Shown one piece after another: positions 1-64,000 of a stretch of DNA of 64,000 nt. How positions within the stretch are numbered: position 1 is the stretch's first letter; every line of letters begins with the position of its first letter. Source of the stretch: Streptomyces violaceusniger Tu 4113 (GTDB taxonomy: Bacteria; Actinomycetota; Actinomycetes; Streptomycetales; Streptomycetaceae); assembly GCF_000147815.2 (NCBI RefSeq), contig NC_015957.1, positions 3,348,001 to 3,412,000 of the forward strand, in the 5' to 3' direction. The position numbers and the translations under genes are program-made. Below the pieces are notes generated by a model that was not told the origin of the DNA, searched no databases, and worked only from the letters and a program-made list of their open reading frames with translations.

Positions 1-1053
1 GGGGATCAGCACGATGGCAGGATCCGCGCCGCGCATGGGAGGGGAGTCCGGGGTGGCGTGGTTGTTGTAGTAGGCCGCGTAGTCGGTGCGGTAGGTGGTG
101 TGGAGTTCCTTGAGGCGGGTGATCGTCTCGTCGAGGGGGGCGTCGGGCGGGAGGTCCAGGACCAGGGGGCGGACCTTCGTACGGAGGAAGTGGTCCGGGC
201 AGGAGGTGCCGAGGGCCGACAGGCGTGGGTGTTCGGCGCGGGAGACGAAGTCCAGGACGGTGTCGTTGTCCGTGAAGTGGCCCACCTGGGGGCGGTCCGT
301 GGAGGCCAGACCGCGGAGCACCGGGGCCAGGGCGGCCGCGCGGGCGCGGCGCTCGGCCTCGGGGAGGGCGGGGTGGACGACGGGGCCGAACGGGTCCGTC
401 TTGCCGCGTGCGGTGAGGAACTCCTCGGCGGTGCGGATGATGCGGAGGGAGTTCGCCTCACACTCGGCGGAGGTGTCGCCCCAGGCGGTGATGCCGTGGC
501 CACCGAGGATGCAGCCGATGGCCTGCGGGTTGGCCTTTTTGATGGCGGCGATGTCCAGGCCCAGTTGGAAGCCGGGGCGCCGCCAGGGCACCCACACGAC
601 GTGGTTGCCGAAACACTCCTTGGTGAGCGCCTCGCCGTCGGCCGCGCAGGCGAGGGCGATGCCGGAGTCGGGGTGGAGGTGGTCCACGTGGGCGGCGTCG
701 ACCAGGCCGTGCATGGCGGTATCGATGGACGGCGCGGCCCCGCCCTTGCCATGCAGGCAGTAGTCGAACGCCGCGACCATCTCGTCCTCGCGCTCCACCC
801 CCGGGTAGACCTCGGTGAGCGCGCGAAGCCGATCCAGCCGGAGCGCGGCGAGCCCGGAGTGGGCGAGGGTGCCCAGATCGCCACCGGAGCCCTTGACCCA
901 CATCAGCTCGACGTCCTGCCCCGTGACGGGGTCGGTCGCGGTGCCCTTGGCGGAGGTGTTTCCGCCCGCGTAGTTGGTATTGCGGGGGTCGGCGCCGAGC
1001 CGGTGCGATCGCTCCAGGAGCGTGGCCGCCTCGGGGTGGGGTTCTGCGGTCAT
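1..1053 (-). CDS. Bifunctional rhamnulose-1-phosphate aldolase/alcohol dehydrogenase, N-terminal part (runs off window)
   Basis: The gene reads from ATG at 1053 leftward with no stop before base 1, so 351 N-terminal residues are visible. The segment resembles class II (zinc) aldolases: HLHPDS near residue 124 and GGHGITAWG near 187 are where zinc-ligand and active-site residues lie in L-rhamnulose-1-phosphate aldolases. The spacing fits the actinobacterial/Bacillus RhaEW type, in which a lactaldehyde dehydrogenase (SDR) domain follows the aldolase, but that half lies outside the window. The enzyme would split rhamnulose-1-phosphate into DHAP and L-lactaldehyde in the cytoplasm. It lies downstream of rhaI on the same strand, separated by about 520 bases of repeat-rich DNA. 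Confidence 0.85.
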   Translation of the reverse strand, partial: MTAEPHPEAATLLERSHRLGADPRNTNYAGGNTSAKGTATDPVTGQDVELMWVKGSGGDLGTLAHSGLAALRLDRLRALTEVYPGVEREDEMVAAFDYCLHGKGGAAPSIDTAMHGLVDAAHVDHLHPDSGIALACAADGEALTKECFGNHVVWVPWRRPGFQLGLDIAAIKKANPQAIGCILGGHGITAWGDTSAECEANSLRIIRTAEEFLTARGKTDPFGPVVHPALPEAERRARAAALAPVLRGLASTDRPQVGHFTDNDTVLDFVSRAEHPRLSALGTSCPDHFLRTKVRPLVLDLPPDAPLDETITRLKELHTTYRTDYAAYYNNHATPDSPPMRGADPAIVLIP

Positions 1054-1431
1054 GTCGTCCTTTTTGTGTGGGCCAGGCCGGTCTCAGCGGGTGGGTCTCG
1101 GCGGCGGGAGACGTGTCCCGCACGGGTGCGCTGGGGGCAGTAGTGGTCGAGGGCGGTGCCAAGGAGTTCGGGGCGAAGCCCCGCGTGTTTGGGGCGGCGT
1201 TCTGGGGTGTTCGGGCGGGGCCCCGGCGAGTTCGGTGCAGAACTCCTGGGGCTTGGGGCGAAGTGGGTCGGAGCCGCGCGTGTTTGGGATGGCTTCTTGG
1301 GGTGTTCGGGCACGGCCCGTCGGGTTCGGGTCGGAGTCCCTGAGGTTTGGGACACCGCCCCGGGAGTTCGGGGCGAAGCCCTGGGCCCGCGTCGGAGTCC
1401 CTGGGGTCTGGGGCAGCGCCCCGGGGGGCGC

Positions 1432-1491
1432 GGGGCGGAGCCCCCAGGGGGTGTGGGGCGCAGCCCCCAGGGGGTGTGGGGCGCAGCCCCG
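1432..1491. repeat. 23-bp direct repeat, about 2.6 copies
   Basis: The unit GGGGCGCAGCCCCCAGGGGG plus TGT starts at 1432, 1455 and 1478 (the third copy is partial). Each unit contains its own short palindrome, so the array can form several small hairpins. Confidence 0.7.
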
Positions 1492-1526
1492 GGCCCCCTG
1501 GGGCCCGGGGGCTTGCCCCCGGGTTC

Positions 1527-1545
1527 GGGAAGGGGCGGGGTGGGG
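1527..1545. repeat. Dispersed 19-bp intergenic motif, copy 1
   Basis: GGGAAGGGGCGGGGTGGGG occurs here, just after the rhaI stop, and identically at 11467-11485 between rhaM and the BNR gene. Both copies sit in non-coding gaps of the rhamnose locus next to GGGCCCCGGG-type hairpins. Confidence 0.6.
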
Positions 1546-1575
1546 GAAGGCCCGCCGCAGGCGCTACGCCCCGCG

Positions 1576-2736
1576 CTACGCCCCCCACCCCGCCTGCTGC
1601 CCACCCACCCGCTCCGAAACGATCCGCTCCGCCCACCCCGACCCCCGGTACGCGGCCATCGGGTCGGCGCCGATGCCCAGTTCCTCGCGGACTTCGGCGA
1701 GCAGCGGCCGCACATCGGTGTTGTAGGCGTCCATCAGAACCGCGTTGGCCCCGAGCACATCGCCCGTGCGCTGGGCGGCGGCCAGCGCGTCACCGTCGAC
1801 CAGGAGGGCCTTGGCCGTGGCTTCCTGGACGTTCATGACGGAACGGATGATCGCCGGGATCTTGGGCTCGATGTTGTGGCACTGGTCGAGCATGAAGGCG
1901 ACCCCCGAGGTCAGCCCGCCGCCGCGGACCACCTCGTACATGATCCGGAAGAGCTGGAAGGGGTCGGCGGCGCCCACCATGAGGTCGTCGTCCGCGTAGA
2001 AGCGGGAGTTGAAGTCGAAGGCGCCGAGCTTCTTCTCGCGCAGGAGGAGGGCGACGATGAACTCGATGTTGGTGCCGGGGGCGTGGTGGCCGGTGTCGAC
2101 GCACACCTGGGCCTTGGGGCCGAGCTTCAGGCAGTGGGCGTAGGCGGTGCCCCAGTCCGGGACGTCCGTGGTGTAGAAGGCGGGCTCGAAGAACTTGTAC
2201 TCCAGCAGCATGCGCTGGTCGTCGCCGAGGCGGTCGTAGACGGCGGTCAGGGCCTCGGCGAGGCGGTCCTGGCGGGCCGCGATGTCGTCCTGGCCGGGGT
2301 AGTTCGTGCCGTCGGAGAACCAGAGCTTGAGGTCGCGGGAGCCCGTGGCGTCCATGATGTCGACGCACTCCAGGAGGTGGCCCAGGGCCTTGCGGCGGAC
2401 CGCCGGGTCGGGGTGGGTGACCGAGCCCAGCTTGTAGTCGTCGTCCTGGAACACGTTGGAGTTGATGGCGCCGAGTTTCAGGCCGCGTTCCTCCGCGTAC
2501 TTGGCGAGCGCCCCGTAGTCCTCGACCCGGTCCCAGGGGATGTGGAGGGCCACGGTGGGCGCCACTTTGGTGAAGGCGTGCACCTGGGCGGCGTCGTCCA
2601 GCTTCTCCTGGGGGGAGCGCGGCACACCGGGCTGGGCGAAGACCTTGAACCGGGTTCCGGAGTTGCCGTACGCCCATGACGGCGTCTCGACCGCCTGGCT
2701 CTTGAGGGCCGCCTTCACGGCTGGAACGTCAGACAT
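1576..2736 (-). CDS. rhaI: L-rhamnose isomerase
   Basis: The product of 386 aa would convert L-rhamnose to L-rhamnulose. Length and motifs fit the RhaI family of actinobacteria and pseudomonads, a metal-dependent TIM barrel distinct from enterobacterial Rha[26 protein letters not shown] near residue 184 (metal-ligand Glu region), [14 protein letters not shown] near 217 and [13 protein letters not shown] near 233 are all present. The ATG at 2736 is preceded by GAAGGAG. A GAAACGATTC palindrome lies only 13-24 bases upstream of the start, so a repressor bound there would overlap the promoter or leader. The downstream aldolase gene gives the next but one step; no kinase gene for the step between is in the window. 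Confidence 0.93.
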
Positions 2737-2748
2737 GAATCTCCTTCA

Positions 2749-2760
2749 TGAAACGATTCA
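2749..2760. promoter_or_regulatory. Putative LacI-type operator upstream of rhaI
   Basis: TGAAACGATTCA is a near-perfect dyad between the rhamnosidase stop (2767) and the rhaI ribosome-binding site. Closely similar sites occur at 6060-6072 and 6202-6213. The likely ligands are the LacI regulators encoded at 12979 and 14225; this link is inferred. Confidence 0.6.
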
Positions 2761-2766
2761 AGAAAC

Positions 2767-5700
2767 CTAGCCGCGCGGTCGGCCACGCGTCAAGAAGTGG
2801 TGGGTCCCCGAGCCCACGGCGAACACCGCGCAACCGTCCGCCATCCGCAGGAGGCGGCCGCCGCGGCGGGTCACGTCCGGTGCGCGGCGTGCGGGGACCC
2901 AGATCTGTGCGGTGGTGTTGACGGGGATGGACACCGTGAGCGTGAAGTCCTCGCCCTGGGACCACCGGGTGGTGACCGGGCCGAAGAGGGAGTCGTAGCG
3001 GCCCTCGGCGGAGCGCACTTCGCCGCCGGGGCGGGGCCGGATGAGGATCTCGCGGAAGCCGGGGGCGGCGGGGGCGATCCCGGTGATGTTCTGGTACATC
3101 CACTCGCCGACCGAGCCGTAGGCGTAGTGGTTGAACGAGTTCATTCCGACGTCCTGGAAGCTCCCGTCCGGCTTGATGGAGTCCCAGCGCTCCCACATCG
3201 TGGTGGCGCCCCGGTCGATCTGGTACCCCCAGGAGGGGAATGTGCGCTGGTGGAGCAGGCGGTAGGCGACGTCGGTGTGACCGGTCTCGGTGAGGGTCGG
3301 GAGCAGCCGCGGGGTGCCGAGGAAGCCGGTGGACAGATGCCAGTCGCGGTCCTGGATGAGGGCCACGAGCCGGTCGGCGGCGGGCTTGCGGAGGGCGGCG
3401 GGGAGCAGGTCCATGGAGAGCGCCAGGACGTACGCGGTCTGAGTGTCGCCCTTGATCCTGCCGTCGGCGGAGACGTAGGCGCGGTTGAAGGCCGCCTTGA
3501 TGCGGGCCAGGAGGTCTTCGTACGGGGCCGGGTCCTCGTCCAGGACGTGTGCGGTGCGGGCGACGAGGTCGGTGGCGTGGGCGAAGTAGGCCGTGGCGAT
3601 GACGTCCTTGGGGGTCTCCGCCTCGACGCTGAGCCAGTCGCCGTAGCCCTCGGCGGGCCGCAGCAGGCCGGTGCTGTGCTGCTCCAGAAAGGTGATCCAG
3701 CGGCGCATGGCCGGCCAGTTCTCGCGCAGCACCTGGGTGTCGCCGTAGGCCTGGTAGAGGTTCCAGGGCACGGTCACCCCGGCGTCGCCCCAGCCCGCCA
3801 CGCCGTCGCCGACGTCGCCGAGGTTGGGTGCCACATTGGGGAAGGAGCCGTCGTCGGTCTGGCCGTCGCGCATGTCCTGGAGCCACTTGGTGAGGAAGCG
3901 GGCGGACTCCATGGCGTAGGCGGCGGTGCTGGAGAACACGTTGATGTCGCCGGTCCAGCCGAGCCGTTCGTCCCGCGCGGGGGTGTCGGTGGGGATGGAC
4001 AGGAAGTTGCCGCGCAGGCCCCAGGTGATGTTGGAGTGGAGCTGGTTGAGCATCGCCGAGTCGGTGTGGAAGGACATGGTGAACGGCGCGGCGGTGTGCA
4101 TGACCCGGCCCGTGACCGCGTCGAGGGCGGGCTTTCCGGGGTAGCCGGTGACCTCGACGTAGCGGAAGCCGTGGAAGGTGAAGCGCGGCTCGTAGGTCTC
4201 GGGGCCGCCGCCCTTGAGGGTGTACGTGTCGACGGGGCGGGCGGTGCGCAGGTTGGCCGTGTAGGCGGTGCCATCGGGGTTGAGCACCTCGGCGTGGCGG
4301 ATCCGGATCTTCCGGCCGGCCGGGCCCGAGACGGTGAGGCGGACGCTGCCGACCATGTTCTGGCCCAGGTCGAAGAGGTGGACGCCGGGGGCGGGTTCGG
4401 TGACCTTGAGGGGCTTGATCTCGCGTTCCACGCGGGTCGGGGCGTCGGTCTGGGCCACGACCTCGGCGGTGATGTCCGCGGCCGTGACGGCGGGCTGCCA
4501 GCCGGTGTCGTCGAAGCCCGGTGAGCTCCAGCCCGGGGTCTCCTTACGGGCGTCGTACTCCTCGCCCATCAGCACGTCGGCGGTCAGCAGCGGGCCGGTG
4601 GCCGCGCGCCACTGCTGGTCGGTGGTGATGCGCTCGGTGCTGCCGTCGGTGTACACGACCTCCAACTGGGCGAGCAGGGCGGGGTGGTCGCCGTACTGGG
4701 CCTGGCCGAGCCAGGCGATGTTCCCGGCGTACCAGCCGGGGGCGAGGGTCACACCGAGGGCGTTGGCCCCGGGGTGGAGGGCGTCGGTGATGTCGTAGGT
4801 CTGGTACGCCACCCGCTTGCGGTAGTCCGTCCAGCCGGGCGCCAGTTGGTCGCGGCCGACGCGGACGCCGTTGAGCTGCGCTTCGTACAGGCCCAGCGCC
4901 GTGGCGTAGAGCCGGGCGCGCGCGACGGGCTTGGTGAGCCGGAAGGTGCGGCGCAGTTGGGCGGGGGACTGGAGGGGCAGCACCCTGCCCCAGGGCCCAC
5001 TGCCCCAGGTGGCCAGCTTCTTGGCGGCGGCCCAGCCGCTGTCGTCGAAGTCCGGGTCCGGCCAGGCGGCGGGGGGTTTCGTGTCGGTCGTGCGCCAAGT
5101 GGCGTCCGTGTGGTGGTGGGTGGTGGTGCCGTCCTCGGTGGTGAGCTCCAGGGTGGCGAGCAGCCCCGCCGGGCCCTTCTCGGCGTTGGTGGCCGAGATG
5201 GCGAGGGCGGCGGCGCCCTGGTGGAGGAACTCGGTGACGTCGACGGTGGCCGGGTGGCTCCACGCCTTGAGCACGCCCAGGGCCTCGCGGGCAGCGACCT
5301 CCGTGCCGTTCACATGGGCGGTGAAGCCGTCGTCGGCGGCCACCACCAGCCGGGCGCGCCGGACCGTGCCCGTGGCCCGAACCGCGGCGCGGAACCACCG
5401 GGTGGCCGCCGGGGCCTCGGTGGCCGGATCCCCTTCGGGGAACCAGATCCAGGAGGCGCCGTCCAGGGCCGGGGGCGTGGTCAGCGCGGCGGGCGCGGTG
5501 ATCCAGCGCGCCTGCCACTGCCCGTCGCCCAGCAGCCCCGTCTCCCACCAGGCGGGGGCGGACCACGGGGAGGGGCGGCCGTGGTCGTCCCAGACCCGCA
5601 CCGACCAGTGGTACCGGGTGCGCGGACGCAGGGCCGGACCGTCGTAGGGGACCAGGACCGATTGGCGTGAGGTCTGCTTGCCGCTGTCCCAGACGTCGGG

Positions 5701-5970
5701 GTCGCCGAGCCGGTCGGGGGAGGTGGCGACCCGGATGTGGTATGCGCTCTGCGACTGGTCGCGGGCGTCCGAGTCGAGGATCCAGCTCAGGCGGGGGCGG
5801 GGGGTGTCGAGGCCGAGCGGATGGGGCGCGTACTCCACCGTCGTGCTCCGGACCAGCAGCCCGGCGGCGGGGCGGTCCTCGGCGGTGGCGGACGGGGTGA
5901 GAGCGGGCAGACCCGTGAGGGCCGTACCGGTGGCAGCGGTGGTGGCGAGCAGGTGACGTCTGCTGATCAC
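2767..5970 (-). CDS. Secreted alpha-L-rhamnosidase, GH78
   Basis: The product of 1067 aa would hydrolyse terminal alpha-L-rhamnosyl residues outside the cell and feed the adjacent importer. I chose the GTG at 5970 because GGAGGAAGACC precedes it; in-frame starts up to 6051 would add a leader with no such site. The N-terminus ISRRHLL followed by an Ala-rich stretch is a Tat signal peptide. N-terminal beta-sandwich domains (GLDTPRPRLSW, typical of bacterial rhamnosidases) precede the (alpha/alpha)6 barrel. TDTPARDERLGWTGD near residues 660-672 holds the Asp and Glu residues used for catalysis in GH78, and DGSFPNVAPN follows. It is co-directional with rhaI, about 30 bases apart. Confidence 0.93.
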   Translation of the reverse strand: MISRRHLLATTAATGTALTGLPALTPSATAEDRPAAGLLVRSTTVEYAPHPLGLDTPRPRLSWILDSDARDQSQSAYHIRVATSPDRLGDPDVWDSGKQTSRQSVLVPYDGPALRPRTRYHWSVRVWDDHGRPSPWSAPAWWETGLLGDGQWQARWITAPAALTTPPALDGASWIWFPEGDPATEAPAATRWFRAAVRATGTVRRARLVVAADDGFTAHVNGTEVAAREALGVLKAWSHPATVDVTEFLHQGAAALAISATNAEKGPAGLLATLELTTEDGTTTHHHTDATWRTTDTKPPAAWPDPDFDDSGWAAAKKLATWGSGPWGRVLPLQSPAQLRRTFRLTKPVARARLYATALGLYEAQLNGVRVGRDQLAPGWTDYRKRVAYQTYDITDALHPGANALGVTLAPGWYAGNIAWLGQAQYGDHPALLAQLEVVYTDGSTERITTDQQWRAATGPLLTADVLMGEEYDARKETPGWSSPGFDDTGWQPAVTAADITAEVVAQTDAPTRVEREIKPLKVTEPAPGVHLFDLGQNMVGSVRLTVSGPAGRKIRIRHAEVLNPDGTAYTANLRTARPVDTYTLKGGGPETYEPRFTFHGFRYVEVTGYPGKPALDAVTGRVMHTAAPFTMSFHTDSAMLNQLHSNITWGLRGNFLSIPTDTPARDERLGWTGDINVFSSTAAYAMESARFLTKWLQDMRDGQTDDGSFPNVAPNLGDVGDGVAGWGDAGVTVPWNLYQAYGDTQVLRENWPAMRRWITFLEQHSTGLLRPAEGYGDWLSVEAETPKDVIATAYFAHATDLVARTAHVLDEDPAPYEDLLARIKAAFNRAYVSADGRIKGDTQTAYVLALSMDLLPAALRKPAADRLVALIQDRDWHLSTGFLGTPRLLPTLTETGHTDVAYRLLHQRTFPSWGYQIDRGATTMWERWDSIKPDGSFQDVGMNSFNHYAYGSVGEWMYQNITGIAPAAPGFREILIRPRPGGEVRSAEGRYDSLFGPVTTRWSQGEDFTLTVSIPVNTTAQIWVPARRAPDVTRRGGRLLRMADGCAVFAVGSGTHHFLTRGRPRG

Positions 5971-6059
5971 GGTCTTCCTCCAGGAACGGCTGGCAGGAAC
6001 GACGGGCAGGAGCGACTGACTGGAACGACTGACAGGAGCGACGGGCGGCAACGATGGGA

Positions 6060-6072
6060 TGAAAACGATTCA
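6060..6072. promoter_or_regulatory. Putative LacI-type operator, rhamnosidase side
   Basis: TGAAAACGATTCA shares AAACGATTC with the site upstream of rhaI but has one extra A in the left arm. It lies about 90 bases upstream of the GH78 start. Confidence 0.5.
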
Positions 6073-6201
6073 ACCCAAGGCGCCTGGACCGTAGGGCCGG
6101 AGTTCAGGGTGCGTCAAGGGGGCTGAATCGATGTGGGTATATCCCGTGCACACCCCCTTGACGGCCGCAAAGTGCACGGCTAGCTTCCCGGAATCCAGCA
6201 T

Positions 6202-6213
6202 TGAAACATTTCA
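6202..6213. promoter_or_regulatory. Putative LacI-type operator, transporter side
   Basis: TGAAACATTTCA is a near-perfect dyad 33 bases upstream of the rhaT start codon. It keeps the GAAA..TTC arms of the rhaI site and differs mainly at the centre. Confidence 0.55.
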
Positions 6214-6245
6214 TTTCCCGCCCTGGGTATGCGTCAGGAGACTCC

Positions 6246-7826
6246 GTGAGCCAGCCTGCTTCGACCGGTGTGCCGGTCCTCGCCCTCGAGGGGGTGAACA
6301 AATCCTTCGGCGCCGTACGGGCCCTTCGCGATGTCTCGCTCGAGCTCTTCGCCGGTGAGGCCCATGCCCTGGCCGGTGAGAACGGGGCGGGCAAGTCGAC
6401 GCTGATCAAAGCCCTCGCCGGGGTGCACCGGCCCGACTCCGGCCGGGTGCTGCTGGACGGCGAGCCGGTGGTCTTCCACGGCCCCGCCGACGCGCGCGAC
6501 GTCGGCATCGCCGTCATCTACCAGGAGCCCACGCTCTTCCCCGATCTGTCCATCGCCGAGAACATCTTCATGGGCCGTCAGCCCCGCCGGGCCCTCGGCC
6601 GGATCGACCACAAGGCCGTACGGACCTCCACCGCCGCCCTGATGGCGCGGCTCGGCGTCGATCTCGACCCGGACCGGCCCGCCCGGGGCCTGTCCATCGC
6701 CGATCAGCAGATCGTCGAGATCGCCAAGGCGCTCTCCTTCGACGCCCGGGTGCTGATCATGGACGAGCCGACGGCGGCGCTGACCGGAAGCGAGACCGCC
6801 CGGCTCTTCTCGGTCGTCGAGACGCTGCGCGCCGAGGGCGCCGCCGTGCTGTTCATCTCGCACCGCCTGGAGGAGATCTTCGAGCTCTGCCAGCGGGTCA
6901 CCATCCTGCGGGACGGCCGGTGGGTGGCCTCCGAGCCGCTGACGGGGCTGACCCAGGACGATCTGGTCCGTCGCATGGTGGGCCGGGATCTGGCCGAGCT
7001 CTACCCCAAGCAGGACAGCCGGGTCGGCGAAACCGCGCTGTCGGTGCGGCGGCTGACCCGTGAGGGCGTCTTCCGGGACGTCTCCTTCGAGGTGCGGCGC
7101 GGTGAGATCGTCGCGCTCGCCGGGCTGGTCGGCGCCGGGCGCACCGAGGTCGCCCAGGCCGTCTTCGGCGTGGACCGGGCGGACGCGGGCGAGGTGCGGG
7201 TCGACGGGACGGTACTGCGGCCCGGTTCGCCGACCGCCGCCATGGACGCCGGGCTCGCGCTCGTCCCCGAGGACCGGCGCCAGCGGGGCCTGGTGATGGA
7301 GATGTCCATCGAACGGAACATCGGGCTGACCGGCCTCGACCAACTGGGCCGCGCGGGACTGGTGCAGCGGGCGCTGGAGCGCGGCCGGGCGGCCGACTGG
7401 GCGGTCCGGCTGCAGCTCAAGTACGGCAGTCTCGCCGATCACGTCGGGGTGCTCTCCGGCGGCAATCAGCAGAAGGTCGTGCTCGCCAAGTGGCTGGCGA
7501 CCGAGCCCACGGTGCTCATCGTCGACGAGCCCACACGCGGGATCGACGTCGGCACCAAGGCCGAGGTGCACCGGCTGCTGTCGTCGCTGGCCGCCGACGG
7601 CCTCGCGGTGCTGATGATCTCCTCCGATCTGCCCGAGGTGCTGGGCATGGCCGACCGGGTCCTGGTGATGCACGAGGGCCGGCTGGTCGCCGAGATCCCG
7701 CGCGCCGAGGCCACCGAGGAGTCCGTCATGGCCGCCGCGACAGGGCTCACCGGCGACACCGGCGACACCGGGGACACCAGCGACACCGGCGTCACGGGCC
7801 TCACCGGCGAAAGGACACGGACGTGA
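6246..7826 (+). CDS. rhaT: Rhamnose ABC importer, ATP-binding protein
   Basis: The product of 526 aa is a tandem-ATPase of the ribose/rhamnose (CUT2) type, peripheral to the membrane and powering RhaPQ. In the first domain, the Walker A motif GENGAGKST lies near residue 44 and [11 protein letters not shown] is the Walker B. In the second, GLVGAGRTE near 291 is the usual degenerate P-loop, with LSGGNQQK near 403 as signature. The GTG at 6246 was chosen because AGGAG lies at 6236-6240; the in-frame TTG at 6201 would overlap the operator. The extreme C-terminus carries an unusual [13 protein letters not shown] repeat. The stop overlaps the rhaP start (GTGA). Confidence 0.93.
7752..7807 (+). repeat. 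GACACCGGC-type micro-repeat in the rhaT 3' end
   Basis: Nine-base units of GGCGACACC type, progressively diverged, encode the low-complexity (GDT)n tail of RhaT. Copy number is likely variable between strains. Confidence 0.6.
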
Positions 7827-8866
7827 GCGTGACCGTCGAGAAACCCGGGAAGCCCGCCGCCGCGCCGGAGACGGCGCGTTCGGCGCGCTCGCTCGTCGAC
7901 GCCGTCTTCCGCGCGCGGGAGATCAGCATCGCCGGCGCCCTCCTGCTGCTGGTGCTGTTCACCTGGATCGCCGAGCCGCGTTTTCTGGGCGGCCAGGGCA
8001 TCAAGGACCTGTTGCTCAACGCCGCGATCCTGGTGCTGCTCGCGGTCGGGCAGTCGGTGGTGGTCATCACCCGCAATATCGATCTGTCGGTCGGCTCCGT
8101 GGTGGGCCTGTCCGCCTTCGCCTGCGGGAAGTTCGTCTCCGGCACCGACCACGGAGTGCTGACGGTCCTGCTGCTCGGCCTCCTCGTCGGCGCGGGCTGC
8201 GGCGTCGTCAGCGGTGTGCTGGTGAGCTTCGGGCGGGTGCCCGCGCTGGTGGTGACCCTCGGGATGCTCTACATCATCCAGGGCGTCGACTACTGGTGGG
8301 CGCAGGGCGAGCAGATCAACGCGGCCGATGTGCCGCAGTCCGTGCTGGACCTCGGCAACGGCAGTGTGCTGGGCATCCCGTATCTCCCGCTGATCGCCTT
8401 CGCGGTGCTCGCCGCGACCGCGTACGTCCTGCGTACCTACCGCGCAGGCCGTGAGCTGTACGCCATCGGCTCCAGCCCGGAGGCCGCCCGGCTGGCCGGG
8501 GTGCCGATCCGGCGGCGGGTGCTGGGCGCGTATCTGTTCTCCGGCGCCGTCTCGGGCTTCGCGGGCGCGCTGTGGCTGGCCCGCTTCGGCACCGTCGTCG
8601 CCGACAACGCCCACGGCTGGGAACTGACCGTGGTCAGCGCGGTGGTGGTCGGTGGCGTCGCCATCGTCGGCGGCACCGGCACGGTGTGGGGCGCGGCGCT
8701 GGGCGCGCTGCTGCTCACCACCATCGGCAGCGCCCTGGCCGTGCTGAAGGTCGACTCCTTCTGGCAGGACGCCATCGCGGGTGCGCTGCTGCTGGCGGCC
8801 ATCAGCGTGGACCGGATCGTGAGGGTGCGCATGACCCGTGCGCTGAGGAAGAGGAGCGCACGATGA
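7823..8866 (+). CDS. rhaP: Rhamnose ABC importer, permease 1
   Basis: The product of 347 aa is a CUT2-family (AraH/RbsC-like) integral membrane permease. The hydrophobic helix after [10 protein letters not shown] begins a set of eight to ten membrane segments. [13 protein letters not shown] and [12 protein letters not shown] are the conserved substrate-path and ATPase-coupling motifs of this family. The GTG at 7823 overlaps the rhaT stop and has AAAGGA upstream. It likely pairs with RhaQ as a heterodimer. Confidence 0.92.
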
Positions 8867-9834
8867 AGCTCAGGTGGGACACCGCCGTCGGGGTGCTGCT
8901 GGTGGCCGTCTTCCTCACCGGCCTCGGCACCACGGACGGCTTCGCGAGCCGCGACAACCTCGCCTTCGCCTTCAACGACATCGCCGAGGTCGCGCTGATG
9001 GCGCTGCCGATGACACTGCTGGTGGTGGCCGGGCAGGTGGATCTGTCGGTGGCCTCGATGCTCGGCCTGGGCAGCGCGCTCACCGGCCAACTGTGGGACG
9101 CGGGCTGGGCGTTCGAGACCATCGTGCCGGTCGTGCTGCTGGTCGGGGTGGTCGGGGGGCTGATCAACGGCTGGCTGGTCACCCGGGTCGGGCTGCCCTC
9201 GCTCGCCGTCACCATCGGGACACTCGCCCTCTACCGAGGGCTGGCCTCGGTGGTGCTCGGCACGGGAGCCATCACCGACTTCCCCGAGACGTACGCCAAG
9301 TGGGCCGTGGACACCACCACCGTGCCCGGCACCTTCCTCACCTATCCGGTGGTGCTGTTCATCGTGCTGGCCGCCATCGCCGCCGTGGTGCTGCACGCCA
9401 CGGGCCTGGGCCGGTCGCTGTTCGCCATCGGCGCCCAGGAGGACGCCGCCTACTTCGCGGGCATCCGCGTCAAGCGTGTCAAGCTGCTGCTGTTCGTCGT
9501 CAGCGGGCTGATCTCGGCCTTCGCCGGGGTCGTGTTCACCCTGCGGTACGGCAGCGCGCGGGCCGACAACGGCCAGGGCTTCGAAATGCTCGTCATCGCC
9601 TCCGTCCTGCTGGGCGGCGTCGACTTCGACGGCGGGAAGGGCACGCTGTTCGGTGCCGTCGCCGGGGTGCTGCTCATCGGCGTCCTGAAGAACCTGCTGA
9701 CCCTCAACGACGTGGCCAACGAGGTCCAGGTGATCGTCACCGGGCTGCTGCTGGTGGCCTCCGTCCTCACCCCCCGCCTGATCACCACCGTGAGCGCCTG
9801 GCGTCACCGGCGCGCCGCCGCCTCGACCAGCTGA
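8863..9834 (+). CDS. rhaQ: Rhamnose ABC importer, permease 2
   Basis: The product of 323 aa is a second CUT2 permease with GQVDLSVASMLGL and VLLGGVDFDGGKGTLFGA in the expected places. The ATG at 8863 overlaps the rhaP stop (ATGA), with GAGGAGC just upstream. Two distinct permease subunits, rather than one that dimerises, is the arrangement known for rhizobial rhamnose transporters. Confidence 0.92.
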   Translation: MKLRWDTAVGVLLVAVFLTGLGTTDGFASRDNLAFAFNDIAEVALMALPMTLLVVAGQVDLSVASMLGLGSALTGQLWDAGWAFETIVPVVLLVGVVGGLINGWLVTRVGLPSLAVTIGTLALYRGLASVVLGTGAITDFPETYAKWAVDTTTVPGTFLTYPVVLFIVLAAIAAVVLHATGLGRSLFAIGAQEDAAYFAGIRVKRVKLLLFVVSGLISAFAGVVFTLRYGSARADNGQGFEMLVIASVLLGGVDFDGGKGTLFGAVAGVLLIGVLKNLLTLNDVANEVQVIVTGLLLVASVLTPRLITTVSAWRHRRAAASTS

Positions 9835-9864
9835 TCCACCCACGCACCGCGAAAGGTCTCCCCG

Positions 9865-10944
9865 ATGAAGAGCTCTCCCACGCGCCGCCGCGCCGCCGCC
9901 ACCGCCGCCGCGGTCTGTGCCCTGGCCGTGGCCCTGGCCGGCTGCGGCGGTACCACCAAGAAGGACAACGACAACAGCGGCCCCGCCAAGACCGACGCCA
10001 AGGCCGACCCCGGCGCGCCCCTGAAGAAGGGCCTCGAGCTGGCCTTTCTGCCCAAGCAGATCAACAACCCGTACGAGAAGCTCATCGACCGGGCGGGGAT
10101 CACGGCGGCCGGGGAGTTCGGCGGCAAGGGCAAGGAGGTCGGCCCGTCCGACGCCAGCGCCTCTTCCCAGGTGTCGTACATCAACACCCTGGTCCAGCAG
10201 CGCCAGGACGCCATCCTGATCGCGGCCAACGACCCCAACGCGGTCTGCGGCCCGCTCAAGCAGGCCATGAAGAAGAACATCAAGGTGGTGGCGTACGACT
10301 CCGACACCGCCCCGGCCTGCCGTCAGCTCTTCATCAACCAGGCCGGCTCCGAGGAGATCGGCCGCAGCCAGGTCCAGCACCTCGCCAAGCAGCTCGACTA
10401 CAAGGGCGAGATCGCGATCCTCTCCGCCACCCAGAACGCCACCAACCAGAACACCTGGATCCGCTTCATGAAGGACGAGCTGAACAAGCCCGCCTACAAG
10501 AACATGAAGCTGGTCAAGACGGTGTACGGGGACGACGACGACCAGAAGTCCTTCCAGGAGACCCAGGGCCTGCTCAAGGCGTATCCGAAGCTCAAGGGCA
10601 TCATCGCGCCCACCACGGTCGGCATCGCCGCGGCCGCCCGTTACATCAGCGGCTCCTCGTACGAGGGCAAGGTCGTGCTGAACGGACTCGGCACGCCCAA
10701 CCAGATGCGCAAGTACGTCAAGGACGGCACCGTCGAGCAGTTCTCGCTCTGGGACCCCAAGAAGCTCGGCTACCTCGGCTCGTACGCCGCGGCCGCGCTC
10801 GCCTCCGGGCAGATCACCGGGGCCGAGGGGGAGAAGTTCAAGGCCGGGAAGCTGGGCGAGTACACGGTCGGCAAGAACGGCGAGATCATCCTCGGCCCGC
10901 CCACCGTCTTCGACAAGTCCAACATCGACAAGTTCGACTTCTGA
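9865..10944 (+). CDS. rhaS: Rhamnose ABC importer, substrate-binding lipoprotein
   Basis: The product of 359 aa is a periplasmic-binding-protein type I (RbsB/RhaS-like) sugar receptor anchored outside the membrane. An Arg-rich N-terminus, an Ala/Val hydrophobic core and a LAGC lipobox (Cys near residue 29) give a clear lipoprotein signal. LAFLPKQINNPY is the usual start of the mature ligand-binding fold, and the product ends with VFDKSNIDKFDF. GAAAGG precedes the ATG, and the gene is 30 bases after rhaQ. Confidence 0.92.
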   Translation: MKSSPTRRRAAATAAAVCALAVALAGCGGTTKKDNDNSGPAKTDAKADPGAPLKKGLELAFLPKQINNPYEKLIDRAGITAAGEFGGKGKEVGPSDASASSQVSYINTLVQQRQDAILIAANDPNAVCGPLKQAMKKNIKVVAYDSDTAPACRQLFINQAGSEEIGRSQVQHLAKQLDYKGEIAILSATQNATNQNTWIRFMKDELNKPAYKNMKLVKTVYGDDDDQKSFQETQGLLKAYPKLKGIIAPTTVGIAAAARYISGSSYEGKVVLNGLGTPNQMRKYVKDGTVEQFSLWDPKKLGYLGSYAAAALASGQITGAEGEKFKAGKLGEYTVGKNGEIILGPPTVFDKSNIDKFDF

Positions 10945-10957
10945 GGGCGGTCCGGCG

Positions 10958-11278
10958 ATGCGGCGGGTGTGTTTTCTGCTGAAGGTCCGCCAGGACCGGA
11001 TCGAGGAGTACCGCGAGCGCCACGAAGCCGTATGGCCCGAGATGCGGGCGGCGCTAGCGGAGACCGGCTGGCACAACTACTCGCTCTTCCTGCGCGAGGA
11101 CGGGCTGCTGGTGGGCTATCTGGAGACCGAGGACTTCGAGGCGGCCCAGGCCGCAATGGCCGCCACCGAGGTCAACGCCCGCTGGCAGGCCGAGATGGCG
11201 CCCTTCTTCGAAGCGCTCGACGGCGCGCGGCCGGACGAGGCGATGAAGCCGCTGACGGAGGTCTTCCACCTCGCGTAG
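10958..11278 (+). CDS. rhaM: L-rhamnose mutarotase
   Basis: The product of 106 aa is a small dimeric alpha+beta-barrel enzyme interconverting alpha- and beta-L-rhamnopyranose so the isomerase gets its preferred anomer. The family marks are seen: an N-terminal F-L-KV strand, RHEAVWPEM (catalytic His region), GWHNYSLFL, and the C-terminal MKPLTEVFHL. It follows rhaS by 13 bases and probably closes the transporter transcript, given the 257-base GC-rich gap afterwards. Confidence 0.93.
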   Translation: MRRVCFLLKVRQDRIEEYRERHEAVWPEMRAALAETGWHNYSLFLREDGLLVGYLETEDFEAAQAAMAATEVNARWQAEMAPFFEALDGARPDEAMKPLTEVFHLA

Positions 11279-11466
11279 CCGCGGGACGCGGCGGAGCGGG
11301 CGGCCCCCGGCCGGAGGCCGGGCCCCGGGTCCCCGTCCCGCAGGGCCGCGGGGCGGGCTTCGGCCTCCGGCCTCGTCCCGGCCCCGGGGGGCCGGGGGTG
11401 CCCCCGGAATGCACGGGGTCCAGGGGCGGAGCCCCTCCACGCGGCGGAGCCGCATATCGATGCTGT

Positions 11467-11485
11467 GGGAAGGGGCGGGGTGGGG
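11467..11485. repeat. Dispersed 19-bp intergenic motif, copy 2
   Basis: This is an exact second copy of the motif at 1527-1545, inside the 11279-11535 spacer. That spacer also holds GGCC-rich hairpins (CCGGCCGGAGGCCGGG near 11307) that could act as a transcription terminator for the importer operon. Confidence 0.6.
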
Positions 11486-11535
11486 ACAGAAGCCCGCTCC
11501 GCCCCCCCCACAAGCGCACCAGGAAAGGAACGGAC

Positions 11536-12975
11536 ATGAGACCACTGGCCATCGCCGTCCTGGCCACCGCTCTGCTCGGCGCCGCCTCCCTCCCCGGTGG
11601 CAACGCCGACGCCGCAACGCGAGGGCAGCCGGCAGCCCCGGGCCCGGCCGTCCGCAAGCTCGCCGACACCCAACTCGACGCCAGGGCCGTCTACTTCGAG
11701 TCGTACGACGGCCTGGTCAACAACAACGCCTTCCAGAAGAACGGGCTGCTCACCTACCAGGGCTATCAGTACGCCGTCTGGTACACCGGCGACCGCAGCG
11801 CGGTCATCGGCCGCCGCGCGCTGGCCCAGCAGAGCTGGCAGACCGTCACCCTGCCGCACCGGCTCACCAGCGACGACTCCCACAACGTCATCTCCATGGG
11901 GATCTCGCGGATCGACGGCCGGCTGCATCTGAACATGGACTCCCACAGCAGCGGCTTCTTCTATGTGAAGTCGGTGGCCGGGCTGGTGGACGACCCCGCC
12001 GGACACCCCTGGACCACCGGCCAGTTCGGCGCCGTCCAGACCACCCTCGACGGCTTGCCGCTCACCTCCCAGTTCACCTATCCCCAGTTCATCGCCACCC
12101 CCGAGGGCCGGCTCCAGCTCAGCTACCGCTCCGGCGTCTCCGGCAACGGCCGCAACGCGCTCGCCGAGTACGACGGAAGCAAGTGGACGGCGCTCGGCGC
12201 ATGGTCCTCCGCCACCGGCACCTACACCAGCGAGCACGGCTCCAGCACCGCCCGCAACATGTATCTGCACGGCATCGACTACGGGCCCGACGGCCGGCTG
12301 CACGCCTTCTACACCTGGCGCGAGCAGAACAACGCGGTGATGTGCGCGAGCGGCGGTCTCACCAACCACGACACCGGCTATGTCCACAGCTCCGACCGCG
12401 GACGCACCTGGCGCACCGCGGCGGGCACGGTCGTCGGCACCACCGGTGGCGCCGACACGGTGGCGGTCGGCGACACCGGAACCGTCGTCGACCCGCTGGG
12501 CCCCGACCACTCGCTGATGAACCAGGAGAGCCAGGCCACCGACTCCGCCGGACTGCCGCACGCCCTGATCAGCTATGTCCCCGGCCGCTTCGGGCAGTGC
12601 ACCACCGACTACGCGGCCGACCGGAAGGCCAACGGCCGCACCTTCCACCTCTTCAAGGACGCGGCCGGCAGCTGGAAGAAGACCGAGATCCCGGTGCCGC
12701 CGGGCTCCACCCAGCGCAGCCACCTCGTCTTCGACCGTTACGACAACGCCTACGCCGTGATGCCGTACGGCCGGATCGTGGCCGCGTCCAAGTCCTCGGG
12801 CTGGACGGACTGGAAGACCCTCTTCGACGGCAGCGGTCTCAGCGCCTTCGGCGAGGTCGTCGTGGACGACACCCGGCTCGCGCAGGACGGCGTCCTGTCG
12901 TATCTGTATCAGCGGAGGTCCAGCGGCAGCACACCCTCCGCTCTCCGTGTCATCGACTTCACGCTCCCCTCCTGA
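11536..12975 (+). CDS. Secreted BNR-repeat beta-propeller protein, candidate rhamnosyl-glucuronate lyase or hydrolase
   Basis: The product of 479 aa has a Sec signal (MRPLAIAVLATALLGAASLP, cleavage after an Ala-Asp-Ala segment) and then a BNR_4-type seven-bladed propeller. HNVISMGISRIDGRLHLNMD, TYPQFI, LHGIDYGPDGRLHAFYTWRE and YVHSSDRGRTW are typical blade motifs. Proteins of this fold include GH145 and PL42 (acting on L-Rha-alpha-1,4-GlcA of gum arabic) and PL24/PL25 ulvan lyases. Its place directly downstream of rhamnose uptake genes supports release of rhamnose from glucuronate-linked side chains. Substrate is inferred, not shown. AGGAAAGGAA precedes the ATG. Confidence 0.75.
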   Translation: MRPLAIAVLATALLGAASLPGGNADAATRGQPAAPGPAVRKLADTQLDARAVYFESYDGLVNNNAFQKNGLLTYQGYQYAVWYTGDRSAVIGRRALAQQSWQTVTLPHRLTSDDSHNVISMGISRIDGRLHLNMDSHSSGFFYVKSVAGLVDDPAGHPWTTGQFGAVQTTLDGLPLTSQFTYPQFIATPEGRLQLSYRSGVSGNGRNALAEYDGSKWTALGAWSSATGTYTSEHGSSTARNMYLHGIDYGPDGRLHAFYTWREQNNAVMCASGGLTNHDTGYVHSSDRGRTWRTAAGTVVGTTGGADTVAVGDTGTVVDPLGPDHSLMNQESQATDSAGLPHALISYVPGRFGQCTTDYAADRKANGRTFHLFKDAAGSWKKTEIPVPPGSTQRSHLVFDRYDNAYAVMPYGRIVAASKSSGWTDWKTLFDGSGLSAFGEVVVDDTRLAQDGVLSYLYQRRSSGSTPSALRVIDFTLPS

Positions 12976-12978
12976 GGG

Positions 12979-14004
12979 ATGGCATCCGGGGTGGGCATCA
13001 AAGAGGTGGCGCGCGAGGCCGGGGTCTCGGTCGGCACGGTCTCCAACGTCATCAACCGCCCGGAGTCGGTGTCCGAGGAGACCCGGGCCCGCGTGCTGTC
13101 CACGATCGAGCGCCTGGGCTACGTACGCCAGGAGTCCGCGCGCCAACTGCGGGCCGGCCACAGCCGCATCATCGCGTTGCTGGTGCTGGACATGGCGAAC
13201 CCGTTCTTCGTGGACGTGGCGAGTGGTGCGGAGCGTGCGGCGCGGGAGGCGGGGCTGGGGGTGATGGTGTGCAACAGCGCCCAGAGCCCCGACGAGGAGG
13301 CCGATTACCTCGGGCTCTTCGCCGAACAGCGGGTGCGCGGGGTGCTGATGACCCCGGCAGACATGACCGGGCGCAACCTCGCCTCCTTCCGGCGGCAGCC
13401 CATCCCGTTCGTCCTCGTCGACCGGGTGCTGCCCAGCGCCGAGGGATGTTCGGTGTCGGTCGACGATGTCACCGGCGGCGAACTCGCCGTCCGCCATCTG
13501 CTGGGCCTCGGCCATCGCACCCTCGCCTATGTGAGCGGGCCGATGCGGCTGGCCCAGTGCCGCGACCGCCGCGAGGGCGCGCTGCGCGCCCTGCGCGAGC
13601 AGGGGCTCGGCGAGTCCGCGCTGCGCCATGTCGAGGTGGAGCGGCTGGATGTGACGTCCGGCCGGGACGCGGGGGCCCGGCTGCTGGGCATGTCACCGCG
13701 TCCGACGGCGGTGTTCTGCGCCAATGACCTGCTGGCGCTGGGGGTGCTGCAGGCGCTGTACGGGGCGGGGGTGTCGGTGCCGGGGGAGGTGGCGCTGGTG
13801 GGGTACGACGACATCGAGTTCGCGGCGGCGGCCGCGGTGCCGCTGACGTCGGTGCGCCAGCCGGCCTTCAGGATGGGGCGTATGGCGGCCGAGCTGCTGA
13901 TCGAGGAGACGGGGGAGCGGGCGGCGGACCACTGCCACCAGCGGATCGTCCTCCAGCCCGAACTCGTCGTCCGCGGGTCGAGCCTGGTCCGCTCCCGCGG
14001 CTGA
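12979..14004 (+). CDS. LacI-family regulator 1 of the rhamnose locus
   Basis: The product of 341 aa has an N-terminal helix-turn-helix (VAREAGVSVGTVSNVINRP) with hinge region, then a periplasmic-binding-like effector domain (LLVLDMANPFF, VSVDDVTGGELA, VFCANDLLALGVLQALYGAGVSVPG). It starts three bases after the BNR gene stop; a GTG at 12991 is an alternative start. It is strongly similar, with long stretches of identical DNA, to the regulator at 14225. It probably represses the GAAAC..TTC-marked promoters until rhamnose binds; this role is inferred from context. Confidence 0.88.
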   Translation: MASGVGIKEVAREAGVSVGTVSNVINRPESVSEETRARVLSTIERLGYVRQESARQLRAGHSRIIALLVLDMANPFFVDVASGAERAAREAGLGVMVCNSAQSPDEEADYLGLFAEQRVRGVLMTPADMTGRNLASFRRQPIPFVLVDRVLPSAEGCSVSVDDVTGGELAVRHLLGLGHRTLAYVSGPMRLAQCRDRREGALRALREQGLGESALRHVEVERLDVTSGRDAGARLLGMSPRPTAVFCANDLLALGVLQALYGAGVSVPGEVALVGYDDIEFAAAAAVPLTSVRQPAFRMGRMAAELLIEETGERAADHCHQRIVLQPELVVRGSSLVRSRG

Positions 14005-14046
14005 GACGGGGCCCGCGGTGGCCCGGAGCGGCCCCCGAACCGTCCC

Positions 14047-14113
14047 GGATCGGCCCAGGATCGGCTCCGGATCGGCCCGGATCGGCCCGGATCGGCTCCG
14101 GAGCGGCCCCGGA
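14047..14113. repeat. GGATCGGCCC tandem repeat between the two LacI genes
   Basis: About six 10-11 bp units (GGATCGGCCC and GGATCGGCTCC variants) lie in the 220-base spacer. The rest of the spacer shows only a short GACCGCGGTAGGTC dyad at 14188-14201, just upstream of the second regulator. Confidence 0.7.
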
Positions 14114-14224
14114 GCCGTGCCGAGCGGCCCGCGGCGGCGGCCCGGTCCTGCCCGACCGGTCGAACAGAGCACTACCATGTTCCCGCGACCGCGGTAGGTC
14201 GCGGGAAGACGGAGGCTCCGGGTC

Positions 14225-15253
14225 GTGGGACGCATGGTGGGGATCAAGGACGTCGCGCGGCAGGCGGGAGTGTCCGTCGGAACCGTCTCGAACGTGATCA
14301 ACCGGCCCGAGATGGTCGCCGAGGCCACGCGCGACCGGGTGCAGGGCGTGATCGAGCGCCTGGGCTATGTACGCCAGGAGTCCGCGCGTCAACTGCGCGC
14401 GGGGCGCAGCCGCATCATCGCGCTGCTGGTGCTGGACATGGCGAATCCGTTCTTCGTGGACGTGGCGAGCGGTGCGGAGCGTGCGGCCCGGGAGGCGGGG
14501 CTGGGGGTGATGGTGTGCAACAGCGCCCAGAGCCCCGAGGAGGAGGCCGACTACCTCGGGCTCTTCGCCGAGCACCGGGTGCGCGGGGTGTTGGTCACCC
14601 CGGCCGATGTCACCGGGGCCAATCTGGAGGGCTTCCGGCGCCACGACATCCCGTTCGTCTTCGTGGACCGCGAGGTGCCCAGCGCCGACGGCTGCTCGGT
14701 GTCGGTCGACGACATCGAGGGCGGGGCGCTCGCCGGCCGCCACCTCATCGCCCAGGGACACCGCTCCGTGGTCTACGTCAGCGGTCCGATGCTGCTCCCG
14801 CAGTGCCAGGACCGGCGCGCCGGGCTGCTCAGCGCGTTCACGGAGGAGGGGCTGGCGACGGAGGCGATGGTGCATATCGAGGCCGAGCGGCTGGACGTGG
14901 CCTCGGGCCGGGACGCGGGCGCGCGACTGCTGGGCATCTCACCGCGCCCGACGGCGGTGTTCTGCGCCAACGACCTTCTCGCGCTCGGAGTGCTGCAGGC
15001 CCTTTTCGCGGCCGGGGTGTCGGTGCCGGGGGAGGTGGCGCTGGTGGGGTACGACGACATCGAGTTCGCGGCGGCGGCCGCGGTGCCGCTGACGTCGGTG
15101 CGCCAGCCGGCCTTCCGGATGGGGCGGACGGCGGCGGAGCTGCTCATCGAGGAGACCGGTGAGGAGGCGGAGGACCACCAGCACCGGCGGATCGTTCTGC
15201 AACCCGAACTGGTGGTCAGGGACTCGACGTTCGCGGCGCGGCCGGGGGCGTGA
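14225..15253 (+). CDS. LacI-family regulator 2 of the rhamnose locus
   Basis: The product of 342 aa is a paralogue of the preceding regulator. The helix-turn-helix VARQAGVSVGTVSNVINRP is almost identical, so the two probably recognise the same or very similar operators. The effector domains diverge in the middle (ANLEGFRRHDIPFVFVDRE versus RNLASFRRQPIPFVLVDRV), so they may sense different ligands. The GTG at 14225 has GGAGG seven to eight bases upstream. It is the last gene before a strong terminator. Confidence 0.88.
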   Translation: MGRMVGIKDVARQAGVSVGTVSNVINRPEMVAEATRDRVQGVIERLGYVRQESARQLRAGRSRIIALLVLDMANPFFVDVASGAERAAREAGLGVMVCNSAQSPEEEADYLGLFAEHRVRGVLVTPADVTGANLEGFRRHDIPFVFVDREVPSADGCSVSVDDIEGGALAGRHLIAQGHRSVVYVSGPMLLPQCQDRRAGLLSAFTEEGLATEAMVHIEAERLDVASGRDAGARLLGISPRPTAVFCANDLLALGVLQALFAAGVSVPGEVALVGYDDIEFAAAAAVPLTSVRQPAFRMGRTAAELLIEETGEEAEDHQHRRIVLQPELVVRDSTFAARPGA

Positions 15254-15281
15254 CCTCGGGTTCGCCGGACTCCTCGGCATC

Positions 15282-15315
15282 GGGAAGGGCCCCGGCACGG
15301 GACGGGGCCCTTCCC
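15282..15315 (+). terminator. Strong inverted-repeat terminator
   Basis: GGGAAGGGCCCCG and CGGGGCCCTTCCC form a perfect 13-bp stem with an 8-base loop, 28 bases after the second LacI gene. It also lies just past the stop of the converging usp remnant, so it may serve both strands. Confidence 0.85.
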
Positions 15316-15330
15316 GGCGCCGAGGCCCGG

Positions 15331-15612
15331 TCAGACCGGGGGCTTGACCGCGACGACGGGGACGGGGCTCTCCAGCAGCAGCCGCTGGCTCACGCTGCCC
15401 AGCAGGGCCTTGCCCACCGGCGAGCGCCGGCGGATGCCGACGACCAGCCGGTCGACGTCGGGCCGGGCCTCGATTTCGTCCAGAACGGCGTCGACGGGGT
15501 CGCGGTCACCGGGACCGCTGCGCTCGACGATCGTGATCTTCAGGTCCTCGGGCAGGCCGGAGCGGTCCAGCACTGACAGGCGCAGGTTGACCAGCACCAG
15601 ATCGGTGTTTCG
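15331..15612 (-). pseudogene. Universal stress protein (UspA) fragment, 5' end lost at a tnpB insertion
   Basis: The readable frame ends LLGSVSQRLLLESPVPVVAVKPPV, with VDRLVVGIRRRSPVGKALLG upstream of it. This is the C-terminal half of a Usp domain, including the phosphate-contacting G-x9-G-S type loop. Translation can be followed back to RNTDLVLVNLRL, where the left end of the IS1341-type element begins. The first 40 or so residues (ATP-binding GVDGS segment) are absent here and are not found on the far side of the element near 17 kb. So the insertion was accompanied by deletion or rearrangement. Confidence 0.75.
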
Positions 15613-16983
15613 TGGATCCTCCGGCCTTCAGGCCGGGGAGGAAACGAAGCTCCTGCGGAGCAGGGCAGGGAAAGGCGAATCGCCGCCAGGGTGATTCGGC
15701 GTCTGCGGTCACCGGCCGACACCCGCCCCTCACACGGGAGCTGATAGAGTGTGAGGCATGGCGCAGCAGGTCAAGCGGGCGTTCAAGTACCGCTTTTACC
15801 CCACGGACGAGCAGGCGGCTGAGCTGTCCCGCACGTTCGGCTGCGTCCGCCTCGTGTACAACAAGGCGTTGGAGGAGCGCACGCGGGCCTGGTACGGCGA
15901 GCAGCGCCGCATCTCCTACGTGCAGTCCTCCGCCGCGCTGACGGAGTGGAAGAAGACCGGGGAACTGGCCTTCCTGGCGGAGGTGTCCTCCGTCCCCCTC
16001 CAGCAGGCGCTGCGCCATCTTCAGACGGCGTTCGGGAACTTCTTCGCCCAGCGGGCCAAGTACCCGCGGTACACGTCGCGGAAGACGTCGCGGGCGTCGG
16101 CCGAGTACACCCGCAGTGCCTTCACGTGGCGCGAGGGGCGCCTGACGCTGGCGAAGACGGCCGAGCCGCTGGACATCCGCTGGTCCCGTCCCCTCCCGGA
16201 GGATGCGGAGCCCACGACTGCGACGGTGTCCCGCGACGCCGCCGGGCGCTGGTTCGTCTCCCTGCTCGTCGAGGACACCATCGCCCCGGCCCCCGCCACG
16301 AGCGCGGCGGTGGGTATCGACGCCGGGGTCACCTCCCTGGTGACCCTGTCCACCGGGGAGAAGATCGCCAACCCCCGGCATGAGCGCCGCGACCGTAAGC
16401 GGCTCGCGAAGGCGCAGCGGGAGCTGTCCCGCAAGGCGAAGGGGTCCGCGAACCGGGAGAAGGCCCGCCGGAAGGTCGCCCGCGTGCACGCGCGGATCGC
16501 TGACCGGCGCCGGGACTTCCTGCACAAGCTGTCGACTCGGCTCGTCCGTGAGAACCAAACGGTCGTGATCGAGGACCTCACCGTCCGTAACCTGCTGAAG
16601 AACGGCCGCCTCGCGCGCGCCATCTCGGATGCGGCGTGGACGGATCTGCGCATGATGCTGGAGTACAAGTGCGCCTGGTACGGGCGTGAACTCGTGACGG
16701 TCGACCGCTGGTTCCCGTCCAGCAAGCTGTGCGGTAACTGCGGCACGGTCCGCGGGAAGCTGCCGCTGAACGTCCGTGAGTGGACGTGTGTCTGCGGCAC
16801 CGTGCATGACCGCGATGTGAACGCGGCGCGCAATATCCTGGCCGCCGGGCTGGCGGTGTCTGCCTGTGGAGACGGTGTGAGACCTCAACGGGAGTCCTCC
16901 CGGACGGGGCGGTCGTCGGTGAAGCAGGAACCCCAGCGGGCGACCGCTGGAATCCCCCGCCTTTAGGCGGGGGAGGAAGTCAA
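15613..16983 (+). mobile_element. IS1341-type (IS200/IS605 superfamily) tnpB-only element
   Basis: The element carries one gene, tnpB, and no tnpA. The left end shows the hairpin CCTCCGGCCTTCAGGCCGGGGAGG at 15618-15641 (stem-loop parts only approximate the tip). The right end shows CCCCCGCC-TTTA-GGCGGGGG at 16954-16973 followed by AGGAAGTCAA. Both ends share the CCGGGGAGGAA or GGGGGAGGAA motif, as in subterminal hairpins of this superfamily. The exact left tip is uncertain by some bases. No target duplication is expected for this family. Confidence 0.75.
15758..16966 (+). CDS. tnpB: TnpB RNA-guided nuclease
   Basis: The product of 402 aa has the typical size of compact TnpB. An N-terminal OrfB helix-turn-helix (KYRFYPTDEQAAELSRTFGC) is followed by the RuvC fold. 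The catalytic residues are all present: Asp188 in GIDAGV, Glu272 in VIEDLTV and Asp351/Asp353 in HDRDVNAARN. The zinc finger CGNCG...CVCG lies between the last two. It looks intact. The stop codon lies inside the right-end hairpin, so the 3' end of the gene and the right end together would form the omega-RNA scaffold. The bases just past 16983 would then be the native guide. This omega-RNA role is known for ISDra2-like TnpB and inferred here. Confidence 0.9.
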   Translation: MAQQVKRAFKYRFYPTDEQAAELSRTFGCVRLVYNKALEERTRAWYGEQRRISYVQSSAALTEWKKTGELAFLAEVSSVPLQQALRHLQTAFGNFFAQRAKYPRYTSRKTSRASAEYTRSAFTWREGRLTLAKTAEPLDIRWSRPLPEDAEPTTATVSRDAAGRWFVSLLVEDTIAPAPATSAAVGIDAGVTSLVTLSTGEKIANPRHERRDRKRLAKAQRELSRKAKGSANREKARRKVARVHARIADRRRDFLHKLSTRLVRENQTVVIEDLTVRNLLKNGRLARAISDAAWTDLRMMLEYKCAWYGRELVTVDRWFPSSKLCGNCGTVRGKLPLNVREWTCVCGTVHDRDVNAARNILAAGLAVSACGDGVRPQRESSRTGRSSVKQEPQRATAGIPRL

Positions 16984-17003
16984 GGAGGCAGCGGAGGTCG
17001 TGG
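16954..17003 (+). ncRNA. Predicted 3' end of the TnpB omega-RNA with native guide
   Basis: The right-end hairpin (16954-16973), the AGGAAGTCAA tail to 16983, and about 20 downstream bases starting GGAGGCAGCGG match the layout of known omega-RNAs, in which the guide is flanking DNA read from the insertion site. The 5' end would lie inside tnpB and cannot be placed from sequence. Confidence 0.45.
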
Positions 17004-17194
17004 TGGCGCCCCGACAGATGCGGTTGTTTCCCGATGTCGACTGAGTGGGGGGCGTACTTGGGCCCGGTGTGACGGCGCAGCCGTCCCAGCAGGGGTCACC
17101 TGCCGCGCGGTCTCATGGCCGCCCAGCCGCGATCATGCGGCTGCGAAGAGGCTTTGTCCTTTTGTCAGTACAACTTGCAGTGCAGCGCTACGTA
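16984..17194. other. Gene remnants between the tnpB element and the monooxygenase gene
   Basis: On the plus strand, a frame open from the element edge ends VVVAPRQMRLFPDVD and a stop at 17041-17043, which looks like the C-terminus of a lost gene. Further on, GTACAACTTGCAGTGC-type sequence (near 17170) and an ATG at 17218 give a 14-residue frame (MSTPERGASCDHWP) that runs into the 3' end of the monooxygenase gene. This resembles a promoter and start of a truncated regulator. Neither piece is identified. Confidence 0.35.
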
Positions 17195-18361
17195 CTATGA
17201 GAGGGCAGTGAGACCTATGTCAACACCTGAACGCGGGGCGTCCTGCGACCACTGGCCCTGATGCGTGGTGGCCCGACGGGGAGCCGGCGCCGGGTCCCGG
17301 GCGGCAGCCAGCAGTTCCTGGATCTCCCGTACGGCGGCCCGGCCCGCCCGGTTTGCCCCCACCGTGCTGGCCGAGGGCCCGTAGCCGACCAGATGCACCC
17401 GCGGATCCCGGACCGCCCGGGTGCCCTCGACGGTGATTCCGCCGCCCGACTCGCGCAGCCGCAGCGGGGCGAGGTGGTCGATGGCGGCGCGGAAACCGGT
17501 GGCCCAGAGGATCACGTCCGCGTCGACGTGGCGCCCATCCGCCCAGGCCACCCCGGACGGGGTGATCCGGTCGAACATGGGCAGCCGCTCCAGCACGCCC
17601 TTGGCGCGGGCCCGCTGCATCGCCTCCGTCATGGGCAGCCCGGTCACCGACACCACGCTCTGCGGTGGCAGCCCCCGCCGGACCCGCTCCTCCACCAGCG
17701 CGACGGCGGCACGCCCCTGGTCCTCGCCGAACGGCCCGGTGTGGAACACCGGCGGGCGGCGGGTGACCCAGGTCGTCTCCGCCGCCACCTCGGCGATCTC
17801 CAGCAGATGCTGCACCCCGGACGTACCGCCCCCGACGACGATCACCCGCTGCCCGGCGAACGCCTCGGGCCCGGGGTACCGCGCGGTGTGCAGTTGCCGC
17901 CCCCGGAAGGTCTCCTGCCCGGGGTAGCGCGGCCAGAAGGGCCGGTCCCAGGTACCGGTCGCGTTGATCAGCGCGCGGGCGGACCAGGTCCCGGCCGAGG
18001 TCTCCACCAGCAGCCGGCCGTCGTCCCCGTCCCGTACGGCGGCGACGTGCACCGGCCGGACGACCCGCAGCTCGAAGGCGCGCTCGTACCGTGCGAAGTA
18101 CGCCGGGATCACCTCGGACGAGGGCCGCTCGGGATCCGCGTCGTCGCTGGTCAGCCGCATGCCGGGCAGGTCGTACATCCCGTGCACCTTGCCGTACGTC
18201 AGCGACGGCCACCGGAACTGCCACGCCCCGCCGGGCGCGGGCGCGTGGTCGAGCACCACGAAGCCCGTCCCGGGCTCGTACCCGGCCCGCCGGAGGTGAT
18301 AGGCACTGGACAACCCGGCCTGCCCGGCACCGATGACCACGACGTCCACGCTGTTGTTCAT
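17195..18361 (-). CDS. FAD-dependent flavin monooxygenase/oxidoreductase
   Basis: The product of 388 aa has VVVIGAGQAGLSSAYHL near residue 8 (FAD-binding GxGxxG) and VIVVGGGTSGVQ near 165 (second, NAD(P)-binding GxGxxG). VILWATGF is the conserved ATGF motif near the C-terminus. This fits the TrkA-like/FMO group of single-chain NADPH oxidoreductases. The ATG at 18361 begins MNNSVDVVVIG; longer in-frame starts would overlap the preceding gene. The substrate is unknown. The C-terminal tail after RRATTHQGQ is Gly/Ser-rich, and the end overlaps remnants of another gene, so the last residues may not be native. Confidence 0.8.
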   Translation of the reverse strand: MNNSVDVVVIGAGQAGLSSAYHLRRAGYEPGTGFVVLDHAPAPGGAWQFRWPSLTYGKVHGMYDLPGMRLTSDDADPERPSSEVIPAYFARYERAFELRVVRPVHVAAVRDGDDGRLLVETSAGTWSARALINATGTWDRPFWPRYPGQETFRGRQLHTARYPGPEAFAGQRVIVVGGGTSGVQHLLEIAEVAAETTWVTRRPPVFHTGPFGEDQGRAAVALVEERVRRGLPPQSVVSVTGLPMTEAMQRARAKGVLERLPMFDRITPSGVAWADGRHVDADVILWATGFRAAIDHLAPLRLRESGGGITVEGTRAVRDPRVHLVGYGPSASTVGANRAGRAAVREIQELLAAARDPAPAPRRATTHQGQWSQDAPRSGVDIGLTALS

Positions 18362-18368
18362 GTTTCTA

Positions 18369-18680
18369 CTAACTCTGCTCGGGCGTGGTCTCTTCCCCGT
18401 CCTCCAGCCGCTGCCCCCGGCTCTCCGCCACCCGCAGCGCGTCATGCAGCGCCTCGGCCAGCCGATGCCCCACGAAGCGCAGCTCGCGGGCGTTCGCACG
18501 GTGGTCCCGGAGCAGCGGCCGCGCATGCCCGAGAAGGTCGGCCCCGGTCCGTAGCTGTACGGTCTCCATCTCGTCGGCCAGCCGCGAGAGGTAGCTGGTG
18601 CCGGTGTCGTCGGTGACGAGGAAGCAGGGCTGCCCGTTCAGTCCGGGCCAGGGCAGCAGACGGGGGCGTGATGAAGGCAT
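18369..18680 (-). CDS. Conserved small protein of unknown function
   Basis: This 103-aa protein begins MPSSRPRLLPWPGLNGQPCF. Its central LADEMETVQLRTGADLLGHA and VGHRLAEALHDALRVAESRGQRL segments are amphipathic and helical. It ends seven bases before the monooxygenase start, so the two are probably cotranscribed. Codon use is normal and both termini look intact. Many actinomycete gene pairs with XRE/DUF397 neighbours carry such short proteins; I cannot assign a function. Confidence 0.65.
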   Translation of the reverse strand: MPSSRPRLLPWPGLNGQPCFLVTDDTGTSYLSRLADEMETVQLRTGADLLGHARPLLRDHRANARELRFVGHRLAEALHDALRVAESRGQRLEDGEETTPEQS

Positions 18681-18902
18681 GAGGGCTCCATGGCGTTCCG
18701 AGGTTCGGCTACCGCGAGTGATGAGGCGGTGGCGGAAACAGCTTCACGGCCGTAAGAGTTGCTGTGCAAGAGCGATTGAATTTCTCGCTTGAGATGGCAT
18801 ATGTGACCGAGTGGGCTGTTGTCAGAACAAAGCAGGTTTCCGGTGCCAGACTCGGAACTCGCACCACGGCATGGCAGGCTCAACCCACCGGGAGGCATAC
18901 TC

Positions 18903-19766
18903 GTGGCAGCACCAACAGGACCCACGGTCCGCCGCATGCAACTCGGCTGGGAGCTCAAGCGGTTGAGGGACAAGGCCGGATTCACCCTGGCGGAGGCGGT
19001 GGACGGGTTGACGTTCTCCCCCTCGAAGCTCCATCGCGTGGAGAACGGGCTGACCGGCCTCAAGACCACTGCGGAGCTGCGAACTCTGCTGGACCGCTAC
19101 GGAGTCGAGGAAGAGGACGACGTGGATTTCCTGGTCGAGATCCACCGGGACTCGCTCAACCGGGGCTGGTGGTCGCTCTATCGCAGCGTCCTGCCGTCCG
19201 GCATGGGGATGTACATCGGGCTGGAGAGCGGTGCTCGGAGCATCCGGGCTTGGCAACCGAATGTGGTCCTCGGGTTGTTGCAGACCGAGCGATACGCCCG
19301 GGAGATGTTCCAGACCGCCAAGCCGGTTGAGGAGACGACGACGGAGTTCGTCGAGCGCCACATTCAGATTCGTATGGAACGCAAGAAGGCTCTGACGCGC
19401 AGAGACAGCCCGGTGGAGCTTTGGGTCATCCAGGAGGAAGCGACACTGCGGCGGGTGGTGGGCGGCCCGGACGTGATGCGCGAGCAGTATGAGGCGATCC
19501 TTGCCTTCACGCAGCTCGACCACGTGACCGTCCAGATCCTCCCGATGACCACGGCCACCTACCGGACAGGTGCCAACTTCACCCTGCTGGAGTTCGGCAG
19601 CCCGCTTCCGACGGTGGTGCAAAGCGATGCCGCCGACGGGTCGGAGATCAGCGACAAGGACACCACCATCTGGAGTTTCTCCCGCAGGTTCGAGGCCCTG
19701 CGGGCAGGCGCTCTCGCGCCTGGCGAGACACCCGCTTTCCTGCAACGACTAGTACGGGAGATCTGA
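18903..19766 (+). CDS. XRE-family regulator with DUF5753 (Scr1/WhiJ-like)
   Basis: The product of 287 aa has an N-terminal helix-turn-helix (LGWELKRLRDKAGFTLAEAV, then LTFSPSKLHRVENG) and a DUF5753 ligand/partner domain (YIGLESGARSIRAWQP, GLLQTERYAREM). The C-terminal IWSFSRRFEALRAGALAP is typical of this family. The GTG at 18903 was chosen for the GGGAGG seven bases upstream. With the DUF397 gene one base downstream, it forms the classic WhiJ-type regulator pair of Streptomyces, in which the small partner opposes the DNA-binding protein. Specific targets are unknown. Confidence 0.9.
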   Translation: MAAPTGPTVRRMQLGWELKRLRDKAGFTLAEAVDGLTFSPSKLHRVENGLTGLKTTAELRTLLDRYGVEEEDDVDFLVEIHRDSLNRGWWSLYRSVLPSGMGMYIGLESGARSIRAWQPNVVLGLLQTERYAREMFQTAKPVEETTTEFVERHIQIRMERKKALTRRDSPVELWVIQEEATLRRVVGGPDVMREQYEAILAFTQLDHVTVQILPMTTATYRTGANFTLLEFGSPLPTVVQSDAADGSEISDKDTTIWSFSRRFEALRAGALAPGETPAFLQRLVREI

Positions 19767-19767
19767 C

Positions 19768-19980
19768 ATGACACACCGCATAGCTTCTGATGTCGCACCC
19801 GAAGGTGCCTGGTTCAAGTCGTCCTACAGCGAGAACAACGGGACCGCTTGCGTCGAGATCGCCCACCTGCCCCGCACCACCCAGGTCGGCATCCGCGACT
19901 CCAAGGACAAGGGCGGTCCCGCCCTGGTCGTCCCGGCCGGGGCCTGGGCGGAGTTCGTCGCCGCAGTGCGCAAGGTCTGA
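19768..19980 (+). CDS. DUF397 protein (antagonist partner of the XRE regulator)
   Basis: The product of 70 aa has the DUF397 signature: W-FKSSYSENNGTACVEIA, VGIRDSKDK and PAGAWAEFVAAVRK. The ATG lies one base after the upstream regulator stop, so the two genes are translationally coupled. DUF397 proteins are usually small binding partners of DUF5753 regulators. Confidence 0.92.
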   Translation: MTHRIASDVAPEGAWFKSSYSENNGTACVEIAHLPRTTQVGIRDSKDKGGPALVVPAGAWAEFVAAVRKV

Positions 19981-20055
19981 CGGCGCTGCCGGGCGCGGGC
20001 ATGGTCTCGCGCCCGAAAACCATTCGCGGCACGCACCCACCCCCAACTACCGTGC

Positions 20056-20694
20056 GTGGCCGTGGATATCGACGATCCCAAGGACGTGGTCAGGCGCGGG
20101 TATGACGCGCTATCCCGCCACTACGAGCAGTCCTATGCCACCGAAACCAAGTACCAGCCCTTGCTCGGGGCGCTCCAGCAGCGCATTCCGCCCGCCGCCA
20201 CCGTGCTGGACCTGGGGTGCGGTTGCGGCATCCCGGTCGCCCGCGTGCTGGCGTCCGCAGGGCACCGTGTGACCGGTGTCGACATCAGCGGGGAGCAGAT
20301 CCGCCGGGCGCGGGAGCTGGTGCCGGAGGCCGAGTTCCGCCAGGCCGATGCCACGGCCGTGGAGTTCCCGGCCGCCTCCTTCGACGCCGTGGTCTCCCTC
20401 TACGCCCTGATCCACATCCCGCTGGCGGAACAACCTCCCCTCCTCGCCAGGATCGCCACCTGGCTCCGTCCCGGCGGCTGGTTCCTGGGCACCACCGGAC
20501 ACAGCGCCTGGACCGGCACCGACGACAACTGGCTCGGCGGTGGCGCCACGATGTGGTGGAGCCACGCCGACGCCGCGACCTACCGGGACTGGCTCACCCG
20601 GGCCGGACTGACCGTCGAGGGAGAGGAGTTCGTCCCCGAAGGCGACAGCGGCCACGCCCTGTTCTGGGCGCGGCGGCCGGTCGCGGGGGAGTGA
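20056..20694 (+). CDS. Class I SAM-dependent methyltransferase
   Basis: The product of 212 aa has VLDLGCGCGIPVARVLA (motif I, SAM binding) near residue 51, VTGVDISGEQI (motif II acidic loop) and FDAVVSLYALIHIP (motif IV). This is the Methyltransf_11/25 type that acts on small molecules. GTG at 20056 and GTG at 20052 both lie near the start; the former gives MAVDIDDPKDVV. The substrate is unknown. It follows the DUF397 gene by 75 bases. Confidence 0.85.
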   Translation: MAVDIDDPKDVVRRGYDALSRHYEQSYATETKYQPLLGALQQRIPPAATVLDLGCGCGIPVARVLASAGHRVTGVDISGEQIRRARELVPEAEFRQADATAVEFPAASFDAVVSLYALIHIPLAEQPPLLARIATWLRPGGWFLGTTGHSAWTGTDDNWLGGGATMWWSHADAATYRDWLTRAGLTVEGEEFVPEGDSGHALFWARRPVAGE

Positions 20695-20713
20695 TGAGCG
20701 GCGGGGGCTCGGG

Positions 20714-21838
20714 TCAGCCGGTGGGGCTGTCTCCGCCGGGCTTCTGCCAGGCGCAGCTGCCGAGGGTGGCGCGGCCCTTCTCGACCAGCGGGTCGGCGAT
20801 CCGGGCCGGTGGCATGGAGCTGTGGCCCCGGTAGCAGATCACCGTGCGGTCCGTGTGCCCGGCGAGGTCGACGAGGATCTGGTCCCAGTGCCGGTACTGC
20901 ACATCGTGTCCCGTGTCGGCATAGCTGCGCACGGCCGGCTGGCCGGGCAGGTGCTGCTTCCAGGTGTCGATCGTGCTGGGCGGCACGGTCGTGTCCTTCT
21001 TCCCGCTGTAGATGGTGACGGGGGCCGTCAGCTTTGACAGATCGGGGCCGGGCCGCTGGCAGTAGAGCTTCTGTTCGTGCACCTGAGGTGCGGGGTCGGA
21101 CTTCTGCCCGCGCTGGTTGTAGGTGCGGGCGCCGTCCTCGAAGGCGGTGTCGGCGAAGCCGGGGATGCGCTTGGTCGGGCTGTCGTCCGGCAGCGCCCAC
21201 CAGACGCGGGGATCGGCGATCTGCGGCTCCAGCGACTTGCCCAGCTCCTCGTCCGACATGGAGCAGTCGGGACGCTTCGCGCCGTACGGCGGCAGAGCGG
21301 CGGCCAGGTGCAGTGACTGGATGCGGTCCGGGGCCAGGGACGCCAGCTCGGCGGCGTACGGACCGCCGCCCGAGATGGCGATCACACTGACCTTGCGCAC
21401 TCCGATGCGGTCCAGCACCTGAAGCGCGTCCTTGGCGAAGTCGGCCTTGCCCAGGCTCTTGTCGAACTCCGTGTCCCCGAAGCCGTTGCGTTCGACCGAT
21501 ATCAGCCGCAGCCCGAGGGACTCCCGGGTGCTGCGCATGAAGTCCGTCATATGGGCCACCCGCGCGCTGGTGCCCGTGCCGCCGAGGTAGAGCACCGGCT
21601 TTCCGTCCCGGGGGCCGTCGTCGATGTAGTGGGCGGTGCGCCCCGAGTCCAGCTTCATCCCCCGGACCTCGGGACCGAGCGAGTCGAAGTTGTCCTGGAT
21701 GCGGACCCGATGCACATCGGTGGCGTGCGGCTCACGTGGCGCCGTGGCCGTGGCGGTGGAGCTCACGGCTCCGGAGCCGGTGAGCAGGACGGTGGCGACG
21801 GCGGTGGCGGCGATACCGGTGACGAGCGTTCTGGGCAC
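20714..21838 (-). CDS. Secreted alpha/beta hydrolase
   Basis: The product of 374 aa has an N-terminal signal peptide (Ala/Val-rich with TGSGAVSSTATATA before the cleavage region). The alpha/beta-hydrolase features are AISGGGPYAAELA (nucleophile elbow with Ser near residue 155), an oxyanion-loop GGTGTSAR and DTGHDVQYRHW (catalytic His). The usual first Gly of the G-x-S-x-G motif is Ala here. The C-terminal half contains several Cys, suggesting disulfides. The gene converges on the methyltransferase with 19 bases between stops. Its 5' end is partly duplicated at 32831-32894. Confidence 0.8.
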   Translation of the reverse strand: MPRTLVTGIAATAVATVLLTGSGAVSSTATATAPREPHATDVHRVRIQDNFDSLGPEVRGMKLDSGRTAHYIDDGPRDGKPVLYLGGTGTSARVAHMTDFMRSTRESLGLRLISVERNGFGDTEFDKSLGKADFAKDALQVLDRIGVRKVSVIAISGGGPYAAELASLAPDRIQSLHLAAALPPYGAKRPDCSMSDEELGKSLEPQIADPRVWWALPDDSPTKRIPGFADTAFEDGARTYNQRGQKSDPAPQVHEQKLYCQRPGPDLSKLTAPVTIYSGKKDTTVPPSTIDTWKQHLPGQPAVRSYADTGHDVQYRHWDQILVDLAGHTDRTVICYRGHSSMPPARIADPLVEKGRATLGSCAWQKPGGDSPTG

Positions 21839-21914
21839 GTGTCTCTCCTGGTCATAGGGGGAGGTGACGCAGTGGGCGGGACGATCGGCACCTACCCCCT
21901 CTGATCGAGAAGAC
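21771..21914. repeat. Island-flanking repeat, left copy
   Basis: Two blocks here, 21771-21804 (signal-peptide codons of the hydrolase gene) and 21891-21914 (its leader), recur in the same orientation at 32831-32864 and 32871-32894 with few mismatches. The roughly 86 bases between the blocks are missing from the right copy. Confidence 0.65.
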
Positions 21915-21993
21915 TCCGAACGGAGGGAAGCTAAGAGATATCCCGTAATGTGAGGTCAGACGTGTTTTGCTGTGGGCAGTCGCGGGTCCGTGG

Positions 21994-22761
21994 TCAGCCG
22001 TTGAGCTCCAGTTTTAGGTTGTGCAGGGCGGCGATGCCGGCGACGGCGTGGTTGATCTCTTCCCGCTTGCGGCGGCATTGGCGGAGGACTTGGTGGTCCT
22101 TGAGGCGCGTGAGGGTGTGCTCGGCGACGGCGCGGCGCTTGCGGAACCGCGGGTAGGCCCGATCCTTGATGATCTTCCGGTCAGGCCCGCGCCGGGGCGA
22201 GCGGATCCGCTCGATCCCTTGATAGCCACCATCGCCGGACAGGCGGGAGTGATCGGGCAAGGTCTTGCCGACGGTCTCCCGGAAGACCACCACATCGTTG
22301 CGGTTGCCCGGCCAGGCGTCGCCGACCGCGACGAGGCGGCGGTCACGGGCCCGGCAGGGGATCTGTACATTCACACTGCGCCGGTAGTTCTTCGACTTCT
22401 GCGTCTTCTGCTGGTCGTGCACCGGAATGAGGGTGCTGTCCACCAGCCATAGCTCCCGCCGGTCGGTGGGCGGCGGGCCGAGCAGGGCGGCGAGGTGTGG
22501 CGCGAGGTCGGCGGTGACCCGGTGCACGGTGGAGTCCGTGGTGGCGAACAGCCCGGCCAGCTGCTCCATGGTGAGGTTCGTGCGGTAGCCCAGGACCACC
22601 AGCAGCACCCGGTTGCCGAAGGTGAGTGACCAGAGCCGGCCGCACCCGCTGGCCGGGCGGCGTCGCCACAAACGGGTGATCAGGGCATGCAGCTGCGGCC
22701 CGGACAGCTCCGTCCACGCCTTCAACTGAGCAGAACGGCAGGTGGCGAGACGAAGTTCCAT
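21994..22761 (-). CDS. IS5-like DDE transposase
   Basis: The product of 255 aa is a DDE_Tnp_4 type transposase. LVDSTLIPVHDQQ (first Asp), DGGYQG (second Asp) and VAEHTLTRLK (Glu) form the catalytic triad. The N-terminal LTMEQLAGLFATTDSTVHR is the helix-turn-helix. I chose ATG at 22761 (MELRLATC); the ATG at 22791 is also in frame. I could not find convincing terminal inverted repeats, so element borders are not given. It lies between the hydrolase promoter and a TnpB-like gene. Confidence 0.85.
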   Translation of the reverse strand: MELRLATCRSAQLKAWTELSGPQLHALITRLWRRRPASGCGRLWSLTFGNRVLLVVLGYRTNLTMEQLAGLFATTDSTVHRVTADLAPHLAALLGPPPTDRRELWLVDSTLIPVHDQQKTQKSKNYRRSVNVQIPCRARDRRLVAVGDAWPGNRNDVVVFRETVGKTLPDHSRLSGDGGYQGIERIRSPRRGPDRKIIKDRAYPRFRKRRAVAEHTLTRLKDHQVLRQCRRKREEINHAVAGIAALHNLKLELNG

Positions 22762-22803
22762 ACAACTGACCGTAACCCGAACAGACTTCATGACGTTATG
22801 CCT

Positions 22804-22845
22804 GACGTTGACGTTGACGTTGACGTTGACGTTGACGCTGACGCT
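22804..22845 (+). repeat. GACGTT hexamer tandem repeat
   Basis: Five GACGTT and two GACGCT units stand between the transposase and the TnpB-like gene. They are followed by GGAGA/GGAGG-rich sequence that acts as, or contains, the ribosome-binding site of the latter. Read from ATG 22798 they would encode an Asp-Val repeat. Confidence 0.85.
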
Positions 22846-22878
22846 GGTCCGGGAGAGGAGAGGAGAGGAGGGGAGAGT

Positions 22879-25001
22879 GTGGTGAGTCGGTCATCGCCTG
22901 CTCGTGCTCCTGGGGAGGGGCGGCGGTTTCGGGGGCCGAACCGGGGTGAGGTGTGGCGGCGGGCGAAGGATGCGCCGGTGTCGGTGATCCGGCTGCCGCT
23001 GGTGGTCGCCAATGCGGGTGTCCGCCGCCGGGTCGAGCAGTTGTTTTCGGGGATGTGGCACGTCAAACGCGCCCTGCAGCGTGATGCGCGGGATGTGGTG
23101 GACGCCTACTGGGCCGGTGAGGTGCGGCGTGAGAGGGATGTGAAAGCCTGGCGGGCCGAGTTGGGCCTGTCCCGCACCGGGCTGGAGCGGCGCGCGTATC
23201 GGCATCTGGAGCGGTCGGGGTGGCTGAGCGATCATGTGTCGAAGGCGTTGGTGATGCACCAGGCCGACGAGGTCTTCACCGGTGTGGCCCGGCACCTGCA
23301 CCCGGACGCGTCGGGGCGGCGGGCCGGGCGTCCCAGGACCGGGACTTGGTGGGAGTACACCCGCATCCCGGGCCGGGCCCGCTCGCACACCACCGACCGC
23401 AAGTGGGAGACCTTCCGCCTCCACGGCACCCTGGCCGGACACTTGGACACCTTCCGGCACCCCGCACTGCCACTATCGGTCACCACCCCCGCCCAGGCCG
23501 CAGGGCTCCCGCCGGGCATGCGGGTGCTGGCCCAGCCGCGCCGCATGCCCGCCCCCGCCCGGCCCACGGGAGGCATCCCCACCGGGACCACCGACACCCA
23601 CCGGCGCCCGCGCGGCAGGGCGGCGACCTGGTTCGACCACACCGGACCGCTGACTGTCGTCTTCGTCGGCGGGCCCACCGGACGCGGGGACATCGTCTTG
23701 CCCGTGCGACTGCCGCAGGGAGCCGGACGCTGGCCCTATCTGCTGCACTACCTCAACGATCCGGCCCGGTGGCACAAGATCGACCTGGTCCGCAGGCGGG
23801 ATCCAGCCGCCCCAGGCGGCTGGGCCTACGAGGCCCATCTGATGATCCTGGCCCCCGGCTACGCCTCCCCCACCACCCGTACCCGGCGCCGACAGGCCGC
23901 CACCGGGCAGCGCGTGGGCGGGGTGGACGGCAACGTCTCCAACCTCGCCGTCGTCTCCCTCCCCACCACGCTCAACCCCGATGACGGCGGCGTGTGCTCC
24001 GACCGGATCACCCTGACCGAGCAGGAGCAACACGCCCTGGCCACAGGGCGCACCAAGGCCCGGGGGCGCCAGCGCGCCCTTGACCGCTCGCGCCGCGCCA
24101 CCAACCCCCAGCAGTACCAGCGCTCCCGGCGTCAAAAGGCCCGCGACGAACACCGGCAGGCAGCAGGCCTGCCCCCCAAGGCCGTCACCGTCCCGACCGG
24201 ACCCCGGCGCACCACCGCGACCGGAAAACCCCAACAGGCCTACCGCCGCGACACGCTCAGCACCAGCTACCGCAATCTACGGGCCCGCCACAGTGCCGAG
24301 GCCGCGAGCGCGGCCGAGGCCTCCCATCACCGCGCGAAGAAGACCGCCGCTGCTCTGGTCGCCGCCCACGGCCCGAACCTGACCATCGAGGACTGCGACA
24401 TCCGCACCTGGTTCCGCCTGTGGGGCCGAGCCTGCTCCGCCACCACACCCGGACGGCTGATCACCGCACTCGCCGCCGAGTGCACGGCCACCGGCGGACG
24501 CCTCCTGCGCGCCTCCACCTTCACCACTGCCCTGTCCCAGCATTGCCTGTGCGGCCGACGCGTACCCAAGTCCCTGCGCCAACGTACCCATCACTGCGAC
24601 CCGGCCGAAGGCGGCTGCGGACTGAAGGCGACCGTGACCTGGTCTCCGCCGCCCTGGCCGCCTTCACCACCCTCACCGACCCCGACGACCCCACAACCGC
24701 CCGCCCGGACCACACCCACGCCCGCACCGCCCAGATCCTCTTCGCCCAAGGGCTGCAAGAAGCCCTGACCGAGTCAACCGCACCGAAGTCCGCGCCCTGG
24801 GGCCGGACCCGCGCGGCAGCCGAACCCCCCGGGAACACCCTTCCCCGGCAACGGACGGCCTCTGCTCGGCGAAACGCCGGACCCCGCACCGTGGCAACCC
24901 CGGATGAGACCCGACCCGCACCCCAGCGGCCCAAGGCCCACGCCGGCACGACACGACCGCACACCGGCCGCCCCCGTACACACATACGGGACAAGTCTTA
25001 G
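22879..25001 (+). pseudogene. Large TnpB-like RuvC nuclease gene with a frameshift before RuvC-III
   Basis: From GTG 22879 (GGAGGGG just upstream) the frame runs to about 24630. It contains VGGVDGNVSNLAVVSL (RuvC-I, Asp near residue 350), LTIEDCDIRTWFR (RuvC-II Glu near 502) and a zinc finger (CLCGRR...HHCDPAEGGCG). At AAGGCGACCGTGAC (24626-24639) the frame leaves the family consensus. The minus-one frame instead reads DRDLVSAALAAFTTL, the RuvC-III motif, and continues to a stop at 25001. One lost G restores a product of about 707 aa, much larger than canonical TnpB because of a roughly 340-aa N-terminal part. The in-frame ATG 22798 would add an Asp-Val repeat. Whether this is decay, a programmed shift or a base error cannot be told here. 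Confidence 0.7.
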
Positions 25002-25858
25002 TCGATCCTGGAGAAGCGCCGTGCCGCGGTGGCCAGGGCAACCAGCGCCAGTGCGCCGACCAACGCCATCTCCACCGCAACGGGTGGCTGCCAGCCCCAC
25101 CAGTGCGGCCCGCCGCCGGTGCCGGCGTCGGACAGCGTGCGGCGCATCGCGTCGACCGCATAGGTCAGGGGGTTCGCCAACACCGCGCCGTTCAGCCACC
25201 CGGGGAGCCCGCTGACGGGGAAGAGCGCTCCGGACAAGAAGAGGAGAGGCATCATCGAGATTCCGACCACGGCCTGGAAGGTTTCTATGCGTTTGATGCT
25301 CACGGCGGCCAGTGCCCCCAGTGCGGTGAGTGCGAGTGTGGTCACCAGCAATTCCATCAACACCGGTGCGAGCAGAATCGGGTCGTAGGTGATGCCGAGT
25401 ACCCCGGCGATGCCGAGCACCAGCGCGCCGTATGCGGTGGCGGCGGTCGCGCCGCCCAGGCAGATACCGGCGATCAGAGCGCCGCGGCGCACCGGGGCGA
25501 TAAGCATCTCGCGGAGGAAACCGGCCTGGCGGTCCCATACGATCGACACTCCTGTGTTCACCGCGGGTGCCTGGACGACCATGAGGAGCATGCCGGGCAG
25601 GAAATAGGAGCGAAAGTCGGCGTCGTTGCCCGCGGTGCGCATGGCGGAGTTCAGTCCGGTCCCCAGGACCATCAAGAACATCAGAGGGGTGAGCAGGCTC
25701 ATGAGGAGGCCGACGGGGCTTCGGGAGAGCCGGATGAGTTCGCGCTGCCACATGACCCGGACCGTGCGCAGGTTCCGGACGTGGGTGTTGCCGCTCCAGG
25801 AGGCTGTGGGCAGGAGTGCCGTCGGCGTGGTCTTGGAGGGTGCTTCGGTGGGGGCCAC
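24998..25858 (-). CDS. Lasso peptide cluster ABC-2 type export permease
   Basis: The product of 286 aa is an ABC-2/DrrB-like membrane protein. After a cytoplasmic N-terminus and VMWQRELIRLSRSP come six hydrophobic segments, with the family loop VWDRQAGFLREMLIAPVRR between helices 2 and 3 and PLTYAVDAMRR near the end. The GTG start lies three bases after the ATPase gene stop. It likely forms the exporter for the mature lasso peptide, and for self-protection, with that ATPase. Its stop codon overlaps the stop of the converging TnpB-like frame (24998-25001). Confidence 0.88.
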   Translation of the reverse strand: MAPTEAPSKTTPTALLPTASWSGNTHVRNLRTVRVMWQRELIRLSRSPVGLLMSLLTPLMFLMVLGTGLNSAMRTAGNDADFRSYFLPGMLLMVVQAPAVNTGVSIVWDRQAGFLREMLIAPVRRGALIAGICLGGATAATAYGALVLGIAGVLGITYDPILLAPVLMELLVTTLALTALGALAAVSIKRIETFQAVVGISMMPLLFLSGALFPVSGLPGWLNGAVLANPLTYAVDAMRRTLSDAGTGGGPHWWGWQPPVAVEMALVGALALVALATAARRFSRID

Positions 25859-25861
25859 GGT

Positions 25862-26830
25862 CTATCCCTTCGTTCCGCGGCCGCGGGCGTCGACTTCCCG
25901 GATGGTGCGGCCGGTGTAGTGCAGAAAGACGTCGTCAAGGGTGGGTGGCGTCACGGTCACCGAGCGGACCGGGACCGTGAGTTCGGCGCACAGCCGGGGC
26001 ACGAAGCCCGCCGCGTCCGACACTCGCAGGCCGATCCCCCGGGGCCCGGGAGTCGCCTCCACTCCGAAGCGCTCACGGATGGTCCGTGCGGCCGTGTCGT
26101 CATCGCCGGTGCGCAGCGCTACCAGGTCGGCCCCGACAACGGCCTTCAGGGTGGACGGTGTTCCCTCGGCCACCAGGTGCCCGTCGTCGATGATGGCGAT
26201 CCGGTCGCAGTGCTCGGCCTCCTCGAGGTGATGCGTCGTCAGGAACACGGTGATGCCCTGCTCCTGTCGCAACGCGTGGAGGTGTTCCCAGATCACGGCT
26301 CTGGTCTGCGGGTCGAGTCCCGTCGTGGGCTCGTCCAGGAACAGCACGTGCGGGGTGTGTATCAGTCCGCGGGCGATCTCCAGCCTTCGGCGCATACCGC
26401 CGGAGAAGGTGCGGACCGGATCGGAGTGGCGCTCGGCCAGGCCCATCAGATCCAGCATGGTGAGGGCTCGATCGCGCCCCTCGCGTCGCGGGAGGCCGTA
26501 GAGATCCGCGTGGAAACGCAAGTTCTGCCCGGCGGTCAGGTCCACGTCGAGGGTCGTCTCCTGGAAGACGAGCCCGATGCGGCGGCGCACCTCATCGGGC
26601 TCGTGACGGATGTCGTGGCCTGCTACTTCGGCCCGGCCCGTGGTGGGGCGCAGAAGCGTGCTCAGCATTCCGATGGAGGTGCTCTTGCCCGCGCCGTTGG
26701 GTCCGAGGAAGCCGAAGATCTCGCCGGCGGAGACCGTGAGGTCGAGGTCGCGCACGGCCGGAACGGCGCCGTAGCTCTTGCCGAGTCCCCGGGCCAGAAC
26801 GGCCGTACCGGCGCCGCCGTTGACGTTCAC
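25862..26830 (-). CDS. Lasso peptide cluster ABC exporter ATPase (DrrA-like)
   Basis: The product of 322 aa has the Walker A motif GPNGAGKSTS near residue 43, a Q-loop (GLVFQET), signature FSGGMRRRLEIARGL, Walker B VLFLDEPTTGLD and the H-loop LTTHHLEEAE. The C-terminal extension ending TPPTLDDVFLHYTGRTIRE is the DUF4162-like tail of antibiotic-exporting ATPases. The GTG at 26830 overlaps the stop of the leader-peptidase gene (GTGA). The context, directly after B2 and before the permease, makes lasso peptide export the probable job. Confidence 0.9.
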   Translation of the reverse strand: MNVNGGAGTAVLARGLGKSYGAVPAVRDLDLTVSAGEIFGFLGPNGAGKSTSIGMLSTLLRPTTGRAEVAGHDIRHEPDEVRRRIGLVFQETTLDVDLTAGQNLRFHADLYGLPRREGRDRALTMLDLMGLAERHSDPVRTFSGGMRRRLEIARGLIHTPHVLFLDEPTTGLDPQTRAVIWEHLHALRQEQGITVFLTTHHLEEAEHCDRIAIIDDGHLVAEGTPSTLKAVVGADLVALRTGDDDTAARTIRERFGVEATPGPRGIGLRVSDAAGFVPRLCAELTVPVRSVTVTPPTLDDVFLHYTGRTIREVDARGRGTKG

Positions 26831-27249
26831 GGCCGACTCCGTACCGTCATGAGGACATGGAAGTAACGGATTTCGTCGATGTTCTCGCCGATGGGCTTGC
26901 CGTCGACCGCCACCCAGGCGTGGGCTTGGAAGGGCTGGGTGCGTACGCCGGTGCACCAGTCCGGCCAGGTGCCGGTCATCCGGCACAGCAGTGCGGTGGC
27001 GATGGAACGTTGCAGGCACCGGGGCCCGGCACAGGGCACGCTGACCGCCACCACCGCGTTGCGGGCTCGGAGGGTCTGGGTCTCTGCCGCGGGCCGGGAT
27101 CCGCGCCGCGCGCATTCCAGTACCTTGCGCAGACGCTGGGGCGGCAGGTTGGTGAGCAACCGGGCGATCCCCACCGCGGTCAGCGCGGCCGGGCGCAGAT
27201 GCCACGGCGGAGTGGTGGGAGTCTCAAGGCTCAGGGCTCGCACGCTCAT
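26827..27249 (-). CDS. Lasso peptide leader peptidase (B2 protein)
   Basis: The product of 140 aa is the transglutaminase-like cysteine protease of actinobacterial lasso clusters, which cuts the precursor leader. CLQRSIATALL holds the catalytic Cys, and AHAWVAVDG the His with the following Asp. The flanking PLTAVG-type N-terminus (ALTAVGIARLLTNLPPQRL) also fits. The ATG at 27249 overlaps the B1 stop (ATGA). Split B1 and B2 proteins, as here, are usual in actinomycetes. Confidence 0.92.
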   Translation of the reverse strand: MSVRALSLETPTTPPWHLRPAALTAVGIARLLTNLPPQRLRKVLECARRGSRPAAETQTLRARNAVVAVSVPCAGPRCLQRSIATALLCRMTGTWPDWCTGVRTQPFQAHAWVAVDGKPIGENIDEIRYFHVLMTVRSRP

Positions 27250-27503
27250 GAGGCCACCATCTTCGCGGCTCGAAGGGCGTCGACCAGTTTCTCGACGTCG
27301 GCCGTCGCCGCTTCGGGCGCTCCGGAGAAGCGTTCGCGCAGGGCCGAGGCGGCGGACGCGACGGTGCCGCCCGCGAGTAGGCAGCGGAGCACCAGCGCGC
27401 CGGTGTCGTTGAGCTGCCAGTACCGGCCGGTGCGCTCGTCGAGCAACACCATGCCGGTGTCCGTTTCGCTGCTGGTCACATGGGGGGCGAGGGAGTAGGT
27501 CAC
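27246..27503 (-). CDS. Lasso peptide RiPP recognition element (B1, PqqD-like)
   Basis: The product of 85 aa is a stand-alone RRE that binds the precursor leader and presents it to B2. HVTSSETDTGMVLLDERTGRYWQLNDTGALVLRCLLAGGT is the PqqD-like winged fold (given here in outline: two strands, then helices). The GTG at 27503 was chosen because it overlaps the cyclase stop codon (GTGA); longer in-frame starts would lie inside the cyclase gene. Confidence 0.92.
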   Translation of the reverse strand: MTYSLAPHVTSSETDTGMVLLDERTGRYWQLNDTGALVLRCLLAGGTVASAASALRERFSGAPEAATADVEKLVDALRAAKMVAS

Positions 27504-29341
27504 GATGCACCTCGGGCGGGTTGGGGTGTGGATGTTCCGGCGGACCTCACATCGGGCGGCAGCGCGCGGAGCCACAGTTCGTTGGCGAGCGTCGACTCGA
27601 AGGGCATGAGCGGCCTGGTGTCGATGTGCAGGCTGTTCAGGACGGTGCGGATGCCGTTGACGTCCACCAGCCCCAGCCGTGCGAGCCGCGAGTCCTCGAA
27701 CAGTTCTGTGAGACGGCGCCGGTGGCGGCGCAACCCGATGTACAGCTCGGGACTGGCGTCGGCCTTGCTCTGCCGGGCGAGGAGGTCATCGGGTGCGATG
27801 CCGCGCATCGCCGCCGCGAGGACCGGTTTGACCTGGCCGGGCGCCATACGGTCGGCCAGCCTGATGGACATCGCCGCCTCGAGCACCCGGTCGTCGATGA
27901 AGGGGGCCTGGAAGGAGACGCCGAATTCGGCGCCGATCCGCGAGCTCGTACGTACGGCGGTGCCGTTGACCTGGGTCAATCGCAGCATCTCGTGGTGTAC
28001 GGGCAGCGGCGCCAGCGGTTCGGGGTTCTGCGATGCGGCCTGGCGGATCCGGCGGCGTACCGCGTCGATGGCATCCGGGGTGGCCCAGGGCGGCATCTTC
28101 GGTGCGATCTCCCAGTCGACGGCGGTGCCCCAGGCGCGTTCGGCGGTGATGCCCTCGGCCGCCGAGGCCATCCACCGCGGATAGGACTGGTTGTACAGGA
28201 GGACACGTAGCGTGCTCGCCCACGACCAGCGGCGCATCGACTTCATCGCCCGAGCCGGACGAATCGCGCTGAACGGGCTACTGTGAGCGAGTGCGTGCAG
28301 TGACAGCGCACTGGGGATGAACAGCTCGTCCGAGCCGATGCCCTGCAGATGTATGGCGGAGCCGTGGTCGGCGACAAGGCGCGCGAGGTGTTCCATCATC
28401 GGTCGGCGGGTGAAGGACAGTGGCGTATCGCTGGGCTGGGCCGTGTCGCCGTTCGCCACTTCCGCGTAGATCCCGGGCGTGGCCTTCATGGGGACCACCA
28501 GGTGCCGGGCGTGGGGCAGTCGGTCCGCGCACCGGGCGGCCCAGACCCTGTCCTCGTTCGCGGGGTCCGAGGACTGGGCGTGGACGGTCACCAGCCGCGT
28601 GTCATGCCGGGCCGCGAGAAAGCACAGGCTCGTCGAGTCCTTGCCGCCGGAGAGGTCGGCGCTGATGGTGTCGCCCCGTGACGTGCGTGCCGCGACGGCC
28701 GTCTCCAGCGCCTCGCGCAGCGCGGCGACACCTGGTTCCAGCGGGAGTTCGGGCTCGGGCGGCGTCCAGTACCGCGTGGTGCGCTCGGTCCCGTCAGCGC
28801 GGATGTCGACGTAGTGGCCCGGGAGCAGGGTCCGCACTCCCCGCCATACGCTCGTCATGTTCAGTGGCCAGGGCGGTCCATAGGGCGTGAGCAGCTGCAA
28901 CGCGATCAGCTCTTCGTCGACGCCGGCTCCGGTCAAGGACGCTATGGTCTGCGGCCGGTCGGCTGCCACGGTCACGCCGTCGACGCGACCGTGGAAGAGC
29001 TGGCACGCGGTCGAGACGGTGCCTTGGGCTCGCACTCGCCCGCCGATCGACGCGACCAGGTGGAAGCAGCCCGGCAGCGAGCGGGTCAGCGTGTCCAGAT
29101 CGTGGACGGAGCGAACGGTGCGGAGTCGTTCGGCCAATGCGGCGGAGGTCAGCGTGGTGGTTCCCAGCACCGCCGCGGAGTTCCGCCCCACGGAAGCGGT
29201 CACGACCTCGTGGTCGGCCCAACGGCCCACGATCAACGGGCGCCCGGAGCTATGCGGAATCATTTGTGAGTGTGCCGAGTCCGGCAGGAGCGCCGTGATT
29301 CCCGCACTCGCCGGGTGATCCGGAAGGATCAGGAATTCCAT
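27500..29341 (-). CDS. Lasso cyclase (asparagine synthetase-like, C protein)
   Basis: The product of 613 aa has the usual length for actinobacterial lasso cyclases. It would adenylate the Asp side chain of the precursor core and close the macrolactam on the new N-terminus. The N-terminal glutaminase-like domain lacks the catalytic Cys2 of true asparagine synthetases (it begins MEFLILPDHP). The synthetase domain has the PP-loop SADLSGGKDSTSL near residue 230 and GIGSDELF near 330. The ATG at 29341 has GGGAGA upstream. It follows precursor gene 2 by 77 bases and is translationally coupled to B1. Confidence 0.92.
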   Translation of the reverse strand: MEFLILPDHPASAGITALLPDSAHSQMIPHSSGRPLIVGRWADHEVVTASVGRNSAAVLGTTTLTSAALAERLRTVRSVHDLDTLTRSLPGCFHLVASIGGRVRAQGTVSTACQLFHGRVDGVTVAADRPQTIASLTGAGVDEELIALQLLTPYGPPWPLNMTSVWRGVRTLLPGHYVDIRADGTERTTRYWTPPEPELPLEPGVAALREALETAVAARTSRGDTISADLSGGKDSTSLCFLAARHDTRLVTVHAQSSDPANEDRVWAARCADRLPHARHLVVPMKATPGIYAEVANGDTAQPSDTPLSFTRRPMMEHLARLVADHGSAIHLQGIGSDELFIPSALSLHALAHSSPFSAIRPARAMKSMRRWSWASTLRVLLYNQSYPRWMASAAEGITAERAWGTAVDWEIAPKMPPWATPDAIDAVRRRIRQAASQNPEPLAPLPVHHEMLRLTQVNGTAVRTSSRIGAEFGVSFQAPFIDDRVLEAAMSIRLADRMAPGQVKPVLAAAMRGIAPDDLLARQSKADASPELYIGLRRHRRRLTELFEDSRLARLGLVDVNGIRTVLNSLHIDTRPLMPFESTLANELWLRALPPDVRSAGTSTPQPARGAS

Positions 29342-29418
29342 GTCGATCTCCCTGTCGGGCGGACCCAAGACCACTCCTGGGTCCGCCATTTCGCCTGGTC
29401 GTGGTCAAGGCCAGGGGT

Positions 29419-29550
29419 TTAGATGTCGAACCACCCCGTGATGAACATGTTGTCGAGCCACCGGCCGCAGCAGCCCAAACGGGTGAGGACGGCGAAGTCG
29501 CCGACCTCGACCAGAATCGGCGGCTCGTATTCCCATTGCTCTGTGACCAT
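29419..29550 (-). CDS. Lasso peptide precursor 2
   Basis: This 43-aa gene is absent from routine calls because of its size. The leader carries the conserved YEPP-L...G-F...T pattern (YEPPILVEVGDFAVLT) read by B1. Taking the conserved Thr as leader position -2, the core is LGCCGRWLDNMFITGWFDI (19 residues). The only acidic residue at ring-closing distance is Asp9, giving a Leu1-Asp9 nine-residue macrolactam; starting at Gly2 would give an eight-residue ring. Cys3 and Cys4 are adjacent within the ring and there is no other Cys. A GAGGAGC ribosome site precedes the ATG. Confidence 0.9.
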   Translation of the reverse strand: MVTEQWEYEPPILVEVGDFAVLTRLGCCGRWLDNMFITGWFDI

Positions 29551-29665
29551 GAAGAATCAGCTCCTCGGGTTGATGGCCGCAGCCGGTCCGGAAGGGCCCG
29601 GGTGACGGACGCGGAATGCGCCCGTCACCCGGGCCGTGAGGCCGGCCCTCACGCGGACCAGGGGT

Positions 29666-29797
29666 TTAGAAGTCGAACCAGGCGGAGACCCAGATGTTGT
29701 CGATCCACCTGCCGCAGCAGGTGACCCGGGTCAGCTCGGCGAAGTCGCCGACCTCGGCCAGCACGGGCGGCTCGTACTCCAGCTTTTCCGTGTTCAC
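29666..29797 (-). CDS. Lasso peptide precursor 1
   Basis: This 43-aa gene is the first of the operon. GAAGGAGAG precedes the GTG at 29797. The leader pattern is again YEPPVLAEVGDFAELT. The predicted core is VTCCGRWIDNIWVSAWFDF, 19 residues, with Val1 to Asp9 as predicted ring. Against precursor 2, the CCGRW, DN and WFD positions are invariant while ring position 8 and tail positions 11-15 vary conservatively. This is what selection on a shared fold looks like. Both genes have identical length and stop with TAA. The 115-base gap between them holds a GC-rich hairpin (GGGCCCGGGTGACGG...CCGTCACCCGGGCC) near 29597-29634 that may trim expression. Confidence 0.9.
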   Translation of the reverse strand: MNTEKLEYEPPVLAEVGDFAELTRVTCCGRWIDNIWVSAWFDF

Positions 29798-29885
29798 GGA
29801 TGCTCTCCTTCGCGTTGATTCACCATGCGGTGGTCGATCTCCTTGACCGCCGCGGAAACCAATGTGCTCGGAAGGCCGTGGACAG

Positions 29886-29902
29886 ACCTTGGACGAACCT
29901 TG
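29886..29902. promoter_or_regulatory. SARP-type direct repeat in the divergent promoter
   Basis: ACCTTG occurs at 29886-29891 and 29897-29902, 11 bases start to start. Direct hexamer/heptamer repeats on one helical turn are the known binding pattern of SARP regulators. The site lies between precursor 1 and the SARP gene, about 90 bases from the precursor start, so it could control both directions. A third, less perfect copy (ACCTTC on the other strand) is near 29926. Confidence 0.55.
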
Positions 29903-29963
29903 AATAGTCCGGTCACAGCGGTTATGAAGGTTGCAGGGGATGCGACAACGGGGGGAAGAACCG

Positions 29964-32789
29964 ATGGTGTCATTCGGCTTATTGGGCAGTGTCGAAGTAC
30001 GTGTCGACGGAACAGAGATGAACCTGGGGCATGCCCGGCAGCAGTGCGTACTCGTCGCGCTGCTGGTCGAGGCGAATCACGTGGTGGCGGTTGACCAGCT
30101 CGTCGACCGGGTGTGGGGAGAGCGCCCTCCGCGACGCGTTCAGGGGACGTTGTACAGCTACATTTCCCGTCTCCGCCAGGCGCTGGCTCCCGCCGCCGAG
30201 CAGGTGAGCATCGGTCGGCGATCCGGCGGTTACGTCCTCTCGGTCGAGGAGACGGCAGTGGATCTGCACCGCTTCCGTCGACTGGTCGGGCAGGCCCGCG
30301 CCGCCGACGAGGACGAGCGTGCCTCGGCACTGTTCGCCCAAGCGCTGGGACTGTGGCGGGGGAGAGCCTTCACCGCCCTGGACACCCCGTGGTTCACCAC
30401 TCTTCGCGAGGCCCTGGAGCGGGAGCGAACCGCCGCGGAGCTGGACCACACCGACATCCGGCTCCGCATGGGCCGCCACACCGGGTTGCTGGCCGAGCTG
30501 CCCACCCGCTCGGAGGCGCATCCGCTGGACGAGCGTCTGGCCGGGCAATTCATGGTCGCCCTGTATCGCAGCGGCCGCCCTGCCCAGGCCCTGCACCACT
30601 ACCAGGAAATCCGATGTCGGCTGGCAGAGGAACTGGGCACCGACCCGAGCCCGGCGCTGCAAGATCTACATCAGCGGATTCTCACCGCTGACCCGGCGCT
30701 GACCGCCCCAGCGACTCTCTCCTCAGGCGGTGCGAGCCGACGCGCCGTGCCCGTACCGCGGCAACTACCCGCACCTCCACCGGTGTTCGTCGGACGGAAC
30801 CCCGAGCTCGCCGACCTGGACCGCCTGCTGGACTCCCAAGCCGCTCCCGGTGGCACGGTGATGGTGTCCGCGATCGGTGGCGTCGGCGGCGTCGGCAAGA
30901 GCTGGCTCGTCCTTCACTGGGCCCACAACCGTCTGGAACACTTCCCCGACGGGCAGCTCTACATCAATCTGCGTGGCTTCGACCCCTCCGGCGAACCCCT
31001 CGCACCGGCGGTGGCGGTCCGCGGTTTCCTCGACGCCCTCGGCGTCGATCCCGCGGAGATCCCCGCGGAGCTGGATGGGCAGACCGGGCTGTACCGCAGC
31101 CTGACGTCGGACAAGCGCCTGCTCATCGTGCTCGACAACGCCTGCGACACCGCTCAGCTCCTGCCCCTGCTTCCTGGCAGCCCCACCTGCACCGTGCTCA
31201 TCACCAGCCGCCGCCAGTTGACCGGCCTGACTGTCAGCCATGGAGCCCGGCCCCTCTACCTCGACGTACTCCCGGACACCGAGGCACGCCACTTACTCAT
31301 CCGCCATCTCGGCCATCGCAGGACGGCCGCCGAACCCGAGGCCGTGGCCACGCTCTTGACGTACTGCGCGGGACTGCCCCTGGCCATCAGCATCCTGGCC
31401 GCCCGCGCGGCGGCCAGCCCGGAGCTGCCGCTGTCGGCCCTGGCCGAGGAAGTCCAGGAAGCCGCCACCCGACTCGATGCCCTGGACACCGGCGACATGG
31501 CCGCGGACCTGCGTGCCGTGTTCTCCTCCTCCTACCACGCACTCCAACCCGATACCGCGCAGGCGTTCCGGCTGATCGGCCTCGCGCCGGGCCCCGACAT
31601 CGGCGTGCCCGCCACCGCGAGCCTCACTGGACTGCCCGTGGCACGGGTGCGCGTCCTCCTGCGCAAACTGCGGTCCGCCCACCTGATCCAGGAACACACC
31701 CCCGGCCGCCACCGCATGCATGACCTCATCCGCCTCTACGCCACCGAACAGGGCCACGGTCAACCGGTCCCCGTCAGCGACGCCGCACTGCACCGGCTCG
31801 TTGACTTCTACCTCCATACCGCCCACACCGCGGCAGGGCTGCTGGACGCACACCGGGACCAGATCCCCCTGGCCGCCGCCCAGCCGGGGGTCGTGCCGGA
31901 GGAGATGGCGGACCACGGTGCGGCTCTGGACTGGTTCACCGCTGAGCACCGGGTGCTGTACGCGACCGTTGATCTGGCGGCCGGCCTGGGTCTCGACGCG
32001 CACGCCTGGCAGTTGGCCAGGGCCCTCGAGACATTCTTCGACTACCGGGGGCACTGGCACGACTGGGCGGCCAGCCAACGTACCGCGCTCGAGGCGGCGC
32101 GGCGGCTGGGTGAGCGGTCCTGGCAGGCCGGCGCACATCGCAGCCTCGGCATGGCCTACACCCAGATGGGCCGCCTCGACGAGGGCCACACCCACTTCCA
32201 CCAGGCCCTGGATCTCTACGACCGACTGGGCGACCGGGTCAGCCAGGCGCACACGTACCGGGGCCTGGGCTGGGTGTGCGACCGGCAAGGCCGGCCCCGG
32301 GAGGCACTCGACCACAACGAACGGGCGCTGAGGCTGTACCGGCGGGCCGGCCACCGGGGCGGACAGGCCATGGCGCTGAACAACGCCGGGTGGCTGCACG
32401 CCATGCTCGGTCAGTACGAGCGGACGCTCGATTACTGCGCACAGGCGGTGGCCCTCAACAGGGAGATCGACGACCGGCACGCGGAGGCGGGGGCGTGGGA
32501 CAGCCTCGGCTACGCACATCACCACCTCGCTCGGTACGCGGATGCCACCGGCTGCTACGAGCGGGCCCTCGACCTCGTCCGAGGGGTCGGCGACCGGTTC
32601 AACGAGACGGAGATACTGAATCATCTGGGCGACACCCGTCTCGCCGCGGGCGATCATGAAGCGGCTCGGCTGGTCTGGCGACAGGCTCTTGAGATCGCCG
32701 AGGAGATCGGCCACCCGGCCGCCGACGAACTCCGCGACAGACTCATGGATCCTGCACGGGACCTCTCCGAGGACCAGTCGCAACGTTGA
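29964..32789 (+). CDS. SARP-family regulator with NB-ARC and TPR domains (AfsR-like)
   Basis: The product of 941 aa has a winged-helix DNA-binding domain (1-95; LLVEANHVVAVDQLVDRVWG) and a bacterial transcriptional activation domain (to about 240; ALYRSGRPAQALHHYQEIR). An NB-ARC ATPase follows, with Walker A GGVGGVGKSW near 304-313, Walker B LLIVLDNA and the GLPLAI motif. At the C-terminus are TPR repeats (GRLDEGHTHFHQALDLYDRLGD and three further repeats). The ATG at 29964 has GGGGGAAG upstream. It is divergent from the lasso operon and is probably its pathway activator. Large SARPs of this kind sense nucleotide or partner signals; the signal here is unknown. Confidence 0.88.
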   Translation: MVSFGLLGSVEVRVDGTEMNLGHARQQCVLVALLVEANHVVAVDQLVDRVWGERPPRRVQGTLYSYISRLRQALAPAAEQVSIGRRSGGYVLSVEETAVDLHRFRRLVGQARAADEDERASALFAQALGLWRGRAFTALDTPWFTTLREALERERTAAELDHTDIRLRMGRHTGLLAELPTRSEAHPLDERLAGQFMVALYRSGRPAQALHHYQEIRCRLAEELGTDPSPALQDLHQRILTADPALTAPATLSSGGASRRAVPVPRQLPAPPPVFVGRNPELADLDRLLDSQAAPGGTVMVSAIGGVGGVGKSWLVLHWAHNRLEHFPDGQLYINLRGFDPSGEPLAPAVAVRGFLDALGVDPAEIPAELDGQTGLYRSLTSDKRLLIVLDNACDTAQLLPLLPGSPTCTVLITSRRQLTGLTVSHGARPLYLDVLPDTEARHLLIRHLGHRRTAAEPEAVATLLTYCAGLPLAISILAARAAASPELPLSALAEEVQEAATRLDALDTGDMAADLRAVFSSSYHALQPDTAQAFRLIGLAPGPDIGVPATASLTGLPVARVRVLLRKLRSAHLIQEHTPGRHRMHDLIRLYATEQGHGQPVPVSDAALHRLVDFYLHTAHTAAGLLDAHRDQIPLAAAQPGVVPEEMADHGAALDWFTAEHRVLYATVDLAAGLGLDAHAWQLARALETFFDYRGHWHDWAASQRTALEAARRLGERSWQAGAHRSLGMAYTQMGRLDEGHTHFHQALDLYDRLGDRVSQAHTYRGLGWVCDRQGRPREALDHNERALRLYRRAGHRGGQAMALNNAGWLHAMLGQYERTLDYCAQAVALNREIDDRHAEAGAWDSLGYAHHHLARYADATGCYERALDLVRGVGDRFNETEILNHLGDTRLAAGDHEAARLVWRQALEIAEEIGHPAADELRDRLMDPARDLSEDQSQR

Positions 32790-32830
32790 CCCGCGGCTTC
32801 CCGCAGATGTGACGGCCCCGGTTGTCCGTC

Positions 32831-32894
32831 CCGGAGCCCGTGAGCAAGACGGTGGCGACGGCGGGGCCCGCCTGCCCCCCTCCGATCCAGAAGA
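32831..32894 (-). repeat. Relic of an alpha/beta hydrolase 5' end (right island-flanking copy)
   Basis: 32831-32864 matches the signal-peptide codons of the hydrolase gene (21771-21804) at nearly every base. 32871-32894 matches its leader (21891-21914), with the DNA between them deleted. No open frame remains. The copy has the same orientation as the intact gene, so the two bracket the IS/TnpB/lasso/SARP block as direct repeats. Confidence 0.65.
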
Positions 32895-32896
32895 CA

Positions 32897-34771
32897 CTAG
32901 GCGGGGGCGGTCATGAAGTCCTGTGGCCGCAGGGCTCGTTTGACGATGCGGGTGTCGCCGATCCAGCCGTAGAAGCCCTGGCCGAACTTCTCCTCGAACT
33001 GGGTGCCACCGATCACGAAGGGCTTGCCGAGGGTGGCGATCCCCGTCGACGGCTGGCCGGGGTTGCGGGCGATCTTCGAGCCGTCGACGTACACCACGGT
33101 GTGATGGCCGTCGTTGACGACGGCGACGTGGGTCCACCGGCCCACCGGCAGGGCGTGGCTCCAGGAGGTCGGATCGGCGTCCTGCACCTGCGGGTAGACC
33201 ACGAACTGCAGGAAGCGCTCGGGGGTCACATTGAGGCTGCACGTCGGCTCGTCGGGCGACCAGCCGGTGGTCTTTCCGGCGTCGCCGTTGCGCCCCTCCC
33301 AGCTGAGGATGCCCATCCAGGCGTGGTCATCCTCGAAGGGGTCCGGGAGCTTGATAAACGTCTCGATGGTGTAACCAGCGGTGAACTTCTCGGAGTTCAA
33401 CGGCGCCGTGGCGGAGGTGGTCAGGACCGCGCCGCGGTCGGGGGCCTTGCCGCCGTCGAAGCGCAGGCTGGCATGGGCCGGCTGGTCACCGTGGTGCTCG
33501 CCGGACCACGTCAGGATCTCGGGCTCGCTCTCGTGCAGGCGCGTCACCCGGAGGTCGTTGCCGTGGCCGGACAGGTCGCGGAGCACCGTATCCGTGCCGA
33601 CCGGTCCGTCCGCGCCCGCGCGAGCGGCGGTTCCCGAGGCGTCGAAGCGCCAGTACGCGAGGGTGCCGCGCGGCATGACGGCGGAGGCGGGGCGCGGCTT
33701 GCGCGGTACGACCGGGGCGAAGGAGGAGAAGCGGCGTTCGAAGTCGATGCTCAGGCTGAACCGGTCGACGGGGCCGGTCAGTTCGATGGTCTCCGCCTCC
33801 AGAGGTGTTCTCTTCTCCGGGTCGCGGCTGAGGAACCAGGGCGAGAACGTCTCCACGTCGATCACATCGCGGGCCAGGTCGAAGGCGTAGAGGCGGATCA
33901 TTCCGGCGCCGCCGTAGTACCGGTCCTGGTAGTTGGTGATGTGGATGTGGACGTCGTGGCCCGCGTCGTTGGTCAGGACGGTGCGCCCGGGGGGCCAGTA
34001 GTGTCCGCCCAGGGCGAGGAAGATCTGGTCGTTGCCGCGGACGAGCCCGTCCCACAGCCGCCGGCCGTTGTCCGAGAGCTGTGCGCTGCCCCCGTCATCG
34101 GCCCAGGCCAGGTCGTGGGTGGTGAGGACGGCGGGCAGGGTGGGGTGGGCGTCGAGTACCTTCTGCGCCCATCGCAGCCCGGAGTCGGAGATCCGCCAGT
34201 CGAGCGCGAGGACCAGCCACTCGCGCCCGCCCGCGGGCAGGACGTGGTAGCTGTTGTAGCCGTCGGGCGAGGCGCCGCCGAAGGTGGGCATGGCGGAGAA
34301 CCGCCGCGGACCGAAGGCGTCGAGATAGGCGCTGTCGCCGCGCTGGTCGTCGGTGCTGGAGTCGATGTCGTGGTTGCCGGCCAGGACGCTGTAGGGGACC
34401 TTGCCGTGGAGGGTCCCGAACACCGTGGCGGCCAGCGTGATTTCCTCCCGCGAGCCGTGTTCCGTGACATCACCCAGGTGCGCCATGAAGGCGATGTTGG
34501 CGTCCTCGCGCTGGGACACCAGGTACCGGAAGGTCGCCCGGAGCGGCTCCGGGTCGGAGCTGTCGGCGTCGAAGAGGTACTGCGTATCCGGCAGCACCGC
34601 GAGGCTGAACCGCGGCGACTCGGAGTCGTACCGGTGGCCGTCGGCCTTCGCGGTGGCCGCGTAACCGGGTGTCGTACCCGATGCGATGGCCGCTGTGCCC
34701 GCGGCCGGGATCACGGCGGTGGCCCGCAACAGCGTCCGTCTGCCCAACTGGTTGCGCCCCGCTGCGTCCAT
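32897..34771 (-). CDS. Secreted metallophosphoesterase with LamG-like domain
   Basis: The product of 624 aa has a Tat signal (GRRTLLRATAVIPAAG). The calcineurin-like fold carries VLPDTQYLF (metal-binding Asp), HLGDVTEHG, VLAGNHDID (GNH signature) and THDLAW/GGHYWPP (metal His). The C-terminal third (TLAYWRFDASGTA ... GYTIETFIKLPDP ... WTHVAVVNDGHHTVVYVDG) is a concanavalin/LamG domain, common in secreted surface-binding enzymes. The ATG at 34771 has GGGAG upstream. It probably cleaves a phosphoester outside the cell; the substrate is unknown. Confidence 0.85.
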   Translation of the reverse strand: MDAAGRNQLGRRTLLRATAVIPAAGTAAIASGTTPGYAATAKADGHRYDSESPRFSLAVLPDTQYLFDADSSDPEPLRATFRYLVSQREDANIAFMAHLGDVTEHGSREEITLAATVFGTLHGKVPYSVLAGNHDIDSSTDDQRGDSAYLDAFGPRRFSAMPTFGGASPDGYNSYHVLPAGGREWLVLALDWRISDSGLRWAQKVLDAHPTLPAVLTTHDLAWADDGGSAQLSDNGRRLWDGLVRGNDQIFLALGGHYWPPGRTVLTNDAGHDVHIHITNYQDRYYGGAGMIRLYAFDLARDVIDVETFSPWFLSRDPEKRTPLEAETIELTGPVDRFSLSIDFERRFSSFAPVVPRKPRPASAVMPRGTLAYWRFDASGTAARAGADGPVGTDTVLRDLSGHGNDLRVTRLHESEPEILTWSGEHHGDQPAHASLRFDGGKAPDRGAVLTTSATAPLNSEKFTAGYTIETFIKLPDPFEDDHAWMGILSWEGRNGDAGKTTGWSPDEPTCSLNVTPERFLQFVVYPQVQDADPTSWSHALPVGRWTHVAVVNDGHHTVVYVDGSKIARNPGQPSTGIATLGKPFVIGGTQFEEKFGQGFYGWIGDTRIVKRALRPQDFMTAPA

Positions 34772-34850
34772 TGACACTCCCGCGCATCGTGTGAAGAACC
34801 GGTGACCCCGGACCGCACTGTGGTCAAGGTCCGTGACCACGCAGGGGCGG

Positions 34851-35798
34851 TCAGGTGAACGGCGCCTGATCCGTTGCGGGCGGAACAGCCGTACGGCGGT
34901 GCTGACGTGGCCTGGCGAGCTGACGCACGGCAATGCCGAGGAAGTCCGCCACGAGCGGTCCACGGTCCTCGGCCCTGCTCGCGACCACGACGCGGCACGG
35001 TGCGATTCCTGCGACGGGAATGGTCGTGAGGTCGTGTCGAAGGGGGTGGTGCCCGCTGCCGGACGGCGCGAGGGCGAGGGCCCGGCCACCGGCGATGAGT
35101 TCGAGTTTGTCCACCGCGGACACGACGAGCGGGCCATCGGGTGCCGGGCGTCCGTCCGGGCGTGGGTCCAGACGCCAGAACGCGTCATACGCCGCGTCGG
35201 GGTACCGGACCAGGGCCTCGTCCGCGAAGTCGTCCAGGGTGACCGATGTGCGGCCGGCGAGACGGTGGAAGGCGGGCACCACCAGCACCCGGGGCTCCTC
35301 GTAGAGGACCGCTACGCGCAACTGGCCGGTCGGGAAAGGCTCTCGGGCGAGGACCACGTCGACCCGGTGGTCCAGGAGGGCCGCTTGTACCTGGCCGAAG
35401 TCCAGATGCAGGGTGTGCACCTCGGCGTCGGGACGCCGGTCGCGCAGTGCGCGGGCCGCGGTGGTCACGATGAGGCTGCCCGTGTACCCGATGGTGAATT
35501 CCTCGGGGCCGACGGCGGCGCGGGTCGTCGCCACGGCGTGCCGGGCGGAGTCCAGGAGTGCCTGCGCCTGAGGCAGGAAGATCCGGCCCGCCTCGGTGAG
35601 ATGGCTGCCCTGTTTGGTGCGATGGAGCAGGCGGACGCCCATGCGTTCCTCCAGACGCTGGATCTGCCGGCTCAGCGACGGCTGGGCGAGGTGCAGGGCG
35701 TCGGCCGCGCGGTGGAAGTTGCGGTGCTCGGCGACGACCGTGAAGTACCGCACCAGGCGCAGGTCGAGGTCGGCCGAGGAGGGGGGATCGTCGGGCAC
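34851..35798 (-). CDS. LysR-family transcriptional regulator
   Basis: The product of 315 aa has an N-terminal winged helix (FTVVAEHRNFHRAADALHLAQPSLSRQIQRLE) and a C-terminal effector domain starting at EEFTIGYTGS. GTG at 35798 places the helix-turn-helix at the usual distance from the N-terminus. The in-frame GTG at 35834 would add 12 residues lying in the dyad ATACGGGATCGCTAT, more likely part of the operator. It is divergent from the SDR gene, the common LysR-target arrangement, so it probably controls that gene. Confidence 0.87.
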   Translation of the reverse strand: MPDDPPSSADLDLRLVRYFTVVAEHRNFHRAADALHLAQPSLSRQIQRLEERMGVRLLHRTKQGSHLTEAGRIFLPQAQALLDSARHAVATTRAAVGPEEFTIGYTGSLIVTTAARALRDRRPDAEVHTLHLDFGQVQAALLDHRVDVVLAREPFPTGQLRVAVLYEEPRVLVVPAFHRLAGRTSVTLDDFADEALVRYPDAAYDAFWRLDPRPDGRPAPDGPLVVSAVDKLELIAGGRALALAPSGSGHHPLRHDLTTIPVAGIAPCRVVVASRAEDRGPLVADFLGIAVRQLARPRQHRRTAVPPATDQAPFT

Positions 35799-35945
35799 GC
35801 CATCAGGATACGGGTGATAGCGATCCCGTATCACGTGGTGCGGAACAGGACTTGGACGCGGAGTGCCCGCCGTTCCTAGCGTTCAGGCACAAGCCCGCCC
35901 CGCTCGGCGGCCGGGCTGACTCGACGTCACAAGAGGACTGTCATC

Positions 35946-36857
35946 GTGCGCATTTTCGTCACCGGTGCCACCGGGTACATCGGATCCGCGGTGGTCCGCG
36001 AGCTCCTCGGAGCAGGCCATCAGGTCGTCGGCCTCGCCCGCTCGGACTCGGCCGCCGCGGCGTTGTCGTTGGTCGGCGCGGATGTGCGCCGCGGCGAACT
36101 GGAAGACCTCGACAGCTTGCGGGCCGGCGCCACGGTGACGGACGGGGTCATCTACGCGGCCAACCAGCACATTACGGAGACCACGGATCCGGCCGCTCGC
36201 GCCCGGGTCGAACGGAGCGCCGTCGAGGCGATCGGGGCAGCGCTCGAAGGCTCCGGCAAGCCCTTCGTGGTGACCTCGGGGACCTTGGGCCTGACGTTGG
36301 GGCGCCTGGGCACGGAGGCGGATGTCCCCGATGTGGCGAGGCTGGGGGCGTGGGCCCTGCGGGTGCCGACCGAGCACGCCGTGATCGCGATGGGGGAGCG
36401 CGGTGTGCGCTCGGCCGCGCTACGGCTGGCGCCGCTGGTGCACGGCGAGGGAGACCTGAAGGGTTTCACGCCGACTCTCATCGGCATCGCCCGTGCGAAG
36501 GGCGTGTCCGCCTATGTCGGCGACGGATCGAACCGGTGGCCCGCGGTGCACCGGCTGGACGCGGCGCACCTGTACCGGCTGGCGGTGGAGGCCGCCCCGG
36601 CCGGCTCGCGCCTGCACGCGGTCGGCGATGAGGGGGTGACGTTCCGGGAGATCGCCGAGGCCATCGGCCGTCGGCTGAGGGTGCCGGTGACCGGCGTCGC
36701 GCCCGAGGACGCGGTCGACCACTTCGGTTTTCTCGGCCCCCTGGTGTCGCTCGACAGCCCGACGTCGAGCGCGGGGACGCGGGAACGCCTGGGGTGGCGG
36801 CCGACGCGTCCCGCGCTGATCGCGGACATCAAGGAAGGTCACTATTTCAACGATTGA
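35946..36857 (+). CDS. NAD(P)-dependent SDR-family epimerase/dehydratase
   Basis: The product of 303 aa is an extended SDR with VRIFVTGATGYIGSAVVRELL (GxxGxxG NAD(P)-binding) at the start. The usual YxxxK motif is not obvious: LRVPTEHAVIAMGERGV sits at the expected place near residue 145 with Thr-Glu-His in place of Tyr-x-x-x-Lys. This is seen in atypical SDRs with altered or lost catalysis. GAGGAC precedes the GTG. It is divergent from the LysR gene. Substrate unknown. Confidence 0.85.
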   Translation: MRIFVTGATGYIGSAVVRELLGAGHQVVGLARSDSAAAALSLVGADVRRGELEDLDSLRAGATVTDGVIYAANQHITETTDPAARARVERSAVEAIGAALEGSGKPFVVTSGTLGLTLGRLGTEADVPDVARLGAWALRVPTEHAVIAMGERGVRSAALRLAPLVHGEGDLKGFTPTLIGIARAKGVSAYVGDGSNRWPAVHRLDAAHLYRLAVEAAPAGSRLHAVGDEGVTFREIAEAIGRRLRVPVTGVAPEDAVDHFGFLGPLVSLDSPTSSAGTRERLGWRPTRPALIADIKEGHYFND

Positions 36858-37366
36858 CGGCCCCGCTCCGGCGGAGTCCGTTCAACTTTCAAATTCCGTA
36901 CGCCGTCCGCGATACTCCGTTGGCGGCGCAGCGGGCATGAGTGCCTGTCTCGCCAATTACTACGGATAACCAGTTTGCATATGAGTTCCGATTACTTTCG
37001 GACGGTCCAGTGCCGGGATCCGGGCTCCATCCGCGAAATCAAGCCGACTTTACCTTCGCGAGCAACCTTTGCCTGGGCGCGAACATGTCAATTAGAGGGG
37101 GTACGTCTGTTCGATGAGACCGCCTCATAGCGGCGCAAGCCCCCTCGACGGCCGTTGTTGGCGCGCGATCGCGGGTGTGGCCGACGCCGTGGCCGGGCGC
37201 CGGTGATATCGAGAGTCGATCGCCTCGCCCCTCCGGCTTTTACATTGCTTTAACCGGGCTATATTCGGACTTTATTCACCTGAGTTGCGTTCGATTGCTA
37301 GGGAATTCCACGTTTCTATGCCTGGCATGCTGGTCGTGAAAAGTCACTCCAGGGAAAGGTCTGAAG
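36858..37366. other. Non-coding stretch with AT-richer islands upstream of the PRMT-like gene
   Basis: No gene is seen in about 500 bases. Composition drops to about half GC in parts (37230-37320 holds TTGCTTTAACCG and GCTATATTCGG), unlike the surrounding DNA, so a promoter and possibly old foreign DNA are plausible. I could not pair a -35 with a -10 at proper spacing. AGGGAAAGG just before 37367 is the ribosome site of the next gene. Confidence 0.45.
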
Positions 37367-38488
37367 ATGCCGCGTTCCTTCCTCGCAGAGTTAGCCGCAC
37401 CGGGGTGCAAGGTGCCGGTGCGGGCGTGCGAATTGGAGTCGAGTCCGGTGTGGCTGTTCGCTTCGATCGGCGAGTATCCGGTGTACGACGAGGTCGCCTA
37501 CGACGCGATGATCAAGGACGAGCGTCGGATGGGCGCGTACCACGACGCCGTCCGGCGCTACGCACCCGGCCGGACGGTGCTCGACATCGGCACGGGGCAG
37601 GACGCGGTGTGGGCGCTGGCCGCCGCCCGCGCCGGAGCGCGACACGTATGGGCCGTGGAGGTCATCCCGGAGTCCGCGCGGATCGCCCGGGAGAACATCA
37701 AGAAGGCCGGTTTCGCCGACCGGATCACGGTGGTGGAGGGGCTGTCCACCGAGATCGAGCTGCCCGAGCCCGTCGATATGTGCGTCTCCGAGATCATCGG
37801 CACGCTCGCCGGCTCGGAAGGGGCGGGGTCCGTCCTGCGGGACGCGCGGGAGCGCCTGGTGAAGCCCGGTGGGGTGCTCATCCCGCACCGCGGCGCCACC
37901 GCCGCCGTCGCCCTGGACCTGGAGAGCGCGACGCTCGGCGAACCGCCCGCCTTTCCAACCTTCGTCCTCCGTTACGTGGAGGAGGTGTTCGCCTCGGTGG
38001 GCCGCCCCTTCGACCTGCGGGTGGTCATCGAGGGGGTGCAGGACGACCCGAAGGTGCGGGAGCGGTCGTACATGTCCGGGGCCGCCGAAGTGGAGCCGCT
38101 GGAGTTCAACGGCAAGCTGCGGCCGGAGGGCGTCGACGGCGCCGAGCTGACGTTCACCCGGGAGGGCCGCTTCTCCGGGCTCGCGCTCGGCATGCGTCTG
38201 TGGGTGGCCGAGGACGACGAACCGATCGACTCACTGGTCCAGCCGAGCAGTTGGACCCCGGTCTACGCACCGCTGTCGGAGGAGGGCCTGCCGGTGCGGC
38301 CGGGCGACCGGTTCGAGTTCGAGTTCACCACGACGATGAGCGACGACGGCGTACACCCCGACTACGCGCTCGTCGGCCGGCTTCACCGGGCCAGTGGCCC
38401 GGCGGTGCCCCTGAGCTGGAGCTCCACGCACCACGGGGACGGTTTCCGCGAGACGCCCTTCTATCGCTCGCTGTTCCCCGCCCCCTGA
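37367..38488 (+). CDS. Protein arginine methyltransferase-like SAM methyltransferase
   Basis: The product of 373 aa follows the PRMT layout. YDAMIKDERRMGAYHDAV is the N-terminal helix before motif I. TVLDIGTGQDAVWALAAARAG near 70 (motif I), VWAVEVIPES (post-I) and MCVSEIIGT near 139 (the double-Glu loop equivalent, here with one Glu) follow, then a C-terminal beta-barrel-like half (LRVVIEG to WSSTHHGDGF). Arginine methyltransferases of this architecture are typical of eukaryotes and scattered in actinomycetes, where some modify metabolites. The substrate is not predictable. It stands alone, without an obvious operon. Confidence 0.75.
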   Translation: MPRSFLAELAAPGCKVPVRACELESSPVWLFASIGEYPVYDEVAYDAMIKDERRMGAYHDAVRRYAPGRTVLDIGTGQDAVWALAAARAGARHVWAVEVIPESARIARENIKKAGFADRITVVEGLSTEIELPEPVDMCVSEIIGTLAGSEGAGSVLRDARERLVKPGGVLIPHRGATAAVALDLESATLGEPPAFPTFVLRYVEEVFASVGRPFDLRVVIEGVQDDPKVRERSYMSGAAEVEPLEFNGKLRPEGVDGAELTFTREGRFSGLALGMRLWVAEDDEPIDSLVQPSSWTPVYAPLSEEGLPVRPGDRFEFEFTTTMSDDGVHPDYALVGRLHRASGPAVPLSWSSTHHGDGFRETPFYRSLFPAP

Positions 38489-38501
38489 CACCACACCGTC
38501 G

Positions 38502-39302
38502 TCAGCGGTCCGCCGCCCCGGCGGATGCGACGGCGTCCAGCACCAGCCTGGCGAACTCCTCCGGCCGCTGTTCGGGGAACGGCACACCTGCCCCGGGCAC
38601 GATGTGCCCCGTGGCGGACAGGGCGTTCACCATGGGCTCGAAGCTGGGCATCGACGGATCGTCGTCCTGTCCACAGATGACCGTGGCCGGGGCGGTGATC
38701 CGCGGCAGCCGCTCGTCCATCGCGAACAGCCGAACGGCGATGTGGCCGTCCTCCGCCCGGTCCAGCACCCGCACGGCGTCGGCCATGAACCGGTTGAGCG
38801 CGGCCTCCTGCCCCGGCTTGTAGAAGTGCCTCCGACGGTTCCACAGTTCCATGAGGTGGGAGCCGTCCGGTTTCGGCTGCACCCAGTCGACCGGGCGCTT
38901 CCACGCCGCTCGGGCGCGCTTCTCCGGGGTGATGAACGGGGTCGCGGAGAGCACCAGGCTCCGCACCCGGGAGCCCAGGCGCGCCGCCACCTCCACCGCG
39001 ATCACTCCGCCGGTGTGGTGGCCGACCAGATGGAACGACTCCAGCCCCAGCCCGGCCACCAGGTCCTCGACCCCGTCGGCGAACATCTCGATGCTCTGAT
39101 CGTCCGCGGGTTTCGCCGAGGCCCCGTAGCCGACGGTGTCCATCGCGATCGCTCGGTGAGTGGCGCCGACCAGCGGAAGCACATCGCGGTACTCGGTCCA
39201 TGAGCGCGGGGTCTGGTGGAGCAGCAGCACCGGCTCGCCCTCGCCGCACTCGACGTAGTGCAGCTGGCCGAAGCGGCTGGAGGCGTAGTGGGCGGTCAGC
39301 AT
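38502..39302 (-). CDS. Alpha/beta hydrolase with His at the nucleophile position
   Basis: The product of 266 aa has the fold features VLLLHQTPRSW (oxyanion loop), AMDTVGYGASAKP, and a nucleophile elbow VGHHTGG where the usual Ser is His96. A late acid Asp (CGQDDDP) follows. The usual final His is not obvious, though GHIVPGAGVPFPEQRPEEFA lies at its position. The ATG at 39302 has GGGAGA upstream. It is divergent from mhpDFE and lies beside the CGTACTTTGTACG operator, so it probably acts in the same pathway, where a C-C bond or ester hydrolase would be expected. The His suggests an altered mechanism or a non-hydrolytic role. Confidence 0.78.
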   Translation of the reverse strand: MLTAHYASSRFGQLHYVECGEGEPVLLLHQTPRSWTEYRDVLPLVGATHRAIAMDTVGYGASAKPADDQSIEMFADGVEDLVAGLGLESFHLVGHHTGGVIAVEVAARLGSRVRSLVLSATPFITPEKRARAAWKRPVDWVQPKPDGSHLMELWNRRRHFYKPGQEAALNRFMADAVRVLDRAEDGHIAVRLFAMDERLPRITAPATVICGQDDDPSMPSFEPMVNALSATGHIVPGAGVPFPEQRPEEFARLVLDAVASAGAADR

Positions 39303-39347
39303 ATGCACTCTCCCGATGTGGCGGGTTGGCGAGCCCGCGGTCCTGGT

Positions 39348-39360
39348 CGTACTTTGTACG
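39348..39360. promoter_or_regulatory. GTAC palindromic operator 1 (divergent hydrolase/mhpDFE promoter)
   Basis: CGTAC-TTT-GTACG is a perfect dyad in the 311-base gap between the hydrolase gene and mhpD. The same GTAC-N3-GTAC pattern recurs at three other sites in this regulon (43438, 44951, 44963). Confidence 0.7.
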
Positions 39361-39613
39361 GAACCGCTTGGGTGGCGTCAAGAGCGGTGCGGCTAGAGCG
39401 GGCCCCTCGTCCGGAGAGTTCCGTGAGGCGGTACGCCCCTCCGGCCGGATGCGGCTACGGCAGGTCAGCGCAGCCTCGTCCGACATCCCAGTACCCGCCG
39501 CGTTCCGCGTAACGGAACAAAAGTTGGCTCGTGGCGTCCCACGCGTCTATACCGGAGGCCACATGGGGAGCGCCGGGGGCCCGGCACCCACGTTCCACCT
39601 CAGGAGGTAGCCC

Positions 39614-40447
39614 GTGCCGAATGTGCCCGACCGCGTCCCGACGGACGCCTTCCCCGGGGCCGTGGTCAAGGCCGCCGACGCACTGGCGGAGGCCGCCCGC
39701 GGCGGGACCGCCTGCCCGCCGGTGCGCACGCTCTTGGACGACGGCGACATCGAGGCCGCCTACGCGGTGCAGCGGCTGAACCTGCAACGCGAGCAGGCCA
39801 CCGGCCGCCGCATCGTCGGCCGGAAGATCGGTTTGACGTCGCTCGCCGTGCAGCGCCAACTCGGCGTGGACCAGCCGGACTTCGGCGCCCTGTTCGCGGA
39901 CATGGCCGTGCCGGAGGGCGGTGAGGTGGCCGCCGGGCGGCTGCTCCAGCCCAAGGTGGAGGCCGAGGTGGCGCTCGTGCTCGGCAGCGACCTGCCGCAC
40001 GCCCGGTGCACCGTCGTCGACCTGCTGCGCGCCACCGAGTTCGCACTCCCCGCGCTGGAGATCGTCGACAGCCGGGTGCGGGACTGGGACATCTCCATCG
40101 TCGACACCGTCGCCGACAACGCCTCCTGCGGGATGTACGTCCTCGGCGCCTTCCCGGTGCCGCTGACCGGGGTCAACCTACGCTCCGTACAGATGAGCAT
40201 GACCCGCAACGGCGAGATGGTCTCCGAGGGGACCGGCGCCGACTGCCTCGGCGGCCCCCTCAACGCGGCCGTCTGGCTGGCCTCGGCCCTCGCCGAGCGG
40301 GGCGACCCGCTGCGGGCGGGCGACCTCGTCCTGACCGGGGCCCTGGGACCGATGGTCCCGGCGGCCCCGGGCGATGTGTTCCAAGCCCGTATCTCGAACC
40401 TGGGCGCCGTAGGAGTCGGGTTCGCCGCGGAAGGAGACAACCGGTGA
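39614..40447 (+). CDS. mhpD: 2-oxopent-4-enoate hydratase
   Basis: The product of 277 aa would hydrate 2-oxopent-4-enoate to 4-hydroxy-2-oxovalerate, a step of meta-cleavage pathways. [34 protein letters not shown] (metal-ligand Glu pair) and [16 protein letters not shown] (metal Asp) are typical of the MhpD/fumarylacetoacetate-hydrolase-like fold. AGGAGG precedes the GTG. It begins a three-gene translationally coupled operon. Confidence 0.93.
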
Positions 40448-41409
40448 GCAGCGAGACGAACACCCGCACCAAGGTGGCGATCATCGGGTCCGGCAACATC
40501 GGCACCGACCTCCTGATCAAGGTGCTGCGGCTCTCCGGCACCCTGGAGATCGCCGCGATGGCCGGCATCGACCCCGACTCCGACGGGCTGGCCCGCGCCC
40601 GCCGGCTGAAGGTGGCCACCACCCACGAGGGCGTGGACGGGCTGGTGAAGCTGGACGAGTTCGCGGACGTGGACATCGTCTTCGACGCGACCTCCGCCGG
40701 TGCCCACAAGCGCCACGAGGAGGTGCTGCGCCCCCTCGGCCGCACCCTCGTCGACCTCACCCCGGCGGCCATCGGCCCCTATGTGGTGCCCCCGGTCAAC
40801 GGCGACGCCCACCTCGGCGCGCCGAACGTCAACATGGTCACCTGCGGCGGCCAGGCCACGATCCCGATCGTGGCCGCGGTGGGCGCGGTCACCCCCGTCC
40901 ACTACGGGGAGATCGTCGCGTCCATCTCCTCCCGCTCCGCGGGCCCCGGCACCCGGGCGAACATCGACGAGTTCACCGAGACCACCGCCTCCGCCATCGA
41001 GCGTGTCGGTGGCGCCGCCCGCGGCAAGGCCATCATCATCCTCAACCCGGCCGAGCCGCCGCTGATCATGCGGGACACCGTGCACTGCCTGGTCTCCGGC
41101 TGCGACACCGAGGAGGTCACCGCCTCCGTCGAGGAGATGGTCGGCCGGGTCCAGGCGTATGTGCCCGGATACCGCCTCAAGCAGAAGGTGCAGTTCGACC
41201 AGGTGAGCGCCGAGGCCCCGCTGCGCTCGCTGCTGCCCGCCGAGGCCGCGCGCGCCGACGCGGTGAAGGTCTCGGTCTTCCTCGAGGTCGAGGGCGCCGC
41301 CCACTACCTCCCGGCCTACGCCGGAAACCTCGACATCATGACCTCGGCCGCGCTGCGCACCGCGGAGCGCCTGGCCGCCCACCGCTCCGGCGAGGAGGCC
41401 GCACGATGA
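40444..41409 (+). CDS. mhpF: Acetaldehyde dehydrogenase (acetylating)
   Basis: The product of 321 aa would oxidise acetaldehyde to acetyl-CoA with NAD+ and Co[19 protein letters not shown] is the Rossmann motif, and [12 protein letters not shown] holds the catalytic Cys. Acetaldehyde is passed from the aldolase through a channel in the MhpE/MhpF complex. The GTG at 40444 overlaps the mhpD stop and the ATG of mhpE overlaps its stop. Confidence 0.94.
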
Positions 41410-42470
41410 CCACGACCGACGCCGGCACAACCGCCCCCACCCCGTCGGGCCCGCCCGCCCTGTACATCCAGGACGTGACCCTGCGGGACGGCATGCACGC
41501 CGTCCGCCACCGCTACACCGTCGAGCAGGCGAGCACCATCGCCGCCGCCCTGGACGCCGCCGGGGTGGCCGCGATCGAGATCGCCCACGGGGACGGCCTG
41601 TCCGGCTCCAGCGTCACCTACGGCATCGGCGCCCACACCGACTGGGAATGGATCGAGGCCGTGGTCGGGGCCACCGGCAAGGCGATTCCCACCACGCTGC
41701 TGCTGCCGGGCATCGGCACCCTGCACGACCTGAAGCGGGCCCACGCCCTCGGCATCCGCTCCGTGCGCGTCGCCACCCACTGCACCGAGGCCGACATCTC
41801 CGCCCAGCACATCTGCGCCGCCCGCGAGATGGGCATGGACGTCGCCGGGTTCCTGATGATGTCGCATATGGCCGAACCGGCCGAACTCGCCCGCCAGGCC
41901 AAGCTGATGGAGTCCTACGGCGCCCATTGCGTCTACGTCACCGACTCCGGCGGCCGGCTGACCATGGACGGTGTCCGCGACCGCTTCCGCGCCTACCGCG
42001 AGGTGCTCGACCCGGACACCGAACTCGGCATCCACGCCCACCACAACCTCGCCCTCGGCGTGGCCAACACCGTGGTCGCCGTCGAGAACGGCGTCACGCG
42101 CGTGGACGCCTCCCTCGCGGGCCAGGGCGCGGGGGCGGGCAACTGCCCGCTGGAGGCGTTCATCGCCGTCGCCGACCTGATGGGCTGGAAGCACGGCTGC
42201 GATCTGTTCCCCCTCATGGACGCCGCCGACGACGTCGTCCGGCCCCTGCAGGACCGCGAGGTCCGCGTCGACCGGGAGACCCTCACCCTCGGCTACGCGG
42301 GCGTGTACTCCAGCTTCCTGCGCCACGCGGAGGCCGCCGCGGTCCGCCACGGTCTGGACACCCGCGCGATCCTCGTCGAGGTCGGCCGCCGCAAGATGGT
42401 CGGCGGCCAGGAGGACATGATCACGGACATCGCCCTCGACCTCGCCGCCCGCGCGAACACCGCCTCCTGA
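41406..42470 (+). CDS. mhpE: 4-hydroxy-2-oxovalerate aldolase
   Basis: The product of 354 aa is the HMGL-like DmpG/MhpE metal-dependent aldolase that splits 4-hydroxy-2-oxovalerate into pyruvate and acetaldehyde. [14 protein letters not shown] (metal Asp region) lies near the N-terminus, [16 protein letters not shown] (metal His pair) near residue 207, and [11 protein letters not shown] follows. With mhpF it completes conversion of the hydratase product to pyruvate and acetyl-CoA. No ring-cleaving dioxygenase is in the window. Confidence 0.94.
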
Positions 42471-42566
42471 CCGCCCGATCGGCTCCGGCCACCTCTTCTC
42501 GTCCGCGCCTCACCGTCCGCCTGACCGGCGGTTCGCCCGAGGGGGAAAAAATGCCCGAGGGCGGCT

Positions 42567-42582
42567 GTACGGTATGCGGTAC
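42567..42582. promoter_or_regulatory. Loose GTAC element upstream of the TetR gene
   Basis: GTACGGTATGCGGTAC has the same GTAC arms but an 8-base centre instead of 3, about 55 bases before the TetR start. It might be a weak autoregulatory site. It is less convincing than the other four. Confidence 0.35.
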
Positions 42583-42636
42583 GACGGCGCCGGGTGCGTC
42601 GCCGGTTTCCGGTGGTGCGAGAAGAGGAGAGTCCAG

Positions 42637-43308
42637 GTGGCGGGTCCGCGGTCGCGTGCGAGGGCGCTCACCGCCGAGCGGATCATCGAGGTGGCCACCC
42701 GGATCTGCGACGAGGAGGACATCGAGGTGCTGACGATCCGTCGGCTCGCCTCGGACCTCGGCGTGGGCGCGATGACGCTCTACAGCTACTTCCGCGGCAA
42801 GGAGGAGATCCTCGACGGCATCGCCGACCACGTCATGGGGAACTTCCGGCTGCCCACCGCCGAGGAGACCTCGCCCGAGGCGGTCGTGCGGGCCCTGGCG
42901 CTGGCCTTCCTCGACATGATGCGGGAGCACCCCAGCATCGTGCGGCTCTTCTCAACGCGGGTGAGCACCGGTCCGCAGTCCATGCGGGGCGCGTTCGAGG
43001 CGGTCATCGGGAGGCTGCGCGAGGCGGGGTTCGCGGACCGGGACGCGGTGCGGGTCTACGGCCTGATCGTGCAGTACAGCTTGGGATTCGCCAGCTATCA
43101 GGCCCCCCGCCCGTGGGGGAAGGCGGACCATCCCGAGGCCGAGGAGCTGCGGCGCCGGCGCAGGCACTTCTACGGTGCCCTGCCACGTGAGGACTTCCCC
43201 AACATGGTCGAGCTCGCCGAGGACATGACCACACTGCCCAGCGACGAACAGTTCCTCTTCGGGCTCGACTGCCTCATCGAGGGCGTACTGCGGCAGACCG
43301 GCGACTGA
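42637..43308 (+). CDS. TetR-family regulator of the mhpDFE-like regulon
   Basis: The product of 223 aa has an N-terminal helix-turn-helix (IRRLASDLGVGAMTLYSYFRGKEEILDGI) and a TetR_C-like ligand pocket domain (PSIVRLFSTRVSTGPQ ... FLFGLDCLIEGVL). GTG at 42637 has GAGGAGA upstream; the longer frame from 42574 would start inside the GTAC element. Its position between the catabolic operon and the transporter makes it the likely binder of the GTAC-N3-GTAC sites. Confidence 0.85.
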   Translation: MAGPRSRARALTAERIIEVATRICDEEDIEVLTIRRLASDLGVGAMTLYSYFRGKEEILDGIADHVMGNFRLPTAEETSPEAVVRALALAFLDMMREHPSIVRLFSTRVSTGPQSMRGAFEAVIGRLREAGFADRDAVRVYGLIVQYSLGFASYQAPRPWGKADHPEAEELRRRRRHFYGALPREDFPNMVELAEDMTTLPSDEQFLFGLDCLIEGVLRQTGD

Positions 43309-43330
43309 GACTCGCTGCCTGGTTTCCCCG

Positions 43331-43354
43331 GCCCCGGGTCCTTCGGCCCGGGGC
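43331..43354 (+). terminator. Inverted-repeat terminator after the TetR gene
   Basis: GCCCCGGG and CCCGGGGC form a perfect 8-bp GC stem with an 8-base loop, 22 bases past the TetR stop. Confidence 0.65.
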
Positions 43355-43437
43355 TGAGCTGTCTTCTCTCCCTATCCGTCATGGACTCCCTATCCGTCAT
43401 GGGCGCTGTCAGGATCCTTGACGGCATACATCGAACG

Positions 43438-43448
43438 GTACATAGTAC
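43438..43448. promoter_or_regulatory. GTAC palindromic operator 2 (upstream of the MHS transporter)
   Basis: GTACATAGTAC is a perfect-arm dyad about 140 bases upstream of the transporter start, identical in core to the site at 44963. Confidence 0.7.
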
Positions 43449-43586
43449 GACCACTTGCGATCGCTGAGCCGACTTCGATTCGGCCCCAGGCGTCCTGCGG
43501 TTTCCCAAGGCCCACTGCATCTGTCAGGGGCGCGCCGCCACCACCTCTCTCCACGCCTCGCCCGTCCCTACGGACAAAGGACCCTC

Positions 43587-44945
43587 ATGACGGCAACCCA
43601 TGTTCATGACCCCGGCCGGGACCAGAGCACACGAGCGCTGCTCGCGGGCTGGATCGGCACCACCGTCGAGTACTACGACTTCTCCATCTACGGACTGGCC
43701 TCGTCGGTGGTGTTCGCCAAGCTCTTCTTCCCCACCTCGGACCCGGTGATCGGCACGATGCTCTCGCTGTCGACCTTCGCCATCGGCTTCCTGGCCCGGC
43801 CGATCGGCGCGGTGGTGTTCGGGCACTTCGGCGACCGGCTGGGCCGGAAGTCCACACTGGTCGCCACGTTGGGGCTGATGGGCGTGGCGACCTTCGCGGT
43901 GGGCCTGCTGCCGACCTATGGCCAGGTGGGGATCGCGGCGCCGATCCTGTTGATCGTCGCCAGGCTCGTCCAGGGGTTCTCCGTCGGTGGCGAATACGGC
44001 GGGGCGGTCCTGATGACCATCGAACACGCGGAACACGGGAAACGCGGATTCCGGGGCTCGTTGATCAACACCGGCACTTCGGCCGGGCTCCTCCTGGCCA
44101 ACCTCGTCTTCCTCGGGGTGCTCCAGTTGCCGGACGACCAGCTCCACTCGTGGGGCTGGCGGATTCCGTTCCTGCTGAGCGCGGTGCTCGTCGGGGTGGG
44201 TCTCTTCGTGCGGCTCAGCCTGGAGGAGAGCCCCGAGTTCGAGGCGGTCAAGGCGCAGAACACGGTCGACCGGCTGCCGGTGGTCGAGGTGTTCCGCGAG
44301 TGCGGCGGACGGGTCGTGCTGATGGCCGGCGGCATCCTGAGCGCGGGGGTGGCCTTCACCCTGGCCAGCGTCTACAGCCTGGAGTACGCCCGCACCGGCC
44401 TGCAGTTGGGCAAGGACAGCATGATCGCCGTCCTGCTGCCGGCCACCCTCGTCATCATCGTGTGCGTGCCGCTCGCCGGAAAGCTGGCGGACCGGTTCGG
44501 AAACCGCAGGGTCTTCCTCGCCGGAGCGGCCTCGCTGATCGTGCTGCCGTTCGTCTGGCTGGCGCTGCTGCAGACGCGGGAGTACTGGCTGATGCTGCTG
44601 GGCTTCACGCTCCTGTTCATCGGCTACTCCGCCAACTACGGGGTGGTGCCGGCGTACTTCTCGCAGGTCTTCCCGGCGCGCCTGAGGTTCACCGGCATGT
44701 CGATCGGCTTCACCGTCGGGCTGATCGCCGGAAACGCGTTCTCCCCCGACATCGCCACCTATCTGCTGCACACCACCGGCGGGTGGCTGGGCATCGCGGT
44801 GTACATGGCGGCGATGTCGGTCGTCTCGGTGATCGCGGGCCTGTTCCTCCGGGAGGAGGGCGACGCCCCGCAGCCGCCGCACGATCCGGCTCCGCACGAT
44901 CCGGCTCCGCACGTGGCCGACAGCGGCGCCGCGCAGGTCCATTGA
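43587..44945 (+). CDS. MHS-family metabolite:H+ symporter (MFS)
   Basis: The product of 452 aa has 12 predicted membrane segments. The MHS marks are WIGTTVEYYDFSIYGL in the first helix region, FGHFGDRLGRKSTLV (the MFS loop 2-3 motif) and ARLVQGFSVGGEYGGA in helix 4. Relatives take up shikimate, citrate, proline/betaine or aromatic acids. Uptake of the substrate catabolised by this regulon is likely. The C-terminus has a short HDPAPHDPAPH repeat. ACAAAGGAC precedes the ATG. Confidence 0.9.
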   Translation: MTATHVHDPGRDQSTRALLAGWIGTTVEYYDFSIYGLASSVVFAKLFFPTSDPVIGTMLSLSTFAIGFLARPIGAVVFGHFGDRLGRKSTLVATLGLMGVATFAVGLLPTYGQVGIAAPILLIVARLVQGFSVGGEYGGAVLMTIEHAEHGKRGFRGSLINTGTSAGLLLANLVFLGVLQLPDDQLHSWGWRIPFLLSAVLVGVGLFVRLSLEESPEFEAVKAQNTVDRLPVVEVFRECGGRVVLMAGGILSAGVAFTLASVYSLEYARTGLQLGKDSMIAVLLPATLVIIVCVPLAGKLADRFGNRRVFLAGAASLIVLPFVWLALLQTREYWLMLLGFTLLFIGYSANYGVVPAYFSQVFPARLRFTGMSIGFTVGLIAGNAFSPDIATYLLHTTGGWLGIAVYMAAMSVVSVIAGLFLREEGDAPQPPHDPAPHDPAPHVADSGAAQVH

Positions 44946-44950
44946 CTTTC

Positions 44951-44961
44951 GTACGTCGTAC
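44951..44961. promoter_or_regulatory. GTAC palindromic operator 3
   Basis: GTAC-GTC-GTAC starts five bases past the transporter stop and abuts operator 4 with one base between, forming a tandem site 50-60 bases before the luciferase-like gene. Confidence 0.65.
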
Positions 44962-44962
44962 C

Positions 44963-44973
44963 GTACATAGTAC
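44963..44973. promoter_or_regulatory. GTAC palindromic operator 4
   Basis: GTACATAGTAC is identical in core to the site at 43438. Together with operator 3 it would place two dimers side by side on the promoter of the luciferase-like monooxygenase. Confidence 0.7.
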
Positions 44974-45010
44974 TGAAACCGAGTCGAGCCGTCAGGAGGC
45001 GGGGGCAGGC

Positions 45011-46060
45011 ATGAACACACCGGAGAAGAGCGGGATACGCGTCGGCGTCCGCATACCCCCGTGCGACCGGGTGGACCGGCTGGCCACGACCGCCCGGCGG
45101 GCCGAGGAACTGGGCTTCGACCAGGTGTGGTTCCCCGACTCCCAGCTCCTGTGGCGGGACGTGTTCACGGTCCTGACCGCCGCCGCGCTGGGCACCGAGC
45201 GGATCGGCCTGGGCAGCGCGGTCACCAACCTGGCCACCCGGCATCCGGCCGTCGTCGCCTCGGCCGCGCGCAGCGTCGCCGAGCTGGCTCCCGGCCGGTT
45301 CACCCTCGGCCTCGGCGTGGGCAACAGCTCGGTCGGCCCCATCGGCATGCGCCAGAGCACCGGGGCGGAGCTGCGCGACGGGCTCGCCACGCTGCGGGCG
45401 CTGTTCGCGGGGGAGGAGTGGGACTTCAACGGCGTACGGTCCCGTCTGCGGGACCCGGATCCGAACGTGCCGATCCACATGGCCGCCAGCGGCCCCCGCA
45501 ATCTGCGGCTCGCCGGGGAGATCGCCGACGGTGTCATCCTGCTCAGCGGCGTCTCGCGGAACACGCTCGCCAGTGCCACGGCCCGGGTGCGGGAGGGCGC
45601 CGAGGCCGCGGGCCGCACCGCGGCGGCCATCCCGCTGACGGTCTCGGCGTTCTGCGCGGTGACCGACGACATCGAGGCCGACGCCCGGCTGCTCAAGCCG
45701 ATCTGCGCCTCGATCGCCCAGAACGGCGGAGCGCCCTTCCTCGCCCTGGCCGGGATCGAACTGGACGTACCCGCACGGGTGGAGGGCGTCTATCCGGACC
45801 TCGTCCATGCCGAGGACTGGGACGCGGCCGTCGACATCTGCTCGGCCTGGGTGAGCGATGCGGCGGTGCTCCGGTTCGCCCAGGAGTTCTGCCTGTTCGG
45901 CACCGCCCAGGAGATCGCCGAACGGCTCAGCGCGCTGCACGCCGACGGGGTGACCGATGTGTTCCTCCAGCACGTCGGCTCCTACGACGCGCCCACCGAG
46001 CTGATCGAAAGCGTCGGCTCCGAGGTGCTGCCCGCCCTGCGGCCGGAAGCCGGCCGGTGA
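45011..46060 (+). CDS. LLM-class flavin-dependent (luciferase-like) oxidoreductase
   Basis: The product of 349 aa is a TIM-barrel flavin (FMN or F420) enzyme. RVGVRIPPCDRVDRLATTARRAEELGFDQVWFPDSQLLWRD (start, in outline), GLGSAVTNLATRHPAVVASAARSVAELAPGRFTLGLGVG (flavin loop) and VFLQHVGSYD fit F420-dependent reductase or monooxygenase relatives. It may oxidise an intermediate of the regulon, since its promoter carries the tandem GTAC site. AGGAGGCGGG upstream gives a good ribosome site for ATG 45011. Confidence 0.85.
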   Translation: MNTPEKSGIRVGVRIPPCDRVDRLATTARRAEELGFDQVWFPDSQLLWRDVFTVLTAAALGTERIGLGSAVTNLATRHPAVVASAARSVAELAPGRFTLGLGVGNSSVGPIGMRQSTGAELRDGLATLRALFAGEEWDFNGVRSRLRDPDPNVPIHMAASGPRNLRLAGEIADGVILLSGVSRNTLASATARVREGAEAAGRTAAAIPLTVSAFCAVTDDIEADARLLKPICASIAQNGGAPFLALAGIELDVPARVEGVYPDLVHAEDWDAAVDICSAWVSDAAVLRFAQEFCLFGTAQEIAERLSALHADGVTDVFLQHVGSYDAPTELIESVGSEVLPALRPEAGR

Positions 46061-46431
46061 GCGTACTGGAGGAGCTGGTCCGGCGCGGCCGCAACGGCCC
46101 GCGCACGGCCGCACCGGACACCCGGCCCCGGGCGGCCCTGCACGTCCTGGACACGTTGGGCTGCGTGGCGGCCGGTGCCCCCCGTCCGCCGGCGGCGCAG
46201 CCGGCCCGGTTCACGGCGCGGACCGGCGACACCGGTGAGCTGTGCACGCCCGCTGTGGCCGGGACGCCCTCCCCGCGCACGGCGGTGCTCATGGAACCGG
46301 TGCCGGCCCACGCCGAATGGTGCGACGCCCTGCATCCCACCGCGGCGGTCGTCCCGGCCGCCGCGGTGGCCCCGGCGGGGAACGACCAGGGCCTGTCGCC
46401 GATGCGCTGCCCTGGCCGTGGCCGACCGTGA
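46057..46431 (+). pseudogene. Truncated MmgE/PrpD-family protein gene
   Basis: The GTG overlaps the previous stop (GTGA). The 124 residues LLEELVRRG-like start, ALHVLDTLGCVAAGA and WCDALHPTAAVVPAAAVAPAG match the first quarter of MmgE/PrpD proteins (normally about 450 aa). The frame then fails after NDQGLSPMRCPG. The rest of the gene is missing; a few hundred bases on lies an IS5-family element. Confidence 0.6.
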
Positions 46432-46752
46432 AGGGCTGCCGGGCAACGCCGACCGGGCACCCGCGGGCCCGACGGAGGCCGCGGCCGGCGCGGCGTTCGC
46501 CGTCGCCGCCTGGCTCCACGGGGCCGCGGGGGACGTGGTCTTCTTCCGGGGCGCCCTGCCCGAGGACACCCCGGAGGTGGTCCTCGGCCACGCCCCCGCA
46601 CTCGATTCCGTCGGCCATGACCACCAGCGCCTGTGGCCGGCGCCCCCGGTCGCGCACCGTTGGCCGCGGTGGCGAACACGGGGGCGCCGGAGTCCGGCAG
46701 TGGTCTGGTGACCGCCGCCGTCGTGCATGAGGTTGCTGCTGCCCGTCGGCTA
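46432..46752. other. Degenerate coding-like DNA before the IS element
   Basis: A plus-strand frame to 46711 reads LAVADREGLPGNADRAP, then AAGAAFAVAAWLHGAAGD and VFFRGALPEDTPEVVLG. It has biased codons, but no start of its own and no family I recognise. It may be a second decayed gene or the remains of the PrpD-like gene after deletion. The region ends at the IS border. Confidence 0.4.
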
Positions 46753-46768
46753 GGACTTGTCCGGGCGA

Positions 46769-47300
46769 TCATGTGCGAAGCCAAATGACCAGCGCGGCTG
46801 TGGTGGCTGTGCCGAGGAAGACGTAGCCGCGTTTGTCGTAGCGAGTGGCCACGGCCCGGGACTGCTTCAACCTGTTGATCGCCCGCTCGACCGTGTTGCG
46901 CTTCTTGTACCGTTCCTCGTCGAAGCCGGGTGGCCGTCCGCCGCGTGAGCCTTTACGCAGGCGGGCGGCCTGACTGTCGGACTTCTCCGGGATGATGTGC
47001 CGGATGCCCCGTCGTCGCAGGTAGTCGCGGCAGGGCCCGTTGCTGTAGGCCTTGTCAGCGGCGAGGCTGTCGGGCTTTGTGCGCGGTCTGCCCGGCCCCG
47101 GCCGTGGAACGCGGATCTTCTCCAGCACCGGCTGGAACTGGGTGCAGTCCGCCCGCTGTCCACCGGTGACAATCAGGGACAGCGGGCGGCAGCGGCCGTC
47201 GGCGCTCAGGTGGAGCTTGCTCGTGAGTCCGCCGCGCGAGCGGCCCAGTCCCTCACCTCCTGCACCACCTCCACCAGCCGGGCGAGCAGGCTCTGCCACG
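46769..47300 (-). CDS. IS5-family transposase, C-terminal frame (orfB)
   Basis: This frame reads GGLTSKLHLSADGRCRPLSL then DKAYSNGPCRDYLRRRGIRHIIPEKS (second catalytic Asp) and KKRNTVERAINRLKQSRAVATRYDK (catalytic Glu). It has no convincing start of its own. It continues the product of the upstream frame, probably by a frameshift in the overlap near 47206-47300, as known for this group of IS elements. The start coordinate is approximate. Confidence 0.75.
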
Positions 47301-47700
47301 GAGGCTCGTCCTGGTGTTCTGCTGTTTCGGCCCCCTTTGACGCGGCTGCCGGCGGCGGATCTGTGCGAGCACCGGCCGCGTGCTGATGAGCGCGCACGAT
47401 GGTCGAGTCGACCGCCAGGTCCCAGTCGATGTCGCCCGCGGCGTCGGCCGCGGCTTGGACCTGCTGCAGCAGGCGTTCCCAGGTGCCGTCGGCCGACCAT
47501 AGCCGGTGGCGTTCATAGACGGTCTTCCACGGTCCGAACCGTTCGGGCAGATCACGCCACTGCACCCCGGTGCGCACGCGGTGCAGGATCCCGTCGATCA
47601 CCTGTCGATGATCCCGCCACCTGCCACAACGTCCATTGCTGACCGGCAGGAACGGCCGCAGTCGTTCCCACTCCGCATCCGTCAGATCACCCCGCCCCAT
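47206..47700 (-). CDS. IS5-family transposase, N-terminal frame (orfA)
   Basis: The product of 164 aa begins MGRGDLTDAEWERLRPFLP, the DUF4096 helix-turn-helix, and includes RTGVQWRDLPERFGPWKTVYERHRLW and DLAVDSTIVRAHQHAAG (first catalytic Asp). Its ATG lies 53 bases inside the element edge. The last residues (after RLVEVVQEVRDW) diverge where the orfB frame takes over. Confidence 0.85.
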   Translation of the reverse strand: MGRGDLTDAEWERLRPFLPVSNGRCGRWRDHRQVIDGILHRVRTGVQWRDLPERFGPWKTVYERHRLWSADGTWERLLQQVQAAADAAGDIDWDLAVDSTIVRAHQHAAGARTDPPPAAASKGAETAEHQDEPPWQSLLARLVEVVQEVRDWAARAADSRASST

Positions 47701-47752
47701 GCCACATCAACGATTCAGACACGAGGCAGTCACATGATCGGCCGGACAAGTC

Positions 47753-49503
<1,751 letters not shown>

Positions 49504-50406
49504 ATGCAGCAGATAACGCTGGGCGATGTCACCATCGCACGCGTCGAGGAATACTACGGCCCGGTCGACCTGACGCCCCGGGCATTCTTCCCGGAAAGCC
49601 CGGAGGAGGTCTGGGAGGACAACGCGTCCTGGCTGGTCCCGGACTTCTACGACCCCGCCACCGATAATGTCCGGTCCGCGATTCAGACCTGGGTCCTGCG
49701 CAGCGAGGGCAAGACCATTCTGGTCGACACCGGTGTGGGCAACCACAAGCACCGGCCCTACGCACCGGTGTGGAGCTATCTGAACACCGACTTCCTGGGG
49801 AATCTCGCCAGGGCCGGGGTGCGCCCGGAGGACGTCGACATCGTGATCAACACACATCTGCACGTCGACCACGTGGGCTGGAACACCCGCCTCGACGGCC
49901 GGCAGTGGGTTCCGACGTTCCCGAACGCCACCTATATTCTTCCCGAGCGCGACTTCGAGTTCTGGAATCCGGAGAACGGGCACACGCCGTTGCTCGGCCG
50001 GGGCAATCAGAATGTCTTCGAGGATTCCGTCGCCCCCGTCCATCAAGCGGGCAAGGCGCTGCTGTGGGACGGCAGTCTCGACATCGACGCCAATCTGCGA
50101 CTGGAACTCGCCCCCGGACACACCCCGGGCTCGTCCGTGCTCGCTCTCGATTCCCGGGGCGATCGCGCGCTCTTCGTGGGGGACCTGCTGCACAGCCCGG
50201 TGCAGATCGCCGATCCCGACACCAATAGCTGCTTCTGCGAGAACCCGGGCGAATCCCGCGCCACCCGCCGCCGGATCCTCGGCCGGGCGGCCGAGGAGAA
50301 CACCCTGGTCTTCCCCGCCCACCTGGGCGGTCATGGCGCCGCGGAGGTGCGGCGCGACGGCGGCGGGTTCGCCATCAAGGAATGGGCGGCCTTCGCGCGC
50401 CTGTGA
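49504..50406 (+). CDS. Metallo-beta-lactamase-fold hydrolase (lactonase-like)
   Basis: The product of 300 aa carries the MBL zinc signature NTHLHVDHVGW near residue 117, then APGHTPGSSVL (zinc His) and LVFPAHLGGHG (last His). The layout fits the N-acyl homoserine lactonase-like branch, but quorum quenching is only one possibility; related enzymes open other lactones. It is followed by a carboxylesterase gene in the same direction, 67 bases later. Confidence 0.85.
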   Translation: MQQITLGDVTIARVEEYYGPVDLTPRAFFPESPEEVWEDNASWLVPDFYDPATDNVRSAIQTWVLRSEGKTILVDTGVGNHKHRPYAPVWSYLNTDFLGNLARAGVRPEDVDIVINTHLHVDHVGWNTRLDGRQWVPTFPNATYILPERDFEFWNPENGHTPLLGRGNQNVFEDSVAPVHQAGKALLWDGSLDIDANLRLELAPGHTPGSSVLALDSRGDRALFVGDLLHSPVQIADPDTNSCFCENPGESRATRRRILGRAAEENTLVFPAHLGGHGAAEVRRDGGGFAIKEWAAFARL

Positions 50407-50473
50407 CCCCGGACCCGCCTGTGATCCGGACCGGAGCGATACCGAGGAACCGAGGAAGAGACACACCCCGCAC

Positions 50474-51967
50474 ATGACGAAGACCTTCGCCCCCATCGTG
50501 GCCACCTCCCAAGGCGCCGTCCGCGGCCGCCAGGAGGAGCACGCCACCGTCTTCCGGCACATCCCCTATGCCGCCCCGCCACGGGGCGCCGCCCGGTTCG
50601 CCCCGCCGACACCGCATCCGCCATGGGACGGTGTCCGGGATGCCACCGCCGCGGGTCCCACGGCACCGCAGCCCAAGCGCGACGCGTTCGGCGACCTCGA
50701 CATGTCCCCGTACTTCGGGCAGGGCTGGGTCCCGGGCGAGGACTACCTCGCGGTGAATGTCTGGACGCCCGACACCACACGCGACGACCTGCCCGTGATG
50801 GTGTTCGTGCACGGTGGCGGATTCGTGGCCGGGTCCACCCGGTCGGCGCTCTACGACGGCACCGGCTTCGCCCGTGACGGCGTCGTCCTGGTCACCCTCA
50901 ACTACCGGCTCGGCGTGCCCGGTTTCCTGCATCTCCCCGACGCCCCCGACAACCGGGGTCTGCTGGATGTGATCGCGGCCTTGCGCTGGGTCGAGGAGAA
51001 CATCGCGGCCTTCGGCGGCGACCGGTCCCGGGTGACGCTCTTCGGGCAGTCGGCGGGCGCCACGATCGTCGGCGCGGTGGTGGCCGACCCACGGGCCGGA
51101 GGTCTCTTCCAGCGGGCGATCATCCAGAGCGGCAACGGCCTGGGAGCGTTCGCCCCCGCCCAGGCCGACCGGGTCACCCGGGCACTCGCCCGCATCCTGG
51201 GGACCGCCCCGACCGCGGAGGCGCTGGCGTCGGTCCCCGACGAGCGCTTCGTTCAGGCCATGCCCCGACTCGCGGGCATCGATCTCACGGTCGACGGGCA
51301 CTTCGATCCGTTGATCGGCCTGAGCCCGTTCAGCCTCGTCCTGGACCAGCAGCCGGCCGAGGCCGTGGCCGCCGGCTGCGGCGCGGGCGTCGACCTGCTG
51401 CTCGGCACGAACGCCGAGGAGGGCAACCTCTATCTGGCCCCGCTCGGCCACCTGGCGTCCTCGACCGAGGAGGACGTCCACGCCGTGGCGGCACGCTCCC
51501 ACCCCGCCCCTCAGGAGCTGGTGGAGGTCTACCGCCGCGAGCGGCCCGGGGCCTCCGCCGGGGAACTGCGGTCCGCCATCATGACGGACGCCCTGTTCGG
51601 CGCGGGCACGCGGCGGCTAGCGGCCGCCCACGCCCAGCACCCCTCGGCGCGGACGCATGTCTATGAGTTCGCCTGGCGGTCGCGGGCCCTGGACGGGCGG
51701 CTCGGTGCCACGCATGTCATGGAGCTGCCGTTCGTGTTCGACCGCACCGGTCTGCCACGGCTCCATGGCCCCGAGGCGATCCTGGGCCCGGCCGAGCCGC
51801 CCGCCGGTCTCGCCTCCCGCCTCCACGCCACCTGGATCCGGTTCGCGAGGACGGGCGACCCCGGCTGGCCGCCGTACGAGAGCGTGCGCCGGACGACCAT
51901 GCGCATCGCGGAGGCATGGACGCAGGTGGCGGACCCCGGCGCCCCGATACGGCGGGCCTGGGAATAG
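50474..51967 (+). CDS. Type B carboxylesterase
   Basis: The product of 497 aa has VMVFVHGGGFVAGS (oxyanion hole), GEDYLAVNVWTP, LFGQSAGATIVG (nucleophile Ser near 192) and TNAEEGNL (acid Glu). The His is in TRTHVMEL-like GATHVMELPFVF. It lacks a signal peptide, so is probably cytoplasmic. Its partner is likely the lactonase-like enzyme upstream. A terminator-like hairpin follows at 52016. Confidence 0.9.
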   Translation: MTKTFAPIVATSQGAVRGRQEEHATVFRHIPYAAPPRGAARFAPPTPHPPWDGVRDATAAGPTAPQPKRDAFGDLDMSPYFGQGWVPGEDYLAVNVWTPDTTRDDLPVMVFVHGGGFVAGSTRSALYDGTGFARDGVVLVTLNYRLGVPGFLHLPDAPDNRGLLDVIAALRWVEENIAAFGGDRSRVTLFGQSAGATIVGAVVADPRAGGLFQRAIIQSGNGLGAFAPAQADRVTRALARILGTAPTAEALASVPDERFVQAMPRLAGIDLTVDGHFDPLIGLSPFSLVLDQQPAEAVAAGCGAGVDLLLGTNAEEGNLYLAPLGHLASSTEEDVHAVAARSHPAPQELVEVYRRERPGASAGELRSAIMTDALFGAGTRRLAAAHAQHPSARTHVYEFAWRSRALDGRLGATHVMELPFVFDRTGLPRLHGPEAILGPAEPPAGLASRLHATWIRFARTGDPGWPPYESVRRTTMRIAEAWTQVADPGAPIRRAWE

Positions 51968-52015
51968 CGCCCGCGCGGGCGGACGCACCGCCGCCATCAC
52001 ATGGAGCTCGGCTTC

Positions 52016-52045
52016 GGCGCCCACGGGGACCTCCCGGTGGGCGCC
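52016..52045 (+). terminator. Inverted-repeat terminator after the carboxylesterase gene
   Basis: GGCGCCCAC and GTGGGCGCC form a 9-bp stem with a 12-base loop, followed by a T-containing GTTCCGTTTTCC stretch, 49 bases past the stop. Confidence 0.8.
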
Positions 52046-52156
52046 GTTCCGTTTTCCGGCACCCGCCCTCCCCGGTGGCGTGTTTTTCGCCCCCGGCAAG
52101 GGCTTGACCAGAGGCGAAGTGGCTCCTACATTCCTCTCACCCTCGAGGTAGATCGA

Positions 52157-52171
52157 TTAACCACTTGTTAA
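52157..52171. promoter_or_regulatory. Putative operator of the oligosaccharide importer operon
   Basis: TTAAC-CACTT-GTTAA is a perfect 5-bp-arm dyad, 23 bases upstream of the binding-protein start codon. The LacI regulator encoded at the end of the same transporter block (55317) is the likely ligand. Confidence 0.5.
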
Positions 52172-52194
52172 CCGCCTGGTTGGAGACCCCCGCA

Positions 52195-53484
52195 GTGCAC
52201 TCACCGCTGACTCGGCGCGGCTTCCTCGCCACCGGTTCCGGCCTGGCCGCCGCGACCGTCCTGCCCGGCCTGTCCGGCTGCTCCGCACTGACCGGAGCGG
52301 ACTCCGATCCCGATACCCTCGTCGTGCACAGCCAGCTCGGCACCACCGCACCGGGATCGCCGACCTACCTCGCGGCCCTGGACCGGTTCCGCAAGGAAAA
52401 TCCGGGACTCAAGGTCAAGAACCTCATCAACGGCGACGACCTCGCGCAGGTCTACGAGACCTCGCGGCTGGCCCGCAAGGAGCCGGACGTCGTCATGGTC
52501 AACCTCTACGACAAGACGCTGGCATGGACCGACGTCGGCGCCACGGTCGACGTCAAGGGCTACCTGGACGACTGGGGCCTGCGGACGCGCGTGCTCCCGC
52601 AGGCGCTGGCCGAGTGGACCGACGCCAAGGGCCGGGTACGGGCCTTCCCCTACTTCGCCACCAACTGGCCGATCGCCTACAACCGGGCACTGCTGGACCG
52701 CGCGGGCGTCGACGCGATACCCACCACGGGCGACGAGCTGATCGCCGCGGCCCGCAAGCTGCGCGCCAAGGGGATCGCGCCCGTGACCGTCGGCGGCAAC
52801 GACTGGACCGGGCAGAAACTGCTCGCCCAGATCATCCAGACCTTCCTCACCGAGGACGAGGCCCGGCACGCCTACACCACCGGGGACTTCGGCAGCAGGG
52901 GCGCCCGGGAGGGCATCGACTACTTCGTGACGCTGCGCGACGCGGGCGTCTTCGCCGACAAGGCCCAGGGCCTCACCTCGGACACGATGACCACGCAGTT
53001 CAACACCCAGGCCGCGGCGATCGAGTCGGCGATGTCCTCGGCGCTGGCCAAGGTGCCCGAGAAGGTGGCCCGGCACACCGAGGTCGGCGGCTGGCCCCTG
53101 ACCGGCGGCGCCGCCCACGACAAGCCCACCATCCTGCGGACCTACACCCTCATCGGGTTCTGGATCAGCCCGAACGGCACCAAGAAGATCGACGCCGTCG
53201 AGAAGTTCCTGCGCTTCATGTACCGGCCGGACACCGTCTCCCGGTTCATCAAGGAGAGCGGCCGCGACATGGCGCTGCGCTCCGACACCCTCAGCACGGA
53301 CTTCCCACTGGTCGCCGCGGCCCAGCGGCTCGGCTCGACGGTCAGCCAGGCGCTGCTGCCCGATGTGTACGTCCCGCCCGCCGCCGCCCAGCCGCTGATC
53401 ACCGCGACCAGCACCTCCTTCACCCGCGGCACCAGCGCCGCGAAGGTCCGCGCCGCGCTCGAGACCGCGTACCGCTCCGCGTGA
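52195..53484 (+). CDS. CUT1-type sugar ABC importer, substrate-binding lipoprotein
   Basis: The product of 429 aa begins with a Tat-like SPLTRRGFLATGSG and a lipobox PGLSGC, so it is anchored at the outer membrane face. Its extracellular-solute-binding fold fits oligosaccharide receptors: DVVMVNLYDKTLAWTDVGA, AFPYFATNWPIAYNRALLDRAG (outline) and DTVSRFIKES. GTG at 52195 has GGAGA upstream. No ATPase gene is in this operon, so it probably relies on a shared MsiK-type ATPase, as is usual for Streptomyces CUT1 systems. Confidence 0.9.
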   Translation: MHSPLTRRGFLATGSGLAAATVLPGLSGCSALTGADSDPDTLVVHSQLGTTAPGSPTYLAALDRFRKENPGLKVKNLINGDDLAQVYETSRLARKEPDVVMVNLYDKTLAWTDVGATVDVKGYLDDWGLRTRVLPQALAEWTDAKGRVRAFPYFATNWPIAYNRALLDRAGVDAIPTTGDELIAAARKLRAKGIAPVTVGGNDWTGQKLLAQIIQTFLTEDEARHAYTTGDFGSRGAREGIDYFVTLRDAGVFADKAQGLTSDTMTTQFNTQAAAIESAMSSALAKVPEKVARHTEVGGWPLTGGAAHDKPTILRTYTLIGFWISPNGTKKIDAVEKFLRFMYRPDTVSRFIKESGRDMALRSDTLSTDFPLVAAAQRLGSTVSQALLPDVYVPPAAAQPLITATSTSFTRGTSAAKVRAALETAYRSA

Positions 53485-53536
53485 ACCGCCCGCCCGTTCG
53501 CTCATATCCCGAGCCCGACTCCACGGGAGCCACCTC

Positions 53537-54475
53537 ATGACGACGTTGACGTCGACCCCGGGCGGGGCCGCGGTCCGCCATCCAGCACCGCCCGCCACCA
53601 CGGCCCGTGTCGGCACGCCCCGGCAGGGCGGCACGATCCTCGCCGTCCCGGCGCTGGTCTGGTACGCGGTCTTCATGATCGGCCCGGTGATCGCCATCTT
53701 CGTGATCGCCGCCCTGCACTGGCCGGGCATGCTCCAGCCGGTGTCCTTCGCCGGTCTCGGCAACGTCCGCACGGTCCTCGACGACCCCGTGTTCTGGGAC
53801 GCGGTGCGCAACACCGCCGTCCAGTTGGCGGTGGCGCTCCCGATCATGATCGTGTGCGCCTACATGCTGGGCTACTACGTGGCGCAGAAGCCGCCCGGGC
53901 ACCGCGTCATCCGCTATCTGCTGTTCATCCCCGGCCTGATCTCCACCCCCGCCAAGGCCATGGTGTTCTACGCGGCGCTGTCCCCGGACGGGCTGGCCAA
54001 CGGCGCGCTGCAGTCGGTGGGGCTCGGTTCGCTCACCGACGCCTGGCTCGCCTCCCCGTCGACGGCCCTGGCCTGTCTCATCGCCCTGGACGTGTGGAGC
54101 GGGATCGGCTTCACCGCCGTCCTGTTCGCCGCCCGGCTCGACAGCGTCCCGGACGACCTCGGCGAGGCGGCGCAGCTCGACGGGGCCGGGCACTGGCGGA
54201 CCATGTGGCGCATCCACTTCCCCGTGATCCGCGACTATGTCGGCGTCGTCACCATGCTGCAGTTCCTGTGGACCCTCTTCGGTTCGGCCCAGCACGTCCT
54301 GCTGCTCACCCAGGGCGGCCCCGGCAGCTCGTCCACGACGCTGTCCTTCCTCGTCTACCAGAAGGCGTTCATCGCGGCCGACCTGGGCTACAGCCAGACC
54401 GTCGGCGTCATCCTCTTCCTGGCCGGGCTCGTCGGGCTGCTCACCATCCGCCGCGCGTTCCGCCAGAACTACTGA
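53537..54475 (+). CDS. CUT1 sugar ABC importer, permease 1 (MalF-like)
   Basis: The product of 312 aa has six membrane segments, the second near VWYAVFMIGPVIAIFV. The EAA loop is LGEAAQLDGAGHWRTMWRIHFPVI, where the ATPase docks. It ends IRRAFRQNY. It lies 52 bases after the binding protein and 17 before the second permease. Confidence 0.92.
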   Translation: MTTLTSTPGGAAVRHPAPPATTARVGTPRQGGTILAVPALVWYAVFMIGPVIAIFVIAALHWPGMLQPVSFAGLGNVRTVLDDPVFWDAVRNTAVQLAVALPIMIVCAYMLGYYVAQKPPGHRVIRYLLFIPGLISTPAKAMVFYAALSPDGLANGALQSVGLGSLTDAWLASPSTALACLIALDVWSGIGFTAVLFAARLDSVPDDLGEAAQLDGAGHWRTMWRIHFPVIRDYVGVVTMLQFLWTLFGSAQHVLLLTQGGPGSSSTTLSFLVYQKAFIAADLGYSQTVGVILFLAGLVGLLTIRRAFRQNY

Positions 54476-54492
54476 CCCGAAGGCGGCTCACC

Positions 54493-55320
54493 ATGAAACT
54501 CGGCAAACGCTGGCTGCCCGCACACCTGCTGGTGTGGACCTACGCGGTGCTGCTGATCGTGCCGCTCTACTACTTCCTCGCCTCCGCGTTCAAAAGCAAC
54601 GAGGAGATCTTCGCCCATCCCTTCGCGCTGCCCTCGTCGTTCGGCTTCGGCAACTTCCGCACTGCCTACGACAGCGCCGACCTGGGGACGGCCGTCGTCA
54701 ACTCGGCGCTGGTGACGGTCCTCGCGCTGGCGCTGACCCTGCTGCTGGCGCTGCCCGCGGCGTTCGCGCTCGCCCGCTCGACGAGCCGGCTCGCCTCGGC
54801 GATGGAGAAGATCTTCTCCCTGGGCTTCCTCATCCCCACGTTCGCGGCGCTCTTCCCCACGTTCCTGCTTGCCGCCGCCACCGGGCTGTTCCACACCCGG
54901 CTGTTCATGGTCTTCTTCCTGCCCGCGACGGCGATGCCGCTGTCGGTGGTGATCCTGGTGCAGTTCATGCGGACCATCCCCAGGGAGATGGAGGAGGCCG
55001 CCCGGATGGACGGGGCGTCCACCTACACGGTGCTGCGGCACATCTACATACCGATGTGCCTGCCCGGTATCGCGACCGTGCTCCTGCTGAACTTCCTCAC
55101 CTTCTGGAACGAGTACCTGTACTCGCTGATCATCATCGGCCCCGACCCCGAACAGCGCACCGTGCAGGTGGCCCTGCCCACCCTGAAGGCCATCACCGGC
55201 ACCGACTACGGTGTCCTCACCGCCGGTACCGTACTGACCCTGGTCCCCGTATGGGTCGTCTACACGGTGCTCCAGAAGCGCATGCAGGAGGCGCTCATCA
55301 ACGGGGCGGTCAAGGCGTGA
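54493..55320 (+). CDS. CUT1 sugar ABC importer, permease 2 (MalG-like)
   Basis: The product of 275 aa has six membrane segments and the EAA loop MEEAARMDGASTYTVLRHIYIPM. It ends KRMQEALINGAVKA, a common MalG-like terminus. GGCGGCTCACC before the ATG is a weak ribosome site, so coupling to the upstream gene is probable. Its stop overlaps the LacI start. Confidence 0.92.
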   Translation: MKLGKRWLPAHLLVWTYAVLLIVPLYYFLASAFKSNEEIFAHPFALPSSFGFGNFRTAYDSADLGTAVVNSALVTVLALALTLLLALPAAFALARSTSRLASAMEKIFSLGFLIPTFAALFPTFLLAAATGLFHTRLFMVFFLPATAMPLSVVILVQFMRTIPREMEEAARMDGASTYTVLRHIYIPMCLPGIATVLLLNFLTFWNEYLYSLIIIGPDPEQRTVQVALPTLKAITGTDYGVLTAGTVLTLVPVWVVYTVLQKRMQEALINGAVKA

Positions 55321-56360
55321 GCATACCCACTGTGAAGCAGGGCCGGCGCCCCACCATCAAGCAGGTGGCGGCCGCCGCCGGGGTGTCGACCGCGGCCGTG
55401 TCCCAGGCGTTCAACGACAAGGGCCGGCTGTCGGAGGCGACCCGGGCGCGCATCCTGGACACCGCGATGGAGCTCGGCTGGTCGCCGAGCGCGTCCGCCG
55501 CCGCTCTGCGCAGCGCCCGCACCCGCACCCTCGCCCTCGTCGTCCGGCGCCCCACCGATGTGCTCGGCGCGGACCCGCACTTCAGCGAGCTGATCACCGG
55601 TATCGAGGGCGAACTGGCGCCCCGCGGCTACGGTCTGCTGCTGCACCTGGTCGCGGGCGCGCAGGAGGAGAACGCCCTCTACAAGCGGCTGGCGGCCGAG
55701 GGCCGCGTCGACGGGGCCGTCCTGACCGACGCCCGCGCGGATGACCCGCGCCCCGCCCTGCTGGCCCGCCTCGGCCTGCCCGCCGTACTGCTCGGTCCCC
55801 CCGACCGCGCCGCCGCCGTACCGCGCGTCGGCCTCGGCCACCAGGACGCCGCCGTCGAGGAGGTCGTCCGCCATCTGCTCGGGCTCGGCCACCGGCGCAT
55901 CGCCTATGTGGCGGGCCCCGCCGACCTGCGGCACACCCGGCTGCGCGGCGGTGTCTTCGAGACGGCCCTCCGGCAAGCGGGCTTGCGGCCCTACGCGGTC
56001 CTGCACACCGATTTCACCGAAGTGTCCGCCGTCGCCGCCACCCAGGCCCTGCTGGAGCCCGCCGACCGCGCCACGGCGATCGTCTACGCCAACGACTCCA
56101 TGGCCATGTGCGGCATCGGCGCCGCCCAGCGCGGCGGGCTGCGCGTCCCCGACGATCTGTCCGTCGTCGGCTACGACAATCTGACGCTCGGCCGCTGGCT
56201 GCACCCCGGGCTGACCACCGTCGACCAGCAGGTGCGGCGGGTGGGCGCGGCCGCCGCCCGGCTGCTCCTCGCACGCTGCGGCGAGGACGTAGAGGAGACG
56301 GTGCTCGACGACCGGCCGCGGCTGGTCGTCCGCGAGTCCACCGGACCCGCCCCCGGCTGA
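55317..56360 (+). CDS. LacI-family regulator of the importer/glycosidase operon
   Basis: The product of 347 aa has a helix-turn-helix (IKQVAAAAGVSTAAVSQAFNDKG) at residues 14-36. A ligand domain follows (LALVVRRPTDVLG, GRVDGAVLTDARADD, VVGYDNLTLGRWLHPGLTTV). GTG 55317 overlaps the permease stop. Being inside the operon, it is likely autoregulated through the 52157 dyad. Confidence 0.88.
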   Translation: MSIPTVKQGRRPTIKQVAAAAGVSTAAVSQAFNDKGRLSEATRARILDTAMELGWSPSASAAALRSARTRTLALVVRRPTDVLGADPHFSELITGIEGELAPRGYGLLLHLVAGAQEENALYKRLAAEGRVDGAVLTDARADDPRPALLARLGLPAVLLGPPDRAAAVPRVGLGHQDAAVEEVVRHLLGLGHRRIAYVAGPADLRHTRLRGGVFETALRQAGLRPYAVLHTDFTEVSAVAATQALLEPADRATAIVYANDSMAMCGIGAAQRGGLRVPDDLSVVGYDNLTLGRWLHPGLTTVDQQVRRVGAAAARLLLARCGEDVEETVLDDRPRLVVRESTGPAPG

Positions 56361-56408
56361 CACACACGTTTCAGCCCCCACCCCTACCACCGACACCCGA
56401 GAAGGACC

Positions 56409-58343
56409 ATGCGACGCCACAGCGCCCAGCTCATCCACCAGCCCGCCGTCCTGCCCTGGCTCGGCGCCAACTTCTGGTCCCGCACCGGCGGGCCCCTGAT
56501 GTGGCGCGACTACGACCCGAAGACGGTCCGCGCGGAGCTGCGGGTGCTGCACGAGCACGGCCTGACGATGACCCGGTCGTTCTTCTACTGGCCGGACTTC
56601 CATCCGCAGCCCGACCGCGTCGAGGAGACGCTGTGCGAACGCTTCCGCGACTTCCTCGACGCCCACACCGAGATCGGCATGGGGACGGTGCCCACCTTCA
56701 TCGTCGGACACATGTCGGGCGAGAACTGGGACCCCGCCTGGCGCGGCGGCCGCGACCTCTACGAGGACGTGTGGATGGTCGGCCGCCAGGCGTGGTTCGT
56801 GTCCCAGATGACCCGCCGCTTCAAGGACCACCCGGCGGTCACGGGCTGGCTCATCACCAATGAGATGCCCGGCTACGGCCGGATCTACCAGGTGGATCCG
56901 CCCTCCTCCGATGTGGTGACGGCCTGGGCGCAGGCCATGTGCAACGCCGTACGGGCGGCCGGCGGCACCCAGCCGGTCTCCCTCGGCGACGGCGCGTGGG
57001 GCATCGAGGTCACCGGCCGCGACAACGGCTTCTCGCTGCGCGAGACCGCCGAGTACGTGGACTTCGTGGGCCCGCATGTGTACCGCTCGGACACCGACCG
57101 GCCCCGTCAGCACCTGCGCGCCGCCTTCGAATGCGAACTGGCGTCGGTCACCGGACAGCCCGTCGTCCTGGAGGAGTTCGGCCTCTCCACGGACACCGTC
57201 TCCGACCGGAACGCGGCGGTCTACTACCGGCAGACCCTGCACAACTCCCTGCTCGGCGGGGCGACGGGCTGGATCGCCTGGAACAACACCGACTACGACG
57301 ACCTGTGGGACCGCTCGCCGTACGACCACCACCCCTTCGAGATGCACTTCGGCATCACCGACAGCACCGGCGCCCCCAAGGCCCCGCTGCTCGAACTCGC
57401 CGCGTTCGCCGAGGTGTTGAAGGAGGTGGACTTCACACACTGCCGACGCGCCGACGCGGACGCGGCGCTGGTCGTGCCCGCCTTCCTGGAGCGCGGCTAC
57501 CCCTACAGCAGGCCCGCCGACCGACCGCTGATCTTCACCTCCCTGCACCAGAGCTATGTCGCCACCCGCGCCGCCGACCTGCCGGTGGGCTTCACCCGGG
57601 AGGCCGACGGACTGGCCGGCGACGCGGCCCTGTATCTGCTGCCGGCCACCCGCCAGCTCACCACGCGCACCCGGCGTGAGCTCGAACGCCGCGCCCGCGC
57701 GGGCGCCACGGTCTACCTCTCGTTCTGCTCCGGCGAGTACCCCGGGACCCGCGGCCCGTGGTTCGACGACCTGGACGGGCTGTTCGGCGTCGAGCTGCAG
57801 CTCTCCTACGGTGTCGCCGAGCCCATCGAGGACGACGTTCTGGAGATGACGTTCACCGAGGACTTCGGCGGGCTGAGCGCCGGGACCTCGCTGCGCTTCC
57901 CCGTCGCGGGCAACGAGGACAGCCGGGCGTATCTGCCGGTCGTTCCGCGCGACGCCCGGGTGGTGGCCGTCGACGCCCACGGGCGGCCCGCCCTCCTGGT
58001 GCACGACACCGGGCGCGGCCGCACCGTCCTGGCCACCTACCCCCTGGAGCACATGGCCGCCCGCACCGCGCGGGCCAACCCCGAGGAAACCCACCGGCTG
58101 TACGCGGCGCTCGCCGATGTCGCCGGGGCCCGCCGCCCGGTGACGGTCGACAGCCCCCATGTCGGCGCGGACCTCCTCGTCCATGACGACGGGCGCCGCT
58201 TCGTATGGCTGGTCAGCCAGAGCGCCGAGGAGCTCACCGTCCGCCCCGCGGCCGACGGCACCCTGCACGACCTCGCCTCCGGCGCACCGGCCGCGGAGGT
58301 GTCGCTCGGCCCGTACGGGGTGCGCGTCCTGGAGCTGCGGTGA
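56409..58343 (+). CDS. Clan GH-A glycoside hydrolase, cytoplasmic
   Basis: The product of 644 aa has a GH5/GH2/GH42-like barrel. VTGWLITNEMPGYG puts the acid/base Glu near residue 151 and VLEEFGLS the nucleophile Glu near 254. The second half (LIFTSLHQSYVATRAADLP, LLPATRQLTTRTRRELERR, GATVYLSFCSGEYP) resembles the Rossmann-like trimerisation domain of GH42 beta-galactosidases. No signal peptide is seen, so it acts on imported oligosaccharides. The exact family and substrate (mannosidic or galactosidic are candidates) cannot be settled by eye. Confidence 0.8.
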   Translation: MRRHSAQLIHQPAVLPWLGANFWSRTGGPLMWRDYDPKTVRAELRVLHEHGLTMTRSFFYWPDFHPQPDRVEETLCERFRDFLDAHTEIGMGTVPTFIVGHMSGENWDPAWRGGRDLYEDVWMVGRQAWFVSQMTRRFKDHPAVTGWLITNEMPGYGRIYQVDPPSSDVVTAWAQAMCNAVRAAGGTQPVSLGDGAWGIEVTGRDNGFSLRETAEYVDFVGPHVYRSDTDRPRQHLRAAFECELASVTGQPVVLEEFGLSTDTVSDRNAAVYYRQTLHNSLLGGATGWIAWNNTDYDDLWDRSPYDHHPFEMHFGITDSTGAPKAPLLELAAFAEVLKEVDFTHCRRADADAALVVPAFLERGYPYSRPADRPLIFTSLHQSYVATRAADLPVGFTREADGLAGDAALYLLPATRQLTTRTRRELERRARAGATVYLSFCSGEYPGTRGPWFDDLDGLFGVELQLSYGVAEPIEDDVLEMTFTEDFGGLSAGTSLRFPVAGNEDSRAYLPVVPRDARVVAVDAHGRPALLVHDTGRGRTVLATYPLEHMAARTARANPEETHRLYAALADVAGARRPVTVDSPHVGADLLVHDDGRRFVWLVSQSAEELTVRPAADGTLHDLASGAPAAEVSLGPYGVRVLELR

Positions 58344-60634
58344 TCGGCTACCTCTACCGCGACCCCGCCGCGCCCGTGGCCGAGCGGGTCCGCGATCTGC
58401 TGCGGCGCATGACACTCACCGAGAAGGTCGGCCAGGTCAACCAGCGCATGTACGGCTGGCACGCCTACGAGCGGGACGGCGGCGGCCACCGGCTCACCGG
58501 CGCCTTCCGCACCGAGGTCGCCGCGTACGGCGGGATGGGCGCCCTGTACGGGCTGCAGCGGGCCGACGCCTGGTCCGGCGTCGGCTTCACCGACGGCATC
58601 ACGGCGGCGGACGGGGCGCGGGTCGCAGGCGCCGTGCAGCGGCACGTCGTGGAGAACACCCGGCTGGGTATACCGGTGCTGTTCGTCGAGGAGGTTCCCC
58701 ACGGCCACCAGGCCCTGGACGGCACCGTGTTGCCGGTCAACCTCGCCGTCGGTGCCACCTGGGACCCCGGGCTCTACGAGGCGGCGGCGGCCGCCGCCGG
58801 CGCGGAGGTGCGGGCGCGGGGCGGCCATGTGGCGCTCGTCTCCGCCCTCGACCTGGTGCGCGACCCGCGCTGGGGCCGCGCGGAGGAGTGCTTCGGCGAG
58901 GACCCGTACCTGGCGGCGCGGCTCACCGAGGCGCTGGTGCGCGGCATGCGCACCAGCGAGGTGGCCGTCGTGCTCAAGCACTTCGCCGGACAGGGGGCCA
59001 CGGTCGGCGGACGCAACAGCGCGGCCACCGAACTGGGCGCCCGCGAAGTGCACGAGACCCATCTGGCGGCGGCCCGGGCGGGGATACGCGCCGGTGCCGC
59101 CGGGGTGATGGCGGCCTACAACGAATTCGACGGCCTGCCCTGTGTCGCCAGCCGCCCGCTGCTGACCGAACTCCTGCGGGAGCGGCTGGAGTTCGACGGC
59201 ATCGTGATGGCGGACGGCACCGCCGTCGACCGGCTGGTCCGGCTCACGGGCGACCCCGTGGCCGCGGGCGCCCTGGCCTTGAACGCCGGATGCGATCTGA
59301 GCCTCTGGGACGCCTGCTTTCCACGGCTGGCCGAGGCGGTCGCGCAGGGGCTCGTCACGGAGCGGACCCTGGACACCGCCGTGGCCCGGGTCCTCACGCT
59401 GAAGTTCCGCCTGGGCCTCTTCGAACAGCCCTATACGCCTGCGGTGGAACAGCGCCCCGAGCCGAATACACCCGCTGCCGAACAGCGCCCCGGCCTCCGC
59501 GAGTTGAGCGAACGCATCGCCCGCGCGTCCATCACACTGCTCGCCCACGACGGGGGAGTCCTGCCGCTGGCACCATCCACCCGCCGGATCGCCGTCCTCG
59601 GCCCGAACGCCGACTCCATCGCCCAGCAGATCGGCGACTACACCGCGCCGCAGCGCCCCGGCTCCCACCATGTCACGGTCCTGGACGGCATCCGGTCGGC
59701 CGCCCCGCCGGACACCGAGGTCAGCCACGCGCCGGGGTGCGATCTGGTCGGCGGCGACCTCTCCGGTGTCCCCGAGGCGGCCGCGCTGGCGGCAGCGGCG
59801 GACATCGCGGTCCTCGTCCTGGGCGGGTCCAGCGCGCGCTCGGGCGACACCTCCTTCGACACCAATGGCGCGGCCGTCGTGACCTCCGCCAACCCCGGCG
59901 GTATGACGAGTGGCGAAGGCGTCGACCTGGCCGATCTGCGCCTGCCCGACGGGCAGTTGGCGCTCCTTGGCGCGGTGGCGGCCACGGGCGTGCCGGTCGT
60001 CGTGGTCCTCGTCCAGGGCCGTCCGCACGCCCTGCCCGACGTCTCCGGCACGGCCGGGGCGGTGCTGAGCGCCTGGTACCCGGGCCCGTGGGGCGGACGG
60101 GCCGTCGCCGATGTGCTGTTCGGCGCGGCCGGGCCCGAGGGACGGTTGCCGGTGTCGATCCCCCGGTCGGCCGCGCAGTTGCCGGTGTTCTACAACGCCA
60201 AGGACCACGGCTACCGCGGCTATGTGGACCAGCCCGCCACCGCCCGATACGCCTTCGGCCACGGCCTGTCGTACACCACGGTCGCCTACGAGCCGCCACG
60301 GCTCTCCCGCGCCCGGGTGACCCGGGACGATCCCACCCTCAGCTGCCGGGTGACCGTGCGCAACACCGGCGAGCGGCCGGTGCGCGAGACGGTCCAGCTC
60401 TACCTGCGGCGGCTGTCGGGCGGCTCCTCCTGGCCCCGCGTCCGCGAGCTGCGCGGATTCGCCCGCCTCGACCTGCGGCCGGGGGAGGAGGCCGACGCCG
60501 TGTTCGCGATCGACGCCGACACCCTCGCCTCCGTCACCCGGGACCTCGGCCTCGCCGTCGAGCCCGGAGAAGTGATGCTGGAGACCGGCCCGTCCTCCGC
60601 CGCGACGCAGGGGGCGCGGCTGGTGATCGACTGA
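58340..60634 (+). CDS. GH3 beta-glycosidase, cytoplasmic
   Basis: The product of 764 aa has the GH3 barrel (LTEKVGQVNQRMYGW, VLFVEEVPHGHQALDGTVLP, LKHFAGQGATVGGRN) with nucleophile Asp in GIVMADGTAVDRL near residue 291. The alpha/beta sandwich comes next (IAVLGPNADSI) and a C-terminal fibronectin-like domain (FGHGLSYTTVAY ... VTVRNTGERPVRETVQLYL). GTG 58340 overlaps the previous stop. It probably finishes degradation of the oligosaccharide imported by the operon. Confidence 0.9.
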   Translation: MIGYLYRDPAAPVAERVRDLLRRMTLTEKVGQVNQRMYGWHAYERDGGGHRLTGAFRTEVAAYGGMGALYGLQRADAWSGVGFTDGITAADGARVAGAVQRHVVENTRLGIPVLFVEEVPHGHQALDGTVLPVNLAVGATWDPGLYEAAAAAAGAEVRARGGHVALVSALDLVRDPRWGRAEECFGEDPYLAARLTEALVRGMRTSEVAVVLKHFAGQGATVGGRNSAATELGAREVHETHLAAARAGIRAGAAGVMAAYNEFDGLPCVASRPLLTELLRERLEFDGIVMADGTAVDRLVRLTGDPVAAGALALNAGCDLSLWDACFPRLAEAVAQGLVTERTLDTAVARVLTLKFRLGLFEQPYTPAVEQRPEPNTPAAEQRPGLRELSERIARASITLLAHDGGVLPLAPSTRRIAVLGPNADSIAQQIGDYTAPQRPGSHHVTVLDGIRSAAPPDTEVSHAPGCDLVGGDLSGVPEAAALAAAADIAVLVLGGSSARSGDTSFDTNGAAVVTSANPGGMTSGEGVDLADLRLPDGQLALLGAVAATGVPVVVVLVQGRPHALPDVSGTAGAVLSAWYPGPWGGRAVADVLFGAAGPEGRLPVSIPRSAAQLPVFYNAKDHGYRGYVDQPATARYAFGHGLSYTTVAYEPPRLSRARVTRDDPTLSCRVTVRNTGERPVRETVQLYLRRLSGGSSWPRVRELRGFARLDLRPGEEADAVFAIDADTLASVTRDLGLAVEPGEVMLETGPSSAATQGARLVID

Positions 60635-60785
60635 TGCCCGGCCGGAGATCGGCGGGGCCCCCCGGACGGCCCTGGAGGCCGAAGCCGGATGTTGGGCCGG
60701 GGGTGTACTCGACACCTTGAGCGGGCCGTCCTACAGTCACGTGCCCGGCAGGGACCGCCCGGCCGCTGACCCAGGGGAAGGCCGC

Positions 60786-62714
60786 ATGCCGATCAGGAGA
60801 TCACTCAGGTATCTGGCGGGGCTCGCGGCGACCCTCGCGCTGCTGGCCACGGCGCCGGGGCCGGTCGCCGCCGCGCAACAGCCCGCCGCCCCGGCGGCCC
60901 CCGCCACCGCCCCGGCCGCCACTCCCGCTGCCGACACCTGGCAGCCGCCGCTGTCCACTCGCGGCCGGTACATCGTCGACGCCAAGGGCGACCGTTTCCG
61001 GCTCAAGTCGGCCAACTGGGACGGTGCGCAGGGGTCGTGGACGGGCAGCGGCAGCGTCGAGGACCCCGCCAACCACCACGCCGGCCAGAACTCCCACGGC
61101 ATACCCCTCGGCCTGGACCGGGTCCCCCTGCCGACGCTGCTCGCCGACTTCCACCGGCTCGGCATCAACAGCATCCGGCTGCCGTTCTCCAACGAGATGA
61201 TCCGCGCCACCGCGACCGTGCCGGACGGTGCCGTGGCCGCCAACCCGCAACTGCGCGGGAAGACACCGCTGCAGATCTTCGACGCCGTGGTGTCCGCCCT
61301 CGGCCGCGACGGGTTCGCCGTCATCCTCAACAACCACACCAACACCACCCGGTGGTGCTGCGGAGTCGACGGCAACGAGCGGTGGAACAGCGGCCAGACC
61401 ACCCAGCGCTGGGTGGACGACTGGGTCTTCATGGCCCGCCGTTACGCCGATGAGCCAGGCGTCGTGGGCGCCGACCTCTACAACGAGGTGCGCCGCGACA
61501 TCCTGGACGACCCCAACTGGGGGCTCGGCGACGCGCACGACTGGTACGCCGCCGCGCAACAAGCCGCCGACCGCATCCTCACCGATGGCAACCCCGACCT
61601 CCTCATCGTCATCGAGGGCATCAACTGGACGGGGATACCGGTCGACGGACTGCCCCACGAACGGCCCACCCTGGCGCCCGCGCGCACCCTCTCGCACACC
61701 CTCGTGAACGCCCACAAGCTGGTCTACTCCGCGCACTTCTACGGCTACACCGGCCCCCGCCACAGCGGCGCCACCGGCGTCGGCGAGACCCACGACCCCC
61801 GGTACCAGGACCTCAGCCGCGACGAGCTCCGTAAAGTCCTCACCGACCAGGCGTTCTTCGTCGCCGAGGACACCGGGCGGCACTACACCGCGCCCGTGTG
61901 GATCAGCGAGTTCGGCATCGGAGCGGCCGAGACGGGCACCCGCCCGCGCGCCTGGTTCACCAACCTCACCGACTACTTCGCCGACCACGACGCCGACTTC
62001 GCCTACTGGCCACTGGTGGGCTGGGAGGGCAGCGACGACTGGGCGCTGCTGCGCTACGACTCCGCGGGCCACCGCACCGGAATCCTCGACCAGGGCGACT
62101 GGCGCGCCACGCCGTGGCAGCGGCTGATGACGGCGCCCGAGCACACCGGGCCCGTCGACCCCGTCCCCACCTGGCGCATGCTCGCCACCGACCACGGCGA
62201 CCAGGTGCAGTCGCTGATCGAGCGGACGCACGGCGACTGGGATCCGGGCGCCTACAAGGCCGCCTGCCCCGACGGGTTGCGGCTGATCGGCCTCGGCCAC
62301 GCCGCCGGGCGCGGACTGTGCACCGACACCGGCGCCGACGACCCGCGCGCCCCCGGCACCGCCCATACGGTCGTCACGGACGAGCGGTATGTGCCCGCCG
62401 GTGGCGACTGGGCCTCCGGCTACACCAAGTTCCAGTGCCCCTCGGACCAGTTCCTGATCGGCTACAGCCGCCGCGGCGGCCGGGTGTCCGCCGCGCTGTG
62501 CGCCCCGGCCCGCACCCCGCTCGGCACCACGGGACGCACCGTGTGGTTCGACCGGTCCGACAACCGGCCCGCCGACGCCGCCGGGGGCGACTTCGCCCAC
62601 GGCGCCTACAAGGGCCAGTGCGCGGCCGACGAGTACGCCGCCGGGATCGCCTTCACCACGCGGGTGGGCAGCGCCGGGGGCCCGGACGCGCTGCTGTGCC
62701 GCCGGCTGTCCTGA
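60786..62714 (+). CDS. Secreted GH5 endoglycanase with a Cys-containing C-terminal region
   Basis: The product of 642 aa has a signal peptide (RRSLRYLAGLAATLALLATAPG) and an Ala/Pro linker. The GH5 barrel carries GINSIRLPFSNEM, ADLYNEVRRD (acid/base Glu near 232), HKLVYSAHFYGYTG and VWISEFGIG (nucleophile Glu near 375). The last 170 residues, from DPVPTWRMLATDHGDQV, contain three similar CxDGLRLIGL/CPSDQFLIGYS/CAADEYAAGIA-type segments with paired Cys. This is an internal repeat of unknown function, perhaps a binding module. AGGGGAAGG precedes the ATG. It would degrade a plant beta-glycan outside the cell. Confidence 0.88.
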   Translation: MPIRRSLRYLAGLAATLALLATAPGPVAAAQQPAAPAAPATAPAATPAADTWQPPLSTRGRYIVDAKGDRFRLKSANWDGAQGSWTGSGSVEDPANHHAGQNSHGIPLGLDRVPLPTLLADFHRLGINSIRLPFSNEMIRATATVPDGAVAANPQLRGKTPLQIFDAVVSALGRDGFAVILNNHTNTTRWCCGVDGNERWNSGQTTQRWVDDWVFMARRYADEPGVVGADLYNEVRRDILDDPNWGLGDAHDWYAAAQQAADRILTDGNPDLLIVIEGINWTGIPVDGLPHERPTLAPARTLSHTLVNAHKLVYSAHFYGYTGPRHSGATGVGETHDPRYQDLSRDELRKVLTDQAFFVAEDTGRHYTAPVWISEFGIGAAETGTRPRAWFTNLTDYFADHDADFAYWPLVGWEGSDDWALLRYDSAGHRTGILDQGDWRATPWQRLMTAPEHTGPVDPVPTWRMLATDHGDQVQSLIERTHGDWDPGAYKAACPDGLRLIGLGHAAGRGLCTDTGADDPRAPGTAHTVVTDERYVPAGGDWASGYTKFQCPSDQFLIGYSRRGGRVSAALCAPARTPLGTTGRTVWFDRSDNRPADAAGGDFAHGAYKGQCAADEYAAGIAFTTRVGSAGGPDALLCRRLS

Positions 62715-62826
62715 GTCCGCCAGTCGTTCCGCGACCCTTGCCCGAATCTGACGGTCCGTCATATCGTGAGGTGGTGCGCGCAGCCGTCGTCGCACGACAC
62801 CCGCCGAACCGGATCAGGAGTTACGG

Positions 62827-63654
62827 GTGGAGCCGCACACCACACCCGGGACCGCGCCGAAAGTACGTGCCCGCGCGGTGACCCGCACCTTCGGGCACGG
62901 AACCCGGCAGGTGCACGCCCTCGGACCACTCGACATGGACATCCAGCACGGGGAGTTCTGCTGCATCGTCGGCCCGTCCGGATGCGGCAAGTCCACGTTC
63001 CTGCGCATCGTCGCCGGACTCGTCCGCCCCAGCGGCGGTGAGGTCGAGCTGCGTGCGGGCCGGCGCCATCCGGCCGCGATGATCCCGCAGGACTACGGGA
63101 TCTACGACTGGAAGACCGTGCTGGCCAACGTCCGCTTCGGCCTCGATGTGCAGCGCGTGCCACGCAAGGCCGCCGACGCGCGGGCCAGGGACTGGCTCCA
63201 CCGGCTCGGTCTGGCCGACTTCGCCGACGCCTACCCCGCCACCCTGTCGGGCGGGATGCGGCAGCGGGTGGCGATCGCTCGCGCGCTCGCGGTGGAGCCG
63301 GAGGTGCTGCTGCTGGACGAACCGTTCGCCGCGCTCGACGCCCAGTTGCGCACCATCCTCCAGGACGAGCTGCTCGCGGTCTGCCAGGCGACCCGTACCA
63401 CCGCGCTGTTCGTCACCCACAGCCTGGAGGAGGCGATCGTGCTCGGGGACCGGGTGGTGGTGATGTCGGCCAGGCCCGGCAGGGTGATCGCCGAACGCCA
63501 CCCGCCGTTCGACCGCCCGCGCACCGGGGCGATGCGCCGCGCTCCCCGGTTCGCCGCGCTGCAGTCCGAGTTGTGGGAGCTGCTGCGCGATGAGGTCCAG
63601 CGGGCCGGGGCCGGTGCCGCCGCCCCGGCGGACCCGGTGGGGAAGCCCTCATGA
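62827..63654 (+). CDS. ABC importer ATPase (SsuB/TauB-like)
   Basis: The product of 275 aa has Walker A GPSGCGKSTFL near 49, Q-loop MIPQDYGIYDW, signature LSGGMRQRVAIARALA near 140, Walker B VLLLDEPFAALD and H-loop FVTHSLEEAI. The GIYDWKTVLANVRFGL segment is characteristic of nitrate/sulfonate/taurine-type importers. AGGAG precedes GTG 62827. It overlaps the permease gene by 4 bases (ATGA). Confidence 0.9.
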   Translation: MEPHTTPGTAPKVRARAVTRTFGHGTRQVHALGPLDMDIQHGEFCCIVGPSGCGKSTFLRIVAGLVRPSGGEVELRAGRRHPAAMIPQDYGIYDWKTVLANVRFGLDVQRVPRKAADARARDWLHRLGLADFADAYPATLSGGMRQRVAIARALAVEPEVLLLDEPFAALDAQLRTILQDELLAVCQATRTTALFVTHSLEEAIVLGDRVVVMSARPGRVIAERHPPFDRPRTGAMRRAPRFAALQSELWELLRDEVQRAGAGAAAPADPVGKPS

Positions 63655-64000
63655 AGGGCGAGAGCACGGCCGCCTCGACCCGGACCGCCCGGCCCGGTGC
63701 GGCGGACGGCGGGCCCGCCGAGACCGTGCTGGTGAGGCGCCCCGGACCGGGGGAGCGCGATCCCGTCCGCGCCCACCGGCGGCGCCGCGGCATCGAGCTG
63801 GCCCTCGCCCTCGCCGTCCCCTCCGCGCTGATCCTGCTGTGGCAGCTCGCCGCGGATCAGCACTGGATCGACTCGCGCATCTACCCCGCGCCGTCCACCA
63901 TCGCGGCGGACGGCTGGCGGCGCGCCGCCGACGGCAAGCTGTGGCCGGACGTATGGGCCACGCTCCAGCGGGTGGTCGCCGGGTATGCGCTCGGCACGGC
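63651..64000 (+). CDS. ABC importer permease (SsuC/TauC-like), N-terminal part (runs off window)
   Basis: Only 116 residues are visible. A long Arg/Pro-rich cytoplasmic start precedes one hydrophobic segment (ALALAVPSALILLWQLAAD) and the typical RIYPAPSTIAADGWRRAADGKLWPDVWATLQRVVAGYALG region in outline, which is conserved at the start of SsuC/TauC/NrtB permeases. The substrate-binding protein is not in the window. Confidence 0.85.
   Translation, partial: MKGESTAASTRTARPGAADGGPAETVLVRRPGPGERDPVRAHRRRRGIELALALAVPSALILLWQLAADQHWIDSRIYPAPSTIAADGWRRAADGKLWPDVWATLQRVVAGYALGT

What the first reader, a model, noticed from the sequence alone, without database searches (positions are those of the whole stretch)
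24998..32789. Complete lasso peptide cluster with two hidden precursors and ring-internal vicinal cysteines
Seen: two 43-aa ORFs (29666-29797, 29419-29550), both with a YEPP-L...G-F...T leader, followed by a cyclase, RRE, leader peptidase and ABC exporter in overlapping order. Known: Thr at leader -2 is the usual anchor, which sets the cores as VTCCGRWIDNIWVSAWFDF and LGCCGRWLDNMFITGWFDI. Inference: Val1/Leu1 to Asp9 macrolactams with Cys3-Cys4 adjacent inside the ring and no other Cys. None of the disulfide classes I recall has neighbouring Cys within the ring; the thiols may form a vicinal disulfide or stay free for metal or redox use. Val or Leu as core residue 1 is also uncommon.
Basis: partly seen in the sequence, partly recalled or inferred. 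Interest (0 to 1): 0.9.

Follow-up and report, generated by a model that had tools for sequence, protein, structure and literature searches.

The report
Lasso peptides with paired ring cysteines
A Streptomyces gene cluster looks set to make two small knotted (lasso) peptides that carry two neighbouring cysteines inside the ring, a layout missing from the described lasso classes but shared by relatives in several soil bacteria; the peptides themselves have not been seen yet.

Summary
On the minus strand, two tandem 43-residue lasso precursors are followed by cyclase, RRE (B1), leader peptidase (B2) and a two-gene ABC exporter; a divergent SARP/AfsR-like regulator lies upstream. Both leaders, B1 and B2 pass curated lasso models; the cyclase passes only the general Asn-synthase model. 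The predicted cores, VTCCGRWIDNIWVSAWFDF and LGCCGRWLDNMFITGWFDI, belong to a family whose frame (Thr at -2, Gly5, Asp9) fits a nine-residue ring. Of 46 distinct cores that I assigned to it, 15 have Cys at both positions 3 and 4, none has only one, 31 have neither. Cys-Cys occurs in Streptomyces, Micromonospora and two further actinomycete genera; the cyclases beside Cys-Cys precursors are not one clade (p-AU 2e-5). No adjacent Cys is among 62 tabulated lasso peptides, nor among 84 other lasso-leader matches from 394 actinomycete genomes. Reviews describe disulfides tail-ring, loop-ring or tail-tail, not within the ring. The genes are ordinary lasso machinery; the Cys-Cys ring is a recurrent variant that I did not find described. 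Whether it becomes a vicinal disulfide, binds metal or stays reduced cannot be decided from sequence.

The parts
29666..29797 (-). precursor A1, 43 aa, predicted core VTCCGRWIDNIWVSAWFDF
   Evidence: NF033521 37.4 bits; relatives
29419..29550 (-). precursor A2, 43 aa, predicted core LGCCGRWLDNMFITGWFDI
   Evidence: NF033521 37.1 bits; relatives
27500..29341 (-). C: macrolactam cyclase, Asn-synthase-like, 613 aa, SGGKDS ATP loop
   Evidence: PF00733 140.8 bits; NF033561 243.1 bits, under its cut-off of 300; both scored on the longer ORF 27500-29389; motif
27246..27503 (-). B1: PqqD-like RRE, 85 aa from a GTG overlapping the cyclase stop
   Evidence: NF033530 111.5 bits, cut-off 70 (scored on the longer ORF 27246-27575); sequence
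26827..27249 (-). B2: transglutaminase-like leader peptidase, 140 aa
   Evidence: NF033537 119 bits, cut-off 33; PF13471 99.9 bits
25862..26830 (-). D1: ABC transporter ATPase, DrrA type
   Evidence: TIGR01188 326 bits, cut-off 312 (scored on the longer ORF 25862-27205)
24998..25858 (-). D2: ABC-2 permease, DrrB-like
   Evidence: PF01061 90.7 bits; TIGR01247 158 bits, under its cut-off of 223
29964..32789 (+). divergent SARP/AfsR-like regulator (BTAD, NB-ARC, TPR); ATG 29964 preferred over TTG 29931
   Evidence: PF03704, PF00931, TPR; NF053617 561 bits, under its cut-off of 1430
29876..29904 (-). three heptamers TTCAAGG, TCCAAGG, TCCACGG at 11-bp spacing, candidate SARP operator, 79-107 bp before the A1 start
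29551..29668 (-). A1-A2 spacer with an 18-pair hairpin, candidate processing or attenuation site
   Evidence: z -5.3; kept in two relatives with one mismatch in the stem
29342..29421 (-). A2-C spacer with a 13-pair hairpin just before the cyclase start
   Evidence: z -4.2; not compared with relatives

Best explanation
A complete two-precursor lasso peptide operon. Shown by sequence: two precursors with an L3 lasso leader, RRE, peptidase, cyclase, exporter, overlapping starts, SARP-type regulator. Inferred from how lasso pathways work: B1 binds the YEPP motif of either leader, B2 cuts after Thr-Arg, and C closes an amide between the amine of Val1 or Leu1 and the side chain of Asp9 around the tail, with Trp/Phe of the ..WFD[F/I] end as plugs; D1D2 exports the product. 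Cys3 and Cys4 thus sit next to each other in a nine-residue ring. Inferred with less weight: after export the pair closes, without an enzyme of the operon, to a vicinal (Cys3-Cys4) disulfide, probability about 0.5; the rest is shared by free or metal-bound thiols, intermolecular disulfides and no role. The confidence given is for the lasso cluster with a nine-residue Cys-Cys ring, not for the disulfide.
For: Leader, B1 and B2 models over their cut-offs. The order A-C-B1-B2 with ABC pair and regulator is kept at 92-98% protein identity in two Streptomyces genomes and, with cyclase at 44-58%, in nine other fetched loci that hold an unbroken cyclase match (L005/L143, L006, L038, L039, L040, L043, L138-L140), plus L141 at 46%. 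Ring frame: the family was found by homology to leader plus core, and Gly5/Asp9 define the set; Gly-first cores such as GMHYGRWLD start exactly at residue 1 of the frame. Cys pair: 15 of 46 distinct cores have both, 0 have one, 31 none. Cys-Cys stands against another pair on the same scaffold: MTCCGKWADSIWGYFFD versus LTNRGKWADSIWGYYWD. CC cyclases are not one clade: p-AU 2.2e-5. All 15 CC cores have Arg/Lys6, Trp7 and [FW]D at or one before the C terminus, against 8 of 31 non-CC cores with that Asp. No thiol-redox gene is in the operon; non-enzymatic disulfide formation has been considered for other lasso peptides in PMC9266682 (passages).
Against: The cyclase is under the cut-off of both lasso-cyclase models, and my fold model of it was too poor to use (mean pLDDT 48). 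No product, mass or expression data. A2 relatives keep the scaffold without Cys (FVNDGQW, GMHYGRW, DQNIGRW), so Cys-Cys is not needed for maturation. Many of the 15 are close kin, so 15 of 46 overstates independent cases. Redox genes do lie near some CC clusters of other genomes (DsbA-like about 8 kb from the precursor in L139, P450 in L138), so an enzyme outside the operon is not excluded. One non-CC family locus, L142, shows no cyclase, B1 or B2 match within its 18 kb.
Confidence: 0.83

Rival explanations
1. The two thiols stay reduced and act together: a two-thiol site for a soft metal or metalloid, perhaps with the conserved C-terminal Asp, or a redox-sensitive warhead.
For: Cys are all-or-none (15 both, 0 single of 46), as a bidentate site needs; Arg/Lys6 and tail Asp go with CC. 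A vicinal disulfide is an eight-membered ring with a strained amide, harder to fit in a small macrolactam (general chemistry, recalled).
Against: No metal transporter or metal regulator among the ten flanking window proteins scanned. An exported thiol pair in air would tend to oxidise.
Confidence: 0.25
2. Cysteines link molecules: A1-A1 or A1-A2 dimers through intermolecular disulfides.
For: Two precursors with Cys-Cys in one operon in three genomes.
Confidence: 0.12
3. Cleavage one residue later gives an eight-residue ring (Thr1 or Gly1 to Asp8) with Cys at 2 and 3.
For: Asp/Glu at residue 7-9 is the recorded range (PMC9266682); A2 cores have Gly at frame position 2.
Against: Thr would then be at -3, whereas Thr(-2) is the rule, with Ile/Val(-2) as rare exceptions (PMC10368454, passages). 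Gly-first relatives begin at frame position 1; in class I cores with this leader type and the same G5/D9 frame, frame position 1 is the known Cys1.
Confidence: 0.08
4. Cys-Cys is a neutral variant of a variable pair of ring positions with no chemistry of its own.
For: Positions 3-4 vary widely in the family, e.g. NR, SR, DK, YR, HS, CC.
Against: No single Cys at 3 or 4 in 46 cores; present in four Streptomyces genomes, Micromonospora and two other genera; not one clade on the cyclase tree.
Confidence: 0.15

Closest known systems
Class I lasso peptides (siamycins, aborycin, sviceucin type)
   Same: Same leader type ending LT-x, nine-residue ring with Gly5 and Asp9, split B1/B2
   Different: Siamycin-type Cys1, Cys7, Cys13, Cys19 form two disulfides that tie tail and loop to the ring; here Cys3 and Cys4 only, both in the ring, residue 1 hydrophobic
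Class III lasso peptides (BI-32169, 9401-LP1)
   Same: Two Cys, one possible disulfide; locus L043, whose core resembles 9401-LP1, has the same gene order and a cyclase at 44%
   Different: Class III has one ring and one tail Cys
Felipeptins A1/A2 (class IV)
   Same: Two lasso peptides studied together, called synergistic in the title of their paper (table and reference list only)
   Different: One tail-tail disulfide each; Glu in the ring; the paper itself is not held
Unnamed [x]-T-x-x-G-x-[WY]-x-D lasso precursors, e.g. Streptomyces sp. NBC_00887 plasmid, Thermomonospora echinospora
   Same: Same leader, ring frame, cyclase at about 52%, B1/B2
   Different: No Cys (ATYRGFWVD.., ITDKGGYVD..); none of the 62 tabulated peptides has this core; no paper search was made for these sequences

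Membership tests
Lasso peptide (RiPP) | leader with YxxPxL..G.F..T motif, Thr at -2 | tested here: met
   NF033521 37.4 and 37.1 bits, cut-off 19
Lasso peptide (RiPP) | B1 RRE of PqqD type | tested here: met
   NF033530 111.5 bits, cut-off 70
Lasso peptide (RiPP) | B2 transglutaminase-like leader peptidase | tested here: met
   NF033537 119 bits, cut-off 33
Lasso peptide (RiPP) | Asn-synthase-like ATP-dependent cyclase C | tested here: met
   PF00733 140.8 bits, cut-off 21; SGGKDS loop
Lasso peptide (RiPP) | curated lasso-cyclase models (NF033561, NF033535) at cut-off | tested here: not met
   243.1 of 300 and 57.4 of 525 bits; I take this for a limit of the models, since B1/B2 beside it pass theirs
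Lasso peptide (RiPP) | Asp/Glu at core residue 7-9 for the ring | tested here: met
   Asp9 in both cores
Lasso peptide (RiPP) | isopeptide bond and threaded tail | not testable with these tools
   needs MS/MS, NMR
Disulfide class I | four Cys, two disulfides to the ring, Cys1 | tested here: not met
   two Cys at 3 and 4
Disulfide class III | one ring-tail disulfide | tested here: not met
   no tail Cys
Disulfide class IV | one tail-tail disulfide | tested here: not met
   no tail Cys
Class II | no disulfide | not testable with these tools
   depends on the state of Cys3/Cys4
AfsR equivalog regulator | NF053617 over cut-off | tested here: not met
   561 of 1430 bits: AfsR-like, not AfsR

The most novel reading that the evidence does not exclude
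A new disulfide class of lasso peptides: a vicinal disulfide closed inside the macrolactam ring, reached more than once in evolution by exchanging ring residues 3-4 as a unit, which would act as a redox-controlled conformational switch of the ring that holds the thread.
Probability: 0.35. Interest if true: 0.7.

Novelty: new variant of a known kind. Interest (0 to 1): 0.47.

Why it matters
Lasso classes are defined by where disulfides lie. A ring-internal Cys pair would be a pattern outside classes I-IV (and outside the proposed class V of lariocidin B, which rests on a second isopeptide bond), with a reversible handle inside the ring itself. The family offers natural controls: near-identical cores with Cys-Cys or with Asn-Arg, and operons in which Cys-Cys and non-Cys precursors probably share one cyclase. 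That makes the role of the pair directly testable.

Tried and rejected
Rejected: chance ORFs (kept in other genomes); non-lasso RiPP (B1/B2 over lasso cut-offs); one uninterrupted clade for the Cys pair on the cyclase tree, with the caveat that precursor exchange between clusters or repeated loss would look the same.

A redox enzyme that belongs to the Cys-Cys trait. Ten flanking window proteins gave no thiol-redox family, though one is an NAD-dependent epimerase. Eighteen proteins scanned near L138, L139 and L038 gave a P450 (L138), a DsbA-like protein, a 2OG-Fe dioxygenase and a GCS2 ligase (L139), and a flavoprotein of the Pyr_redox type and a luciferase-like monooxygenase (L038). Searched against 13 loci, window included, the DsbA, GCS2, 2OG and P450 proteins were found only in their own locus; the flavoprotein was also in the window (17195-18526), L037 and L042, that is near all four Streptomyces Cys-Cys clusters and in none of the other loci. 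I first missed it. It has no CxxC and is in 55 of 61 Streptomyces genomes, so I read it as a chromosomal neighbour, not a cluster enzyme. A role is not excluded.

Led nowhere: cyclase fold model (mean pLDDT 48; no fold search made); Micromonospora copies were not reached in whole genomes (searched 12 and 22 genomes, 0 matches; that these include Micromonospora is not known, and they show nothing); sigma-70 and terminator scans (1 and 0 sites); plasmid search with A1 (one non-Cys relative).

Papers: 'lasso peptide' with 'vicinal disulfide', with 'CCGRW', and 'vicinal disulfide' with 'RiPP' gave 0 papers. Core fragments alone gave 78 papers; the 10 listed are on other subjects by title (mostly Giardia typing), none was opened, the other 68 were not seen. 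The library lacks most subscription journals and no supplements were read, so genome-mining tables may hold these cores.

Weak points of my counts: I picked the 46-core set by eye from the 66 cores (20 dropped: siamycin-type, Gly-, Pro-rich and others; none of the 20 has a Cys at 3 or 4); cores read later were not added. Three of the 86 census reads run off the fetched stretch at the C-terminal end. The repeat pattern was written after seeing the repeats, so its chance value is no test; one search scored the spacing alone, against single-base shuffles.

Full report
What is there. The minus strand between 29797 and 24998 carries a compact operon: precursor A1 (29797-29666), precursor A2 (29550-29419), cyclase C (ATG 29341 to 27500), RRE B1 (GTG 27503 to 27246), peptidase B2 (27249-26827), ATPase D1 (26830-25862) and permease D2 (25858-24998). 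C/B1, B1/B2 and B2/D1 overlap by four bases, as in translationally coupled operons. Both leaders, B1 and B2 are over the cut-offs of NCBI's lasso models; the cyclase is over the general Asn_synthase cut-off but under both lasso-cyclase cut-offs. A divergent gene, 29964-32789, has BTAD, NB-ARC and TPR domains and resembles AfsR without reaching that model's cut-off.

Host. The window lies 3.35 Mb into the 10.7-Mb largest contig of an 11.1-Mb genome. I take it for a Streptomyces: genome G149 is listed as 'same genus', and its contig has the length, 23,753 bases, of record NZ_JAHLEM010000218 of Streptomyces niphimycinicus, with the same precursors. This is an inference.

Relatives of the precursors. 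One-sequence searches listed four proteins for A1 and one for A2, one of the four (P0001) being 98% identical to A1 itself; the alignment search listed 81. Among 392 Streptomyces genomes the A1 search matched 34; I read all 34, and 4 have Cys-Cys, the window's own included (own, G095, G149, G359). Among 297 genomes of another order, 26 matched the wider profile; I read all 26, and 2 have Cys-Cys (G805, G925). A search with the Cys-Cys profile in 297 genomes of their family rang in six, among them these two and no further Cys-Cys (cores). NCBI names put others in Micromonospora. G805 and G925 are unnamed and of two genera; their family f17 also holds G613 and G884, whose contig lengths (248,922 and 294,210) are those of Thermomonospora echinospora and of Microbispora sp. 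ZYX-F-249, so they are of the Streptosporangiaceae side; an inference.

Ring frame and Cys pair. Of 66 distinct cores with Gly5 and Asp9 after Thr(-2) I took 46 as one family (picked by eye, 20 dropped, none of them with Cys at 3 or 4). In these, Cys is at both 3 and 4 in 15, at only one in 0, at neither in 31. Where Cys-Cys is absent, residue 4 is Arg or Lys in 17 of 31 and residue 3 most often Asn, Ser or Asp (20 of 31). In the 15, residue 6 is Arg or Lys, residue 7 Trp, and the tail ends in [FW]D or [FW]Dx; among the 31 others 8 have that Asp. One metagenomic core has its Cys pair at the tail end instead (P0019, VTNAGRFLDNPWVQGWWDCCG).

How rare. The lasso_leader_L3 model matched 86 times in 60 of 394 genomes of the class; I read all 86. 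Adjacent Cys were in 2 of 86, both from the window's own genome. Not all 86 are surely lasso precursors. In a 2025 review's table (PMC12427821, section 16 read whole) I count 62 rows, none with adjacent Cys. Reviews PMC9266682 and PMC13352647 (passages) define classes by disulfides between tail or loop and ring, between tail and ring, and within the tail; the first mentions engineered stlassin with ring-loop disulfides outside these classes. PMC12427821 reports a proposed class V for lariocidin B, which rests on a second isopeptide bond.

Evolution. On a tree of 14 cyclases the six Cys-Cys clusters fall in two starred groups, four Streptomyces and two of family f17, and the nearest neighbours of the second group are non-Cys clusters. 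Forcing one clade costs 99 log units, p-AU 2.2e-5 (13 rows, the distant L002 left out). This rejects one uninterrupted clade. It does not tell two gains from one gain with losses or from exchange of precursors. The second group shows the exchange plainly: MTCCGKWADSIWGYFFD beside LTNRGKWADSIWGYYWD. In G359 the operon matches the window's at 70% DNA identity over 4.2 kb, while three flanking stretches of about 1 kb match at 82-91%, so the operon may have been replaced in place.

Two precursors. A1 and A2 are tandem in the window, G095 and G149, all six with Cys-Cys. So one set of enzymes probably accepts both, and Cys-Cys is not a need of the cyclase.

Control of expression. Upstream of A1 are three heptamers at 11-bp spacing, TTCAAGG-TCCAAGG-TCCACGG (29904-29876), identical in G149 and with one change in G095. 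In 1000 single-base shuffles of each region, 2 reached that spacing score for the window, 15 for G095, 0 for G149; three f17 loci (L138, L139 and the non-Cys L140) have other repeats of the same spacing (9, 0 and 3 of 1000). That SARPs bind such repeats is recalled; a SARP gene upstream of a lasso precursor that raised expression from the precursor's promoter about fivefold is described in PMC5974421 (passages). Strong hairpins lie between A1 and A2 (z -5.3) and A2 and C (z -4.2); I read them as stabilisers or partial stops that raise precursor over enzyme, an inference.

State of the thiols. The genome cannot settle it. All-or-none Cys speaks for the pair working as a pair. The operon has no redox gene. 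Class I clusters carry DoxX- and thioredoxin-like genes, and peptide was still made without them (PMC9266682). Redox genes do lie within several kb of some Cys-Cys clusters, but differ from genome to genome, save a flavoprotein near all four Streptomyces clusters, which lacks CxxC and is present in 55 of 61 Streptomyces genomes. I give about 0.5 to a vicinal disulfide and 0.25 to a dithiol or metal site; these odds are judgement.

Verdict. Confirmed observation, ordinary machinery, unusual product. I rate it a new variant of a known kind, interest 0.47.

Noticed in passing
21994-24768: An IS5-like DDE transposase (-) and a weak TnpB-like ORF (+, 16 bits against a cut-off of 100) lie right after the permease. 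In L042 the methyltransferase and HTH/DUF5753 genes (window 20056-20694, 18819-19766) stand next in line without them (by gene starts), so a mobile element probably went in here.
   Followed up: partly
L038 6072-6458; window 25047-25197: In G359 a piece matching the window's permease at 83% DNA identity over 157 bases lies in reverse beside the more divergent operon, as if an older operon copy had been replaced.
   Followed up: no
17195-18526: Flavoprotein of the Pyr_redox/FMO type near all four Streptomyces Cys-Cys clusters, no CxxC, common in Streptomyces.
   Followed up: partly
L139 12979-17966: DsbA-like protein, 2OG-Fe dioxygenase and glutamate-cysteine ligase-like gene in a row upstream of a Cys-Cys lasso cluster.
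   Followed up: no
15758-16966: An ORF that looks like an RNA-guided TnpB-type transposase by eye (CxxC pairs near the C terminus); not scanned.
   Followed up: no
32897-35188: Long ORF with a Laminin_G_3 domain next to the regulator; matched over most of its length in L037 but only in pieces in L004/L042.
   Followed up: no
L002 (G000:C1:234962-236671): A second Asn-synthase-like gene in the same genome (28% identity to the cyclase) with a lasso-leader-like ORF upstream.
   Followed up: no
P0019: Metagenomic precursor of the same family whose core ends ...GWWDCCG: the Cys pair is at the tail end and the ring has none.
   Followed up: no
L018 and L135: Three tandem lasso precursors each: L018 with varied cores, L135 with class IV-like two-Cys tails.
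   Followed up: no
L041 and L142: L041 (core SVRRGHWIDFFGGWWL): cyclase matches in three pieces, perhaps a broken gene. L142 (core ITSSGGWIDSPGWGWWL): no cyclase, B1 or B2 match in 18 kb.
   Followed up: no
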